A stretch of DNA of 47,880 nucleotides, from positions 1 through 47,880 of the forward strand of contig JAAVDB010000014.1 of the NCBI GenBank assembly GCA_014802015.1. Direction: 5' to 3'. Positions 1 to 47,880 of this stretch are shown one piece after another; the first letter of the stretch is position 1; each line of letters starts with the position of its first letter. The stretch comes from Bacteroides sp. (GTDB lineage Bacteria; Bacteroidota; Bacteroidia; Bacteroidales; Muribaculaceae). The notes under the pieces were generated by a model. It made no database searches and was not told the DNA's origin. It worked only from the letters and a program-made list of their open reading frames with translations. Position numbers and translations under genes: made by a program.

Positions 1-286
1 CATACATAAGCACCTCGGGCAGCACGGATCCGTTACCGTCAATTTCGGTCCACCGTTCATCCTTGTCGAACATAATGGTCGGTCCGCCCGACATTACCAC
101 AACACTGTTACCGCTGGCCGAGGTCTGATAACTCTTGACACCCATATCGGGAAAATACTGGGTGACAAACTTTGACACAGTGCCGGGCAATTCATCTGAC
201 GCATCACTTGAGCATCCGCTGATGACAGCAAGCATAATAAGTGAAAAGAACAATAACAGGCCGGAAGGTTTGATTAGTTTTTTCAT
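1..286 (-). CDS. PepSY-like lipoprotein (3' end outside window)
   Basis: The frame opens at an ATG at 286 and runs off the left edge, so only about 95 N-terminal residues are visible. They start MKKLIKPSG, followed by a hydrophobic stretch and a lipobox (AVISGC), so the product is probably an exported lipoprotein. After the anchor comes a segment with VSKFVTQYFPD and WTEIDGNGSVLPEVL, which resembles the PepSY-like repeat family (formerly DUF2874) of small Bacteroidales periplasmic proteins; this family call is by pattern only. It is divergent from the gene at 446 and shares a 160-bp intergenic region with it. Function is unknown. Confidence 0.7.
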   Translation of the reverse strand, partial: MKKLIKPSGLLLFFSLIMLAVISGCSSDASDELPGTVSKFVTQYFPDMGVKSYQTSASGNSVVVMSGGPTIMFDKDERWTEIDGNGSVLPEVLMY

Positions 287-409
287 ATATTTTAATGAGT
301 CTGAAGGTGATTGATTAGAATTGTTAATTACTTTTTACACTAAAACGCACAATCGGGTTAAAAAGTTGTAATCAGGCTGTGCAAGATTCGATAAGATTTA
401 CATGAAATA

Positions 410-441
410 TTTGGTCAGATGCTTGTTTCTTGGTAATTTTG
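410..441 (+). promoter_or_regulatory. Bacteroidetes-type promoter of the DUF115 gene
   Basis: TTTG at 410-413 is followed after 20 bp by TAATTTTG at 434-441, an exact match to the Bacteroidetes TTTG-N19/21-TAnnTTTG pattern. Transcription would begin at about 446-448, practically on top of the first ATG of the downstream frame. This suggests either a leaderless mRNA or use of the in-frame ATG at 473. Confidence 0.65.
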
Positions 442-445
442 CACC

Positions 446-1303
446 ATGCTTGCCGACCGCATATCAGACTTCATGTCACTAACAGGCCAATCGTTGAAAA
501 GCGCTGTTAAACTCGTCTTGCAGTCCCGCCGTGCGACCATCACACGGGATGACCGCAAAGGCCGACCGCTGCTGATACTCGGCAACGGGCCATCACTCGC
601 CGCAAACATATCCGGAGACATGGATATACTGCGCTCACACGACACCCTCGCTGTCAATTTTGCGGCAAATACGGATGATTTTTTCGAGATACGTTCGCGT
701 TATTATCTCCTGATGGATCCGTATTATTTCACCCCCGACAATCCTGACCCCAATGTAAAACGGCTGTTTGACAGGCTGAACCGTCTCGTCACATGGGATA
801 TGACTCTATTTATCCCCGTAGGCCGTAACAAGGATGTGCTCGGCATCGACAATCCACGCATACGCATCGAACGCTTCAATCCGGTCGGTGTCGAAGGTTT
901 CGCATGGCTCGAACATCTTGCCATCAGATGCCGCCGCGGATTGCCGCGTCCGCGCAATGTACTTGTCCCTGCCATCATGGTCGGTATATGGCTCGGGTAT
1001 AAGGACATATATCTGCTCGGCGCCGATCACAGCTGGCTGCGTACGCTCGATGTGGATGACGACAACCACGTCATAAGTGTACAGCCTCACTTCTATGCCG
1101 ACGGCGAGGAGGAGCACAAGCGTGTGGCAACACTGTTTCGTGACACACGCCTTCACGAACTGCTCGGCAGTTTCACGATGGCCTTCAGGAGCTATCACGG
1201 CATCCGCAGGTATGTCGACACAAGCGATGTCAACATTTACAACGCCACACCGGGATCGTACATCGACGCGTTCCCCAGACGGCGCATCGACTCACTCAGA
1301 TAA
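446..1303 (+). CDS. DUF115 / MptE-like protein
   Basis: A 285-residue soluble protein. The N-terminal third carries ILGNGPSL, the glycine-rich motif typical of DUF115 / 6-hydroxymethylpterin pyrophosphokinase MptE-like proteins. In bacteria these often accompany surface glycan or flagellin glycosylation genes. The later segment IYLLGADHSW resembles the second conserved block of that family. No signal peptide or membrane segment is seen. The promoter at 410-441 would place the transcription start at about 446, so the true start may be the in-frame ATG at 473 (MSLTGQSLKSA), giving 276 residues. Neighbours are not glycan genes, so the substrate cannot be inferred. Confidence 0.7.
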   Translation: MLADRISDFMSLTGQSLKSAVKLVLQSRRATITRDDRKGRPLLILGNGPSLAANISGDMDILRSHDTLAVNFAANTDDFFEIRSRYYLLMDPYYFTPDNPDPNVKRLFDRLNRLVTWDMTLFIPVGRNKDVLGIDNPRIRIERFNPVGVEGFAWLEHLAIRCRRGLPRPRNVLVPAIMVGIWLGYKDIYLLGADHSWLRTLDVDDDNHVISVQPHFYADGEEEHKRVATLFRDTRLHELLGSFTMAFRSYHGIRRYVDTSDVNIYNATPGSYIDAFPRRRIDSLR

Positions 1304-1359
1304 CTTATCACAGATACTGTAAAGCATACATTATACAGCACAATTCACACTTTAAGACA

Positions 1360-1812
1360 ATGGAAGTAGGCTCAAAAGTGCCCGATATTCTGGGCGTTGA
1401 TCAGGACGGTAAGACTATCAGACTCAGCGACTATCCCGGTCGTACTATTGCCCTGTACTTTTACCCCAAGGACATGACTTCAGGCTGCACGGCCCAGGCA
1501 TGCAACCTGCGCGACAATTACCAAGCGCTGCTTGACGCAGGCTATCAGGTGATAGGCGTCAGTGTCGACAGCGCGGATTCGCACAAGAAATTCATAGCCA
1601 AAAACTCGCTCCCCTTCCCTCTCATCACCGACCCGGACCACAAGCTGGTCACAGAGTTTGGCGTATGGGGTGAAAAATCAATGTACGGGCGCAAATATAT
1701 GGGCACGTTCCGCACCACATTCATAATCTCGCCCGAGGGAGTGGTGACACGCATCATCACACCCAAACAAGTCAAGACCAAGGATCACGCCGCCCAGATA
1801 CTTAACGCGTAA
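1360..1812 (+). CDS. bcp: Thioredoxin-dependent peroxiredoxin (Bcp/PrxQ type)
   Basis: A 150-residue AhpC/TSA-family protein reducing hydrogen and organic peroxides in the cytoplasm with thioredoxin as electron donor. It has the Bcp arrangement: peroxidatic Cys43 in TSGCTAQAC and a likely resolving Cys48 five residues later, as in E. coli Bcp. The family's N-terminal motif (GSKVPDILGVDQDG) and a conserved arginine near FRTTFII are present. Length matches the family. It begins a closely spaced co-directional group with the deaminase, protease and cyclo-ligase genes downstream (33 bp to the next start). Confidence 0.93.
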   Translation: MEVGSKVPDILGVDQDGKTIRLSDYPGRTIALYFYPKDMTSGCTAQACNLRDNYQALLDAGYQVIGVSVDSADSHKKFIAKNSLPFPLITDPDHKLVTEFGVWGEKSMYGRKYMGTFRTTFIISPEGVVTRIITPKQVKTKDHAAQILNA

Positions 1813-1845
1813 GACACACATTATTACAATCCATACCTACAGCAC

Positions 1846-2277
1846 ATGGATCACAACATAAAGCAGACCCAGCTCGACCGACGCTACCTGCGCATGGCCA
1901 GGATATGGGCTGAAAATTCCTACTGCGAACGCCGCAAGGTAGGTGCGCTCATGGTCAAGGACCGCACCATCATCTCGGACGGATTCAACGGCACTCCCGC
2001 CGGCTTTGAGAACGTATGCGAGGATGAGAACGGCAACACCAAGACATACGTGCTGCATGCCGAGGCCAACGCCATAACCAAAGTGGCCCGCTCAAACAAT
2101 TCGAGCGAGGGCGCGACGCTCTACATCACCGCCTCACCGTGTCTCGACTGTGCCAAACTCATCATTCAGGCAGGAATACGACGTGTGGTATATAACGAAC
2201 TTTATCGCATCACTGACGGCATCGATCTGTTGACACGTGCCGGCATCGAATGCATACACATTTCAGAATCTCTTTGA
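1846..2277 (+). CDS. dCMP deaminase family protein
   Basis: A 143-residue zinc-dependent deaminase of the cytidine/deoxycytidylate family (ComEB-like). The zinc and catalytic residues are visible: His71 and Glu73 in LHAEANAI, and Cys99 and Cys102 in PCLDC. The likely reaction is dCMP to dUMP, feeding thymidylate synthesis; specificity for dCMP over other substrates is inferred from family and length. It sits 33 bp after bcp, and the next gene starts 8 bp after its stop, so co-transcription is likely. Confidence 0.9.
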   Translation: MDHNIKQTQLDRRYLRMARIWAENSYCERRKVGALMVKDRTIISDGFNGTPAGFENVCEDENGNTKTYVLHAEANAITKVARSNNSSEGATLYITASPCLDCAKLIIQAGIRRVVYNELYRITDGIDLLTRAGIECIHISESL

Positions 2278-2284
2278 CACACTC

Positions 2285-3925
2285 ATGAACAATCGTCTTA
2301 AGAATCCCGGCGTATGGATGCCTGTGGCTCTCGCCGTCGCCCTGGTTGGGGGTATGTGGATAGGCAAGACTTTCTTCAACTCACATCACACATGGAGTTC
2401 ACGCACCAAGCTCGATGCCATCCTTGAGATCATCGACAATAATTACGTCGACGATGTGGACACCGACAGCATTCTCGAAGCATCGTTTGCCGGACTGATG
2501 TCACATCTCGATCCGCACTCGGTCTATATCCCTGCATCGGATCTCCAGAGTGTCAACGAAGAGCTCGAAGGCTCATTCTCCGGCATAGGGGTATCCTTCA
2601 ATCTGCTCGGTGACACTATCAATGTACTCGAAGTCATCTCGGGAGGCCCGTCCGAGAAGGTAGGTATACTCCCGGGCGACCGCATCATCACCATCGATGA
2701 CTCGGTAGCCGCAGGACAGAACTGGACCACCACTCAGGTAATGAAACATCTGCGCGGCCCGAAAGGCTCGGTGGTGCGCCTCGGCATCAAACGACCTACG
2801 GCTCAGGAGCTTCTGCCATACGAAGTAACGCGCAATGACATCCCCGTGACGTCGATTGACGCCTCCTACTTCATCGAGGATGGTGTGGGATATGTCAAGA
2901 TCAATAAATTCGGTGCCACGACTTACAGCGAATTTCTCACCTCGATGGTGAATCTCATGTCACAGGGCGCTGAAAAATTCATCATAGACCTTCGCGGTAA
3001 CGGTGGCGGATTCATGGATCACGCCGTGCTTATGGCCAACGAGTTCCTGCCAAGCGGTAGCCCCATCGTGTCGATGAAAGGCAAAAAGGCCTCACGCAAC
3101 AATGCCACAGTCAGTGACGGGTCAGGCTCGTTCAAGGACAAGGAAGTGGTAGTGCTTCTCGACGAGTTCTCGGCAAGTGCGAGCGAGATTTTTGCCGGAG
3201 CCATGCAGGACAATGACCGCGGTCTTATCATCGGACGTCGCTCGTTCGGCAAAGGCCTTGTGCAGAATCAGCTTGAGCTCCCCGACAGCAGTGCCATACG
3301 TCTCACCATCGCACGCTACTACACCCCGTCAGGACGATGCATTCAGAAAACGTATGCTCCCGGAGTGGACTATGAGCGCGAACTGCTCAACCGATACGAA
3401 CACGGCGAACTATACAGCGCCGACTCCATACGTCAGGATAAATCACTTGAGTTCACTACACTCCACGGTCGCACCGTCTATGGCGGCGGAGGCATCACTC
3501 CCGACATCTTTGTACCAAATGACTCAACCGGCATAACTTCCTATTATATTAATGTGGTGAATGCCGGCCTGATTCAGAAATATACCTTCGCATACACTGA
3601 CTCTAACCGCGAACTCCTGAGCAAGAGTGAAGACGGCCGCAGCATGCTGTCACTCCTGCCCGATGACGACACCCTGTTGCAGGACTTTGTGAACTATGCG
3701 CAGAAGAACGGCATAGCCCCGCGCTGGTATTATATAAACATTTCACGTAATCTGCTTGTTAATTCCCTGAAGGCCATGATAGCCCGTAACATCCACGGCG
3801 TGCAGGGATACTATGAGGTATTCAACGAGAGTGACCCCACTGTCATAGCCGCCCTCGAAGCACTGGATGCCGGGAAGACTGTCTTTCCTATCTCAAATCA
3901 TACATCAACAGATTCCGTAAAATAA
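2285..3925 (+). CDS. S41 family C-terminal processing peptidase (CtpA/Prc type)
   Basis: A 546-residue protease. The start at 2285 (MNNRLKNPGVW) was chosen because a longer frame from 2237 would overlap the deaminase and place extra residues before the signal anchor. Order: an N-terminal membrane anchor (residues about 10-30), a PDZ domain (GILPGDRIITIDD) and the S41 core. The serine-lysine dyad is probably Ser298 in the SASAS motif and Lys323 in RSFGKG, 25 residues apart as in E. coli Prc. It should act in the periplasm, cleaving proteins near their C termini. Its stop overlaps the next start as TAATG, implying translational coupling. Confidence 0.92.
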   Translation: MNNRLKNPGVWMPVALAVALVGGMWIGKTFFNSHHTWSSRTKLDAILEIIDNNYVDDVDTDSILEASFAGLMSHLDPHSVYIPASDLQSVNEELEGSFSGIGVSFNLLGDTINVLEVISGGPSEKVGILPGDRIITIDDSVAAGQNWTTTQVMKHLRGPKGSVVRLGIKRPTAQELLPYEVTRNDIPVTSIDASYFIEDGVGYVKINKFGATTYSEFLTSMVNLMSQGAEKFIIDLRGNGGGFMDHAVLMANEFLPSGSPIVSMKGKKASRNNATVSDGSGSFKDKEVVVLLDEFSASASEIFAGAMQDNDRGLIIGRRSFGKGLVQNQLELPDSSAIRLTIARYYTPSGRCIQKTYAPGVDYERELLNRYEHGELYSADSIRQDKSLEFTTLHGRTVYGGGGITPDIFVPNDSTGITSYYINVVNAGLIQKYTFAYTDSNRELLSKSEDGRSMLSLLPDDDTLLQDFVNYAQKNGIAPRWYYINISRNLLVNSLKAMIARNIHGVQGYYEVFNESDPTVIAALEALDAGKTVFPISNHTSTDSVK

Positions 3926-4479
3926 TGAAAAAGGACGATATACGCCGCAGGGTCAAGACCCGTAAGACAATGCTTGACGACGATGACCGCTCGAATGCGG
4001 CCGAACGGGTGTTTTCGGTACTCGAACAGACCGCAGCCTTCATGCTGGCCGACAGGATACTTATGTATCATTCTCTGCCCGACGAACTCTCGACCCGCGA
4101 GTTTATACGTCGCTGGGCTTCGCGCAAACACTTCTACCTGCCGCGTGTCAACGGTGTCAACCTTGATATTCTTCCCTACGACGAGTCGCGTCTGACACTC
4201 GGATCATTTCATATCGAAGAGCCGACAGGCGATGACACGACGGGAGTAGACGACATTGAGCTGATCGTCGTCCCGGCCGTAGCGTTTGACCGCGACGGCA
4301 ACCGCGTGGGCCGTGGCAAGGGTTATTATGACCGGCTGCTCGCCGGATCAAAAGCTCTGAAAATCGGTGTCGGATACGACTTCCAACTCATCGAGGAGGG
4401 CATCGAGGCCGATGAACATGACGTGCGTATGGACGTAGTCATTACCGAATCGCACCATATCGTCATAAGGCGCAAATAA
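3925..4479 (+). CDS. 5-formyltetrahydrofolate cyclo-ligase
   Basis: A 184-residue enzyme converting 5-formyl-THF and ATP to 5,10-methenyl-THF in cytoplasmic one-carbon metabolism. The diagnostic C-terminal motif GRGKGYYDRLL is intact, and the N-terminal basic helix (KKDDIRRRVKTRK) is typical. The start codon overlaps the protease stop by one base. Length is normal for the family. A strong hairpin at 4509 closes the transcription unit. Confidence 0.93.
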   Translation: MKKDDIRRRVKTRKTMLDDDDRSNAAERVFSVLEQTAAFMLADRILMYHSLPDELSTREFIRRWASRKHFYLPRVNGVNLDILPYDESRLTLGSFHIEEPTGDDTTGVDDIELIVVPAVAFDRDGNRVGRGKGYYDRLLAGSKALKIGVGYDFQLIEEGIEADEHDVRMDVVITESHHIVIRRK

Positions 4480-4508
4480 CCTCAAAACATATATGCCTTA
4501 GTCATGCC

Positions 4509-4541
4509 GTCCGCAGCATCGCGACATACGATGCTGCGGAC
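4509..4541 (+). terminator. Hairpin terminator after the cyclo-ligase gene
   Basis: A perfect 13-bp inverted repeat (GTCCGCAGCATCG and its complement) with a 7-base loop lies 30 bp after the cyclo-ligase stop and is followed by TATTTC. The T-run is short, but the position fits an intrinsic terminator. Confidence 0.7.
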
Positions 4542-4601
4542 TATTTCAATATATCCACACAGTCGGTTCGTATGACAGAGCGACCGTTTCGTTTAATCGG
4601 A

Positions 4602-4632
4602 TTGTCACATATCGTGATTTTTGTTTACTTTG
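4602..4632 (+). promoter_or_regulatory. Candidate promoter of the two-component operon
   Basis: ATTG at 4602-4605 and TTACTTTG at 4625-4632, 19 bp apart, are each one base off the Bacteroidetes consensus. The second element ends about 30 bp before the kinase start. Confidence 0.4.
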
Positions 4633-4663
4633 CATACGGATAAATGTTAAGTAATACGCGACA

Positions 4664-5749
4664 ATGATAAGTCTCACTCACAACCGCCGACTCGAATCAC
4701 TTATCTATCTTGGATTATGGCTGCTCGTAGCCGCATTGTTCCTGCTCGGAGTGATGCGCAGCCGCAGCATGGAGCATCTGCCGGCCTTTGACGGCTCGGC
4801 ACTGTTGCATACGGCATGGAGAATCATCCCGTTTTTCGTACTTTTTGCTGTCAACAACTGGCTGCTTATTCCGCGTCTGCTGTTCCGCAACCGTATCTTC
4901 ACTTATTTTCTCATGGCCGTAGTGACCGTATTTCTGATATGGTCATGGCAATACTCTCACTTCATGTCCGAGACGAGCCGCATGCCGGTACGCCTCCCGT
5001 TACACCCCGAGCCACGCCATCTGATACCGCTACCTCTGTTTCTCGATCTCATATTTCTGCTGCTCATCGTCGGCTCCAATCTGGCCATAGCTCTGCTGTT
5101 CAAGCGTTACGATGACCTGTTTGAACGCGAGAGCCTGATGAAAGCCAATGCCGAAAACAGGCTCAATTACCTCAAAGCCCAGATCAATCCGCATTTCTAC
5201 ATGAATATGCTCAACAATATCCACGGCATGATAGAGGTCGATCCAGAAAAGGCTCAGGATATGGTGATAGATATGTCACACCTCATGCGTTATACACTCT
5301 ATGACAGCGAACGCGAACGTATAAGCCTGACATCCGAGCTTGAATTTCTTGACAACTATCTGCGGTTGATGCGCATACGTTATCCCGAAAACAAGGTATC
5401 GATAACCCACAACTTCCCCGAGTCTGCTCAGACCTCAGGTGTGATGATACCTCCCCTGCTCTTCATCGTGTTTCTTGAAAACGCGTTCAAACACGGCATA
5501 TCCTATCGCGAGCAATCATACGTCAGCATCAGCATGGAAGTGACTGACGAGGCTGTCGAATTTCATTGTCTCAACAGTTGTCACCCCGAAGACCCGTCGC
5601 ATGTCGCTGGTATAGGACTGCAAAATGTAAGACAACGCCTGAAACTGATCTACGGAGACAATTATACACTTGACATCAATCACTCAGACTCAACTTATAA
5701 CGTCAATCTCACAATACCGATACATGAAACTACGGACACTCATAATTGA
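4664..5749 (+). CDS. LytS-type sensor histidine kinase
   Basis: A 361-residue inner-membrane kinase. The N-terminal half has four hydrophobic segments (about residues 12-28, 45-62, 75-95 and 120-145) and no recognisable extracellular sensor. The C-terminal half has the His_kinase motif (LKAQINPHFYMNMLNNI, phospho-acceptor probably His177) and an ATPase domain with N-box (FLENAFKHG) and G-box (GIGLQNVRQRL). This is the architecture of kinases that pair with LytTR regulators. The response-regulator gene starts inside its last 26 bp, so the pair is translationally coupled. The stimulus is unknown. Confidence 0.9.
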   Translation: MISLTHNRRLESLIYLGLWLLVAALFLLGVMRSRSMEHLPAFDGSALLHTAWRIIPFFVLFAVNNWLLIPRLLFRNRIFTYFLMAVVTVFLIWSWQYSHFMSETSRMPVRLPLHPEPRHLIPLPLFLDLIFLLLIVGSNLAIALLFKRYDDLFERESLMKANAENRLNYLKAQINPHFYMNMLNNIHGMIEVDPEKAQDMVIDMSHLMRYTLYDSERERISLTSELEFLDNYLRLMRIRYPENKVSITHNFPESAQTSGVMIPPLLFIVFLENAFKHGISYREQSYVSISMEVTDEAVEFHCLNSCHPEDPSHVAGIGLQNVRQRLKLIYGDNYTLDINHSDSTYNVNLTIPIHETTDTHN

Positions 5750-6491
5750 TGACGAGCCGATAGCGCTCGCCAAACTCCGGAGCTATGTGACCAAGACTCC
5801 GTTTCTTGAACTTGTCGCAGCATGTCCATCGGGCGTCGAGGCTATGGATACACTGTTGGCTGATGATGTCGACGTCATCTTCACCGACATCAACATGCCG
5901 GATCTTAACGGCATGGAATTTATCGGTTCGCTCACACATCCGCCCTTGACCGTATTCATTACGGCCTATTCGGAATATGCCGTGGAGAGCTATCGTCACA
6001 ATGCCGTCGACTATCTGCTCAAACCCTACAGTCTCGCCGATTTCCGGCGGGCGGCCAACCGTGTGCTGGAGCGGTACACCGCAGGTCATGCCCGACAATC
6101 CCAATCACAACCTGAGCCGATTGCCTCATCCCCTGTACCTGTGTCAGACTCGATATTTGTAAAGACCGATTACAGATATGTCAGAATCAATCTCGATGAC
6201 ATACGTTACATCAAGGGATTCGGAGAATACCTGCAGGTGTTCACAAAAGGCTCCGCACAACCATTGCTGACGCTAAGCTCGTTTGCCGCCATCAAGGAGC
6301 GTCTGTCATCACAGTTTCTACAGGTTCACCGTTCGTATATCGTCAATATGCGTCATGTGTCGCACATCGAGCGGGCACGTATAGTCATGGATGCGGACAC
6401 ATACATACCGGTGGGCGACAGCTACAAAAATGTGTTGCAATCCTATCTGTCCGGCAATGCCATCGGCGGAACAGCAAGAAAAGACTCCTGA
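5724..6491 (+). CDS. LytTR-family response regulator
   Basis: A 255-residue regulator. The start at 5724 (MKLRTLIIDDEP) puts the receiver-domain acidic pair at residues 9-11; a longer upstream frame lies inside the kinase gene. The receiver has phospho-acceptor Asp55 (FTDINMPD), Thr80 and Lys100 (LLKPY). The C-terminal LytTR DNA-binding domain spans about residues 150-245 (YIKGFGEYLQVF, QVHRSYIVN). It most likely controls the adjacent efflux operon 111 bp downstream; this is inferred from position alone. Confidence 0.92.
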   Translation: MKLRTLIIDDEPIALAKLRSYVTKTPFLELVAACPSGVEAMDTLLADDVDVIFTDINMPDLNGMEFIGSLTHPPLTVFITAYSEYAVESYRHNAVDYLLKPYSLADFRRAANRVLERYTAGHARQSQSQPEPIASSPVPVSDSIFVKTDYRYVRINLDDIRYIKGFGEYLQVFTKGSAQPLLTLSSFAAIKERLSSQFLQVHRSYIVNMRHVSHIERARIVMDADTYIPVGDSYKNVLQSYLSGNAIGGTARKDS

Positions 6492-6601
6492 AGCCGATAA
6501 ATATTACGGATTCATTGAAAATCCCCGTCTGTTCGTTGAAACTATTACGACCAAAACATGTTTTATATTTAATATTGCAGCAAAATCCATATCATACATA
6601 C

Positions 6602-7897
6602 ATGAGACATCCGATCATCACCGCAATGCTTATCAGCCTCGCCGCTCTCCCGGCCGTGGCCGAGACATGGAGCTACAACGACTGTGTCGAATATGCGCGC
6701 GACCACAACATCTCGCTGCGCAAATCGCGCCTCAACGAGGAGACTTCGGCTTACAACCTCGAAGAGTCCAAAGCTCAATGGCAACCTACTCTCGACTTCG
6801 CAACGACGCAAGGGTTTACCAACATGCCGTGGGGGCGAGGAAATAAAAACAGTTATAACAGTTCGTACGGTCTCAACGCAGGGTGGACCGTGTGGAACGG
6901 CGGCGAACGCGAGAACTCGATCAAACGTAACGAATTGCAGACCCGTATAGACCGACTCAATACCGATGACATCATGCGCACCATCGAGACAGATCTGCTG
7001 CAGGTGTACGTCAACATTCTCTATGCCAAAGAGGCCATCGGGATATACGAGCAGGCTGCGGAACTCAGCCACGCTCAGGCCGAACGAGCCAGAGGACTCA
7101 TGGAGGGAGGACGAATATCGCGTGTCGATTACGCCCAGCTTCAGGCTCAGTACGAGCAGGACAGATATAATGTCGTCAACGCTCAAGGCACATACGATAC
7201 CAGACGCATGGAGTTGAAAAAGCTGCTCGAACTCGGCATAGATGCAGAACTCGAACTCGCCGAGGTCGAATGGACAGCCGAACAGGTTCTTGCCACCCTC
7301 CCCGACATCGCCGAGAGCTACCGGCTCGCACAGCTCACCGACCTGCGCCTGCAGGGATTGCAGATGGAGATCGAAGGCTCTGACCTCGACATAGCCATCG
7401 CCAGGGCTTCAGGCATGCCGCGTCTGTCACTCAATGCCGGTGTCGGCACCGGATATGCCGCTCCCGGCGGCCAGTCATTCGCCTCAGGCATCAAACAGGC
7501 TTGGAACGAGAGCATCGGACTGACTCTGTCGGTTCCTATACTCAATAACAAAAAGTCAAAAATGGCCGTGGCTCGTGCCAAGGTTCAGAAACTGGATGCC
7601 CAGCTTGACATAGACCAACGCAACACCGAACTCGCACAGACTGTCGAGAACTGGTATATCGACACCCGATCCTCGCAGTCGCGCTACGAAGCCGCCGAGC
7701 AGCAGCTCAGGTCGGCCGAACTGACGAGCGAACTAACCAACGAGCAGTTCACACTCGGTCTCGTCAACCCGGTCGAACTTATGACAGCACACAACAATCT
7801 CATCGAGGCCCGTCACTCTCTGCTTCAGGCCAAATACATGGCCATGCTCGGGCAGAAGATGATAGAGTATTACCGCACCGCCCATGTCACTATCTGA
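6602..7897 (+). CDS. TolC-family outer membrane efflux protein
   Basis: A 431-residue outer-membrane channel. The start at 6602 gives a clean signal peptide (MRHPIITAMLISLAALPAVA) with cleavage near residue 20, followed by the typical TolC opening WSYNDCVEYARDHN. Two internally similar halves rich in long coiled-coil helices (Gln/Glu/Ala-rich, for example residues 150-210 and 330-400) fit the OEP fold. It is the first gene of a set with the MacA-like adaptor (43 bp downstream), ATPase and permease, together forming a tripartite exporter. Longer upstream codons (from 6515) lack a usable signal and are not favoured. Confidence 0.9.
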   Translation: MRHPIITAMLISLAALPAVAETWSYNDCVEYARDHNISLRKSRLNEETSAYNLEESKAQWQPTLDFATTQGFTNMPWGRGNKNSYNSSYGLNAGWTVWNGGERENSIKRNELQTRIDRLNTDDIMRTIETDLLQVYVNILYAKEAIGIYEQAAELSHAQAERARGLMEGGRISRVDYAQLQAQYEQDRYNVVNAQGTYDTRRMELKKLLELGIDAELELAEVEWTAEQVLATLPDIAESYRLAQLTDLRLQGLQMEIEGSDLDIAIARASGMPRLSLNAGVGTGYAAPGGQSFASGIKQAWNESIGLTLSVPILNNKKSKMAVARAKVQKLDAQLDIDQRNTELAQTVENWYIDTRSSQSRYEAAEQQLRSAELTSELTNEQFTLGLVNPVELMTAHNNLIEARHSLLQAKYMAMLGQKMIEYYRTAHVTI

Positions 7898-7939
7898 CGT
7901 AATAAAACCGACAGAAATATACACAAACATTTCATCATA

Positions 7940-9112
7940 ATGAAACTCACCAGACTCACACTTCCGCTCTTAACGGCCATTGCAGTCTGCTCATGCAGCA
8001 AAGAGGCCAAGGTAGAACTCGAGACCGTAAAAGTCGAGCGCGGACAGCTCACCGAGACTGTCACAGCCACCGGCGAAGTCGAATCAGTAACCCAAGTCGA
8101 TGTCGGCACGCAGGTGACCGGCATTATCGACAAACTCTATGCCGATTATAACACAGTGGTCACCAAGGGCCAGCTAATCGCCGAGATCGAAAAGACGATG
8201 CTTGAGAGCGACCTCCGCAGCGCCGAGGCCAATGTAGAGTCGGCACGTGTCACATACGAGTACAACCTCACCAACTACAATCGTGACAAAGCCCTGCATG
8301 ACAAGCAGCTGATAAGCGACTATGAGTTCCAGACCTCGACCAAGGATCTACAGGTGTCGAAGACCGCTTACGACAAGGCCCGCGCCGACCGTGTCCGCGC
8401 CGCCAAGAATCTTAACTATGCCGAGATATACTCGCCTATCGACGGCATCGTCATCTCACGTGAGGTCGAGGTAGGCCAGACAGTCGTGTCAAGCATGAAT
8501 GTTGCCAATCTCTACACCATCGCCGACCTCGACAACATGCAGGTCATCGGCAATGTCGATGAGGCTGACATAGGCCGTGTAAAGGTGGGTCAGAATGTCA
8601 CCTTCACTGTCGACGCATATCCCGACGATACCTTTCAGGGACAGGTGACACAGGTGCGCCTCAATCCTACGACCGAAAGCAATGTGGTGACATACGAGGT
8701 AGTCGTCGCCGCCAACAATCCCGAGCACAAACTTATACCCGGTCTTACGGCCAATCTTACTATCTATGTCATTCAGGCTGACGATCTGCTTCTGTTGCCC
8801 GCTCAGGCATTCCGTTTCAATCCCGAGACACTACCTGAGAGTGACAAACTCCCCCGCCCCGCAGGTTCGGTGGACCTCAAGTCACTCGGCAGCAACGAAA
8901 AGTGTGTATGGGTTGTCGACGGTGACCAACTCCTGCCCACGGTAGTGACCATCGGTGACAGCAACGGGCTCAAGACACAGATACTCAGCGGTATTAACGA
9001 AGGTACGACGGTTGCAACAGGATTCAGCGAATCCGCTGGTCCCAATGGTGGCGGACAGTCGGCTCAGAAAAGCCCCTTCGCACCCACCCCTCCCGGACGT
9101 AAAAAGAAATAA
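7940..9112 (+). CDS. MacA-type periplasmic adaptor lipoprotein
   Basis: A 390-residue HlyD/RND-type membrane-fusion protein. The signal peptide ends in a lipobox (AVCSC, lipidated Cys19). The N-terminal biotinyl-lipoyl-like half (TATGEVESVTQVDVGTQVTG) is followed by an alpha-helical hairpin (about residues 95-150), the second lipoyl half (IYSPIDGIVISREVEVGQ) and a beta-barrel domain. The tail is rich in Gly, Pro and Lys. It should bridge the MacB-like permease to the TolC protein. The ATPase gene starts 8 bp after its stop. Confidence 0.92.
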   Translation: MKLTRLTLPLLTAIAVCSCSKEAKVELETVKVERGQLTETVTATGEVESVTQVDVGTQVTGIIDKLYADYNTVVTKGQLIAEIEKTMLESDLRSAEANVESARVTYEYNLTNYNRDKALHDKQLISDYEFQTSTKDLQVSKTAYDKARADRVRAAKNLNYAEIYSPIDGIVISREVEVGQTVVSSMNVANLYTIADLDNMQVIGNVDEADIGRVKVGQNVTFTVDAYPDDTFQGQVTQVRLNPTTESNVVTYEVVVAANNPEHKLIPGLTANLTIYVIQADDLLLLPAQAFRFNPETLPESDKLPRPAGSVDLKSLGSNEKCVWVVDGDQLLPTVVTIGDSNGLKTQILSGINEGTTVATGFSESAGPNGGGQSAQKSPFAPTPPGRKKK

Positions 9113-9120
9113 TTCGCCCC

Positions 9121-9870
9121 ATGAACGAGAGTAAAGAAATAATCAAGGTTGAGAAACTGAGGCGCGAATTTATCGTAGGCGGAGAGAAAGTCAAGGCTCT
9201 CCGCGGGGTCTCATTCACTATACACGAGGGCGAATTTGTGACCATAATGGGTACGTCCGGCTCGGGAAAATCCACCCTGCTCAATCTGCTCGGATGTCTC
9301 GACACCCCGACCTCGGGCGAATACAGTCTCGACGGCGTGTCAGTACAATCAATGAGCAAGAATCAGAGGGCAGTGACACGCAACCGCAAGATCGGTTTTG
9401 TCTTCCAGAACTATAACCTCTTGCCCAAGACGACCGCAATCGAGAACGTAGAGCTCCCGTTGCTGTACAATTCGTCAGTCTCGGCCAAGGAGCGCCGCGA
9501 GCGCGCAGTCAAGGCCCTTGAAGCCGTAGGGCTGCACAATCGGTTGTACCACAAGAGCAATCAGATGTCGGGCGGTCAGCAGCAACGTGTGGCCATAGCC
9601 CGAGCGCTTGTCAACGACCCGGTCATTATCCTTGCCGACGAGGCCACAGGTAATCTTGACACACGCACATCGTTCAGCATCCTCACCCTGTTTCAGGATC
9701 TGCACCGGCGCGGACGTACGATTATCTTCGTCACGCACAATCCCGACCTTGCGCTCTACTCCTCGCGTAACATAGTGCTGCGTGACGGCAAGATCGTCTC
9801 GGACACTCTCAACCCCTCACCCGCATCAGCACGCGAGGCTTACGAATCACTCCCAACAGATAACGACTGA
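9121..9870 (+). CDS. MacB-type ABC transporter ATP-binding protein
   Basis: A 249-residue ATPase of the LolD/MacB group. Walker A (GTSGSGKST), Q-loop ([11 protein letters not shown]), signature ([15 protein letters not shown]), Walker B ([10 protein letters not shown]) and the H-loop (FVTHN) are all intact. It powers the adjacent permease. In E. coli MacB the ATPase and permease are one polypeptide; here they are two genes separated by a single base. The substrate is unknown: macrolides, peptides or lipoproteins are all possible for the family. Confidence 0.94.
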
Positions 9871-9871
9871 T

Positions 9872-11089
9872 ATGAAGTTTGTCAACCTACTGAAAATAGC
9901 GCTGAAAGCTCTCAATAACAATAAGCTGAGATGTTTTCTCACGATGCTCGGCATCATCATCGGCGTCGCGTCAGTCATCACCATGCTCGCTATCGGCCAA
10001 GGCTCGAAAAACAGCATCAAGGCACAGATCTCAGAGATGGGATCGAACATGATAATGATACACCCAGGCAATATGCAGCGTGGAGGTGTGCGTCAGAGTG
10101 CAGACGACATGCAGACCATCAAGGTCGAGGACTATGAGTCACTGCGTGATCTACCGGGCATAGCAGCCATATCGCCGTCTGTCAACTCGGGCGGACAGTT
10201 TGTCAACGGCAACAACAACTATCCGTCGACAGTCTACGGCATCACTCCCGAATATCTTGACATACGCAAACTCAAGGTCAAGGACGGCACGATCTTTACC
10301 GACCAGGACATAAAGTCTGCCGCCAAGGTATGTGTCCTCGGCAAAACCGTTGTCGACAACCTATTCCCCGACGGTCAGGACCCGATAGGCAAAGTGGTAC
10401 GCTTCGGCAAAATACCGATGACGGTAATCGGCGTGCTCGAATCAAAGGGTACCAACTCGATGGGTCAGGATCAGGATGATGTAGTGCTCGCCCCCTACAC
10501 TACCGTTATGAAACGCATTCTCGCCATCGACTACCTTCAGGGACTGTTTGCGAGTGCAGTGGACGAGGAGCATACCGACGAGACTATCGAAGCAATCACT
10601 GAAGTGCTGCGTGAGAATCATCGCCTGAAGGAAGGCGTTGACGATGATTTCCAGATACGTTCGCAACAGGAACTCAGCGAGATGATGAACTCGACCTCTG
10701 ACATGATGACAGTCCTGCTCGCATGTATCGCCGGCATCTCGCTTCTGGTGGGCGGCATCGGCATTATGAACATCATGTATGTCTCCGTCACCGAGCGCAC
10801 ACGCGAGATCGGTCTGAGAATGTCGATCGGCGCACGCTCCATCGACATCCTGTCACAGTTCCTCATCGAGGCTATCATCATCAGCGTCACCGGTGGCATC
10901 ATCGGTATACTGCTTGGCGTAATCGCATCGTGGCTCGTCACGATCATAGCCAACTGGCCGGTATATATACAGGCTTACTCGGTAGTGCTATCGTTTGCCG
11001 TCTGCACCGTCACCGGCATATTCTTCGGCTGGTATCCGGCCCGCAAAGCCTCTAACCTCGACCCAATCGAAGCTATCCGATACGAATAA
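9872..11089 (+). CDS. MacB-type ABC transporter permease (FtsX fold)
   Basis: A 405-residue inner-membrane protein with an N-terminal membrane segment (FLTMLGIIIGVASVITMLA), a MacB periplasmic core domain (about residues 55-240) and three C-terminal membrane segments (from about residue 280). The motif VTERTREIGLRMSIGA before the third segment is typical of FtsX-like permeases. The start at 9872 follows the ATPase stop by one base; longer upstream codons lie in another frame of the ATPase gene. Its stop codon lies in a 14-bp tandem duplication. Confidence 0.93.
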   Translation: MKFVNLLKIALKALNNNKLRCFLTMLGIIIGVASVITMLAIGQGSKNSIKAQISEMGSNMIMIHPGNMQRGGVRQSADDMQTIKVEDYESLRDLPGIAAISPSVNSGGQFVNGNNNYPSTVYGITPEYLDIRKLKVKDGTIFTDQDIKSAAKVCVLGKTVVDNLFPDGQDPIGKVVRFGKIPMTVIGVLESKGTNSMGQDQDDVVLAPYTTVMKRILAIDYLQGLFASAVDEEHTDETIEAITEVLRENHRLKEGVDDDFQIRSQQELSEMMNSTSDMMTVLLACIAGISLLVGGIGIMNIMYVSVTERTREIGLRMSIGARSIDILSQFLIEAIIISVTGGIIGILLGVIASWLVTIIANWPVYIQAYSVVLSFAVCTVTGIFFGWYPARKASNLDPIEAIRYE

Positions 11090-11114
11090 ATTTACGCACG
11101 TAAATTTACGCACG
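11087..11114. repeat. Perfect 14-bp tandem duplication at the permease stop codon
   Basis: TAAATTTACGCACG occurs twice back to back (11087-11100 and 11101-11114). The first copy begins with the permease stop codon, so the duplication leaves the protein unchanged. It looks like a recent slippage event. Confidence 0.9.
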
Positions 11115-11132
11115 ATTAGAATCCCATTATTA

Positions 11133-11176
11133 AACGAGAGACCGGCTAACACGTTGCTGTCAGTCAGTCTCTCGTT
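11133..11176. terminator. Hairpin between the efflux operon and fimbrial operon A
   Basis: AACGAGAGAC at 11133-11142 pairs perfectly with GTCTCTCGTT at 11167-11176 across a 24-base loop, and on the plus strand it is followed by CTTCTATTTT. It lies between two convergent genes and could stop transcription from the efflux operon. Confidence 0.6.
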
Positions 11177-11194
11177 CTTCTATTTTCAAGCCTC

Positions 11195-12778
11195 TTAAAT
11201 TCCTAAATATTCCGACGTGAATGTCATATTCTGTATATTAAAGGTGAGTCTGTAATTGCCACTCGCCGTTATTCGCCATTTATAGTCAGGCCTGTTGATA
11301 TATTCTGTAATGGCACTTTCCATCATAGGGATAGTTACAGATTGATTCGTTGGAATCAGGTAATTATCACCATCGTTTCTCACGCCCGGTCTAAAGAACG
11401 GCTGTGCCCAGAATTGTTCTGCGTCAGGCGTAGAATTATTCCAGTAGGCCTTAAACGTATTACTTCCCGACTTGGTTACCAGTCTGCCTTCATAAATAAA
11501 TACGTCAACATTATCTTCCGATGCCTTGACAGGGACACCGTCATTAGGGGTCCAGTCAGGCTTATCCGGGAAAACGTCACCAATCAGATATAGGTATACA
11601 TCGCCACGCGTATAGTCGTGCACTGTCATTCTATCCTTGTCGCATTGCCACCAGTTTCCTAAGGCAGTCTCTTGTGCGGGAGTAAGGTGAGTGCCGTCTG
11701 CCGTTATATTGCCTGAAGGTCGGATAGCGTCAGTCCTGTCGCCGGTCACCCTCCAGCCGGAGCATGAGGTTGGAGCCATATTGGCGGTATACTCGGTGTT
11801 GCCGTCCTTTCCCTTGCTGAAAGTCCAGATTACACCGTTTTGATCCACAAAATTGAAGATTACATACATGTCCTCAGGATAGAATTGAGAAGATGAATAT
11901 TCAAAACCCATCCAATTGGATGTGGATGCCGTAGCGAAATTAAACAGAGACTGTCCCGGCCATGTGGTCGGCGAGGTACGGTTGCCGTCTTCATCCTCGA
12001 TGTACATATACACATGTGTCGCTCCGGCCACCATGAAGTGAGTTCTTTTTGCCAATCCTTCCGCTTCACTTGATCTGTTGATACACCTTACCGAACAACC
12101 ATACGTTAAATCCCTATTGTTGGGATCATAGACATGACCGTTGTAATAGGTGGTGGTACTTCCGGCCATAACAAGCATATTAAGCCATTTGCCGATTTCG
12201 TCTTTCTCCGTTGCTGTTGAGGCCGTGCTTGTCCAATAGTATCCCGAACGGCCCTCGCCGGTAAGGTTACCGCCCTGATACATCATCGCTTTCGGGAAGT
12301 ATACTAACCCTACGGATGTTTCATAATATGCAGGATACAGACTTCCATCATATTCAGTATGGAATGAAGAGGATGTGCGTATTGAGCCCCATTCGTTTTT
12401 GTTTGGAATGCTGTAGCCCGGAGGAGATACATTATACATCACCGGATCCTCATATTGTGTCTCCTGATGAGCGACATAATAGTATCCGCCGGCAGCCTTC
12501 ACGGTGCCTTTGACTTCGTCGCCGTTCACACCACGGATATAATCCTGAGCAGACTTGGCCGTGAGGTTGCGGTCGAGCATATAGCGAGGTTTACCGTCGA
12601 CCTCTACAGGCACCACCTCGTAGTAGTAATAATCAGGATCTACACCTGTTATATCAAGACGATATTCATTGTCATCCTTATGGAAAAATCCTGTATGGTA
12701 CGTGTCAAAGAAATATATTTCCGACGTACCATCGTTGAATGTGAATAAAAAATTTATCTTGCCGACTATGGGCGTCAA
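11195..12778 (-). pseudogene. 3' part of the split fimbrial tip-like gene of operon A
   Basis: This open frame (527 codons from a TTG at 12778) has no signal peptide or credible start; the codons back to the first upstream stop lie in the inserted element. It contains a Fibrobacter-succinogenes-paralogous (FISUMP)-like segment (DRNLTAKSAQDY, PPGYSIPNKNEWGS, YYWTSTAS, VRCI) and then a starch-binding-like segment (MYIEDEDGNRT, WPGQSLFNF). A second similar beta-rich module (VYLYLIGDVFPDKPDW) and a C terminus NIQNMTFTSEYLGI follow. Removing the element 12767-16987 with one CGAC copy joins it in frame to the lipoprotein half at 16988-18707, giving about 1095 codons. By position and size it matches the 1144-residue tip-like protein of operon B. 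It is probably not expressed as a functional protein unless the element leaves. Confidence 0.8.
12763..12766. repeat. Left copy of the 4-bp target duplication CGAC
   Basis: CGAC here and at 16988-16991 bracket the inserted element. On each side exactly 10 bp separate the duplication from the AAAACG core of the terminal repeat, and joining at this duplication keeps the fimbrial reading frame (TCG GTC GGC AAG). A 5-bp duplication with one mutated base cannot be excluded. Confidence 0.65.
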
Positions 12779-12791
12779 AACGAAGCGTGCA
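12777..12791 (-). repeat. Left-end copy of the 15-bp element-end motif
   Basis: AAAACGAAGCGTGCA on the plus strand reads TGCACGCTTCGTTTT on the minus strand. It differs by one base from the copy at 16941-16955 and by two from the copy at 16963-16977, which point the other way. It is the inner part of the left terminal inverted repeat. A further related copy (TGTACGTTTCGTTTT) lies at 13195-13209 on the plus strand. Confidence 0.75.
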
Positions 12792-12865
12792 CAATTTTGG
12801 GGACATAACGCGCTGACGTGGTGATGATTGGCGTTAAGTCGCTGATTTGAAAAAGTTTAATTTGC

Positions 12866-12947
12866 TTGAATTTAGGTTTAATTTTCGGGGTGTTTCGATT
12901 GTGTTTTAGTTGAATTTAGCTTTAATCAAGTTGAATTTTACTTTAAT
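12866..12947 (+). repeat. Three iteron-like direct repeats
   Basis: TTGAATTTAGGTTTAAT (12866-12882), TTGAATTTAGCTTTAAT (12910-12926) and TTGAATTTTACTTTAAT (12931-12947) are near-identical. The starts are 44 and 21 bp apart, about four and two helical turns. They are likely binding sites for an element or helper protein. Confidence 0.7.
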
Positions 12948-13062
12948 TTTAAACGGCTGACAAACGCTTATTGGCTGGCTAATACGTTGATATTTGGAGA
13001 TATACAAAAAATCGTTTAATCGTGTGAATGTTGATTAAACGGCTTTTAAACGGTTGGGGCTA

Positions 13063-13123
13063 TCTAAAAGCAAATTTGAAAAATGAGACACACTCTAAAA
13101 GCCAAATTTGAGTAATGGGACAC
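13063..13123 (+). repeat. Imperfect direct repeat pair of about 29 bp
   Basis: TCTAAAAGCAAATTTGA...ATGAGACAC (13063-13091) and TCTAAAAGCCAAATTTGA...ATGGGACAC (13094-13123) differ at a few positions and follow each other at a 31-bp period. Confidence 0.7.
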
Positions 13124-13144
13124 CGTTAAATGGGTTTAACGGTG
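13121..13144. terminator. Hairpin downstream of the element regulator gene
   Basis: CACCGTTAAA and TTTAACGGTG form a perfect 10-bp stem with a 4-base loop (TGGG), followed by TTTTGT on the plus strand. It lies about 110 bp beyond the end of the minus-strand HTH gene, so it may end leftward transcription or shield the element end from outside transcription. Confidence 0.5.
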
Positions 13145-13194
13145 TTTTGTGGTTATTTTAAGTGGCTAATATGTAGATTATTATAAAATTTGTG

Positions 13195-13209
13195 TGTACG
13201 TTTCGTTTT
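13195..13209 (+). repeat. Second left-end copy of the element-end motif
   Basis: TGTACGTTTCGTTTT matches the copy at 16941-16955 (TGCACGTTTCGTTTT) at 14 of 15 positions and has the same orientation. A second internal copy, TGCTCGTTTCGTTTT, is at 16751-16765. Confidence 0.65.
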
Positions 13210-13255
13210 TAAAACCGAGTTGGATATACAAAAAATGGGACAAAGCGAACAACTT

Positions 13256-13756
13256 TTAAAGACTCCAAAGAATTTTATTAACATTTGCGTGTTTGGTGTC
13301 TATATCTTTGCATGACGTTTTAAAGGGGTGGAGTATCGCGCTAATAGTCTTCAGATCATTTTTTACCCCGGCTATTGTGGGGAGTTCCTGAAGTGCTGCC
13401 GTTTCTTCTTCTGAAAGCCGATATAAATGGCAAATTGTTTTTAGGTCTATCCCGGCGATGTATAAATAACGGCTTATTTTCTTTATTGAAATATTCTTAT
13501 TTTCAAAGCGCAATAACGACCGCCTATTGATACCAAAGAAATCGGCAATCTTTTGTTTAGAGTCTAAACCGCTTAAAATGGCTTTTATATAGGTTTCAAC
13601 AGTTGGATGATTATCAGGCTTAGGCAGGTTAAATTCCTTAATAACCTTTTGGATATAACGTTCTGAACAACCTACAAAAGAGGCTATTTCCTTTGTTTCT
13701 TTCGGGGTAAAAACTCCGTGATCTAAAAGGTGTAATATAACTTCTTTAAATTTCAT
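13256..13756 (-). CDS. Helix-turn-helix regulator of the inserted element
   Basis: A 166-residue basic protein with two apparent helix-turn-helix segments: about residues 17-45 (PKETKEIASFVGCSERYIQKVI) and 65-85 (SKQKIADFFGINRRSLLRFE). The rest is helical with no recognised enzymatic motif. It is the last gene of the leftward unit (51-, 92-, 166-residue products) and the best candidate for the regulator acting at the palindrome 14359-14375. The start follows a CTAAAATACT box also found before the two upstream genes. It could instead be a replication or transposition accessory protein. Confidence 0.65.
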   Translation of the reverse strand: MKFKEVILHLLDHGVFTPKETKEIASFVGCSERYIQKVIKEFNLPKPDNHPTVETYIKAILSGLDSKQKIADFFGINRRSLLRFENKNISIKKISRYLYIAGIDLKTICHLYRLSEEETAALQELPTIAGVKNDLKTISAILHPFKTSCKDIDTKHANVNKILWSL

Positions 13757-13789
13757 TCAGTATTTTAGCGTTATTATGTTTATGATAAG

Positions 13790-13828
13790 CGCGGCGGCGA
13801 TGTGCAACAAAGGACAACCGCCGCCGCG
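13790..13828 (-). terminator. GC-rich hairpin between the 92-residue gene and the HTH gene
   Basis: CGCGGCGGCG (13790-13799) and CGCCGCCGCG (13819-13828) pair perfectly over 10 bp with a 19-base loop. The hairpin lies 11 bp after the 92-residue gene and has no clear T-run, so it probably attenuates or stabilises the leftward transcript. Confidence 0.55.
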
Positions 13829-13839
13829 TGGTAGGTGTT

Positions 13840-14118
13840 TTATTTTGCGATGATTGATAAGCGCGCTCCTCCGGGGTTATCGTTCATGTTTTCCACGGCT
13901 TCGATAATGTTTTGGAGGGTAAAAAGCGCGTCAGCATAATAGCCGCTTAATATCTCCTCACCTTTGCCGAAATAGTTCACGATGAGGAAATAGAGGGTTT
14001 GAAGTTCGCGGCGAATCTGTTCTGGGGTACTGTCACAGACAAACAACTCAATGAGTTCGTCAAGGTCATAGTCAGCGGCTTTTTTTACCACTAACGGAGC
14101 GTTAATTAAATTGCTCAT
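13840..14118 (-). CDS. 92-residue protein of unknown function in the inserted element
   Basis: An acidic, mostly helical protein (DYDLDELIELFVCDSTPEQI, then LFTLQNIIEAVENM). No signal peptide, metal site or DNA-binding motif is recognised. Its start overlaps the end of the 51-residue gene by 17 bases, and both starts are preceded by the same 21-base leader, which argues that both are translated. A phage-type regulatory or anti-host function is possible but not shown. Confidence 0.6.
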   Translation of the reverse strand: MSNLINAPLVVKKAADYDLDELIELFVCDSTPEQIRRELQTLYFLIVNYFGKGEEILSGYYADALFTLQNIIEAVENMNDNPGGARLSIIAK

Positions 14119-14257
14119 AACATAAGTATTTTAGGAAGTTGAAAAAATAGCGACCCTTAGGTGTCCTACGCTTACTTATGTAAAAGCGTCGGGGCGTTTC
14201 CGCGCTCCGCACCATAGGTCGCAAATACCGTTTTAATGTATTGTCTAAAGTGTTCAT
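14102..14257 (-). CDS. 51-residue basic leader protein of the inserted element
   Basis: ATG at 14257 to TAA at 14102 encodes 51 residues, strongly basic (KRYLRPMVRSAETPRRFYIS, then KRRTPKGRYFFNFLKYL). It lies about 20 bp downstream of a consensus leftward promoter. The 21-base sequence overlapping and preceding its ATG (plus strand CATAACATAAGTATTTTAGGA) is repeated at the ATG of the 92-residue gene at 14118. The overlap with that gene suggests coupling. It may bind nucleic acid, judged only from charge. Confidence 0.55.
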   Translation of the reverse strand: MNTLDNTLKRYLRPMVRSAETPRRFYISKRRTPKGRYFFNFLKYLCYEQFN

Positions 14258-14280
14258 AACATAAGTATTTTAGGATGTTG

Positions 14281-14311
14281 CAAAAGTAACTAAATAATCT
14301 AACCCGGCAAA
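14281..14311 (-). promoter_or_regulatory. Leftward promoter of the inserted element
   Basis: Read on the minus strand, TTTG (14311-14308) and TACTTTTG (14288-14281) are 19 bp apart, an exact fit to the Bacteroidetes consensus. The first element lies in one of two GGCAAAATT direct repeats (14306-14314 and 14321-14329). Transcription should start near 14276, just upstream of the 51-residue gene. Confidence 0.75.
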
Positions 14312-14341
14312 ATTTCCGGGGGCAAAATTGGCGTATTAAAA

Positions 14342-14375
14342 AGATTTGCACAAAAAAAGTGTAAATCTTTTACAC
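14342..14375. promoter_or_regulatory. Overlapping operator palindromes between the divergent promoters
   Basis: GTGTAAA-TCT-TTTACAC (14359-14375) is a perfect 7-bp inverted repeat ending 4 bp before the rightward TTTG element. It overlaps a second near-perfect inverted repeat, AGATTTGCAC...GTGTAAATCT, spanning about 14342-14368. The shared arm could let two regulator dimers compete. The element's HTH protein is the obvious candidate ligand. Confidence 0.65.
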
Positions 14376-14379
14376 TCTA

Positions 14380-14411
14380 TTTGCGCCTGGTGGGGCGTGG
14401 TCGTACCTTTG
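14380..14411 (+). promoter_or_regulatory. Rightward promoter of the capsid operon
   Basis: TTTG at 14380-14383 and TACCTTTG at 14404-14411, 20 bp apart, match the Bacteroidetes consensus exactly. The capsid operon start codon follows at 14436. Confidence 0.75.
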
Positions 14412-14435
14412 CAACAACAAAACAAATACAACTAA

Positions 14436-15608
14436 ATGAGCAAAGAAAAAGAAGATAACAAGCCTATAACCTTTGTGTTAAGTGATGAGTCCGTAAATAG
14501 TCGCGGTTTTGTTGTATTGACCGAGGGTATAGACACAAGCGTATTTGAGCGCAACCCGGTAATGCTCTACATGCACAACCGGGACGGCAATGTCATAGGA
14601 CGCTGGGAGAATATCCGCAAGGAAGAAAAACGGCTTTTAGCCGATGCCGTGTTCGATGATAACACCGAGTTAGGGGCGCAAGTTAAAAAGCAAGTGGAGG
14701 GCGGTTTCCTCCGCGCCGTGTCTATCGGTATAGAGGCAATAAAGAAAGAGTATTTAAACGGTGTTGAAACAGTAGTTAAATGCCGTTTAATTGAAGTTTC
14801 GGTCGTGGATATTCCAAGCAATAGTAACGCCGTTAAGCTGATGCACCGTTCCGGCGGTTACGTCTATCGGCTGACTGACTTAGAGGAGGAAGCGCCGCAA
14901 GACCTTAAAACGGCTTTAATTTCGCTTCTGAGCCTTTCAAGCACTGCAAGTGATGAAGATGTTATCCGAGCCGTTAAAACGCTTTTAGAGGGGCGAGAAA
15001 CGCCCGAGGAAGCCGTTGACGACGCAATTATGCGCGGATATATTGACGGCGGACAGCGTGGCACGTTCATAGCTTTGGCACGTGGCAACCGGGCGGCGTT
15101 CCGGGACTTCGTAAAAACACAAGGCGCGGCACAATCGGGCGAAATTACCCGACTTATAGATGATGCACAAAGGAAGCGTAAATTATTAGGGTGTGAGCGT
15201 GGTGTTTACGAGCGTATAGGCGCAAAAATAGGCGCAAAGATGTTAGGCGAGGTATTGTTCACGTTGCGCCCCATGGCGAAGCCGACGGAGTTAATACACG
15301 GCGGTGCGGCATACTCTGATCGCTCACGATGGACACTTGACGATTACCGCAAGTTTGCACCGCAAGAGCTGGAGAACGCCCCCGAGTTATACGCCCGGTT
15401 GGTAAAAGCCGAAATGGGCGAGGACGTAGGGGCGCACTCGCTGGAATGGTATCGAAAGAATAACCCGGAATATTTGCGCGAGCACCCCGAATTTTACGCG
15501 CAAAAATTAGAGGAAGCCAAGAGCGCAACACGTCAAAGAGATAGAGAAGATCGTATTAAAGAAGGAATGAAACTACCCAAATTAACATATTACCGTAATG
15601 GCACTTAA
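14436..15608 (+). CDS. Phage prohead protease, probably fused to a scaffold domain
   Basis: A 390-residue protein. The N-terminal 140 residues fit the caudovirus prohead protease fold: the opening VNSRGFVVLTEGIDTSVFER, a candidate catalytic His in LYMHNRD, a candidate catalytic Ser in LRAVSIGIEA and the closing block EVSVVDIPSNSNA. The C-terminal 250 residues are charged and helical, as expected for a scaffold that is cleaved during head maturation. This is the layout of Mu gpI. An in-frame ATG at 15030 could give a separate scaffold product, as Mu gpZ, but I see no decisive ribosome site. The stop overlaps the capsid gene by 11 bp. Confidence 0.75.
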   Translation: MSKEKEDNKPITFVLSDESVNSRGFVVLTEGIDTSVFERNPVMLYMHNRDGNVIGRWENIRKEEKRLLADAVFDDNTELGAQVKKQVEGGFLRAVSIGIEAIKKEYLNGVETVVKCRLIEVSVVDIPSNSNAVKLMHRSGGYVYRLTDLEEEAPQDLKTALISLLSLSSTASDEDVIRAVKTLLEGRETPEEAVDDAIMRGYIDGGQRGTFIALARGNRAAFRDFVKTQGAAQSGEITRLIDDAQRKRKLLGCERGVYERIGAKIGAKMLGEVLFTLRPMAKPTELIHGGAAYSDRSRWTLDDYRKFAPQELENAPELYARLVKAEMGEDVGAHSLEWYRKNNPEYLREHPEFYAQKLEEAKSATRQRDREDRIKEGMKLPKLTYYRNGT

Positions 15609-16476
15609 CAAAGAAATATGGATTAATCAGATTTTATCGGGATTTTACCCCGATGACAGCTTCTTAACAAAGGTTGTCAATTACTCCGAGTTCGTGGATA
15701 ACAACCGCTTGCACATTCCGGCGGCTGGTATTGATCCCAAAGTATTGGTCGACAATACAACCTACCCTATAAAGGTGGTTGAGCGCGAGGATGATGACAA
15801 CGAAATCCCCCTCGCAAAGTTTGAAACAGAAAACACGCTTATACGCCGCCCGGACGCGATAGAATACAGTTATAACAAGCTGGAGAGCGTGATCGGACAG
15901 CACCGCGCAACACTTCGTAAGAGCGTGGCGATGAAAGCGGCTCACGCCTACGCCCCCAAGACCGACACAACCGACACCCCGGTTATACTCACAACGGGCG
16001 CGCCCGTCAATGGTCGCCGCCGTCTGACTTTTGCCGATATTCTGACGCTTAAAGAGCGTTTTGATGAAGCCGGAATCCCTATTGAGGAGCGCTATATCAT
16101 TTTGCACCCTAAGCACGTCAGCGACTTGCTTCTGGAGGATATAAAGCTATTCAAAGACCTCACCGACATAAGGGACGGAGAGCCGCACCAGTTCGCCGGG
16201 TTCGGGTGCTATCAGTTCGCGCAAATGCCGTGTTATAAAGCCGTCAAAGGTGTATTAACAAAAGTTCCTTTTGGAGAGGACGCAACGGCGCAATTTGCTT
16301 CCGTGGCTTTCTACGCTAAAGAGGTGATGAAAGCAGACGGCGACATCTATATGTATAAGAGCGAAGACGACCCCAAAGAGCGCGGCACGATTGTAGGCTT
16401 CGACAAGCGATTTGTCGCCCTGCCTATCCGTGGCAAAGGTATAGGCGCGATTGTCAGCGATGTAGTAACAGAATAA
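15598..16476 (+). CDS. Phage major capsid protein (probable HK97 fold)
   Basis: A 292-residue protein directly after and overlapping the protease gene. Features typical of capsid proteins are the N-terminal MALNKEIWINQILSGFYPDD and a central block (LTFADILTLKERFDEAGIP, then ERYIILHPKHVSDLLL) like the A-domain 'construct and locate' segment of tailed-phage coats. The C terminus is rich in beta strands. Length resembles Mu gpT (about 305). Capsid is favoured over encapsulin because a dedicated prohead protease is encoded with it. If it assembles a shell sized to a 4.2-kb genome, that shell must be very small; this is inference. Confidence 0.72.
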   Translation: MALNKEIWINQILSGFYPDDSFLTKVVNYSEFVDNNRLHIPAAGIDPKVLVDNTTYPIKVVEREDDDNEIPLAKFETENTLIRRPDAIEYSYNKLESVIGQHRATLRKSVAMKAAHAYAPKTDTTDTPVILTTGAPVNGRRRLTFADILTLKERFDEAGIPIEERYIILHPKHVSDLLLEDIKLFKDLTDIRDGEPHQFAGFGCYQFAQMPCYKAVKGVLTKVPFGEDATAQFASVAFYAKEVMKADGDIYMYKSEDDPKERGTIVGFDKRFVALPIRGKGIGAIVSDVVTE

Positions 16477-16490
16477 AGCAAATAACCCCT

Positions 16491-16664
16491 ATGCACATAA
16501 GCACAAAGACACGTGCCCGGAGAGCGCAAGAAATAGCCGCTAAACACTACGAAGAGGGCAATCAGTCAAAGAGCTTAAAAGCAGTTTGGCGGCGATACAT
16601 TGAGCCACAAATGGGGATTTGCTATGCAAGTTTTTTGGCTTATTTGAAAATGAAGTTAGACTAA
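16491..16664 (+). CDS. 57-residue basic protein after the capsid gene
   Basis: ATG at 16491 to TAA at 16662-16664 encodes 57 residues, beginning MHISTKTRARRAQEIAAKHY and containing AVWRRYIEPQMGICYASFLA. The pattern (basic helix, then a short helix-turn-helix-like C terminus ending in YLKMKLD) resembles small Bacteroidales prophage proteins I recall, but no family can be named. It starts 14 bp after the capsid stop and is followed by a strong terminator, so it is the last gene of the capsid operon. Confidence 0.6.
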   Translation: MHISTKTRARRAQEIAAKHYEEGNQSKSLKAVWRRYIEPQMGICYASFLAYLKMKLD

Positions 16665-16684
16665 TTCCTACGACATGCAAACGC

Positions 16685-16728
16685 GGCGCGGCGGTTCATT
16701 TAACACTATGACCGCCGCGCCTATTTTT
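16685..16728 (+). terminator. Intrinsic terminator of the capsid operon
   Basis: GGCGCGGCGGT (16685-16695) and ACCGCCGCGCC (16711-16721) form a perfect 11-bp GC-rich stem, followed directly by TATTTTT. This is the clearest intrinsic terminator in the element. Confidence 0.85.
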
Positions 16729-16940
16729 AACATTTGAGGGGGTGAAATAATGCTCGTTTCGTTTTTTTTAAGTTGTTCGCAAATAAGTATTAAAAAGACA
16801 ATAGTCTAATATTTAATATATTACAATTTGTTCGCTTAAATTCCCCCCCCTTTGTTCCGCTGGTAACATAAAAATTAATGTAAATAGCAATATTATATTG
16901 GAAATCAAACTATTAAACACTAAAAGATGAGCGAACAAAA
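16729..16940. other. Noncoding AT-rich right end of the inserted element
   Basis: No credible gene is seen. It holds another end-motif copy (TGCTCGTTTCGTTTT, 16751-16765) and AAGTTGTTCGC (16770-16780), which is the inverse of GCGAACAACTT at 13245-13255. TTGTTCGC-type words recur near 16828 and 16929. The tail of the split fimbrial frame reads in from the right and stops at 16920. Confidence 0.6.
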
Positions 16941-16977
16941 TGCACGTTTCGTTTTAGAAAGTTGCACGTTACGTTTT
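16941..16977 (+). repeat. Right-end tandem pair of element-end motifs, 22-bp period
   Basis: TGCACGTTTCGTTTT (16941-16955) and TGCACGTTACGTTTT (16963-16977) are directly repeated with starts exactly 22 bp apart. The outer one ends 10 bp before the right element boundary, mirroring the left end. Mu attR has adjacent 22-bp transposase sites, so this spacing is suggestive of MuA-like binding. Confidence 0.75.
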
Positions 16978-16987
16978 CGCGATTGTA

Positions 16988-16991
16988 CGAC
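16988..16991. repeat. Right copy of the 4-bp target duplication CGAC
   Basis: It matches CGAC at 12763-12766. On the coding strand it reads GTCG, starting with codon 573 (GTC) of the lipoprotein half; the left copy starts with a GTC codon in the same phase. Confidence 0.65.
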
Positions 16992-18733
16992 CGAGTATTT
17001 ATACTGATCATTATTGTTTCGGGTAATGGTAAAGGTCTTGTTGTCACCATAGTTTGTGATCGTCACATTATTGTCCGTGCAATTGACGACTACGTCTTTG
17101 ATATTATTGAACTTTTCATCTTTATCAAACACCAAAGTGTAGGTATAAGTGGCAAGATTGCCCCCTTCGCCATACATTACGGGAAAATGAAATCCCTGAT
17201 TGCGGACCTTGCCGTTGTTCTCGTCTTCCTGAACTCCCCACAGAAGAGGTGAGCCTGCGACATTACCATTGTCAGTGCTTGACAGAAATGCCCAATAGTC
17301 GTCAAACCTGGTGCCGCCGTTGTAGTTGATGGTCAGAGAAGCCGAGGATAACCGAGATCCATTGAACGGGAGATTTAACTCTACGGGGACTATTCGCTCC
17401 AACCCCATCCACTTCACGGCAATGTCTGTGCTGATATTACCTGAACCTACGGCAAAATCCAATGGTATGCGATAGATTCGTCCTCTGTCATTCATATCAT
17501 CCCCTATATCAGATCCGAGGTATTCATCACCGGTGACCTCCTCAATTTCTCCAAACGAGAGCCATGCCGCATCAGAAGTATATGTCAGGTCCGTTATCGG
17601 ATCCGTCATATCTTCATCGATCTTAGAGAATACCTTGATATAAAGATAAGCTTCATCAATACCTTCATAATTGATTTTATGGCTTACGCCGAGTTCCCGT
17701 ATGCCATCACTGATCATGTTGTAAGAGACCGGGGAATGGTCATGAATCTCATATACTATGTCTGAAGCCGGGTGCAGCGAAGCCTCCTCTGCAGTAGCAT
17801 AGCCGGCACCTTTGACATCCTTAATGATGAACTTATACCAATGGTTTGATTCCTCATTAAGGAAGGCTACGGCACCATCCGTCTTATTGCAGAAATCCAT
17901 GCGGTAATAATATTCCTTACCTTGGAAAGCGGCTTTGGTAATGACATAAATATTTCCAAGAATGGCGTTGGTATTTGTGACATTCCGGGTAGGATGGCAG
18001 TATGAGGCATCAGTATCCTGTATGTCATCCGGGAAGGATTCTACTTTTTTTGCAGCGGAAAGACTCTGCTCAATACCGGCCAGTAATACACTCTCATCGG
18101 CCGTGCCAAACACCTGAAAGGGTCTCGGTGTGGAATTTTCATCATCTCCTGTGGTCACGGTTATCTTTGCCGCATTTCGGTATAGAGGCACTGGAGAATC
18201 CCGGATAACACCACCATCGCTAACCGTCGTTGCACACATCGTAAGATTCTCGGACCGGCTGACGTATCCTACGGAATATGCCTTCAGCCCTGCGATGGTA
18301 AGACCTTTAAGCACATCATCTTCATTGCCGGGATTAGCGATGAAATAATAAGTGAGATTACTGTTCCTCAGTTCTTTATCAAGCTTGAACGACAACTGTA
18401 ATTTATTGTCAGATAGCTCTGTCAGCTTGTTGTTATTCCCATTCAAGCCTGAGGCCGCATAGATATGTTCATACTGCGCGGGCAATGCGTCTTCTGCCGT
18501 ATAAATAAGCACACAGATGTCGTCAACCTGAAATTCAGGATCAGTGGCACGGGACTTGACCATCGTCAGAGCCGGAACATCAAAAGTCAGCACTACCTCT
18601 CCATCCGGTCCGATACCATTCAATTGCGGCACACTGAGATCGTCAGAGCATGATGAGGCTATGAGGACAGCAATTACTGATATGATTACAAATATTTTCC
18701 TAAGCATTGTTTTTTCAATTTTAAACCTCCAAG

Positions 18734-21229
18734 TTATTCAGGTTTCTCAGCGACAAACTGATTACCAACGCGATCGTCAGCATTTTGATTAAACTTCAGC
18801 CAACCCTTTCGTTGAGGGAAATCGAACAGTGGTATACCCACCTCATTATCTTTCGGGAAACGTCTGTTGGCGTCTCCGAAATGCCCGTTGGCAAACATGA
18901 TGAGGGTTTTACCGGGCTCAGCTATATCTGTCAGTTCAAAATAGAACCAACCGTCTGCGTCTCTTTTCATACCGATACCTGGCCATTGAGGGTTATTGTT
19001 ACCGCCTCTGCAATCACCGCACTCCACACCATTGCGGAAATCCTTACAGTAATCTATTTCCTTATTGTACCGTAAATTGGAAATTCTCTCTGACGGTCTC
19101 CAAGTCATGTCGTTACCATCATCAAACATGTACAACCCGGTATCTCTGATTAAGTTGCCTAAATCCGATTTGGGTGATCCTCCCGGATTGTATATGGTAT
19201 TGAAATTGTAGGGCCATCCCCATCCACGGAATGTAATCTTTCCGGTGAATGAATATTCAAGAGCGGAGTCTTTATACACTGTTCCGTCTCCGCCTGTCCA
19301 TCTGTAACCGATAGGCTGGTCAGCCAATGGTTTATTCTGCCATGTACCTTCGTAATCCGCGGGGAACTCCAAGCATTGATATACGTAGATATGAGGATTA
19401 TCCCACCCGTCAGCCTTGAAGTAAATCGTATAATCCGACAGGGTCGGAATCACGTTTATGGTGACGGTCTCCCGCTTGCCTTCAACAAGATTTCCGTTCT
19501 CATCAATCGGGGTGATTGTAAAGGTCAATGTTCGGTTTTCAGTCCAGGTTTCAAGACCTGAGTTCAGACCGCGGAATGACACAGCGTATGTGAAGTCTCC
19601 GTTAACATCCACTGTTACGGGATTTCCTCTTGTCACCTGATCTGAAAACTCATTTGTGTTCGCATTCCATTTGCGGATTTTTATGGCAAAATCCTCAGGA
19701 GTACGGAAATCATCGGCCGGAAGATTATCCCATCCGTCAGCAAGGGCGACCATCACCTTCGGATAGTTGGTATGGATGTTTACGGGCAGTTCTCCCTGAT
19801 ACTCACCTGAAGCTACACGAAGTCTCACATTGATGGTAACAGATGTGGGATCTACCTCAAAATAATTATCCAGATTCAGAGGATAAATGGTTATTTTCTT
19901 ATTTATATTACCGGCTATGATATGAATATAGTCATATTTACCTTCACCGTCTCGGACACTGCGCTTTATCTCCTCGTATTCCTTTACCGGAATAGCGGGA
20001 TTTACCCACACGCGGATCGAGTCCTGCGAGGCATCGATCGAATATTCGAAAAGGTCATAATCCTGTCCACCGAAACTATATTTGGGAGACTTGACATGCA
20101 CGTCATCAGCATCAGAATCATACCAGATTGATGTCACGACACCGGCTGTCACCTCATAGACCTGCTTCTCAACGTGCAGGAATACCGGGCCGTTGAGTGT
20201 AGCAGCGATGAGTTCGGACGTCCAGTCAGTGACAACGAGATCGATCCTGTCGGACGTAACAAGGGTGTAGCGGTAGTGCGTGCCACGGCGTATCATCCTG
20301 ACATCATCGATGGCCGGAGCAGGCAGTACCTCGCCCGGCTCCGTATCGGCTATCTCGCCGAGAGGTAGTGTTATATCCTTATCGCCTATATTGAAAGTCA
20401 TATATGAGCCTTGAGCGGCTTCGGATACGTAACGTTCGGGTATGTAAAACGTTACCGCCTCGGGTGTCGGGTCAGCGTTATCGTAACCGTTCATGTCAGG
20501 AGTGACTGACGGCAGTGTTCCGTAGTTGTAATCCTGATTGAGATATAACAGTGGCTCGCTCTGCGAAAGATTTCCGAACTCCACACCTGCTATACGGACC
20601 GGAAGTCCGTCAATATCCTGCGGAATTATCGTCACCTTAGCGCATGCAAATGTCATAACGGCATATATGGATGCCGCTTCACCGGTATAATCAAACGGCT
20701 CGTTGTCAGTCATGGACTGCGTCACGCCATCGGGTGTCACAGCGAAGAAATCGGTGTGCACACCTGACATCGGGAGACCTTTGTCAGGAATAAGACAATT
20801 ATATTCAGCCGTATACGTGATTATCTCATCACGCAGTGCCGCCTCGGTCTGAGGGAGTGTCGTGACATCGGCATCAGCATCAAAGATATTTGCCACGACA
20901 AAGAAACGGTATTTACCCTGTTCAAGGTCAATGGGATACCGCCTGTATGTCTCTACGAAATCAAGAGGGCTGTTATCGGTCGTCAGTGAGATGATCTGCG
21001 GAGAACCCGACTCGGGAAAAGCGAACAGAAACAGGGATGTATAAATGAGTTCATCGCTGTTGTCGCCGATGGCACGTGAGTTGAAACGGTTAGCCGCCGG
21101 CACATACAGTGTCAGACCTTCATGCGTATCCGGCATGAGACCGCCGTCCGACGCTTCATCGGAACAAGCCGTGCAGAGTCCGAGCAGGACGGCGAGGGAA
21201 ATGATGATATAGCGGAAATTAATATTCAT
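18734..21229 (-). CDS. Large fimbria-associated lipoprotein with a carbohydrate-binding-like C terminus
   Basis: An 831-residue lipoprotein. The start at 21229 (MNINFRYIIISL) gives a proper signal and lipobox (LCTAC, Cys22) and overlaps the previous gene by 11 bp; a longer frame from 21340 lies in that gene. The first 350 residues look like FimA/Mfa beta domains (YRFFVVANIFDADAD, TFACAKVTIIPQDIDG). After these come Ig-like repeats and a Trp-rich C terminus (FRGWGWPYNFNTI, WFYFELTDIAEPGKTLIMFA) resembling starch-binding or SusE/F-like modules. A tip adhesin or minor subunit role is likely. Operon B has no equivalent. Confidence 0.65.
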   Translation of the reverse strand: MNINFRYIIISLAVLLGLCTACSDEASDGGLMPDTHEGLTLYVPAANRFNSRAIGDNSDELIYTSLFLFAFPESGSPQIISLTTDNSPLDFVETYRRYPIDLEQGKYRFFVVANIFDADADVTTLPQTEAALRDEIITYTAEYNCLIPDKGLPMSGVHTDFFAVTPDGVTQSMTDNEPFDYTGEAASIYAVMTFACAKVTIIPQDIDGLPVRIAGVEFGNLSQSEPLLYLNQDYNYGTLPSVTPDMNGYDNADPTPEAVTFYIPERYVSEAAQGSYMTFNIGDKDITLPLGEIADTEPGEVLPAPAIDDVRMIRRGTHYRYTLVTSDRIDLVVTDWTSELIAATLNGPVFLHVEKQVYEVTAGVVTSIWYDSDADDVHVKSPKYSFGGQDYDLFEYSIDASQDSIRVWVNPAIPVKEYEEIKRSVRDGEGKYDYIHIIAGNINKKITIYPLNLDNYFEVDPTSVTINVRLRVASGEYQGELPVNIHTNYPKVMVALADGWDNLPADDFRTPEDFAIKIRKWNANTNEFSDQVTRGNPVTVDVNGDFTYAVSFRGLNSGLETWTENRTLTFTITPIDENGNLVEGKRETVTINVIPTLSDYTIYFKADGWDNPHIYVYQCLEFPADYEGTWQNKPLADQPIGYRWTGGDGTVYKDSALEYSFTGKITFRGWGWPYNFNTIYNPGGSPKSDLGNLIRDTGLYMFDDGNDMTWRPSERISNLRYNKEIDYCKDFRNGVECGDCRGGNNNPQWPGIGMKRDADGWFYFELTDIAEPGKTLIMFANGHFGDANRRFPKDNEVGIPLFDFPQRKGWLKFNQNADDRVGNQFVAEKPE

Positions 21230-22544
21230 ATTCGTAGTCAATTGTCCTCCATTCTTTGACTGCCACATTAAATGTGACAAGTGAGTTGGCAACACTGTTG
21301 ATCGATAGTGTATAGATATGGTTACGGAGAATATAATCACCGAAGTTTAAAGAATTATCCTCATACCCTGTCATGGGCACAATGTATTCACGGGTCACTT
21401 CGGTGCCGTCAGCTTTTCGGGAGAGCGCTATGTTGATGCGATAGGCCGGAAGCCCCTCCCCCGTCTGTGCATCGGTTGTCCGTATTGACATTTCAGGCGC
21501 ATAGCCTACAAAGATATTCCCCTTTCGGCTCTGAGCCGGAATGTCGGTCCATGATGCGGGAATGATGCCGAGACCGTATGCCGAGTTGACTGTGTTTTCA
21601 CTCTCCAAGTCCGTATCAGCGATGACAGGAGTATGCACCTGAGTAGCGTTGATATATGTTAGGGCGCCGTACGGGAGTATATGAATGGCCTGTTGCGTGC
21701 CCACCAGATCGGCAGAGATGATTTTAGGATAACCGGCCTCATTCTTATTCGAGATATTGTCGATAAGGCGGATTTTGGCCAGAGAGCGGAGCATATCCAT
21801 CTCACCGAGATAGGCACGTCCCAACTCGGTGCTGTTGCACAGCGAGCGCTGTGACACGCGAAACGTGTTGGTGCCGAACATAGGCATACACTTCCTATCA
21901 CCCGGATATAAGTCCGTAACCATACCTGACATGGGTGATTGATCCACAACGGCCGGGTTAAAATTACACAGGTCGCTCATAGAGTAAATCCACGGTTCGA
22001 GCTGATTTATGACCGCTGTGTAAGTGTCGCCGGTTATCTCATTCAGACGGCCTGAGGCAATTGCAGCCCGGTCGGAACTGTTAGCCACCATGAGGATACG
22101 AAACTGCACCATCTCGGCACCGTTAGGCTCAAGTTCACGGCCGAGAAGGGATGCGAGCTGAGTTCTGCCAAACGTAATGTTGACCGTATATGATCCGGCA
22201 CCGCCTGACACCTGAACGTTTTCAGCCCCGCTTCCTGTCGGGAAGTCAGTGACCCTCAGCACCAGTTTTTCATTACCTGCGGCGTTAGCCATCTTGGCGA
22301 ATACGAACATACCTATGTCGCTCATGTCAATACCGTCCTCGAAACGGAGATATTCGCTGTCCACCTCGTCATGATTTTGGTCATCAGCGCGCGACCGTGA
22401 ATCGACGGCGGGTGTCAGCATACGGAAACTGAGCATGACATTACCGTCGGAATCCGTATCGTAACAATTCTCAACAGGTTCATCCACCAACGAGCATGAT
22501 GCCAGGAGCAACGATGTGAGAATGATATGAATATATGGTTTCAT
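21219..22544 (-). CDS. Fimbrillin-like lipoprotein, accessory subunit of operon A
   Basis: A 441-residue lipoprotein with lipobox LLASC (Cys17). It has a fimbrillin-like order: N-terminal strand block after the anchor (VMLSFRMLTPAVDS), RILMVANSSDRAAI in the middle, a C-terminal block NHIYTLSINSVANSLVTFNV and a final strand VKEWRTIDYEY. The last strand resembles the donor strand of Bacteroidales type V pili. It lies third in operon A, 30 bp after the Mfa2-like gene, matching the third gene of operon B in position. Confidence 0.75.
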   Translation of the reverse strand: MKPYIHIILTSLLLASCSLVDEPVENCYDTDSDGNVMLSFRMLTPAVDSRSRADDQNHDEVDSEYLRFEDGIDMSDIGMFVFAKMANAAGNEKLVLRVTDFPTGSGAENVQVSGGAGSYTVNITFGRTQLASLLGRELEPNGAEMVQFRILMVANSSDRAAIASGRLNEITGDTYTAVINQLEPWIYSMSDLCNFNPAVVDQSPMSGMVTDLYPGDRKCMPMFGTNTFRVSQRSLCNSTELGRAYLGEMDMLRSLAKIRLIDNISNKNEAGYPKIISADLVGTQQAIHILPYGALTYINATQVHTPVIADTDLESENTVNSAYGLGIIPASWTDIPAQSRKGNIFVGYAPEMSIRTTDAQTGEGLPAYRINIALSRKADGTEVTREYIVPMTGYEDNSLNFGDYILRNHIYTLSINSVANSLVTFNVAVKEWRTIDYEYEY

Positions 22545-22574
22545 CAGTTAAATCAATGATGGGGAGGGGATAAA

Positions 22575-23630
22575 TCAGATGTTGTCAGTCTGAGGGGGCA
22601 CGATGACCCAATTATTGATATAGATGCCACCGGCCACATACCAGTCACTCTGATCGTTCAGGAAGAAGAGGGCCGAGTAATCGTCACGGCGGTCAAGGTA
22701 TTCCTGCTCGCCGAACTGATTGTAACGGTTACCCTTTTCGAGCAGGAAAAACTCGATGAGAGGTACGTGTATGATGGTTTTATTATCGTCGTTACGTATA
22801 ACGTCGAGATATGCGTCGCCACCTTTGATAAGACGGCTGACGGAGATTTCATAAAGGAGGGTGGTGCGTGCCACGTTGTCGTCATCCTCATCACCGGCCT
22901 TTGACAAAGGGGTGACGGTGGTCTGACCGTAAAGCGAACTCCAGGGGGTATATGTCACAAGCGGTGATGCGCTCATCACGCTGTTGTCCCATGCCAACCA
23001 TGAGTCGGCATACGAGAATTTTACTGTAAAGTCGTCTGCGTTAAGTGAATGTCCGTTGATGTTCTGCAGCATCACGGCGATGTCGTTTGTGTCCTTGATT
23101 AGGGGGACAGTCACCGTCCGGACCGACGGCGCCTGCGGGTCAACTTCATAGTTCACGTCCTGAACGTAGCCGTGAAACAGACCCTTGAAATGCGAGGAGC
23201 TGATGTTCAGGCCGTCCGATGACGAGGTTTTAAGTTTTACTTCCAGCTCCTGCTTGCTCACGGGTGCATACGTTGCGAGCTCAAAGTCAGCGTTATCATG
23301 CAGACCACCCCACACCACAAAGTCGTACGTACCCTCGGGCAAAGGTGTCACCATGATGTAGCCCGGCCGGGCGAGCGCATCACCTGATTCGGACCCGCTC
23401 CACACGCACGCGCCTGACGACTTGTCAAACGCCCATACGTTTACACTTTTTACCTGACTGGCAAATGCATCCGCTTGAAGCAGGTTATAGTCGAAGACAA
23501 ACTGCAACTGTAGCCCTGCGGGGCACGGTTCAAGATCATCTTCAATAATAGAACACCCTGATAATGCCACACCTGTCAGGCAGGCGAACGTCATAAATCG
23601 AACTTTGTCGCTGAGATTGTGAATAAGCAT
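22575..23630 (-). CDS. Mfa2/FimB-family fimbrial anchor lipoprotein (operon A)
   Basis: A 351-residue protein. The start at 23630 (MLIHNLSDKVRF) leads into a signal with lipobox ALSGC (Cys26); an upstream ATG at 23666 is also possible. It has the typical Mfa2 opening (LEPCPAGLQLQFVFDYN) and LPEGTYDFVVWGG. In Porphyromonas, Mfa2/FimB anchors the pilus in the outer membrane and limits its length. It is clearly paralogous to 28645-29676. The preceding intergenic region contains a GC-rich hairpin. Confidence 0.88.
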   Translation of the reverse strand: MLIHNLSDKVRFMTFACLTGVALSGCSIIEDDLEPCPAGLQLQFVFDYNLLQADAFASQVKSVNVWAFDKSSGACVWSGSESGDALARPGYIMVTPLPEGTYDFVVWGGLHDNADFELATYAPVSKQELEVKLKTSSSDGLNISSSHFKGLFHGYVQDVNYEVDPQAPSVRTVTVPLIKDTNDIAVMLQNINGHSLNADDFTVKFSYADSWLAWDNSVMSASPLVTYTPWSSLYGQTTVTPLSKAGDEDDDNVARTTLLYEISVSRLIKGGDAYLDVIRNDDNKTIIHVPLIEFFLLEKGNRYNQFGEQEYLDRRDDYSALFFLNDQSDWYVAGGIYINNWVIVPPQTDNI

Positions 23631-23700
23631 AAACCGGATAAATGCTTGATTGGTTGTTGAATGCAAGAATCGATCTTGCAGTAAAGAATTTTTATATTAC

Positions 23701-23726
23701 CCCGGAGGGCAGGACAGCCCTCCGGG
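23701..23726 (-). terminator. Hairpin after the major fimbrillin gene of operon A
   Basis: CCCGGAGGGC and GCCCTCCGGG form a perfect 10-bp stem with a 6-base loop, 65 bp after the fimbrillin stop. No long T-run follows on the minus strand, so partial termination or 3'-end stabilisation of the major-subunit mRNA is likely. Operon B has a hairpin at the same place. Confidence 0.7.
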
Positions 23727-23790
23727 ATGATATTATTAGCGGTCGGGCATGCAGTTCCCGAGTCGGGAACCACAGGCCTGAGAGGGAATA

Positions 23791-25878
23791 TTAGAGGTCA
23801 ACGTTCTGCACGGGTACAACGGCCCATCTAAGTATATTGACTGTATAAGCCATGAAGAGGTTATCGGGAGTTACCGGGGGAACAATGGGAGTATCATCGT
23901 TGCCGATACCCGAGGCAAGACCGAGGATATTGTTAACCTGGATCGAGTAAGAGTGATTACGTACCACACCGAAGTCGCCTACGCGCACGATGTTCCAGTT
24001 GATAGTGGCATCATCCTTCTGCTTGTTGGCGGTACGGTACCAGCCGAGGTGCTTGACAGGGATATTGAAGTAAGCGTGACCGGCATTGTAATAGTACGAG
24101 AGGCCCACCTGACGCATCAGGGCCACATTGGCCTCGGTCAGAGTGATCTCACCCTCGCCCGAAGTAGCGTTTGTGGTGATGGTATTATAGCCGTTAGCCG
24201 ACAGGATGTAGATGTCAGCGAGGTCTGTGGAAGTAACGCCCTTCTTGAGCTGGAGTGTACGCGAGTTAGCCTGAAGTTTCAGCTCGGTATTGTTATTACC
24301 GTCGTAAGCCTGCTTAACCTCCTTGGAGATCTCGGCCACCTCAAATATATTGGTGAGTTTGTTCAGGTCCGCCTGATTGAACACTGAGTAGGGTACGAAC
24401 TCACCCTCGGCATTCTTCTTTACGATAATATTGGCGCGGATGAGGAAACGCTTCAGCATGCTTTCGCCACCGCTTACCTTACCTGAGGTGATGTCAGCGC
24501 CGTTGAAATAGATATAGGGACGGTCTACCTCTTCGCCATCGATGGTCACAGGACCGTTAAGGTAAGAGTAGAAACCTGTACCTGCAGGTACGGGCGTACC
24601 GTTCACGGTGAGTTCATAGCTGCCCACATAGATTACCGAAGCCACGGCTGCGGCAGGGTTGGTGCTGTTGAGAGCATTGTAGCCCACGGTAGTCTCCTTG
24701 AAGTAGTGGGTAGTGTTATTCGTCTTACCGATAGGGTTGCCTGACGCATTGGTTCCGTTGAGCACCTGATTGTATGACCAGTAGATCTGATTAACCTCCA
24801 GATCCTCCAGATCGGATGACACCTCGGGATACTTGCTGGTGTAGAACGCCGGTGACATACCCCAGTAAGAACGGTGGTAGGCCGCATTGTTCCACACCCA
24901 CTGACCGTTACCGAGCGCCGTACCTACATTGACCGAATTACCGTCAGCACCGTATGCGGCGTTGATACGGCCGTTAAGGGTATTGTAAGTATAGTTGTTG
25001 GGGAGGATCTGACCGTCGGTCGACTCCTCGCGCAGCGACTTGATGACGTAGGTCGACTTTGACTCGGCATTGAGTGCCCACTTCTGAGGCTTGAAACTCA
25101 GGACCACCGGATTGGCGGTATACGTATCTGTGGCGGTATACACGCGGGTCGCGGTCTGATACGCCTCAGGTTCTACGGCATTGAATTTAAGCTTGGCCGC
25201 ATAGCGCTCCACATAGATCGACACGCAGTCGTTAGCGTCAGCCGCAGCCTTAGCCTCGGTCTCCGACTTGTACAGCTGGGTTGAGGGAATCACTGTCGCG
25301 ATCTGAGGCTGCTGTGTACCGTTAGGATAGAACACCGAGTTACTCATAGCGAAGTTGCCGTCACCGTTGCGGAAGTTTTCGCGGGCCACGGTCTGGATTG
25401 CATCCAGATTGCGGTTGAGCGAACCCGGGTTAACGGGATTCAGATAACAGATTACCTGGCTGGGATTGCTCTCACCCTTGCGGACATCGACACGCACCAC
25501 TGATTTGTAGCTTACGTCTACCGTACCACCGGGGGCCGCTACCTTGTCAGGTGCGGGCAGATCTACCGGCACCACGTCACCGATGACATTACCGTCATTG
25601 TCATAGAATACAAAATAAGCCGTGCTTACTTTGTTTTCTTCCACCGTGCCGTCAGCGAAGTCACCGTTAGTGCCTTCGTCAGGATTACCATTGACACTGC
25701 TGGCACGCGATTCAGTGCCCGAAACATCCCCACTGATCCTCATGCTTACGTAATAAGCCTGATCTGAATCTGCTGCACCTGCCGATGGGCTACCACCGTT
25801 TTCGATGATTTCATCGGAAGAACAGCTTGCGCATAGAAGGCCTAATGCCATCGATCCGTAAAGAAAATTCTTTTTCAT
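23791..25878 (-). CDS. Major fimbrillin, Mfa1/FimA family (operon A)
   Basis: A 695-residue lipoprotein precursor, lipobox LLCASC (Cys19). After a low-complexity linker it has N-terminal beta strands (QAYYVSMRISGDVSG) and a large polymorphic middle. The C terminus has the family block VRNHSYSIQVNNILGLASGI and a final strand ILRWAVVPVQNVDL, expected to act as the polymerising donor strand. It is the first gene of operon A, diverging from 26432. I find no good promoter directed at it in the current orientation of the intergenic region. Confidence 0.88.
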   Translation of the reverse strand: MKKNFLYGSMALGLLCASCSSDEIIENGGSPSAGAADSDQAYYVSMRISGDVSGTESRASSVNGNPDEGTNGDFADGTVEENKVSTAYFVFYDNDGNVIGDVVPVDLPAPDKVAAPGGTVDVSYKSVVRVDVRKGESNPSQVICYLNPVNPGSLNRNLDAIQTVARENFRNGDGNFAMSNSVFYPNGTQQPQIATVIPSTQLYKSETEAKAAADANDCVSIYVERYAAKLKFNAVEPEAYQTATRVYTATDTYTANPVVLSFKPQKWALNAESKSTYVIKSLREESTDGQILPNNYTYNTLNGRINAAYGADGNSVNVGTALGNGQWVWNNAAYHRSYWGMSPAFYTSKYPEVSSDLEDLEVNQIYWSYNQVLNGTNASGNPIGKTNNTTHYFKETTVGYNALNSTNPAAAVASVIYVGSYELTVNGTPVPAGTGFYSYLNGPVTIDGEEVDRPYIYFNGADITSGKVSGGESMLKRFLIRANIIVKKNAEGEFVPYSVFNQADLNKLTNIFEVAEISKEVKQAYDGNNNTELKLQANSRTLQLKKGVTSTDLADIYILSANGYNTITTNATSGEGEITLTEANVALMRQVGLSYYYNAGHAYFNIPVKHLGWYRTANKQKDDATINWNIVRVGDFGVVRNHSYSIQVNNILGLASGIGNDDTPIVPPVTPDNLFMAYTVNILRWAVVPVQNVDL

Positions 25879-25915
25879 TAGGAAAATTAATAAGTGATTA
25901 GATTATCTATAATTG

Positions 25916-25948
25916 TGTTCCATATTACGCGTCATTATGTTCCATATT
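25916..25948 (-). repeat. Two direct repeats in the operon A leader
   Basis: TGTTCCATATT occurs at 25916-25926 and 25938-25948 with a 22-bp period, two helical turns. It could be a regulator site or leader-RNA element specific to operon A; no copy is seen on the operon B side. Confidence 0.6.
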
Positions 25949-25959
25949 GCCGTCAACAA

Positions 25960-26067
25960 GTGTCCTTTTCAGGCACAATTAAACCCTGATAAAGAGATTG
26001 AAATACACTGTCCCATCATAATGAAATCTATAAACAGAATCAATATCTCTTTATAAGAGATACTCTC
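25960..26067 (+). repeat. Left 108-bp inverted repeat of the fimbrial switch region
   Basis: It aligns without gaps to the reverse complement of 26255-26362, 98 of 108 positions identical by my count. The longest identical blocks include AATCTATAAACAGAATCAAT and TTAAACCCTGATAAAGAG. The inner end contains TCTCTTTATAAGAGA, which is itself a small palindrome. Confidence 0.9.
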
Positions 26068-26206
26068 TAATCGTAATAAACTGATAATCACAGCACAAAG
26101 GCCTGTTTTTATTACCGATTGTTTAACCGTTTATCATAACAGTACAGTCACATTCCATCTCCCTCGGACAACAGTTATAGATTTTGTGCGTTTTTCTGAA
26201 AAAATT

Positions 26207-26224
26207 TTACCTAATATTAGGTAA
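26207..26224. promoter_or_regulatory. 18-bp perfect palindrome at the operon B promoter
   Basis: TTACCTAATATTAGGTAA is a perfect palindrome overlapping the expected upstream element of the rightward promoter (about 26217-26220). It is a likely operator for a dimeric regulator, activating or repressing. It lies inside the spacer, so it would move with the promoter on inversion. Confidence 0.7.
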
Positions 26225-26248
26225 TTAGACAAATTGTAACTACTTTTG
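26217..26248 (+). promoter_or_regulatory. Promoter inside the putative invertible segment, directed at operon B
   Basis: TACTTTTG at 26241-26248 matches the TAnnTTTG element exactly. The upstream element 20 bp before it (TTAG, 26217-26220) is weak and overlaps the palindrome. Transcription would start near 26253 and give a leader of about 180 nt that includes the whole right inverted repeat. The equivalent place next to the left repeat has no TAnnTTTG. Confidence 0.7.
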
Positions 26249-26254
26249 CACCGG

Positions 26255-26362
26255 GAAAGTATCTCTTATAAAGAGACATTGATTCTGTTTATAGATTACA
26301 TTATAATGCGACAGTGTATTTCAACCTCTTTATCAGGGTTTAACCGTGACTGAAATGGACAC
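26255..26362 (-). repeat. Right 108-bp inverted repeat of the fimbrial switch region
   Basis: Reverse-complement partner of 25960-26067, with ten mismatches and no indels. Similarity stops sharply at both ends, which argues for exchange or selection acting on this block. Confidence 0.9.
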
Positions 26363-26431
26363 ACGTTAAATAGTGGAAATCTAACTAAAGTTGCAATATA
26401 CCATATCAATATATTAATTATTACTTAATTA

Positions 26432-28495
26432 ATGAAAACACCCAAATCATTCATGGCCCTGTTCATGGCTGTAGCTATGACAGGATTCACATCTTGCTCG
26501 GATGACAATGTCATTGACCAAGGCTCATCGTCAGGCAATCCGACGATCTCCGTAGGCGATGGCTTCTACATGTCTCTCACTGTCAAGATGCCCACTCCGG
26601 GAGGATCGCGTTCATCCACTGTATCTCCCGGTCAGAGCAACGACGGCAACGAGGTCGGTTCGGAAGTTGAAAACTATGTAGGTAACGTGCTCATCGTTGT
26701 GGCTCGTCGCAGCGACAACGGTTTTATCGTGGCCGGACGTGCTACAGGCAACACCTATATAACTCCGATCCCCACCGAAAACAGCTACAAGACTGTTACC
26801 AAACTGCAGCGCACCAACCTCAACGACTATTACTCGGCCGATGATTTCGACCAGTATGTCAACATATTCGTGTTCTGCAACCCCACATCCGACCTCACCA
26901 ACTATATCTTAGGTACGGATGACACCGTAGGCCTCCAGCTCGGCAACACCGAATGGCTCAACTACACTTGCTCGGTACGCGAAGGTGGCAACGGCACCCC
27001 GGTCAACACCGGTATCTGGGGCAACAATTCATTCCTGATGAACAACGTGTCGATCGCCACACGTAAACTCCCCAAGACCATCGGTGAATGGGAAAGCTAC
27101 AAGACTGCCGCCACAGCCTTCGACTTCTCGGGCATCAACAATGCCGGTCAGGACACCGAGGTGGACAACTCTGCCACAAACGGCCGTGGCGCCGTCAAGG
27201 TGCAGCGCTCCGTGGCTCGTCTCGACTTCAAGGACGGTTCGCCCCTCAGTACACCCGCCAACACATACGACGTAGTCAAGAACAGGGATCAGAAGACAAT
27301 CGTTCAGGTTGAGCTCAACCGTATCCTCCTCGCCAACATGGCCAACTCGTTCTACTATCTCCCCCGCACCAGCGCTAACGGACAGCTCGCTAACGCTACC
27401 ATCTGCGGTAACGAGACCCGTACAAACTATGTCGTTGGTCCCTACGCCACCCGATTCAGCGGCAACATTGCCAGTGGATTCTCCAACTACTTCAACTATT
27501 CATTCTTTACAATCGACCCGACTGACAACAGCATCGATTACAACAATGACGCATGGGCCAACTACCTGATCAAGGATGTGCTCAAAGGCACAGGTGACCT
27601 CTACGAAGGCCCCGATGCCGAAGGCAATACTCACACACCCGGCGATTACAAGGTATGGCGCTATGTCACTGAAAACGTTATCCCCGGCGCACCTGTCAAT
27701 CAGCGCAACGGAATATCCACCGGCATAATCTTCAAGGGTCGCTTTGTGCCCACTCAGGAGTGTGCGAACGGCAACGACGAGCACATGAAGGACTTCTATG
27801 ACAAAGTCACCAACGGAGGCCTTACCGGCAACCCCAACACCGATCCCATCCTCTACTCGCTCAACGGCAGCCTCTACTACACATGGCCCAACGTTGTCGA
27901 GTCAGCCATCGCCAACTCTATCGACTACAATATCAAGGCTGACGGCACTATCGATGTGACCAACATCAACCGTTCCGAGCCCCTCTATGTAGCCGTCTAC
28001 GGCTCGGGTGGTATGGGCACCATCACCATCAGGGATAACGACGGTAAGGAATACTCCTACACCGACGAGCTCGCCGAGTCCACCGATTGCGCCGATTACA
28101 AATGGAACGAATGGCACAGGACCACGGCCACTCAGAATAACCCCACATTATTCAAGGCCATGCAGGAAGCCATCACCGGCAGCGGATTCACCATCTACCA
28201 GTCGAGCATCGACGAAGTTGACGGCCCCGGCTACTACTGCTACTACTTCTACTGGAACCGCCACAACGACAATAACCTCAGCGGCACAATGGGCGTGATG
28301 GAGTTTGCTACAGTGCGTAACAACGTCTACAAACTCGCTGTCACCAACATCAAGCAGCTCGGCCATCCCCGCGTGCCCGGCAACGACCCCGACTCTCCCA
28401 CTCCCAACACCCCCGACGAGACTGACGACATCTATCTGACCGTCACATGCAACGTCGTTCCCTGGGTTGTTCGCCTCAACAACATCGAGTTCTAA
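26432..28495 (+). CDS. Major fimbrillin, Mfa1/FimA family (operon B)
   Basis: A 687-residue lipoprotein precursor with lipobox GFTSC (Cys22). It has an N-terminal strand block (DGFYMSLTVKMPTPGG), a VLIVVARRSDNGFIVAGR segment and the conserved C-terminal block MEFATVRNNVYKLAVTNI. The final strand, VTCNVVPWVVRLNNIEF, is the presumed donor strand. Its counterpart in operon A is of similar length but diverged in sequence. It is the first gene of operon B and lies downstream of the only good promoter in the intergenic region. Confidence 0.88.
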   Translation: MKTPKSFMALFMAVAMTGFTSCSDDNVIDQGSSSGNPTISVGDGFYMSLTVKMPTPGGSRSSTVSPGQSNDGNEVGSEVENYVGNVLIVVARRSDNGFIVAGRATGNTYITPIPTENSYKTVTKLQRTNLNDYYSADDFDQYVNIFVFCNPTSDLTNYILGTDDTVGLQLGNTEWLNYTCSVREGGNGTPVNTGIWGNNSFLMNNVSIATRKLPKTIGEWESYKTAATAFDFSGINNAGQDTEVDNSATNGRGAVKVQRSVARLDFKDGSPLSTPANTYDVVKNRDQKTIVQVELNRILLANMANSFYYLPRTSANGQLANATICGNETRTNYVVGPYATRFSGNIASGFSNYFNYSFFTIDPTDNSIDYNNDAWANYLIKDVLKGTGDLYEGPDAEGNTHTPGDYKVWRYVTENVIPGAPVNQRNGISTGIIFKGRFVPTQECANGNDEHMKDFYDKVTNGGLTGNPNTDPILYSLNGSLYYTWPNVVESAIANSIDYNIKADGTIDVTNINRSEPLYVAVYGSGGMGTITIRDNDGKEYSYTDELAESTDCADYKWNEWHRTTATQNNPTLFKAMQEAITGSGFTIYQSSIDEVDGPGYYCYYFYWNRHNDNNLSGTMGVMEFATVRNNVYKLAVTNIKQLGHPRVPGNDPDSPTPNTPDETDDIYLTVTCNVVPWVVRLNNIEF

Positions 28496-28530
28496 TCATA
28501 CCGCTCGAATAGATACACATTATTATATAT

Positions 28531-28560
28531 AGGACGCCCGCCTCATCGGGCGGGTGTCCT
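28531..28560 (+). terminator. Hairpin after the major fimbrillin gene of operon B
   Basis: AGGACGCCCGCC (28531-28542) pairs with GGCGGGTGTCCT (28549-28560) over 12 bp with one G-T pair and a 6-base loop, 35 bp after the fimbrillin stop. GTATCCTTTG follows, not a classical T-run. It mirrors the hairpin in operon A. Confidence 0.7.
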
Positions 28561-28644
28561 GTATCCTTTGCCTCTCCCCTCCCTTATCACGTGTCGGTAG
28601 ATTCTCCGGCATGACTCAACACAAAAAAAATAAACTGAACCACA

Positions 28645-29676
28645 ATGGATTTTACAGTCATACGTAAGTTGTCAACCTGTCTCTGCGCCACCATGCTCGC
28701 AGGTGTGGCCGCGCTCTCTACGTCGTGCAACTCTGTCATATATGATGATGAGCCAATCTGCGAACAGGGACTCGCCATACGCTTTGTCTATGACTATAAT
28801 ATGGAGAATGCCAACGCGTTCCCCTCTCAGGTACATTGCCTGACAGTCTTCATCTACGACGCCGACGGACACTACGTCACCACCCTTACCGAGACCGACC
28901 GCTCGAAACTCTCCGACGAGAACTGGCGCATGAACATCGACCTGCCCGAAGGCTCATATCAGGTCGTAGCCTACGGCGGCATGGCATGTCCCGACGCATC
29001 CTTCTCGTTTGAGAACGCCACCGGCAATCTCACCGACCGCCGCGTCGAGCTTGATGCCGACCTGCTCACCTCGCCTGTGGGTCCCAACCTGCACCCGCTC
29101 TTCTACGGCGAGGCCGACGTCGTGTCAAGCGTTGGATACTTTGATAACGCATACGTCCCCGTCACCGTCTACATGATGAAGGACACCAACAACATCCGCA
29201 TTCTCCTCCACAACGCCGACGGCTCGCCCGTCTCATCCGACGACTTCACATTCCGTATCACGGACGACAATACTCTGTTCAATTACGACAACAATCTCCT
29301 CCCCGCCCCCGTAGTCACCTACTGGCCCTGGACCCAGGGTAATATCGGCGGCCTCTCATCCGATGATGACGTGATCGGCACAGTCCCCTCATTCGTCTAT
29401 GCCGAGCTATCCACCTCACGGCTTGTCATCTCCTCATCGGCACGACTCGTCATCGAACAGCAATCATCAGGACGCGTAGTCCTCTCAATCCCACTTGTCA
29501 AATACCTCTTGCTCTACAAGAGCGACAACTACGGCATGATGGGCAATCAGGAGTTCCTCGACCGCAAGAGCGAATGGGAACTGTCACTTTTCCTCGACTC
29601 AGTCGCAGGCGGATGGGGCACAGTCACTATATGGATCGATGACTGGAGCGTAAGAATTAACAATATCGAAGCATAA
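28645..29676 (+). CDS. Mfa2/FimB-family fimbrial anchor lipoprotein (operon B)
   Basis: A 343-residue lipoprotein (lipobox LSTSC, Cys28). It shows the Mfa2 signature opening EPICEQGLAIRFVYDYN, followed by LPEGSYQVVAYGG and the late block VPLVKYLLLYKSDNYGMMG typical of the family ('SIPLVKYLLL...QEFLDR'). Paralogous to the gene at 22575-23630. It should anchor and terminate the pilus at the outer membrane. Confidence 0.9.
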   Translation: MDFTVIRKLSTCLCATMLAGVAALSTSCNSVIYDDEPICEQGLAIRFVYDYNMENANAFPSQVHCLTVFIYDADGHYVTTLTETDRSKLSDENWRMNIDLPEGSYQVVAYGGMACPDASFSFENATGNLTDRRVELDADLLTSPVGPNLHPLFYGEADVVSSVGYFDNAYVPVTVYMMKDTNNIRILLHNADGSPVSSDDFTFRITDDNTLFNYDNNLLPAPVVTYWPWTQGNIGGLSSDDDVIGTVPSFVYAELSTSRLVISSSARLVIEQQSSGRVVLSIPLVKYLLLYKSDNYGMMGNQEFLDRKSEWELSLFLDSVAGGWGTVTIWIDDWSVRINNIEA

Positions 29677-29700
29677 CACAGGACACTTTTACATAACTTT

Positions 29701-30888
29701 ATGTTGATGCACAGGACATATCGCTCACTGATGATCATGGCTGCCGCAACGCTGCTCACGGCCATGACATCATGCGGAAGCGATTCTACCGTATGGCACG
29801 ATGATATAGCCGGTGAACAGCCGGACGTATATCTGACCCTTGACGTAGGGGTGATAGACAACACCTCCATGTCATCGCGTTCGCGTGCCGGATCATACTA
29901 CTTCGAGCTGCCCGAACGCAACAACGAGAAGCTCAATAGTCTTAAGATTTTCATTTTCAATCCCGACAACAATATAATCGAAGGCTACAGATACGTCAAT
30001 TTCGACGGCGACGGCTCACCGGTCGGATCAAACCTGACCTTCAAGCTCAAACCCGGTGACAAGCGCATCTATCTCATAGCCAACGATCAGGCCGTCAATC
30101 AGAACATCAGGAATATATACAGCAATCTGGGTAAAGGCGACGTATTCCCTGAGGATGCCCTCAACAGCGCCACCCTGTCGCGTGGCAGTCAGCGTCCCTT
30201 CTTCACCTCCGCTCAGAACATCCCGATGAACGAGTCATTCGACATCACACTCGAAACTCCGGCCGAGGACGAGTCGAGATACATCCACAAAACGCTCTTC
30301 ATCACACGCGTGGCGGTGAAATACACCTTCATCTTCGCTGACGATGTCCGGGCCGTGACCGTCGGACTCGACAACATGTCGACCGTACAGTATTTCATGC
30401 CCAACCGTGCCGTCTATAGCCCCGCCAAGTACGAGCCGGCCGAGACCATCGACGGCATCACGGGCCGCAACATCACCTCGTTCACAGCCTATCCGCAGGA
30501 CAAATCCGTCTTCGAACTCACCCTCACGGGCAAGACCCCCGTCGAGATCACCGAGGCTGACGGCACCAAGACCACTGCCTACGTCTACGACCCCGTATAT
30601 CTCATGGAGTCATCAGGCTCGACATTCCGCGTGCGGGTCAAGCTCGATGCCGGCGAGACAGATGCCGAGGGCAACAGCCTCGAAGGCAGCTGGTATGACT
30701 ACAGGCAGCTGCCCAACCTCCCCCTGCTCCCGCGCAACACTCACGTCCTGGTGAGGATGAGTGCCACCTACGGCCTTACATGCACAGTGGATGTCGTCCC
30801 CTACCGTGGATGCTTGCTTGAACCTTACTTCGGTCTCAATCGTGACGAGGAGGGCAACTTGATCCCTCCCACCACCAATAAACTTTAA
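29701..30888 (+). CDS. Fimbrial accessory lipoprotein (operon B, third gene)
   Basis: A 395-residue lipoprotein (lipobox AMTSC, Cys25). A fimbrillin-like N-terminal domain (KLNSLKIFIFNPDNNIIEGY, then DKRIYLIANDQA) is followed by a C-terminal beta domain with the conserved Arg-Asn-Thr-His block (LLPRNTHVLVRMSATYGL) and a final strand CTVDVVPYRGCLLEPYFGL. This corresponds to Mfa3/Mfa4-type minor subunits in position. The next gene starts 9 bp downstream. Confidence 0.75.
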   Translation: MLMHRTYRSLMIMAAATLLTAMTSCGSDSTVWHDDIAGEQPDVYLTLDVGVIDNTSMSSRSRAGSYYFELPERNNEKLNSLKIFIFNPDNNIIEGYRYVNFDGDGSPVGSNLTFKLKPGDKRIYLIANDQAVNQNIRNIYSNLGKGDVFPEDALNSATLSRGSQRPFFTSAQNIPMNESFDITLETPAEDESRYIHKTLFITRVAVKYTFIFADDVRAVTVGLDNMSTVQYFMPNRAVYSPAKYEPAETIDGITGRNITSFTAYPQDKSVFELTLTGKTPVEITEADGTKTTAYVYDPVYLMESSGSTFRVRVKLDAGETDAEGNSLEGSWYDYRQLPNLPLLPRNTHVLVRMSATYGLTCTVDVVPYRGCLLEPYFGLNRDEEGNLIPPTTNKL

Positions 30889-30897
30889 CACAGTCTT

Positions 30898-33800
30898 ATG
30901 ATGTCAGATTTCAGACGATATATACATCTTTTTTCCGTTCTGTTCGCAGCCTGCATCCTTCAGGGATGTGTTGATGACACGTTTGCAGGCTACGGTGCCG
31001 ACCTCGGCGACGGTCAGGCCGACATTCAGGCCACCGTCGAGTTCGAGAATCTCACCCCTGCTCTCCAGAGCCGTACTGCCGGCGACATCATCGGCCCCGT
31101 ATCCAATCTCCAGATTGTCATATACAAAGTCAACGGCGAAGTCACCGAATTTTACGACCGCATCGTATGTAACGATCTGGAGGATTATCGGCTCACCACC
31201 CAAGGCAACTCGGCCGAGCCGACCGACAAGGAGGTCAGCAATACCGGCAAGACCAACGGTAACTTTTCATCAACCGGTGAGAAGACTGACCACGCCTCTT
31301 TTTCGCTCAAAGACCTTCCTTACGGACGCTATAAGATTTACGCTGTGGCCAACGTGCCCGGACTCACCGACGATGACTGCGCCACTGAGGAGCAATTGAA
31401 GTCAATGCGCTTTGACTGGCGCTCGGATATAGCGGAAAATGATGAGATGTTCGGCTACTTCACCCCGGCCGACAACCAGTCCTCGACAGGTTTTGACGCT
31501 CCTGTCATCGCCATCAACAGCAAGTCAGTACCCATCCATGCCTGGATCAAACGTCTCGTATCGAAAGTGACCGTAGCGTTTGACCCCTCCGAACTCATGG
31601 AGAACATCACCGTCTACATCAAGGATGTGACTATCCACGACATCCCCGCCAGCTGTTATCTCGGCAAGAATAATACCGCCGACCCCGAGCTTGAAGTCAA
31701 CCCCGTGGAGATTATTCCCGACGGCGAGACCATCGACTACTCCAACGGCTCGGACGACTACAACGACTGGCAGATAAAACTCCAGAAGGCATCAGGTACG
31801 AAAGGCTCATCCGCTCACAGCAATAACGACCCGAGGTCCCTCTTCTTCTTCGAGAATATGCAGGGTGACTACGAGGGTCAGAAGGACTATTACAAGGTGC
31901 AGATACCCGAGGAGACCGGCACTTCCATCGATGAGCCGGACGAGCTTGGCACCAACGACTACAAGGACCGCATCAAGTACGGCACATACATCGAGGTCAA
32001 TGGATATTACGTGTCCAAGAATACCAAAAAGATGAGCTCCGGCAAGATCATATACCGGTTCATGCTCGGAAAAAACATAACATACAACTATGATGCGCAG
32101 CGCAACTATCATTACAAACTGACGCTGAAATTCCGCGGATTTGCCAACGAGACCGACTGGCACATCTCATACAATGAGCCTACGCCGAGCCTCTATACCC
32201 CTGATCAGTATTACATATCATACCTCTACGGTCAGGAATCTGGCTTCCCCGTCCGCATAATCACAGGTGATGCCGCCAACACAGCTCGCTACACCCTCAA
32301 GTCCGAGATTATCGAGAACCCATGGTGGGCATACGATGAGGATTCCAACGGATTCCCTCCCATTACCGTAGGCGCGGCCAGCGATATTAACGGCTTTGCG
32401 TGGATGAAGAGCGCAGTTGAGTACGATGTCACAGGTGGAGTGCTGTCAACACCTTATTATGTCGGAGAGAAAAGAAATTTCGCCGGCTTCCTGTCGCTGC
32501 GCAAGCCTGAGATGTCCAACGGAAAATATAGTGACATCGAGTTTCCCGATCTTAAAGAGACTGATCCGACGTACGCAGCACAGCAATACGGCCCCGCTCA
32601 CAACAACGCATTGATAGATTACTATAACTCTCATAATGTAGCTCATGCGGCTTACAGACTTGAGCAGGGTACGTATAACGTAGGATTATATGACCCCTCG
32701 TCCAATCAATATGAGGTGGGAACCGCCTCTGACGGTCAGTACACCGTGACCCGTGATCCGGATGAATCCGTCACACTGAGCATCCCCATGTACACTCGCC
32801 CCAAGAAAATGGTGGCGGCATCCGACTTTACAGGCAACAACCCTTACTCTTCTTACATGCGTCGTGCCATCGTCCGGTTTACGCTCTGGGATCAGGATGG
32901 CACGCAGGTCAAATTCAAAGATCTTGCTGACAATGAAAAGGACGTTGACCATCGCGACGTGCCCATCTATCAGGTGAGACGTGTCGAGAATCCCAAGGCT
33001 ATCTACAGAGCGTGGAACAAAACCGACCGGTTTGATGTGACTCTCATGCATCTCAGGAATACCAATACAGCGGTTGCGACAGAGTTTACGCCATTCCAAT
33101 CCGAAGGCCCATGGCGTGCATCGATTCTTGCACAGACTGATGATAAATTCATCCGTCTTATCGGCCCTGACGGTACAGTAGTCGAAGAGAAGGGTAAATA
33201 CATCACAGGTTCTACCGGCTCGGAAAATATATCTTTCGCCTACGAGCCTATCGGACAGTGTGCCAACGCCAACTCCACACGCTGTGGCATCATCCTCGTG
33301 GAGTATCACGACTATACATGCAATCACATGATATACGTGCGTCAGGGCTATGATGCACCCGTGACTCTTGCCGGCACTGACTGGAGCTGTTATCAGGTAT
33401 ACTCGACAGCCGGCGAATTTACGACCAAGACTCTGTCAGATGTCAATGTCGTCGTCACACGCAGTCCCCTCTCGATCGGATCTCTTCTCAAACGCTGTCA
33501 ATACAACTATTCTATCCGCGAGGATGGCAATCCCGGCTGGCTTAAGTCTGTAAGCTCACTCTCGGTCACATCCGTAAGCGGTAACGTTGCCACGAACAGT
33601 ATAGCCAGCTGGGCAAGCATACAAGCCTACGGTTGGCGTAATTATGGCGGAACCGAGACAAGATATAATATAGGTTGGGCAGATACATGGACTACGGTCG
33701 ACTATCAGGCCGGTAAGCGACTCACTGTCCCGACAAGTCAGCAGTACGAGAATCTCCGTGACATGTGTGATTTCGGTTTCGGTATCGCCTATGCCGATGG

Positions 33801-34332
33801 AGCCACAGGCACAGCAATATCCGTTGATGATGCCTACGGATATTCTGACCCCGACAACACCGGCGTGACCGGCCCGATGGGCATCAGAGCATGCATCGCC
33901 TACGACAGTTCCGACGGTAAAAACGTTCTGTTCCCGATAGGCCGGTTAGGAATGGGCAGACGTACTGCCGGCAGTGCAGGCCATGTCGGCGGAGGAGGTG
34001 GTATAAGTGTGCCTGCGGTTGGCTCCGGCACCTTGTCGTACGGTGGCGTCTCATCCGTACTGTTTGCCGCCACTACCACCTATCGCCCCATTGTGTACAA
34101 TCATTATCGCACTCCCGGCGCTCTTTATTGGATCAAACAGCCGGTATTTGCAGTGAAAGATGACGGCACCCCTGACGAGCTGAAATCATACGCCACGTGG
34201 GACATCAACTATTTTACTCTTACGTTCAACAAATACGCCTACAACTCGATAGCCAAATTCAGGAAAGAAGACGCCGACGCTAACGCAACGACAGTATCAG
34301 ATGCCGTCCCCATAAAGCTTGTATATAAATAA
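30898..34332 (+). CDS. Fimbrial tip-like lipoprotein (DUF4906/FISUMP-like) of operon B
   Basis: A 1144-residue lipoprotein (lipobox LQGC, Cys24). The N-terminal fimbrillin-like region (LKDLPYGRYKIYAVANVPGL, KRLVSKVTVAFDPSEL) is followed by a DUF4906-like middle (VPIYQVRRVENPKAIYRAWN, then IILVEYHDYTCNHMIYVRQG). The C terminus resembles FISUMP domains (LTVPTSQQYENLRDMCDFGF, GIRACIAYDSSDG). Such large last-gene proteins of type V pilus operons usually act as tip adhesins or assembly tips. It ends at a strong terminator at 34365. Its counterpart in operon A is interrupted by the capsid element. Confidence 0.78.
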   Translation: MMSDFRRYIHLFSVLFAACILQGCVDDTFAGYGADLGDGQADIQATVEFENLTPALQSRTAGDIIGPVSNLQIVIYKVNGEVTEFYDRIVCNDLEDYRLTTQGNSAEPTDKEVSNTGKTNGNFSSTGEKTDHASFSLKDLPYGRYKIYAVANVPGLTDDDCATEEQLKSMRFDWRSDIAENDEMFGYFTPADNQSSTGFDAPVIAINSKSVPIHAWIKRLVSKVTVAFDPSELMENITVYIKDVTIHDIPASCYLGKNNTADPELEVNPVEIIPDGETIDYSNGSDDYNDWQIKLQKASGTKGSSAHSNNDPRSLFFFENMQGDYEGQKDYYKVQIPEETGTSIDEPDELGTNDYKDRIKYGTYIEVNGYYVSKNTKKMSSGKIIYRFMLGKNITYNYDAQRNYHYKLTLKFRGFANETDWHISYNEPTPSLYTPDQYYISYLYGQESGFPVRIITGDAANTARYTLKSEIIENPWWAYDEDSNGFPPITVGAASDINGFAWMKSAVEYDVTGGVLSTPYYVGEKRNFAGFLSLRKPEMSNGKYSDIEFPDLKETDPTYAAQQYGPAHNNALIDYYNSHNVAHAAYRLEQGTYNVGLYDPSSNQYEVGTASDGQYTVTRDPDESVTLSIPMYTRPKKMVAASDFTGNNPYSSYMRRAIVRFTLWDQDGTQVKFKDLADNEKDVDHRDVPIYQVRRVENPKAIYRAWNKTDRFDVTLMHLRNTNTAVATEFTPFQSEGPWRASILAQTDDKFIRLIGPDGTVVEEKGKYITGSTGSENISFAYEPIGQCANANSTRCGIILVEYHDYTCNHMIYVRQGYDAPVTLAGTDWSCYQVYSTAGEFTTKTLSDVNVVVTRSPLSIGSLLKRCQYNYSIREDGNPGWLKSVSSLSVTSVSGNVATNSIASWASIQAYGWRNYGGTETRYNIGWADTWTTVDYQAGKRLTVPTSQQYENLRDMCDFGFGIAYADGATGTAISVDDAYGYSDPDNTGVTGPMGIRACIAYDSSDGKNVLFPIGRLGMGRRTAGSAGHVGGGGGISVPAVGSGTLSYGGVSSVLFAATTTYRPIVYNHYRTPGALYWIKQPVFAVKDDGTPDELKSYATWDINYFTLTFNKYAYNSIAKFRKEDADANATTVSDAVPIKLVYK

Positions 34333-34364
34333 TAAGTTACCTTAATAAATTGTTTTGAAGCAGA

Positions 34365-34398
34365 AGAGGCAGACAACGGAAATCCGTTGTCTGCCTCT
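34365..34398. terminator. Terminator closing fimbrial operon B
   Basis: AGAGGCAGACAACGGA and TCCGTTGTCTGCCTCT form a perfect 16-bp stem with a minimal loop, followed by TTCAATT. It lies between convergent genes, so it may work in both directions. Confidence 0.85.
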
Positions 34399-34438
34399 TT
34401 CAATTAGTGTATAGTCTTTGCCCCTTGAAGAGCAATAC

Positions 34439-34987
34439 CTACTCAGTTACCGGCCCGAATTCGTCGCGAAGAGCCAGGTACCGTTGTAATGTGGCCTGAG
34501 ATATCCGCGCCATTGAGGCCTCTACCCTATCCGGCGACTTACGCTTCATGTCTCCACCCTTGGAGTAAAACTTATCGGCATAACACACCAGTCGCTCCAA
34601 CACCGTCCGGGGCATATAGTCACCCGGAGGCAAAGGCAATCCCTGTGACACTATATCCTCGCGGGTGATTCCCGCACCGGTGTGACGCTCCGCCACACGG
34701 GCATACTCCTCAGGCATCCCGTGATCGCGCAGCAATTTACCACCCAGCACGCCGTGCATTATGTAAGGTTCACTCCCCTCACATCCTATGTCACGCGCAT
34801 CCGTCAGGCAGATACCTATGTCATGGAGCATCGCGGCCTCATATATCATCTCACGCTCCACATCCGTACCGCAACGGTCGGCTATCTCAAGCGCAAGCCG
34901 CGCCACCGATTCACAATGGCGCATATAGATTACCCGCCGGAGACTCCCCGGCGGGTAATACTTATCGATTATTTCCTGAAATGTCAA
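34439..34987 (-). CDS. HD-domain hydrolase
   Basis: A 182-residue soluble protein with an HDIG-type metal-binding motif (AAMLHDIGICLTD), an upstream His (YMRHCESVARLALEIA) and a downstream conserved His (VAERHTGAGI). This is a phosphohydrolase fold acting on nucleotides or similar phosphoesters; the substrate is not known. It starts 3 bp after the ilvE stop, so it is probably co-transcribed. Confidence 0.85.
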   Translation of the reverse strand: MTFQEIIDKYYPPGSLRRVIYMRHCESVARLALEIADRCGTDVEREMIYEAAMLHDIGICLTDARDIGCEGSEPYIMHGVLGGKLLRDHGMPEEYARVAERHTGAGITREDIVSQGLPLPPGDYMPRTVLERLVCYADKFYSKGGDMKRKSPDRVEASMARISQATLQRYLALRDEFGPVTE

Positions 34988-34990
34988 GGC

Positions 34991-36013
34991 TTATTCCACA
35001 ATGGTACACCATCCGTGCTTATCCTCGGCCTCACCGAGACGGATAGCGTTCAATGCCTCATAGAGGCGTGTAGTGATAGGTCCGGGTTCGCCGTCCTTTG
35101 ATATGATATACTTCTTGCCGGTGTCAAGGTCATCGATCTCACCTACAGGCGATGCCACTGCGGCGGTACCCACTGCGGCAGCCTCGTCAAGGCTTTCCAG
35201 CTCGTCCACGGTGATGTGACGGCGCTCTACCTTGATGCCCATATCCTCGGCCAGCTGCATCAGGCTCTTGTTGGTGATCGAGGGGAGGATAGAGTTGGAT
35301 GCGGGAGTGATATACACACCGTCCTTGATGGCCATGAAGTTGGCGGGGCCGCACTCGTCGAGATACTTCTTCTCCTTAGGATCGAGATACAGCACAGCCG
35401 AATAGCCTAACTCGTGAGCATGCTCGCCGGCGGTCAGCGACGCAGCGTAATTGCCACCCACCTTCCACAGACCTGTGCCGTTGGGGGCCACGCGGTCATA
35501 CTGACGCATGATGCAGATATTAGTCGGTTTGAATCCGGTCTTGAAATACGGACCTACAGGTGTCACAAGAATCATGAACATATACTCCGAAGCAGGCTTG
35601 ACACCTACCTGAGCAGAGATGCCGATCTCCAGAGGACGGATATAGAGCGACGCGCCTGACCCGTACGGAGGCACGAAGCGTTCGTTGAGCTTGACCACCT
35701 TGATCACCATCTCCTTGAACAGCTCCTCGGGCAGCGGCTCCATGAGTATGCCCTTGGCCGATTCCTGCAGACGGCGGGCGTTCTCCTCCAGACGGAAGAT
35801 GCGTATCTTGCCATCCTTGCCTCTGAATGCCTTCAGACCTTCGAATATCTCCTGTCCGTAATGCAGACAGGTCGATGCTATATGGAGGTTCACCTCCTCG
35901 CTCTGCGAGACCTCGATCTCGCCCCATTTGCCGTCCCTGTAGTAGCAGCGGACGTTGTAATCTGTTGGAATATAACCGAATGACAGATTACTCCAGTCTA
36001 ACTCTTTATCCAT
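34991..36013 (-). CDS. ilvE: Branched-chain amino acid aminotransferase
   Basis: A 340-residue PLP-dependent class IV aminotransferase making or degrading Leu, Ile and Val. Family blocks are clear: LHYGQEIFEGLKAFRG, RLEENARRL, the PLP-lysine segment LWKVGGNYAASL and VGTAAVASPVGEI. The start at 36013 (MDKELDWSNL) is preferred over an ATG at 36034 because the promoter element at 36045-36052 would place transcription start only a few bases before 36034. Confidence 0.92.
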   Translation of the reverse strand: MDKELDWSNLSFGYIPTDYNVRCYYRDGKWGEIEVSQSEEVNLHIASTCLHYGQEIFEGLKAFRGKDGKIRIFRLEENARRLQESAKGILMEPLPEELFKEMVIKVVKLNERFVPPYGSGASLYIRPLEIGISAQVGVKPASEYMFMILVTPVGPYFKTGFKPTNICIMRQYDRVAPNGTGLWKVGGNYAASLTAGEHAHELGYSAVLYLDPKEKKYLDECGPANFMAIKDGVYITPASNSILPSITNKSLMQLAEDMGIKVERRHITVDELESLDEAAAVGTAAVASPVGEIDDLDTGKKYIISKDGEPGPITTRLYEALNAIRLGEAEDKHGWCTIVE

Positions 36014-36044
36014 AATTCTATGATAAAAATTCAATTTTGATATG

Positions 36045-36052
36045 CAAAATTA
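36045..36052 (-). promoter_or_regulatory. Promoter element of ilvE
   Basis: TAATTTTG on the minus strand matches TAnnTTTG exactly; the upstream TTTG element is not obvious at the expected spacing. Confidence 0.5.
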
Positions 36053-36201
36053 CGAAAATTTCGATAATCTCTAAGTCTTTTGCCGTAAAAAATCACATTC
36101 CCTCACTCATTCCCCCTCTGCGTTGACATTTTCCATCCTGACGGTCCGAATTACTTTCCGATAATATGCCGCGTCAAGTCGCTACATTTATTAAAGAATT
36201 T

Positions 36202-36233
36202 TTTCATTATTAAGCAAAATAGTAGTAACTTTG
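36202..36233 (+). promoter_or_regulatory. Promoter of the AspT-type transporter gene
   Basis: TTTC at 36202-36205 and TAACTTTG at 36226-36233, 20 bp apart, fit the Bacteroidetes pattern with one mismatch in the upstream element. An 80-base leader follows. Confidence 0.6.
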
Positions 36234-36314
36234 CACCCCGAAAACGACCGGCCACTCTCCCTGCCCGTTAGAAATATTTGTAAAAAAGATTGATATATTT
36301 TAGTAACGTAATCA

Positions 36315-37964
36315 ATGGAATGGTTAATTAATCTCATCGGCCCCGGCCACACTGAGCTTGCGAGTACACTCGTACTGTACTCGTTTGTCATCGCCGCCGG
36401 TATCTTCCTCGGGAAGATCAAGATCGGAGGCATTTCGCTCGGTGTCACGTTTGTGCTCTTTGTGGGTATCATCATGGGACACTTCGGCTATGAAGTCAAT
36501 AGCGAGGTCCTCAAGTTCGTTCGCGAGTTCGGTCTGATCCTGTTCATCTTCGCCATAGGCATACAGGTAGGTCCAGGCTTCTTCTCATCATTCAAGAAGG
36601 GCGGAGTCCTGCTCAATTGCCTCGCAGTCCTGATCATCGCACTCAACGTCGCCATCGTTCTGGCTATCTTCTACATCGACGGTGGCACTGACATCTCGGC
36701 TCTGGTCGGCGTGATGTCAGGTGCGGTCACCAATACCCCCGGTCTCGCCGCGGCACAGCAGACAGCCGGCACCACCGAGGCTATCAATATCATGGCTATG
36801 GGTTATGCCGCAGCCTACCCTCTCGGCGTTATCGGCATCATCATGTCTATGCTCATACTCAAGGCCGTGTTCCGCATCAACACCGAGGATGAGATCAAAG
36901 CCATCGAGGACGAGATGGAGAGCAGCCAGCAGAAACCTCTCATCATGTCGTTCGAGGTCACCAACCGTCTCATCGACGGCAAATCACTCTACGAACTCCA
37001 TCAGATACTCCATTGCGACTTTGTCGTGTCACGAGTGCTCGGTGCCGACGGCAAGGTGATCATCCCCACATCTAAGACTGTACTGCACGTAGGTGACAAG
37101 ATTATCGTAGTCCTCGCCCCCGCTGACGAAATGAAGTTCAAGGGTGTCGTGGGCCACGAGATAGAGATGGACTGGGAAGAGGTGCAGAGCACCGTGCTCT
37201 CACGCCGCATCGTCGTGACACAGAGCAAATACAACGGTGTACCCCTCGGCGCGCTCCGTCTCCACGCCGGTTACTCGCTCAACTGCACACGTGTCAACCG
37301 TGCAGGTGTCGACCTCATCGCATCACCCTCGCTCCGTCTTCAGGTCGGTGACCGCCTCGTGGTCGTCGGCGACCCCAATGACATCGAGCGTCTCGCCACC
37401 CGTCTCGGCAACTCGATGAAGCGTCTCAACCAGCCCAACCTCATCACCATCTTCGTCGGCATCATGTTCGGTATCATCGTCGGCTCGATCAACGTCGGAT
37501 TCGGCATGAAACTCGGTCTTGCAGGCGGCCCGCTCGTAGTGGCCATCCTCATCAGCCGCTTCGGCTACAAGTTAAAGCTGGTCACCTACACATCATCGTC
37601 GGCCTCACTGCTGATGCGCGAGCTTGGCATCTGTCTGTTCCTCGCCTCCGTAGGTATCTCCTCAGGCAAAGGTTTTGCCGACACAGTGTTCAACACCACC
37701 GGTATGTGGTGGGTCATCTGGGGCTTTATCATCACCATCGTCCCGCTGCTGATCGTATCGTTCATCGCACGCGGTGTCTACAAGATCAACTACCTTACCA
37801 TTATGGGTCTTGTGTCAGGCGGTTGCACCGATCCCCCTGCCCTCGCCTACGCTAACAACTCGACCGGCAGTGACGCTCCTGCGGTAGCCTACTCCACCGT
37901 CTATCCGCTCACGATGTTCCTGCGTGTAGTCGCAGCCCAGGCCCTCATCCTCTGCCTGTTCTGA
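36315..37964 (+). CDS. AspT/YidE/YbjL-type transporter with two RCK_C domains
   Basis: A 549-residue inner-membrane protein. Five to six membrane segments (residues about 15-190) are followed by two cytosolic TrkA-C/RCK_C domains (about 210-375), then five to six more segments (375-549). The halves contain the duplicated motif GAVTNTPGLAAAQQ and GGCTDPPALAYANN, typical of the AspT/YidE/YbjL antiporter duplication. Members include aspartate:alanine exchangers, but the substrate here is not predictable. Confidence 0.88.
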   Translation: MEWLINLIGPGHTELASTLVLYSFVIAAGIFLGKIKIGGISLGVTFVLFVGIIMGHFGYEVNSEVLKFVREFGLILFIFAIGIQVGPGFFSSFKKGGVLLNCLAVLIIALNVAIVLAIFYIDGGTDISALVGVMSGAVTNTPGLAAAQQTAGTTEAINIMAMGYAAAYPLGVIGIIMSMLILKAVFRINTEDEIKAIEDEMESSQQKPLIMSFEVTNRLIDGKSLYELHQILHCDFVVSRVLGADGKVIIPTSKTVLHVGDKIIVVLAPADEMKFKGVVGHEIEMDWEEVQSTVLSRRIVVTQSKYNGVPLGALRLHAGYSLNCTRVNRAGVDLIASPSLRLQVGDRLVVVGDPNDIERLATRLGNSMKRLNQPNLITIFVGIMFGIIVGSINVGFGMKLGLAGGPLVVAILISRFGYKLKLVTYTSSSASLLMRELGICLFLASVGISSGKGFADTVFNTTGMWWVIWGFIITIVPLLIVSFIARGVYKINYLTIMGLVSGGCTDPPALAYANNSTGSDAPAVAYSTVYPLTMFLRVVAAQALILCLF

Positions 37965-37986
37965 TATTAGACAGATTACTATAAAC

Positions 37987-38020
37987 AGCAGCTCCGATGC
38001 CTTCCGGCATCGGAGCTGCT
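37987..38020. terminator. Bidirectional terminator between transporter and galE
   Basis: AGCAGCTCCGATGCC and GGCATCGGAGCTGCT form a perfect 15-bp stem with a TTCC tetraloop, 23 bp after the transporter stop and 49 bp beyond the galE stop. Confidence 0.85.
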
Positions 38021-38068
38021 TGATTATATCAGGATCAGTCTGAATAGTATCTGTCTGTATCGGATAGA

Positions 38069-39106
38069 TTACATTATACCGCGCTCGCGGAGTTTCTGCT
38101 GCCATGCCCAAGCCGAACGCATCGTGTCGGCGAGCGATGATGTAGCCTTCCAGCCGAGCACCTCGTTGGCATACGCGGGATCGGCCCACACCTTCTCGAT
38201 GTCACCTGCACGGCGGCCCACAATCTTGTGGGGCACCTTGACGCCGGTAGCCTCTTCAAATGTATGTATCAGCTCAAGAACCGACACACCGTTGCCGGTA
38301 CCGAGATTGAAAATCTCTATCTTATCCTCGGTCTTGTCAGTGAGCATACGCTCCACAGCTATCACATGAGCCTTGGCAAGGTCTACCACATTAATATAAT
38401 CGCGGATACATGAACCGTCAGGCGTATTGTAATCGTCGCCGAACACACTCAGCTCCTTACGGATGCCGATAGCGGTCTGTGTAAGGTAAGGAATAAGATT
38501 CTGAGGCACACCGTTGGGCAGCTCGCCTATCTCGGCCGAGGGATGAGCGCCTACGGGATTGAAGTAACGGAGTATCACGCTCTTGAACGGCGCACCGGCA
38601 TTGATGACATCGGTGATGATCTCCTCCGAGATCTGCTTGGTATTGCCGTAAGGCGAGGTAGCCTTCTTGATGGGAGCGGCCTCCGTCACAGGATTCTCGT
38701 CCGGCTCGCCGTAAACGGTGCATGACGAAGAGAACACGATACCTTTCACTCCGTTGGGACCCATCAGGTCAAGGAGATTGAGCAGAGTATTGAGATTGTT
38801 ACGGTAATAGAGTATCGGCTTATGCATGCTCTCGCCCACGGCCTTGGATGCGGCGAAATTGATGATACCCTTGATGTCGGGATAGTCGGTGAACAGCTTG
38901 CTCAGGACCGCGATGTCGGTGCAGTCACCCTCGACAAAATCGGGACGCACACCGGTGATACGCTCGATGCCGTCGATGACATCGGCATTAGAGTTTGACA
39001 GATTGTCGATAATAACGACACTGTAGCCGGCCTCCTGGAGCTCGACTACAGTGTGCGAACCAATGTAACCGGTACCGCCGGTCACGAGAATACGTTCTTT
39101 TTTCAT
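38069..39106 (-). CDS. galE: UDP-glucose 4-epimerase
   Basis: A 345-residue SDR-family enzyme interconverting UDP-glucose and UDP-galactose. The Rossmann motif GGTGYIGSHT, catalytic Ser/Thr in FSSSCTVYGEP and YxxxK in SPYGNTK are intact, with the GalE-typical VRDYI-like block CIRDYINVVDLAKAH. Its ATG overlaps the stop of the upstream acyltransferase gene (ATGA), coupling it to the lipid-synthesis genes. Confidence 0.93.
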   Translation of the reverse strand: MKKERILVTGGTGYIGSHTVVELQEAGYSVVIIDNLSNSNADVIDGIERITGVRPDFVEGDCTDIAVLSKLFTDYPDIKGIINFAASKAVGESMHKPILYYRNNLNTLLNLLDLMGPNGVKGIVFSSSCTVYGEPDENPVTEAAPIKKATSPYGNTKQISEEIITDVINAGAPFKSVILRYFNPVGAHPSAEIGELPNGVPQNLIPYLTQTAIGIRKELSVFGDDYNTPDGSCIRDYINVVDLAKAHVIAVERMLTDKTEDKIEIFNLGTGNGVSVLELIHTFEEATGVKVPHKIVGRRAGDIEKVWADPAYANEVLGWKATSSLADTMRSAWAWQQKLRERGIM

Positions 39107-40047
39107 ATTTCTGTTAGGGATGGATGATAGGTACCTATATGGCGTTGTTTTTTCTCTTCAAATATATCTGAGATAGCTATGAATATACCGCTCTCCTCCA
39201 CATCACCGAACTCATCGTTGATGGCTGTGCCGAACATCTTCATGGTCGGCGACAGGCTCATGTAGGAATTGACCAGAGGCGGGATGTTGAATCCGTGCTT
39301 GCGCACCTCAGAATTAAGTATTCTGTAATCCTCCTTGAATGACTCGCCTGTGAACAGCGCCTTCATCTCATTCATATCGGCCGTGGCATCGATCGGTCTG
39401 ATCGGCCACACAAGCATGTCGGGATCCGGGAAATGCTTCTGTAGGAAGTAGAGTATGAGGTCACGGCAAGTGCGGTCATAGCTCGGATACATGGTCATCT
39501 TGCCGAACAGATACTTAATCTCGGGATACTCGACCGTGAGGGCACCCAGTCCGTCCCACAGATTGTCGAGCGCGAACAGTGCCTTTGCTCCGGCCTGCGA
39601 CGACTGATAGTGCAGACGCACGAACGATCGCCCCAGCTCGATGGTATAGGGCAAAAGCTCACGGACGAATCTGTCCGAGAAATTGAATATATGCCCCGTG
39701 GCTATGCGCGGACGCCCGTCACTGTCAAGACGTATATCCTTTCCGATGATGAAGCGGTATCCGCCGAGGATGATCTTGTCCTCCGGGTCCCAGACCAAGA
39801 GCTGACGGCACGGCGGATCCATCGTGTCAAATTCATCTATATCTACACTCTTGCCGGTGCCGCCGCCTGCGGCGCGAAATGACTCTTCGCGCAGACGCCC
39901 TATCTCGCTCATCGTCGCAGGACACTCGCGTCCGTCGATGACATAGATAAGGTTGCCCCCCTTGTTGGACGGTCGCAGAAAACGGTCCGGGGTAAGTTCT
40001 TTTTCAATAAGTTCTGGGTCTATCGGATCAATAATAGGCTGAATCAT
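39103..40047 (-). CDS. glsB: GlsB/OlsB-like N-acyltransferase
   Basis: A 314-residue protein of the GNAT-like Acetyltransf_5 (OlsB/hemolysin) family: REESFRAAGGGTG, LLVWDPEDKIILGGYRFIIG, ELGRSFVRLHYQ. In Bacteroides the OlsB-like GlsB adds a 3-hydroxy-acyl chain to glycine, the first step of glycine-lipid synthesis. The pairing with a PlsC-type gene immediately upstream (4-bp overlap) fits glsB/glsA. The symbol rests on family and gene pairing only; ornithine or another amino acid could be the substrate. Confidence 0.7.
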   Translation of the reverse strand: MIQPIIDPIDPELIEKELTPDRFLRPSNKGGNLIYVIDGRECPATMSEIGRLREESFRAAGGGTGKSVDIDEFDTMDPPCRQLLVWDPEDKIILGGYRFIIGKDIRLDSDGRPRIATGHIFNFSDRFVRELLPYTIELGRSFVRLHYQSSQAGAKALFALDNLWDGLGALTVEYPEIKYLFGKMTMYPSYDRTCRDLILYFLQKHFPDPDMLVWPIRPIDATADMNEMKALFTGESFKEDYRILNSEVRKHGFNIPPLVNSYMSLSPTMKMFGTAINDEFGDVEESGIFIAISDIFEEKKQRHIGTYHPSLTEI

Positions 40048-40868
40048 GAGTTATTGGCAGACAGTTCGTAAACGAGTGATCTCAGGCGTGCAGCCTCGGC
40101 GAGCGCATCCTTGCCTCCGCGCAGCGACTGCCAAGGCACCGGATCGCCGAACGTCAGCGTATAGTGCGAGCCTTCGCTGAGTACAACCTCTGCGGGCAGG
40201 CGCACCATCTCGATGTTCAGACGCAATCCGAGCCGAGTCCTGAGATGTGCAAATTTATAAAAAAACTGCGAATTTTCACCACTAAAATGTATAGGAATTA
40301 TATCACGGTGCGAGGAAATAGCCTTGACTACTGCCATTTTATTCCATTTCAGGTCTGCGATACGCCCGTCGGCACCACGGCGTGACACAAGTCCGGCCGG
40401 GAACATCATTATCGGCGCATCACTCTCAAAGGCCTCGTCAATATCGCTCACCTTGCCGCGTGACTGCGCGCCATGCTTGTTGACTCCGAGAAATATCGGC
40501 CTCAGAGGTTCGACAAAATCGAGCAGATCGTTAACTACGAATTTAGCCGGAGGGTTGTCTCCGTAGATATTCCTTACAGCCGTCGTCAGGACGAGACCAT
40601 CGAGTCCGCCAAGCGGATGATTGGACACCAGCACCACGCGCCGCCGGGACGGGTCGGGGAGCTTGCCGCGCATATCGAATGTCACCGACAGGTCGCGTAG
40701 CACCCCTTCGGCAAAATCAGCACCTGTGTATGCGGCGTTATGCTCAAGCAGTTCGTTCAGTCTGTCCTGACGTATCAGCCGTTCGAGCCACCGCACCACG
40801 AAGCGTGGTATATACCGGTAATGACGCGGCACACGCTCACGCAGCACGGCATCGATGTCAATCCGCAT
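40044..40868 (-). CDS. glsA: GlsA-like PlsC-family O-acyltransferase
   Basis: A 274-residue acyltransferase. The start at 40868 (MRIDIDAVLRERVPRHYRYI) is one of two adjacent ATGs inside the pseudouridine-synthase gene end. The PlsC block with the catalytic NHPLGGLDG (replacing the usual HxxxxD as NHPLGGLD), MMFPAGLVSRR and IPIHFSGENS is clear. It would add the second acyl chain to the N-acyl amino acid made by the neighbouring enzyme. The longer start at 40898 is unlikely. Confidence 0.7.
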   Translation of the reverse strand: MRIDIDAVLRERVPRHYRYIPRFVVRWLERLIRQDRLNELLEHNAAYTGADFAEGVLRDLSVTFDMRGKLPDPSRRRVVLVSNHPLGGLDGLVLTTAVRNIYGDNPPAKFVVNDLLDFVEPLRPIFLGVNKHGAQSRGKVSDIDEAFESDAPIMMFPAGLVSRRGADGRIADLKWNKMAVVKAISSHRDIIPIHFSGENSQFFYKFAHLRTRLGLRLNIEMVRLPAEVVLSEGSHYTLTFGDPVPWQSLRGGKDALAEAARLRSLVYELSANNS

Positions 40869-41565
40869 CATTGCTGTCGTTCTCCTTAACAATGTCACTG
40901 AATGCCTGCCACAACGGGTCGGCGGGCAGCGGAGCCGTCACATCGATCAGTTTGCCCGACACCGGATGCACAAACCGCACGCGATGGGCGCGCAGCGAGA
41001 TCGAACCGTCAGGATTAGAGCGCTTGTCGCCATACTTGAGGTCACCCTTGATCGGACACCCTATCGAGGACATCTGCACACGTATCTGATGCTTGCGGCC
41101 GGTCTCAAGATTGACCTCCACCAGATGATAGCGGTCAGACGATCCGAGGTATCTGTATGACAGAGCCGCCTCCTTGGCATCCTTGCGCGGAGTGGATGAG
41201 AAATAGCTCTTGTTGTTACGTTCGGTCGATGTGATATATCCCGTCAGACGCTCCGCATCCTTAGGCGGACGGTTGCGGGTCAGGGCCAGATAGGTCTTAT
41301 GTACGTCACCCGAGCGGAACATCTCGTTCATGCGCGCCAATGCCTTTGAGGTCTTGGCAAAAACCACCAGACCGCCGACCGGACGGTCGAGACGATGCAC
41401 CACGCCACAGAACACGTTGCCCGGCTTGGAATATTTCTCCTTAATCCAGCGTTTCAGAGTCTCGACCAGAGGCTCGTCACCCGTCTTATCCCCCTGCACG
41501 ATCTCACCGGGAGCCTTGTTTACTATTATCAGATGGTTGTCTTCGTAGACTACTTCCATTTTCAA
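40858..41565 (-). CDS. RluA-family rRNA/tRNA pseudouridine synthase
   Basis: A 235-residue enzyme isomerising uridine in structured RNA. The catalytic motif HRLDRPVGGLVVFAKTS (nucleophilic Asp), the opening YEDNHLIIVNKAPGEIV and the late TGRKHQIRVQMSSIGCPI block define the RluA family. No S4 domain is present. It leads the operon with the acyltransferases and galE, overlapping the next gene by 11 bp. Confidence 0.92.
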   Translation of the reverse strand: MKMEVVYEDNHLIIVNKAPGEIVQGDKTGDEPLVETLKRWIKEKYSKPGNVFCGVVHRLDRPVGGLVVFAKTSKALARMNEMFRSGDVHKTYLALTRNRPPKDAERLTGYITSTERNNKSYFSSTPRKDAKEAALSYRYLGSSDRYHLVEVNLETGRKHQIRVQMSSIGCPIKGDLKYGDKRSNPDGSISLRAHRVRFVHPVSGKLIDVTAPLPADPLWQAFSDIVKENDSNDAD

Positions 41566-41604
41566 GCGTTACTTATCAACTGAGTTTTTACTGAAAAACA
41601 ATCG

Positions 41605-42753
41605 TCACGACACACGGTCGACGATGGCGGCGATCGAGCCGTCACCCGTCACATTGCATGCTGTGCCGAACGAATCCATCGCTATGTAGAGCGCAATCAT
41701 AAGCGCAAGCGTCTCCTGATCGAATCCGAGTATCGACTGTAGCACACCGAGCGCGGCCATAATCGCACCGCCGGGTATGCCTGGGGCCGCCACCATGGTG
41801 ATACCGAGCATCATTATGAAGTGGAGGAACATGCCCAGGTCATAAGGCTGGTTGTGCATAATCATTATAGCGAGCGCGCAGGCCACGATCTTGAGCGTGC
41901 TGCCGCTCAGATGGATCGTTGCACACAACGGGATTACGAATCCGGCCACATCCTCGCGGACTCCCATCTTGATGGCCTGACGCAGTGTCACAGGAATGGT
42001 TGCGGCAGATGACTGTGTGCCGAGCGCCGTGAAGTAAGCGGGCAGCATCGTGCGCAGCATCACGAACGGATTGCGGCGGGCAAAGGGTGCGGCGATGCAA
42101 TACTGAAGCACCAGTACGAACACATGCAGCACGAATATCACACCGATAATCTTGATAAAACTCTTCAGCACCATACCGACCTCACCCTCGACTGTCATGC
42201 AGAGGAATATGCCGAAGATATAGATAGGCAACAGAGGTATGACGGCCGTATTGATGGTCTTGCTCACGATGTCGCGAAACTCGTCCATGCCACGCTTCAA
42301 CGCACTGCCTTCGGAGAAAGCGATGCCGAGTCCGAGCACGAACGACAGCACGAGCGACGTGGTCACCCCCATCAGCGGCGGCATCTCGACCGTAAACCAC
42401 GGTTCAAGTTTGACCGTCTCGTGCTCGACGACAGCGAGCGAGGTATCACCTGAGATTAATCCCGGGAATAACGCCGCACCGGTGAGATATGATATGAGGC
42501 CCGACATGATGGTGAAAGCGTATGCGAGAAGGGCGGTGATAATGAGCATGCGCCCTGCCCTCGCACCGATGTCGGCGATGGCCGGAACTACGAATCCTAC
42601 GATAATCATAGGTATCATAAATCCGAGAAACTGCGAGTAGATGGCATTGAACGTGGCACACAGCTGTCCGAGCCACATCGGAGCCACATATCCGAGAGCG
42701 ATGCCGAGCACTATGGCTATGGCAATACGCGGGAGAAGTCCTAAATTTTTCAT
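41605..42753 (-). CDS. Dicarboxylate/amino acid:cation symporter (SDF/DAACS family)
   Basis: A 382-residue inner-membrane transporter with about eight membrane segments and two re-entrant loops. The family motifs AYFTALGTQSSAATIPVTLR (serine-rich hairpin) and APGIPGGAIMAALGVLQS are present. It takes up an amino or dicarboxylic acid with Na+ or H+. The start at 42753 (MKNLGLLPRIAIAI) overlaps the nadE stop as ATGA; longer frames lie in nadE. Confidence 0.9.
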   Translation of the reverse strand: MKNLGLLPRIAIAIVLGIALGYVAPMWLGQLCATFNAIYSQFLGFMIPMIIVGFVVPAIADIGARAGRMLIITALLAYAFTIMSGLISYLTGAALFPGLISGDTSLAVVEHETVKLEPWFTVEMPPLMGVTTSLVLSFVLGLGIAFSEGSALKRGMDEFRDIVSKTINTAVIPLLPIYIFGIFLCMTVEGEVGMVLKSFIKIIGVIFVLHVFVLVLQYCIAAPFARRNPFVMLRTMLPAYFTALGTQSSAATIPVTLRQAIKMGVREDVAGFVIPLCATIHLSGSTLKIVACALAIMIMHNQPYDLGMFLHFIMMLGITMVAAPGIPGGAIMAALGVLQSILGFDQETLALMIALYIAMDSFGTACNVTGDGSIAAIVDRVS

Positions 42754-44681
42754 TTGCGCCAGAGTGTTGATGAAGCATCCGAAGGCATACGCCAGTCGCC
42801 GCGCGGCGACAGACACACAGATCCGACTTTCGGGCCGTCGGGCAGACATGAGCGTTTGAACTGCTGCTGGAAGAAACGGCGCATGAACGTATCAAGCCAT
42901 CTGTGTATTGTGGCATCGTCATAATCCTCGACGTTGAACGCCTGACGTGCCAGCATGAAGATTCGTTCGGGCGTAAACCCGTATCGGAGCATATAATACA
43001 GAAAGAAATCGTGCAGTTCATACGGGCCGACAAGGTCCTCGGTGCGCTGCAGTATCTCACCGTCAGCCGCAGCCGGGACAAGTTCGGGACTGATCGGTGT
43101 GTCGATGATGTCGAGGAGCAGACGGCGCACTGCGTCAGGAGTGGAACCGAGACCGGCATAATAGCCTACGAGATGCCTGACAAGCGTCTTGGGTACACCT
43201 GCATTCACTCCGTACATCGACATGTGGTCACCGTTGTATGTAGCCCATCCGAGTGCGAGTTCCGACAGGTCGCCCGTGCCGAGAACTATGCCTCCGAGAC
43301 GGTTGGACATATCCATGAGTATCTGTGTACGCTCGCGGGCCTGACAGTTTTCGTATGTCACGTCATGCACCGACGCATCGTGACCTATGTCGGCAAAGTG
43401 CTGATTGACGGACGCGGCGATGGGTATCTCCATCGACGTGACGCCGAGCTGCTCCATGAGGGCGACGGCATTGTTGTGTGTGCGGTCAGTGGTGCCGAAT
43501 CCGGGCATCGTGATACCTGTTATACCCTTGCGGTCAAGGCCGAGACGATCGAACGTACGCACGGCCACAAGCAGTGCGAGGGTCGAGTCGAGTCCGCCGG
43601 AGATGCCGACGACAAGCGTCTTGCATCCGATGGCATCGAGGCGACGTGCCAGTCCGGCCACCTGTATGTTGAGTATCTCGTCACAGCGCTCGTTCTTGGC
43701 CGACGTGTCAGCCGGCACGAAAGGATGCGGGTCAATGTTGCGGAGCAGAGGTTCGCATGCTGACCATTCGTAACCCTGAGCGGTCTCCATGGCCGGCTCA
43801 AGAGTATAACCCGCGCATTCGCGCTCGGCACAATCAGCAAATGTGGTGATATGCATGCGGTCACGCTCGATCGCCTCTATGTCAATGTCGGCTATGACAG
43901 TATTGTCCTCGGGATCCCAACGACGGTTGGAAGCAATGACAGTGCCGTTCTCGGCCACTATCGCCTTGCCGTCAAAGACGAGGTCGGTCGATGATTCGCC
44001 CCACCCGGCTCCGGCGTATGCGTATGCACACAGGCAGCGTGCCGACTGCTGCGATATGAGTCGGCGCAGATAGTCATACTTGCCGATAAGGTCGTCAGAG
44101 GCCGAGAGATTGAGCACGACCTGCGCTCCGGCCATTGCCAGACGGCATGACGGTGGCACCGGCACCCAGAGGTCCTCGCATATCTCGATGCCGACAGTAG
44201 CGCCATGCGAGCGGTAGACGGTAGTGTTCGAGAGCGTGCAGCTCACCCCGCCGACACGCACCTCGACAGAGGACGCTGACTGTGGCAGAGGGCGCCACCA
44301 GCGGCGCTCGTAAAATTCGTTATAATTAGGTATATAGCTCTTGGCCACGAGATCTACCCTGCCGTCACGCAACAGTGCCGCACAGTTGTACATGGCACCG
44401 GCATGAACCACAGGCAAGCCGACGGCAAAATGTATCATGTGACTGCGGGAATACTCCACAAGCCGGCCAAGCGCCTGTGCGGCTGCATCAATCAGAGTCC
44501 GTGAATGAAACAGGTCGGCACACGTATAGCCGGTCAGTGACATCTCGGGAAACACCGCCAACTCGACCTTTTCGGCCACGAGTCGGTCAAGATGTCCGAT
44601 GATGCGGGCCAGATTATACTCTACATCGGCAACGCGAACACGCGGTGAGCACGCGGCCACGCGCAGAAATCCATCATGCAT
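42750..44681 (-). CDS. nadE: Glutamine-dependent NAD+ synthetase
   Basis: A 643-residue two-domain enzyme converting deamido-NAD to NAD. The N-terminal nitrilase-type glutaminase has Glu in FPEMSLTGYTCADLF, Lys in VAKSYIPNYNEFYE and Cys in GIEICEDLWVP. The C-terminal synthetase has the ATP-binding SGGLDST motif and DLSELALGWATYNGDHMSMY. The start at 44681 (MHDGFLRVAACSP) is the first fitting the family N terminus; it lies 28 bp after a promoter element. Confidence 0.95.
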   Translation of the reverse strand: MHDGFLRVAACSPRVRVADVEYNLARIIGHLDRLVAEKVELAVFPEMSLTGYTCADLFHSRTLIDAAAQALGRLVEYSRSHMIHFAVGLPVVHAGAMYNCAALLRDGRVDLVAKSYIPNYNEFYERRWWRPLPQSASSVEVRVGGVSCTLSNTTVYRSHGATVGIEICEDLWVPVPPSCRLAMAGAQVVLNLSASDDLIGKYDYLRRLISQQSARCLCAYAYAGAGWGESSTDLVFDGKAIVAENGTVIASNRRWDPEDNTVIADIDIEAIERDRMHITTFADCAERECAGYTLEPAMETAQGYEWSACEPLLRNIDPHPFVPADTSAKNERCDEILNIQVAGLARRLDAIGCKTLVVGISGGLDSTLALLVAVRTFDRLGLDRKGITGITMPGFGTTDRTHNNAVALMEQLGVTSMEIPIAASVNQHFADIGHDASVHDVTYENCQARERTQILMDMSNRLGGIVLGTGDLSELALGWATYNGDHMSMYGVNAGVPKTLVRHLVGYYAGLGSTPDAVRRLLLDIIDTPISPELVPAAADGEILQRTEDLVGPYELHDFFLYYMLRYGFTPERIFMLARQAFNVEDYDDATIHRWLDTFMRRFFQQQFKRSCLPDGPKVGSVCLSPRGDWRMPSDASSTLWRK

Positions 44682-44708
44682 ATCTGTTATTTTTACATAA
44701 AAACTTGC

Positions 44709-44716
44709 CAAAGTTA
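44709..44716 (-). promoter_or_regulatory. Promoter element of nadE
   Basis: TAACTTTG on the minus strand matches the TAnnTTTG element exactly; no clear upstream TTTG at the usual distance. Confidence 0.5.
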
Positions 44717-44768
44717 ACGAATTTTTTGCGATATTTGTGATTGTTAAAACACAAAAATAAACTCTCAC

Positions 44769-46232
44769 GTGCCAACGTCAACAGGTATGCCTCTGCTTAT
44801 GACATATTTGAGCGTACTGACATGGGCTATCTTCATTGCCTATGCCATGCTCATCGTGACGCTTATAGTGGCCGTGCTGAGTGAAAACCGTAATCCGCTC
44901 AAGGCGCTCGGATGGGTGATGGCGCTACTGTTGTTTCCCATAGGCGGAGCGATACTTTACTTTGTGTTCGGCCGCAGCATGCGCAATGTCAAGATGATCT
45001 CGCGCCGCAACCGCCGCAAACTGCTCAATGCCGAATCGCATCGCCCTATGCCTAAACTGAGCAAAAACCTGTCGGCCGAGAACCGCCAGCGCATCATGCT
45101 CGGATACTCCGTCGCCGAGGCCCTTGTCTATCCCGACAATACAATCGAGGTGGCCAATGACGGACAGAGCATGTTCGACTCCCTGTTTGCCGACCTGCGC
45201 ACGGCCACGAAATACATCAACCTGCAATTCTACATCATCGCCAATGACTTCCTTGGACGGGAACTTGCCAAAATACTCATAGACCGCGCTCATGCCGGGG
45301 TAAAGATACGTGTCATATACGACTACGTAGGGTCATTCGGTTCGCATAGTCTCAAGCTGTTCAACCGCCTGCGTGCGCACGGCGTGGAGGTTCATTCATT
45401 CTTCCGCATACAGTTTCCCGAAAAACTCGGACGCCTCAACTGGCGCAACCACCGTAAGGCTGTCATCATCGACGGACGCATAGGGTACATCGGCGGCATA
45501 AACGTGGCGCAACGCTACATCGACGGCGGACAGTTCGGCGGATGGCGCGACATGGCCGTGCGTATAACCGGGCCCGGTGTGGCCGCACTGCAGCATAACT
45601 TTGCAATCGACTGGAAATTCATGGGTAACGAGCTGCTGACCGACGAGGCCGCCGACATTACCCCGATCCCCGGATCGATCAGCAATGTGCCGGTACAGAT
45701 CATCGCCTCGGGACCCACCAACCGCTGGGGCAATACACACATGCTGTTCATCAAGGCTATCTCGGGCGCCAAACGCCGCATATTCATACAGACCCCCTAC
45801 TTCCTGCCGAGCGAGGGACTGCTCACAGCATTACAATGTGCGGCACTCGCGGGAATCGATGTGCGTGTAATGATGCCACGACGCTCCGATTCGGCCGTGC
45901 TGACCAACGCTTCATCATCATATATCGAGGAGAGTCTGCTGGCCGGTATCAAGATATATCTCTATGAGGCCGGCATGCTGCATGGTAAGGTTCTGCTCGT
46001 CGATGACGACTTCGTGACGCTCGGCTCGACCAACTTCGACTACCGCAGTTTCGAGCATAATTTCGAGGAGAATATCGTGATGTACTCACACGACGTCAAT
46101 GCCGAGATCGAACGATTGTTCCGTGCCGACATGAATGACTGCACGCAGGTCAAACTCAGCGAATGGCACCGTCGTCCCACCATGAGCAAGGCACGCGAAT
46201 CACTGTGCCGTCTTCTCAGCCCTATACTCTGA
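44769..46232 (+). CDS. cls: Cardiolipin synthase
   Basis: A 487-residue inner-membrane phospholipase-D-family enzyme condensing two phosphatidylglycerols. Two N-terminal membrane segments (residues about 10-70, with LPIGGAILYFVFGR-like FPIGGAILYFVFGR) are followed by two HKD motifs (HRKAVIID and HGKVLLVD, the latter with GSTNFDYRS). The start is a GTG at 44769; an in-frame ATG at 44787 (MPLLMTYLSVL) is equally plausible. The 3' end overlaps the convergent gene by 11 bp. Confidence 0.93.
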   Translation: MPTSTGMPLLMTYLSVLTWAIFIAYAMLIVTLIVAVLSENRNPLKALGWVMALLLFPIGGAILYFVFGRSMRNVKMISRRNRRKLLNAESHRPMPKLSKNLSAENRQRIMLGYSVAEALVYPDNTIEVANDGQSMFDSLFADLRTATKYINLQFYIIANDFLGRELAKILIDRAHAGVKIRVIYDYVGSFGSHSLKLFNRLRAHGVEVHSFFRIQFPEKLGRLNWRNHRKAVIIDGRIGYIGGINVAQRYIDGGQFGGWRDMAVRITGPGVAALQHNFAIDWKFMGNELLTDEAADITPIPGSISNVPVQIIASGPTNRWGNTHMLFIKAISGAKRRIFIQTPYFLPSEGLLTALQCAALAGIDVRVMMPRRSDSAVLTNASSSYIEESLLAGIKIYLYEAGMLHGKVLLVDDDFVTLGSTNFDYRSFEHNFEENIVMYSHDVNAEIERLFRADMNDCTQVKLSEWHRRPTMSKARESLCRLLSPIL

Positions 46233-46722
46233 CACCGCTACATTGTCCGAGCCGCTTGTAACGGCTCTTGCCACGTGCGGCCCTCTCGCGGGCACGACGT
46301 TCGCGGCGTGTCAGCGGACTGAACAGCTGAGGCTCATCAATATCAATGGCCTCTTCATCGTCCACAATTCGGAATATCTTTTGAAGCCTCTCGTCAAGCT
46401 GCGCCTCAAACGCAGCCTGGTCCATAGCACCCGACGCTGCTTCACGGCGCAAGCGGGCCCGTTCACGCGCTCGACGCGAACGCGTGACGGCAAGATCCAC
46501 TTCATGACGCAGAAATTCAAATGCCATCCTCATGGACTCGTCGAGCGAGTCAGCGGCATTACTATCGCCGCCCAGATAGCGGTCAAGAACGTCAATCATA
46601 GCATCAGAACGTGGGACGTCGAACGCATAAACCTGACGGATACGATCGACAAATCCGGTGTAAGCCTTTTTGGAAACAGGGAGAGAAAATGATGCGGTAC
46701 GGGAGCCTTTAAGTGTTTTCAT
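46222..46722 (-). CDS. Conserved-looking hypothetical protein, 166 residues
   Basis: No family recognised. The protein begins MKTLKGSRTASFSLPVSKKA and has a central very Arg-rich helical part (RSRRARERARLRREAA), an acidic segment (IVDDEEAIDIDEPQLF) and a basic tail (LTRRERRARERAARGKSRY). It has no signal peptide or membrane segment. The charge pattern suggests RNA or ribosome association and its neighbours are ribosomal protein genes, but this is only suggestive. Confidence 0.7.
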   Translation of the reverse strand: MKTLKGSRTASFSLPVSKKAYTGFVDRIRQVYAFDVPRSDAMIDVLDRYLGGDSNAADSLDESMRMAFEFLRHEVDLAVTRSRRARERARLRREAASGAMDQAAFEAQLDERLQKIFRIVDDEEAIDIDEPQLFSPLTRRERRARERAARGKSRYKRLGQCSGVRV

Positions 46723-46813
46723 TGCCGTGCGAACTTTTGGTTAGAACAATGCAAAGTTACGCACTAAAATCATGGAAAAGATGCGATAATGTCGCGGAGT
46801 CACAAATAAAGAA

Positions 46814-46850
46814 ATCCGGAGCGATGGCCGTTCAGGCTATCGCTCCGGAT
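46814..46850 (-). terminator. Terminator of the rpsF-rpsR-rplI operon
   Basis: ATCCGGAGCGATGGCC and GGCTATCGCTCCGGAT form a 16-bp stem with one G-T pair and a 5-base loop; on the minus strand it is followed by TTTCTTTATTTG. It lies 23 bp beyond the rplI stop. Confidence 0.8.
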
Positions 46851-46873
46851 TATATCGCGGAGTCTATGATATA

Positions 46874-47314
46874 TTACTCAGCTACAACCTCGAAGGGGAT
46901 CTCTACAGCTACATCACGATGGAGACGGATGACAGCGGTGTAGTTGCCAACCTCCTTGACAGCGTCAAGGCTGATGAGCTTGCGGTCAACGTTGTGACCG
47001 AGTTTTTCGAGGGCTTCGGCAATCTGAATAGCGTTAACAGAGCCGAAGATGGTGCCGGTCGACGAAGTCTTGGCGCCGATGGTGAGCTTAACGCCTTCGA
47101 GAGCGGCAGCTGCAGCCTCAGCCTCAGCCTTGATGCGCTCAAGCTTGTGTGCGCGCTGACGCTGGTTTTCGGCAAGGACTTTAAGAGCCGACTCAGATGC
47201 GATCACGGCTTTGCCGGTGGGGATAAGGTAGTTGCGACCGTATCCGTTCTTTACTTCGACTACATCGTCCTTGTAACCAAGGCCGGCTACGTCTTCTTTA
47301 AGAATGATCTTCAT
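46874..47314 (-). CDS. rplI: 50S ribosomal protein L9
   Basis: A 146-residue protein with the L9 signature at the N terminus (MKIILKEDVAGLGYKDDVVE, then VKNGYGRNYLIP), a central helix (residues 45-75) and a C-terminal domain with GSVNAIQIAEAL. It binds 23S rRNA domain V. Third gene of the S6-S18-L9 operon, 21 bp after rpsR. Confidence 0.97.
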   Translation of the reverse strand: MKIILKEDVAGLGYKDDVVEVKNGYGRNYLIPTGKAVIASESALKVLAENQRQRAHKLERIKAEAEAAAAALEGVKLTIGAKTSSTGTIFGSVNAIQIAEALEKLGHNVDRKLISLDAVKEVGNYTAVIRLHRDVAVEIPFEVVAE

Positions 47315-47335
47315 AATTCCTGATAGCTTTTAAAG

Positions 47336-47602
47336 TTATTTCATCAAGTCGGTAACGTAGGGAAGGAGTGCGAGGTGGCGGGCACGCTTAACAGCCTGAG
47401 CCACGCGGCGCTGGAACTTGAGAGAAGTACCTGTGATGCGACGGGGAAGGAGCTTGCCCTGCTCGTTGAGGAACTTCTTGAGGAATTCGGGATCCTTGTA
47501 GTCGATATATTTGATACCGCTTCTCTTGAAACGGCAATATTTCTTCTTCTTAACGTCTACCGAAAGGGGAGTGAGGTAGCGGATTTCTGATGCTTGTGCC
47601 AT
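47336..47602 (-). CDS. rpsR: 30S ribosomal protein S18
   Basis: An 88-residue basic protein with the S18 core: [40 protein letters not shown] and [10 protein letters not shown]. It forms a dimer with S6 on the 30S platform. It starts 3 bp after the rpsF stop. Confidence 0.97.
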
Positions 47603-47605
47603 AAT

Positions 47606-47880
47606 TTAGTTCTCCTTTACTTCTTCGTTGACAGGTGTGGTTGACTTAGTGCGGTTGCGACGCTTCTCAGCATACTCTGCGGCATACTTGTCGTTGCGGA
47701 ACACGAGGAAACGGAGCACGCGCTCATCGCGACGGAAGGCGGTCTCAAGTTTCTTGACGAGGGTAGGATCGCCGTCAAACTCCACTAAAGAGTAGAAGCC
47801 GGTAGATTTCTTCTGGATGGGATAAGCAAGCTTGCGAAGACCCCAGATTTCTTCATTGACGATAGTTGCTCCGTTGTCGG
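47606..47880 (-). CDS. rpsF: 30S ribosomal protein S6 (5' end outside window)
   Basis: The last 90 codons of S6 are visible, ending in TAA at 47606-47608. The conserved [20 protein letters not shown] and [16 protein letters not shown] identify it. The hydrophilic tail ([19 protein letters not shown]) is variable in the family. First gene of the ribosomal cluster. Confidence 0.95.

Follow-up and report, generated by a model that had tools for sequence, protein, structure and literature searches.

A 4221-bp element in a Bacteroidales genome is best explained as a member of a satellite lineage of Bacteroidales Mu-like transposable phages, which would be moved and packaged by its helpers and would form its own, probably smaller, capsids; a probability of about 0.7 was assigned to this reading, which rests on sequence data. 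The element combines Mu-like ends with genes for a head shell and carries no mobility enzyme, packaging or tail genes, and therefore probably borrows these from a resident virus. To our knowledge, its genome is very small for a satellite.

The element was located in a window of 47,880 nt (the whole stretch of DNA analysed; contig JAAVDB010000014.1 of assembly GCA_014802015.1, Bacteroides sp., Muribaculaceae, forward strand). It occupies positions 12767-16987 (plus strand) and is confirmed as a discrete element with boundaries exact to the base. Imperfect terminal inverted repeats are flanked by a 4-bp target-site duplication, CGAC, at 12763-12766 and 16988-16991. A host gene on the minus strand is interrupted, its 3' part lying at 11195-12766 and its 5' part at 16988-18707, and becomes a single frame of 1095 aa once the element and one CGAC are removed. 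Duplication, ends and restored frame bear out both the coordinates of the 4.2-kb element and the host gene interruption proposed in the first-pass annotation.

The left end is composed of TATGGGCGTC and AAAACGAAGCGTGCA, and the right end, reversed, of TACAATCGCG and AAAACGTAACGTGCA. On the left (12767-12791, plus strand), the TATGGGCGTC spacer is followed by an outer AAAACGAAGCGTGCA site (12777-12791), a putative site of the helper transposase. On the right (16941-16987, minus strand), two sites (16941-16955 and 16963-16977) are followed by a 10-nt terminal spacer. Five AAAACGNARCGTGCA sites (up to two mismatches) were found in the whole window, all five of them within the element, compared to a mean of 0.51 in shuffled windows (0 of 100 shuffles reached five). 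The same scan yielded an inner right site, AAAACGAAACGAGCA (16751-16765, minus strand). Putatively functional AT-rich direct repeats (TTTAATTTGCTTGAATTT and similar; 12855-12950, plus strand) and an inner inverted site, AAAACGAAACGTACA (13195-13209, minus strand), are present at a Mu-like prophage left end, too.

Six proteins were predicted and compared with Pfam and PHROGs. On the minus strand, a putative regulator of 166 aa (13256-13756) has a helix-turn-helix (HTH) match just under the Pfam cut-off; its similarity to small-terminase families is weak (E 0.015-0.021) and confined to the HTH stretch. It is accompanied by a 92-aa protein (13840-14118) with no family match and a 51-aa frame (14102-14257) with counterparts in 9 of 14 related loci. 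On the plus strand, an S78-type head protease of 390 aa (14436-15608; Pfam Peptidase_S78, E 6.8e-7; PHROG 80, head maturation protease, E 2.9e-18) precedes a major capsid protein (MCP) of 292 aa (15598-16476; PHROG 267, major head protein, E 1.6e-13). The Pfam match of the MCP to Phage_capsid_2 (E 0.001) is under the curated cut-off, and its structure model is of low quality (mean pLDDT 53.7); a profile built from 55 related MCPs matches PDB chain 9jwb_A, 'Major capsid protein' (E 1.8e-5). A 57-aa protein (g57; 16491-16664, plus strand) has homologues in Mu-like phages, close to the end of the early region. Upstream of the protease gene, there is a palindrome, GTGTAAATCTTTTACAC (14359-14375), that also occurs in Mu-like prophage late regions, and a promoter-like pair of TTTG (14380-14383) and TACCTTTG (14404-14411), recognized by eye on the plus strand (14380-14411), resembles what we take to be the Bacteroides promoter motif. 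A terminator-like G+C-rich hairpin followed by T's (16685-16721, plus strand) was also recognized by eye.

Among the six proteins, no integrase, transposase, portal or tail protein was matched in the Pfam and PHROGs scans, and no recombinase or terminase beyond the weak, HTH-confined small-terminase matches. The gene content of the first-pass annotation is thereby upheld: the protease and capsid genes fall into the expected head protein families, the HTH gene is confirmed with a match slightly below the Pfam cut-off, the 'three small genes' correspond to two minus-strand frames (92 and 51 aa) and to the gene of the 57-aa protein on the plus strand, and none of the genes was assigned to a recombinase, terminase, portal or tail family.

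Related units occur at 12 further loci, 11 of them with both ends visible. In the window and the 11 complete loci, the exact 4-bp duplication was found in 12 of 12 cases, extended to 5 bp in none, and enclosed 3.7-4.7 kb; the order protease-MCP is kept in all 12 related loci. Near-identical copies (99.6% over 3831 bp) have different right flanks, and near-identical satellites occur in different Bacteroidales families. The genome under study holds two further units, each split between contigs (three units in total). The genome record of Prevotella sp. MGM1 contains one unit, which may make a bench test possible. In loci L046-L056, no transposase, portal, large terminase (TerL) or tail marker was found, the sole exception being a neck-like gene in L048. 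The units L052 and L053 have ends of a class different from that of the other satellites; the Mu-like prophage region of the L052 genome showed no ends of this class, and no helper was traced. Four satellite-sized faecal contigs (MT837556, MT839416, MT839649 and MT838475; L005, L006, L131 and L132) were rejected upon inspection of their frames, which include tail-like or MuB-like genes and mark them as fragments of phages.

The satellite MCPs are under purifying selection (dN/dS 0.036-0.116), and in MCP trees they form a clade of their own, apart from phage MCPs and adjoining related elements of about 8 kb. Trees, insertion sites and duplications together define a mobile element separate from its helper, with its own lineage. 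These results bear on whether the element is a Mu-like prophage that suffered an internal deletion and is now decaying. Every assignable part of it is a Mu-like phage part, and a phage deletion is thus its likely remote origin; however, the unit stands at many sites with a separate duplication at each, its MCPs are set apart and under selection, and its frames are intact. As an explanation of the window copy, such a remnant is already contradicted, and in general it is highly improbable. The first-pass annotation had argued against random decay and had suggested looking for the unit elsewhere; it recurs at different sites, where the type of ends, the size and the gene order are all kept, and these repeated boundaries contradict a deletion remnant.

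Mu-type ends without a transposase would also fit a non-autonomous transposon resembling a miniature inverted-repeat transposable element (MITE), which would hop within the cell during Mu-like phage activity and carry its capsid genes as passengers of little role. Passenger genes should decay, however, and the selection on the MCP and the protease-MCP order conserved in 12 of 12 related loci count against this reading, which we regard as improbable.

Mu-like prophages are candidate helpers. The same genome contains both ends of a prophage with the terminal design of the element, plus a MuA-like gene, which agrees with the Mu-like helper proposed initially. These prophage ends are paired solely by GTTT, and the joined flanks were found as a single piece in 0 of 60 relatives. 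The C36/C42 join is in frame and the C17/C30 join gave no spanning frame; since a mismatched control join likewise gave a spanning frame, the C36/C42 result is weak support. With one query, no TerL match was obtained in this genome (assembly 86.95% complete). With the MuA-like fragment of this genome as query, matches were found in 3 of 11 satellite genomes, its own included. Ends of the same design are present in the Porphyromonas transposable phage BK068093, for whose group '4 bp bounding repeats' are mentioned in the available text of PMC10367356. In a search of 19 genomes, the palindrome GTGTAAATCTTTTACAC turned up 12 times, in eight of them, and always either within a satellite or in the late region of a prophage; its reversed control gave no match. 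Among 11 satellite genomes, the exact palindrome lies ahead of the protease and MCP genes in 5 and is absent from 6; it occurs in 3 of 8 prophage genomes searched and is absent from the other 5. The loose pairing of the prophage ends, the lack of a TerL match, the few MuA-like matches, the genomes without an exact palindrome and the deviating ends of L052 and L053 count against the satellite reading.

In the proposed satellite cycle, the helper would provide MuA/MuB-type proteins that use the terminal AAAACGAAACG sites for insertion and replication of the element in trans. The late programme of the helper, working at the palindrome or close to it, would turn on the genes for protease, MCP and g57, and satellite MCP and protease would assemble heads of their own, probably smaller ones. 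Scaled by volume from a T=7 head with about 40 kb, a T=3 head would accommodate about 11 kb, which would suffice for the 4.2-kb or the ~8-kb form together with host DNA. Helper portal, terminase (headful, from the shared left end) and tails could finish these heads, so that the particles would hold the 4.2-kb element with a stretch of host DNA, and the helper genome, at about 34 kb, would be excluded. Small head, borrowed terminase and borrowed tails, offered as a guess in the first-pass annotation, are likewise what we infer. For Hankyphage, headful packaging starting at the left end, smaller heads and partial packaging are reported in the available text of PMC12135933.

The conservation of MCP and protease without portal or terminase, and a palindrome that, in some members of the family, would tie expression to the late phase of the helper, might also point to interference: a Mu-like transposase would move the element in trans, and its MCP and protease would disturb the helper through mixed or dead-end capsids, in competition or defence, with no packaging of the element itself. 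Against this stand the ~8-kb relatives, which retain the same MCP, and the near-identical spread over Bacteroidales families, which suggests cell-to-cell transfer, most easily via packaging; this alternative is considered unlikely. A head protease and an MCP with no accompanying portal or terminase might also form a phage-derived shell serving the host, as an encapsulin-like compartment or gene transfer device, but the insertion breaks a host gene, the sites vary, the ends are those of a mobile element, and few genomes of its family (6 of 397) contain the satellite, which makes a host function extremely improbable.

The related ~8-kb elements retain MuA/MuB and the same MCP. Both ends are clear in one of them (L057); among 13 other IMG/VR loci, a tentative pair was found for L148 alone (TTTG). 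The MCP tree can be read as a series from phage via the 8-kb form to the 4.2-kb form. With somewhat less confidence than for the satellite reading itself, we favour a single origin from a Mu-like phage as an ~8-kb element with MuA/MuB and its own capsid; transposase loss would have led to the 4.2-kb form, which would be inserted, replicated, induced and packaged in trans by Mu-like helpers and exclude them via its own small head.

In titles and abstract openings of the open-licence literature, no description of a capsid-encoding satellite of transposable or Mu-like type was found for Bacteroidales. If correct, a satellite that supplies the head shell alone and depends on the helper transposase for insertion and replication would represent a new satellite lifestyle. 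For Mu-like phages of the gut, the element also raises a question that can be put to the test; among them, smaller heads and partial packaging are described for Hankyphage (PMC12135933, available text).

Compared to the Mu-like transposable phages known from Bacteroidales (among them Hankyphage and Porphyromonas phages, for example BK068093), the element has the same end design and 4-bp duplication, and an S78 protease followed by the MCP is common to both; g57 has homologues in several prophages, and the palindrome is shared with three of eight prophage genomes. Its MCP is 29-30% identical to the Porphyromonas phage MCPs. The 4.2-kb unit thus has the termini and duplication of a complete Mu-like phage, but no transposase, MuB, terminase, portal, neck or tail genes. 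With capsid-forming PICIs (cf-PICIs) it shares its own MCP and head maturation protease, whereas cf-PICIs additionally encode portal, connectors, both terminase subunits and an HNH endonuclease, none of which was matched in the element, and depend on the helper for tails only (PMC10690885, available text). The Streptomyces satellites MulchRoom and MiniFlayer likewise encode capsid genes; according to the same partial source (PMC10690885) they differ in having virulent helpers, direct terminal repeats and a complete set of capsid and packaging genes. Small size and reduced gene content are common to the element and the Vibrionaceae PICMIs; the latter are reported not to encode capsid remodelling. 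MITEs resemble it in mobilization in trans via terminal sites, which is probable for the element, but are about 300 nt long and free of genes (PMC11389934, available text), whereas the element codes for proteins. As in phage satellites in general, it has a lineage of its own and does without genes for its own propagation.

The element occupies 12767-16987 (4221 bp) and has CGAC on either side. Removal of the element and one CGAC left the interrupted minus-strand host gene as a single frame of 1095 aa, whose only match was a weak one to Fib_succ_major. This gene is adjoined by an 868-aa protein with a CBM26 match (18734-21340). The element ends read TATGGGCGTC-AAAACGAAGCGTGCA at one side and, reversed, TACAATCGCG-AAAACGTAACGTGCA at the other; sites of this terminal type occur five times in the whole window (0.51 expected), every one inside the element. 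The minus-strand genes comprise an HTH protein, a 92-aa frame and a 51-aa frame. They are followed by a palindrome, a promoter-like sequence, and the plus-strand genes for an S78 head protease, the major capsid protein (MCP) and a 57-aa product (g57). Among the element's proteins, no match to a recombinase, portal or tail protein was obtained, and small-terminase matches of the HTH protein were weak and confined to the HTH motif.

A search with the MCP across 84,980 species genomes, restricted to close relatives, yielded 10 loci (identity 73-98%). Of 397 genomes sampled from the window's family, six, belonging to 3 of 30 genera, matched at E<=1e-60 (identity 66-98%, own genome counted), and two of these gave new loci. 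Both ends were present in 11 of the 12 related satellite loci outside the window; L054 showed the right end only. A perfect 4-bp duplication was found in 12 of 12 units, window included (L052 and L053, whose edges were set by mutual alignment plus the duplication, are hence weaker tests of it), and extended to 5 bp in none. Lengths ranged from 3727 to 4713 bp (median about 4.2 kb; n=12, window included). The end design of a TAT/TAC start, a 10-nt spacer and an AAAACG-type site was common to 10 of 12. L051 has its ends exchanged with respect to the gene order, and L052 and L053 have a different end sequence (TATCCCCCACACC...), which suggests another helper type.

Protease followed by MCP was matched in all 12 related loci. 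Using tblastn, g57 was matched in all of these except L051 and L129, the HTH gene in all except L051, L052, L053 and L054, and the 92-aa protein in L046, L048 and L128 only. Satellite L048 carries an additional neck-like gene (7135-7626) with 41% identity over 113 aa to a Porphyromonas phage neck protein. Over 3831 bp, as far as the edge of the element, the IMG/VR locus L056 has 99.6% identity to L055, yet the right flanks differ, which argues for recent movement. By the Nei-Gojobori method, dN/dS of the MCP was 0.036-0.116 in seven satellites, a range that omits the near-identical L046/L047 pair and the L050 pairs (dS saturated) and includes L055 pairs close to saturation; protease values were 0.157-0.363 where dS was computable.

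Repeated satellites are hidden in assembly gaps of the genome that contains the window. At the ends of contigs C42 and C30, the 3' portion of a related MCP (80% aa) is succeeded by a 54-aa g57 homologue and a right end, and left ends with an HTH homologue are located on C36 and C17. The flanks pair as GATT (C36/C42) and ATTA (C17/C30). The C30 and C42 ends (L010, L011) break within the same 119 bp of the satellite MCP. Joining of the C36/C42 flanks produced an open frame beginning MDAALKSQF, presumably TerB-like; this lends weak support, as a mismatched control join also gave an open frame. A Mu-like prophage left end on C44 (TATGGGCATG-AAAACGAAGCGAGCA) is accompanied by an S24-type repressor and the first 380 aa of a MuA-like protein that runs off the contig. 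A right end on C27 (TATAATCGCG-AAAACGAAACGTACA) carries a tail-collar protein and a methyltransferase-like protein (below the Pfam cut-off). GTTT flanks both ends, and from this tetranucleotide alone they were provisionally assigned to one prophage. The prophage left end and the satellite share the outer site, AT-rich direct repeats and an inner inverted site.

Porphyromonas phage BK068093 starts with TATAGGGCAC-AAAACGACACGGGA and ends, reversed, with TATAATCGGC-AAAACGAAACGGGA. The study of these Porphyromonas phages (PMC10367356) places them in one group with Hankyphage and describes '4 bp bounding repeats' as well as conserved termini. The palindrome GTGTAAANNNTTTACAC was searched in 19 genomes and occurred at 12 places in eight of them, the reversed control sequence at none. 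Satellites account for five places (the window, L046, L047, L048, L055) and Mu-like prophages for seven, of which G009 has five and G058 and G028 have one each. In L038, L062 and L130, the prophage palindrome lies next to terS, within the divergent terminase/protease region, and the remaining G009 copies are near-identical to L038. The exact palindrome was absent from 6 of 11 satellite genomes and 5 of 8 prophage genomes. Genome G009 contains six copies of a Mu-like prophage region (L038-L043); over 17.5-18 kb, four of these have 99.86-100% identity to L038.

The g57 profile matched 7 of 28 phage-type loci at E<=1e-4 (L058, L059, L062, L064, L071, L074, L110), and the g57 sequence itself matched contigs L131 and L132. 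In Mu-like prophages, the small g57-like genes lie towards the end of the early region; wherever MuB or gam and the neck gene were matched, the g57-like gene is located between them. The regulator gene mor of Mu has about the same position; as a lead only, g57 may therefore be a late regulator. Three of the 11 satellite genomes, among them the window's own, gave a MuA-like match; the query was the partial fragment from C44, so misses say little. Prevotella sp. MGM1 (G104) harbors satellite L049 and a Mu-like prophage, L109, matching MuA, MuB, portal and TerL. The prophage end (TACGGGGGAT-AAAACGAAATG) is similar, not identical, to that of the satellite.

A tree built from 30 MCPs placed 13 satellites and 16 phages on opposite sides, a split with support 90/93 that recurred in 98% of 200 bootstrap trees. 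An IMG/VR search with the satellite MCP profile yielded 62 loci, 13 of which carried MuA-like and/or MuB-like genes, protease and MCP by marker search (L139 is a near copy of L137). The same marker search gave no portal or TerL match in these 13 and a weak TerS match in L150; many 8-kb contigs are fragments, and portal absence is less firm there than in the 4-kb units. Representatives of the elements near 8 kb are L057 with L136 (contig 1511-9854), L148 (215-8114) and L137-L152. L057 is complete (8344 bp, CATG on either side) and interrupts a gene that we take for a glycerate kinase. It encodes an rve-type transposase, a MuB-like AAA protein, a ClpP-type head protease, MCP, a g57 homologue and two further frames, interpreted as the remains of a baseplate hub since their counterpart in L148 is hub-like. 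A second tree, of 55 MCPs, combined the window with seven of the 12 related loci from genomes and 47 of the 62 from IMG/VR; near-copies, some fragments and others were left out. In it, a branch with 100/99 support separated 20 satellite-labelled from 31 phage-labelled rows; 29 of the latter match portal or TerL, and L160 and L177 are so labelled though matching neither. Four unlabelled rows fell on the satellite side, and eight transposase-less rows formed a nested group (100/100). In the simplest history, a capsid-bearing element equipped with a transposase of its own would have arisen once, and the transposase would later have been lost a single time.

We give a probability of roughly 60% to a satellite lineage that moves by transposition, derives from the 8-kb MuA/MuB form, and is packaged by Mu-like helpers, which its own small head excludes. 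These odds are tempered by the fact that most satellite genomes are without a matched MuA-like gene and without the exact palindrome. Insertion and replication by helper MuA and MuB at the shared ends are strongly suggested. For part of the family, the palindrome also suggests induction together with the late genes of the helper. Hankyphage packages headful from its left end and takes along host DNA, 29-31 bp on that side and 1-2.3 kb on the right (PMC12135933); since the satellite keeps a phage-type left end, helper terminase may load its DNA by analogy. Satellite MCP and protease would build a head fitting the small genome and not that of the helper, and such a head would be the best reason for keeping both genes.

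In a literature search of open-licence papers, none of the titles and abstract openings listed described such a capsid-bearing Mu-like satellite. In addition to MCP and protease, cf-PICIs encode a portal, connectors and terminase (PMC10690885), whereas none of the latter three was matched in the satellite. PICMIs are without capsid remodelling, MITEs without genes (PMC11389934), and the oceanic Charybdis elements of about 4.6 kb without hallmark genes (PMC12324425). We regard the element as a phage satellite of a new variety.
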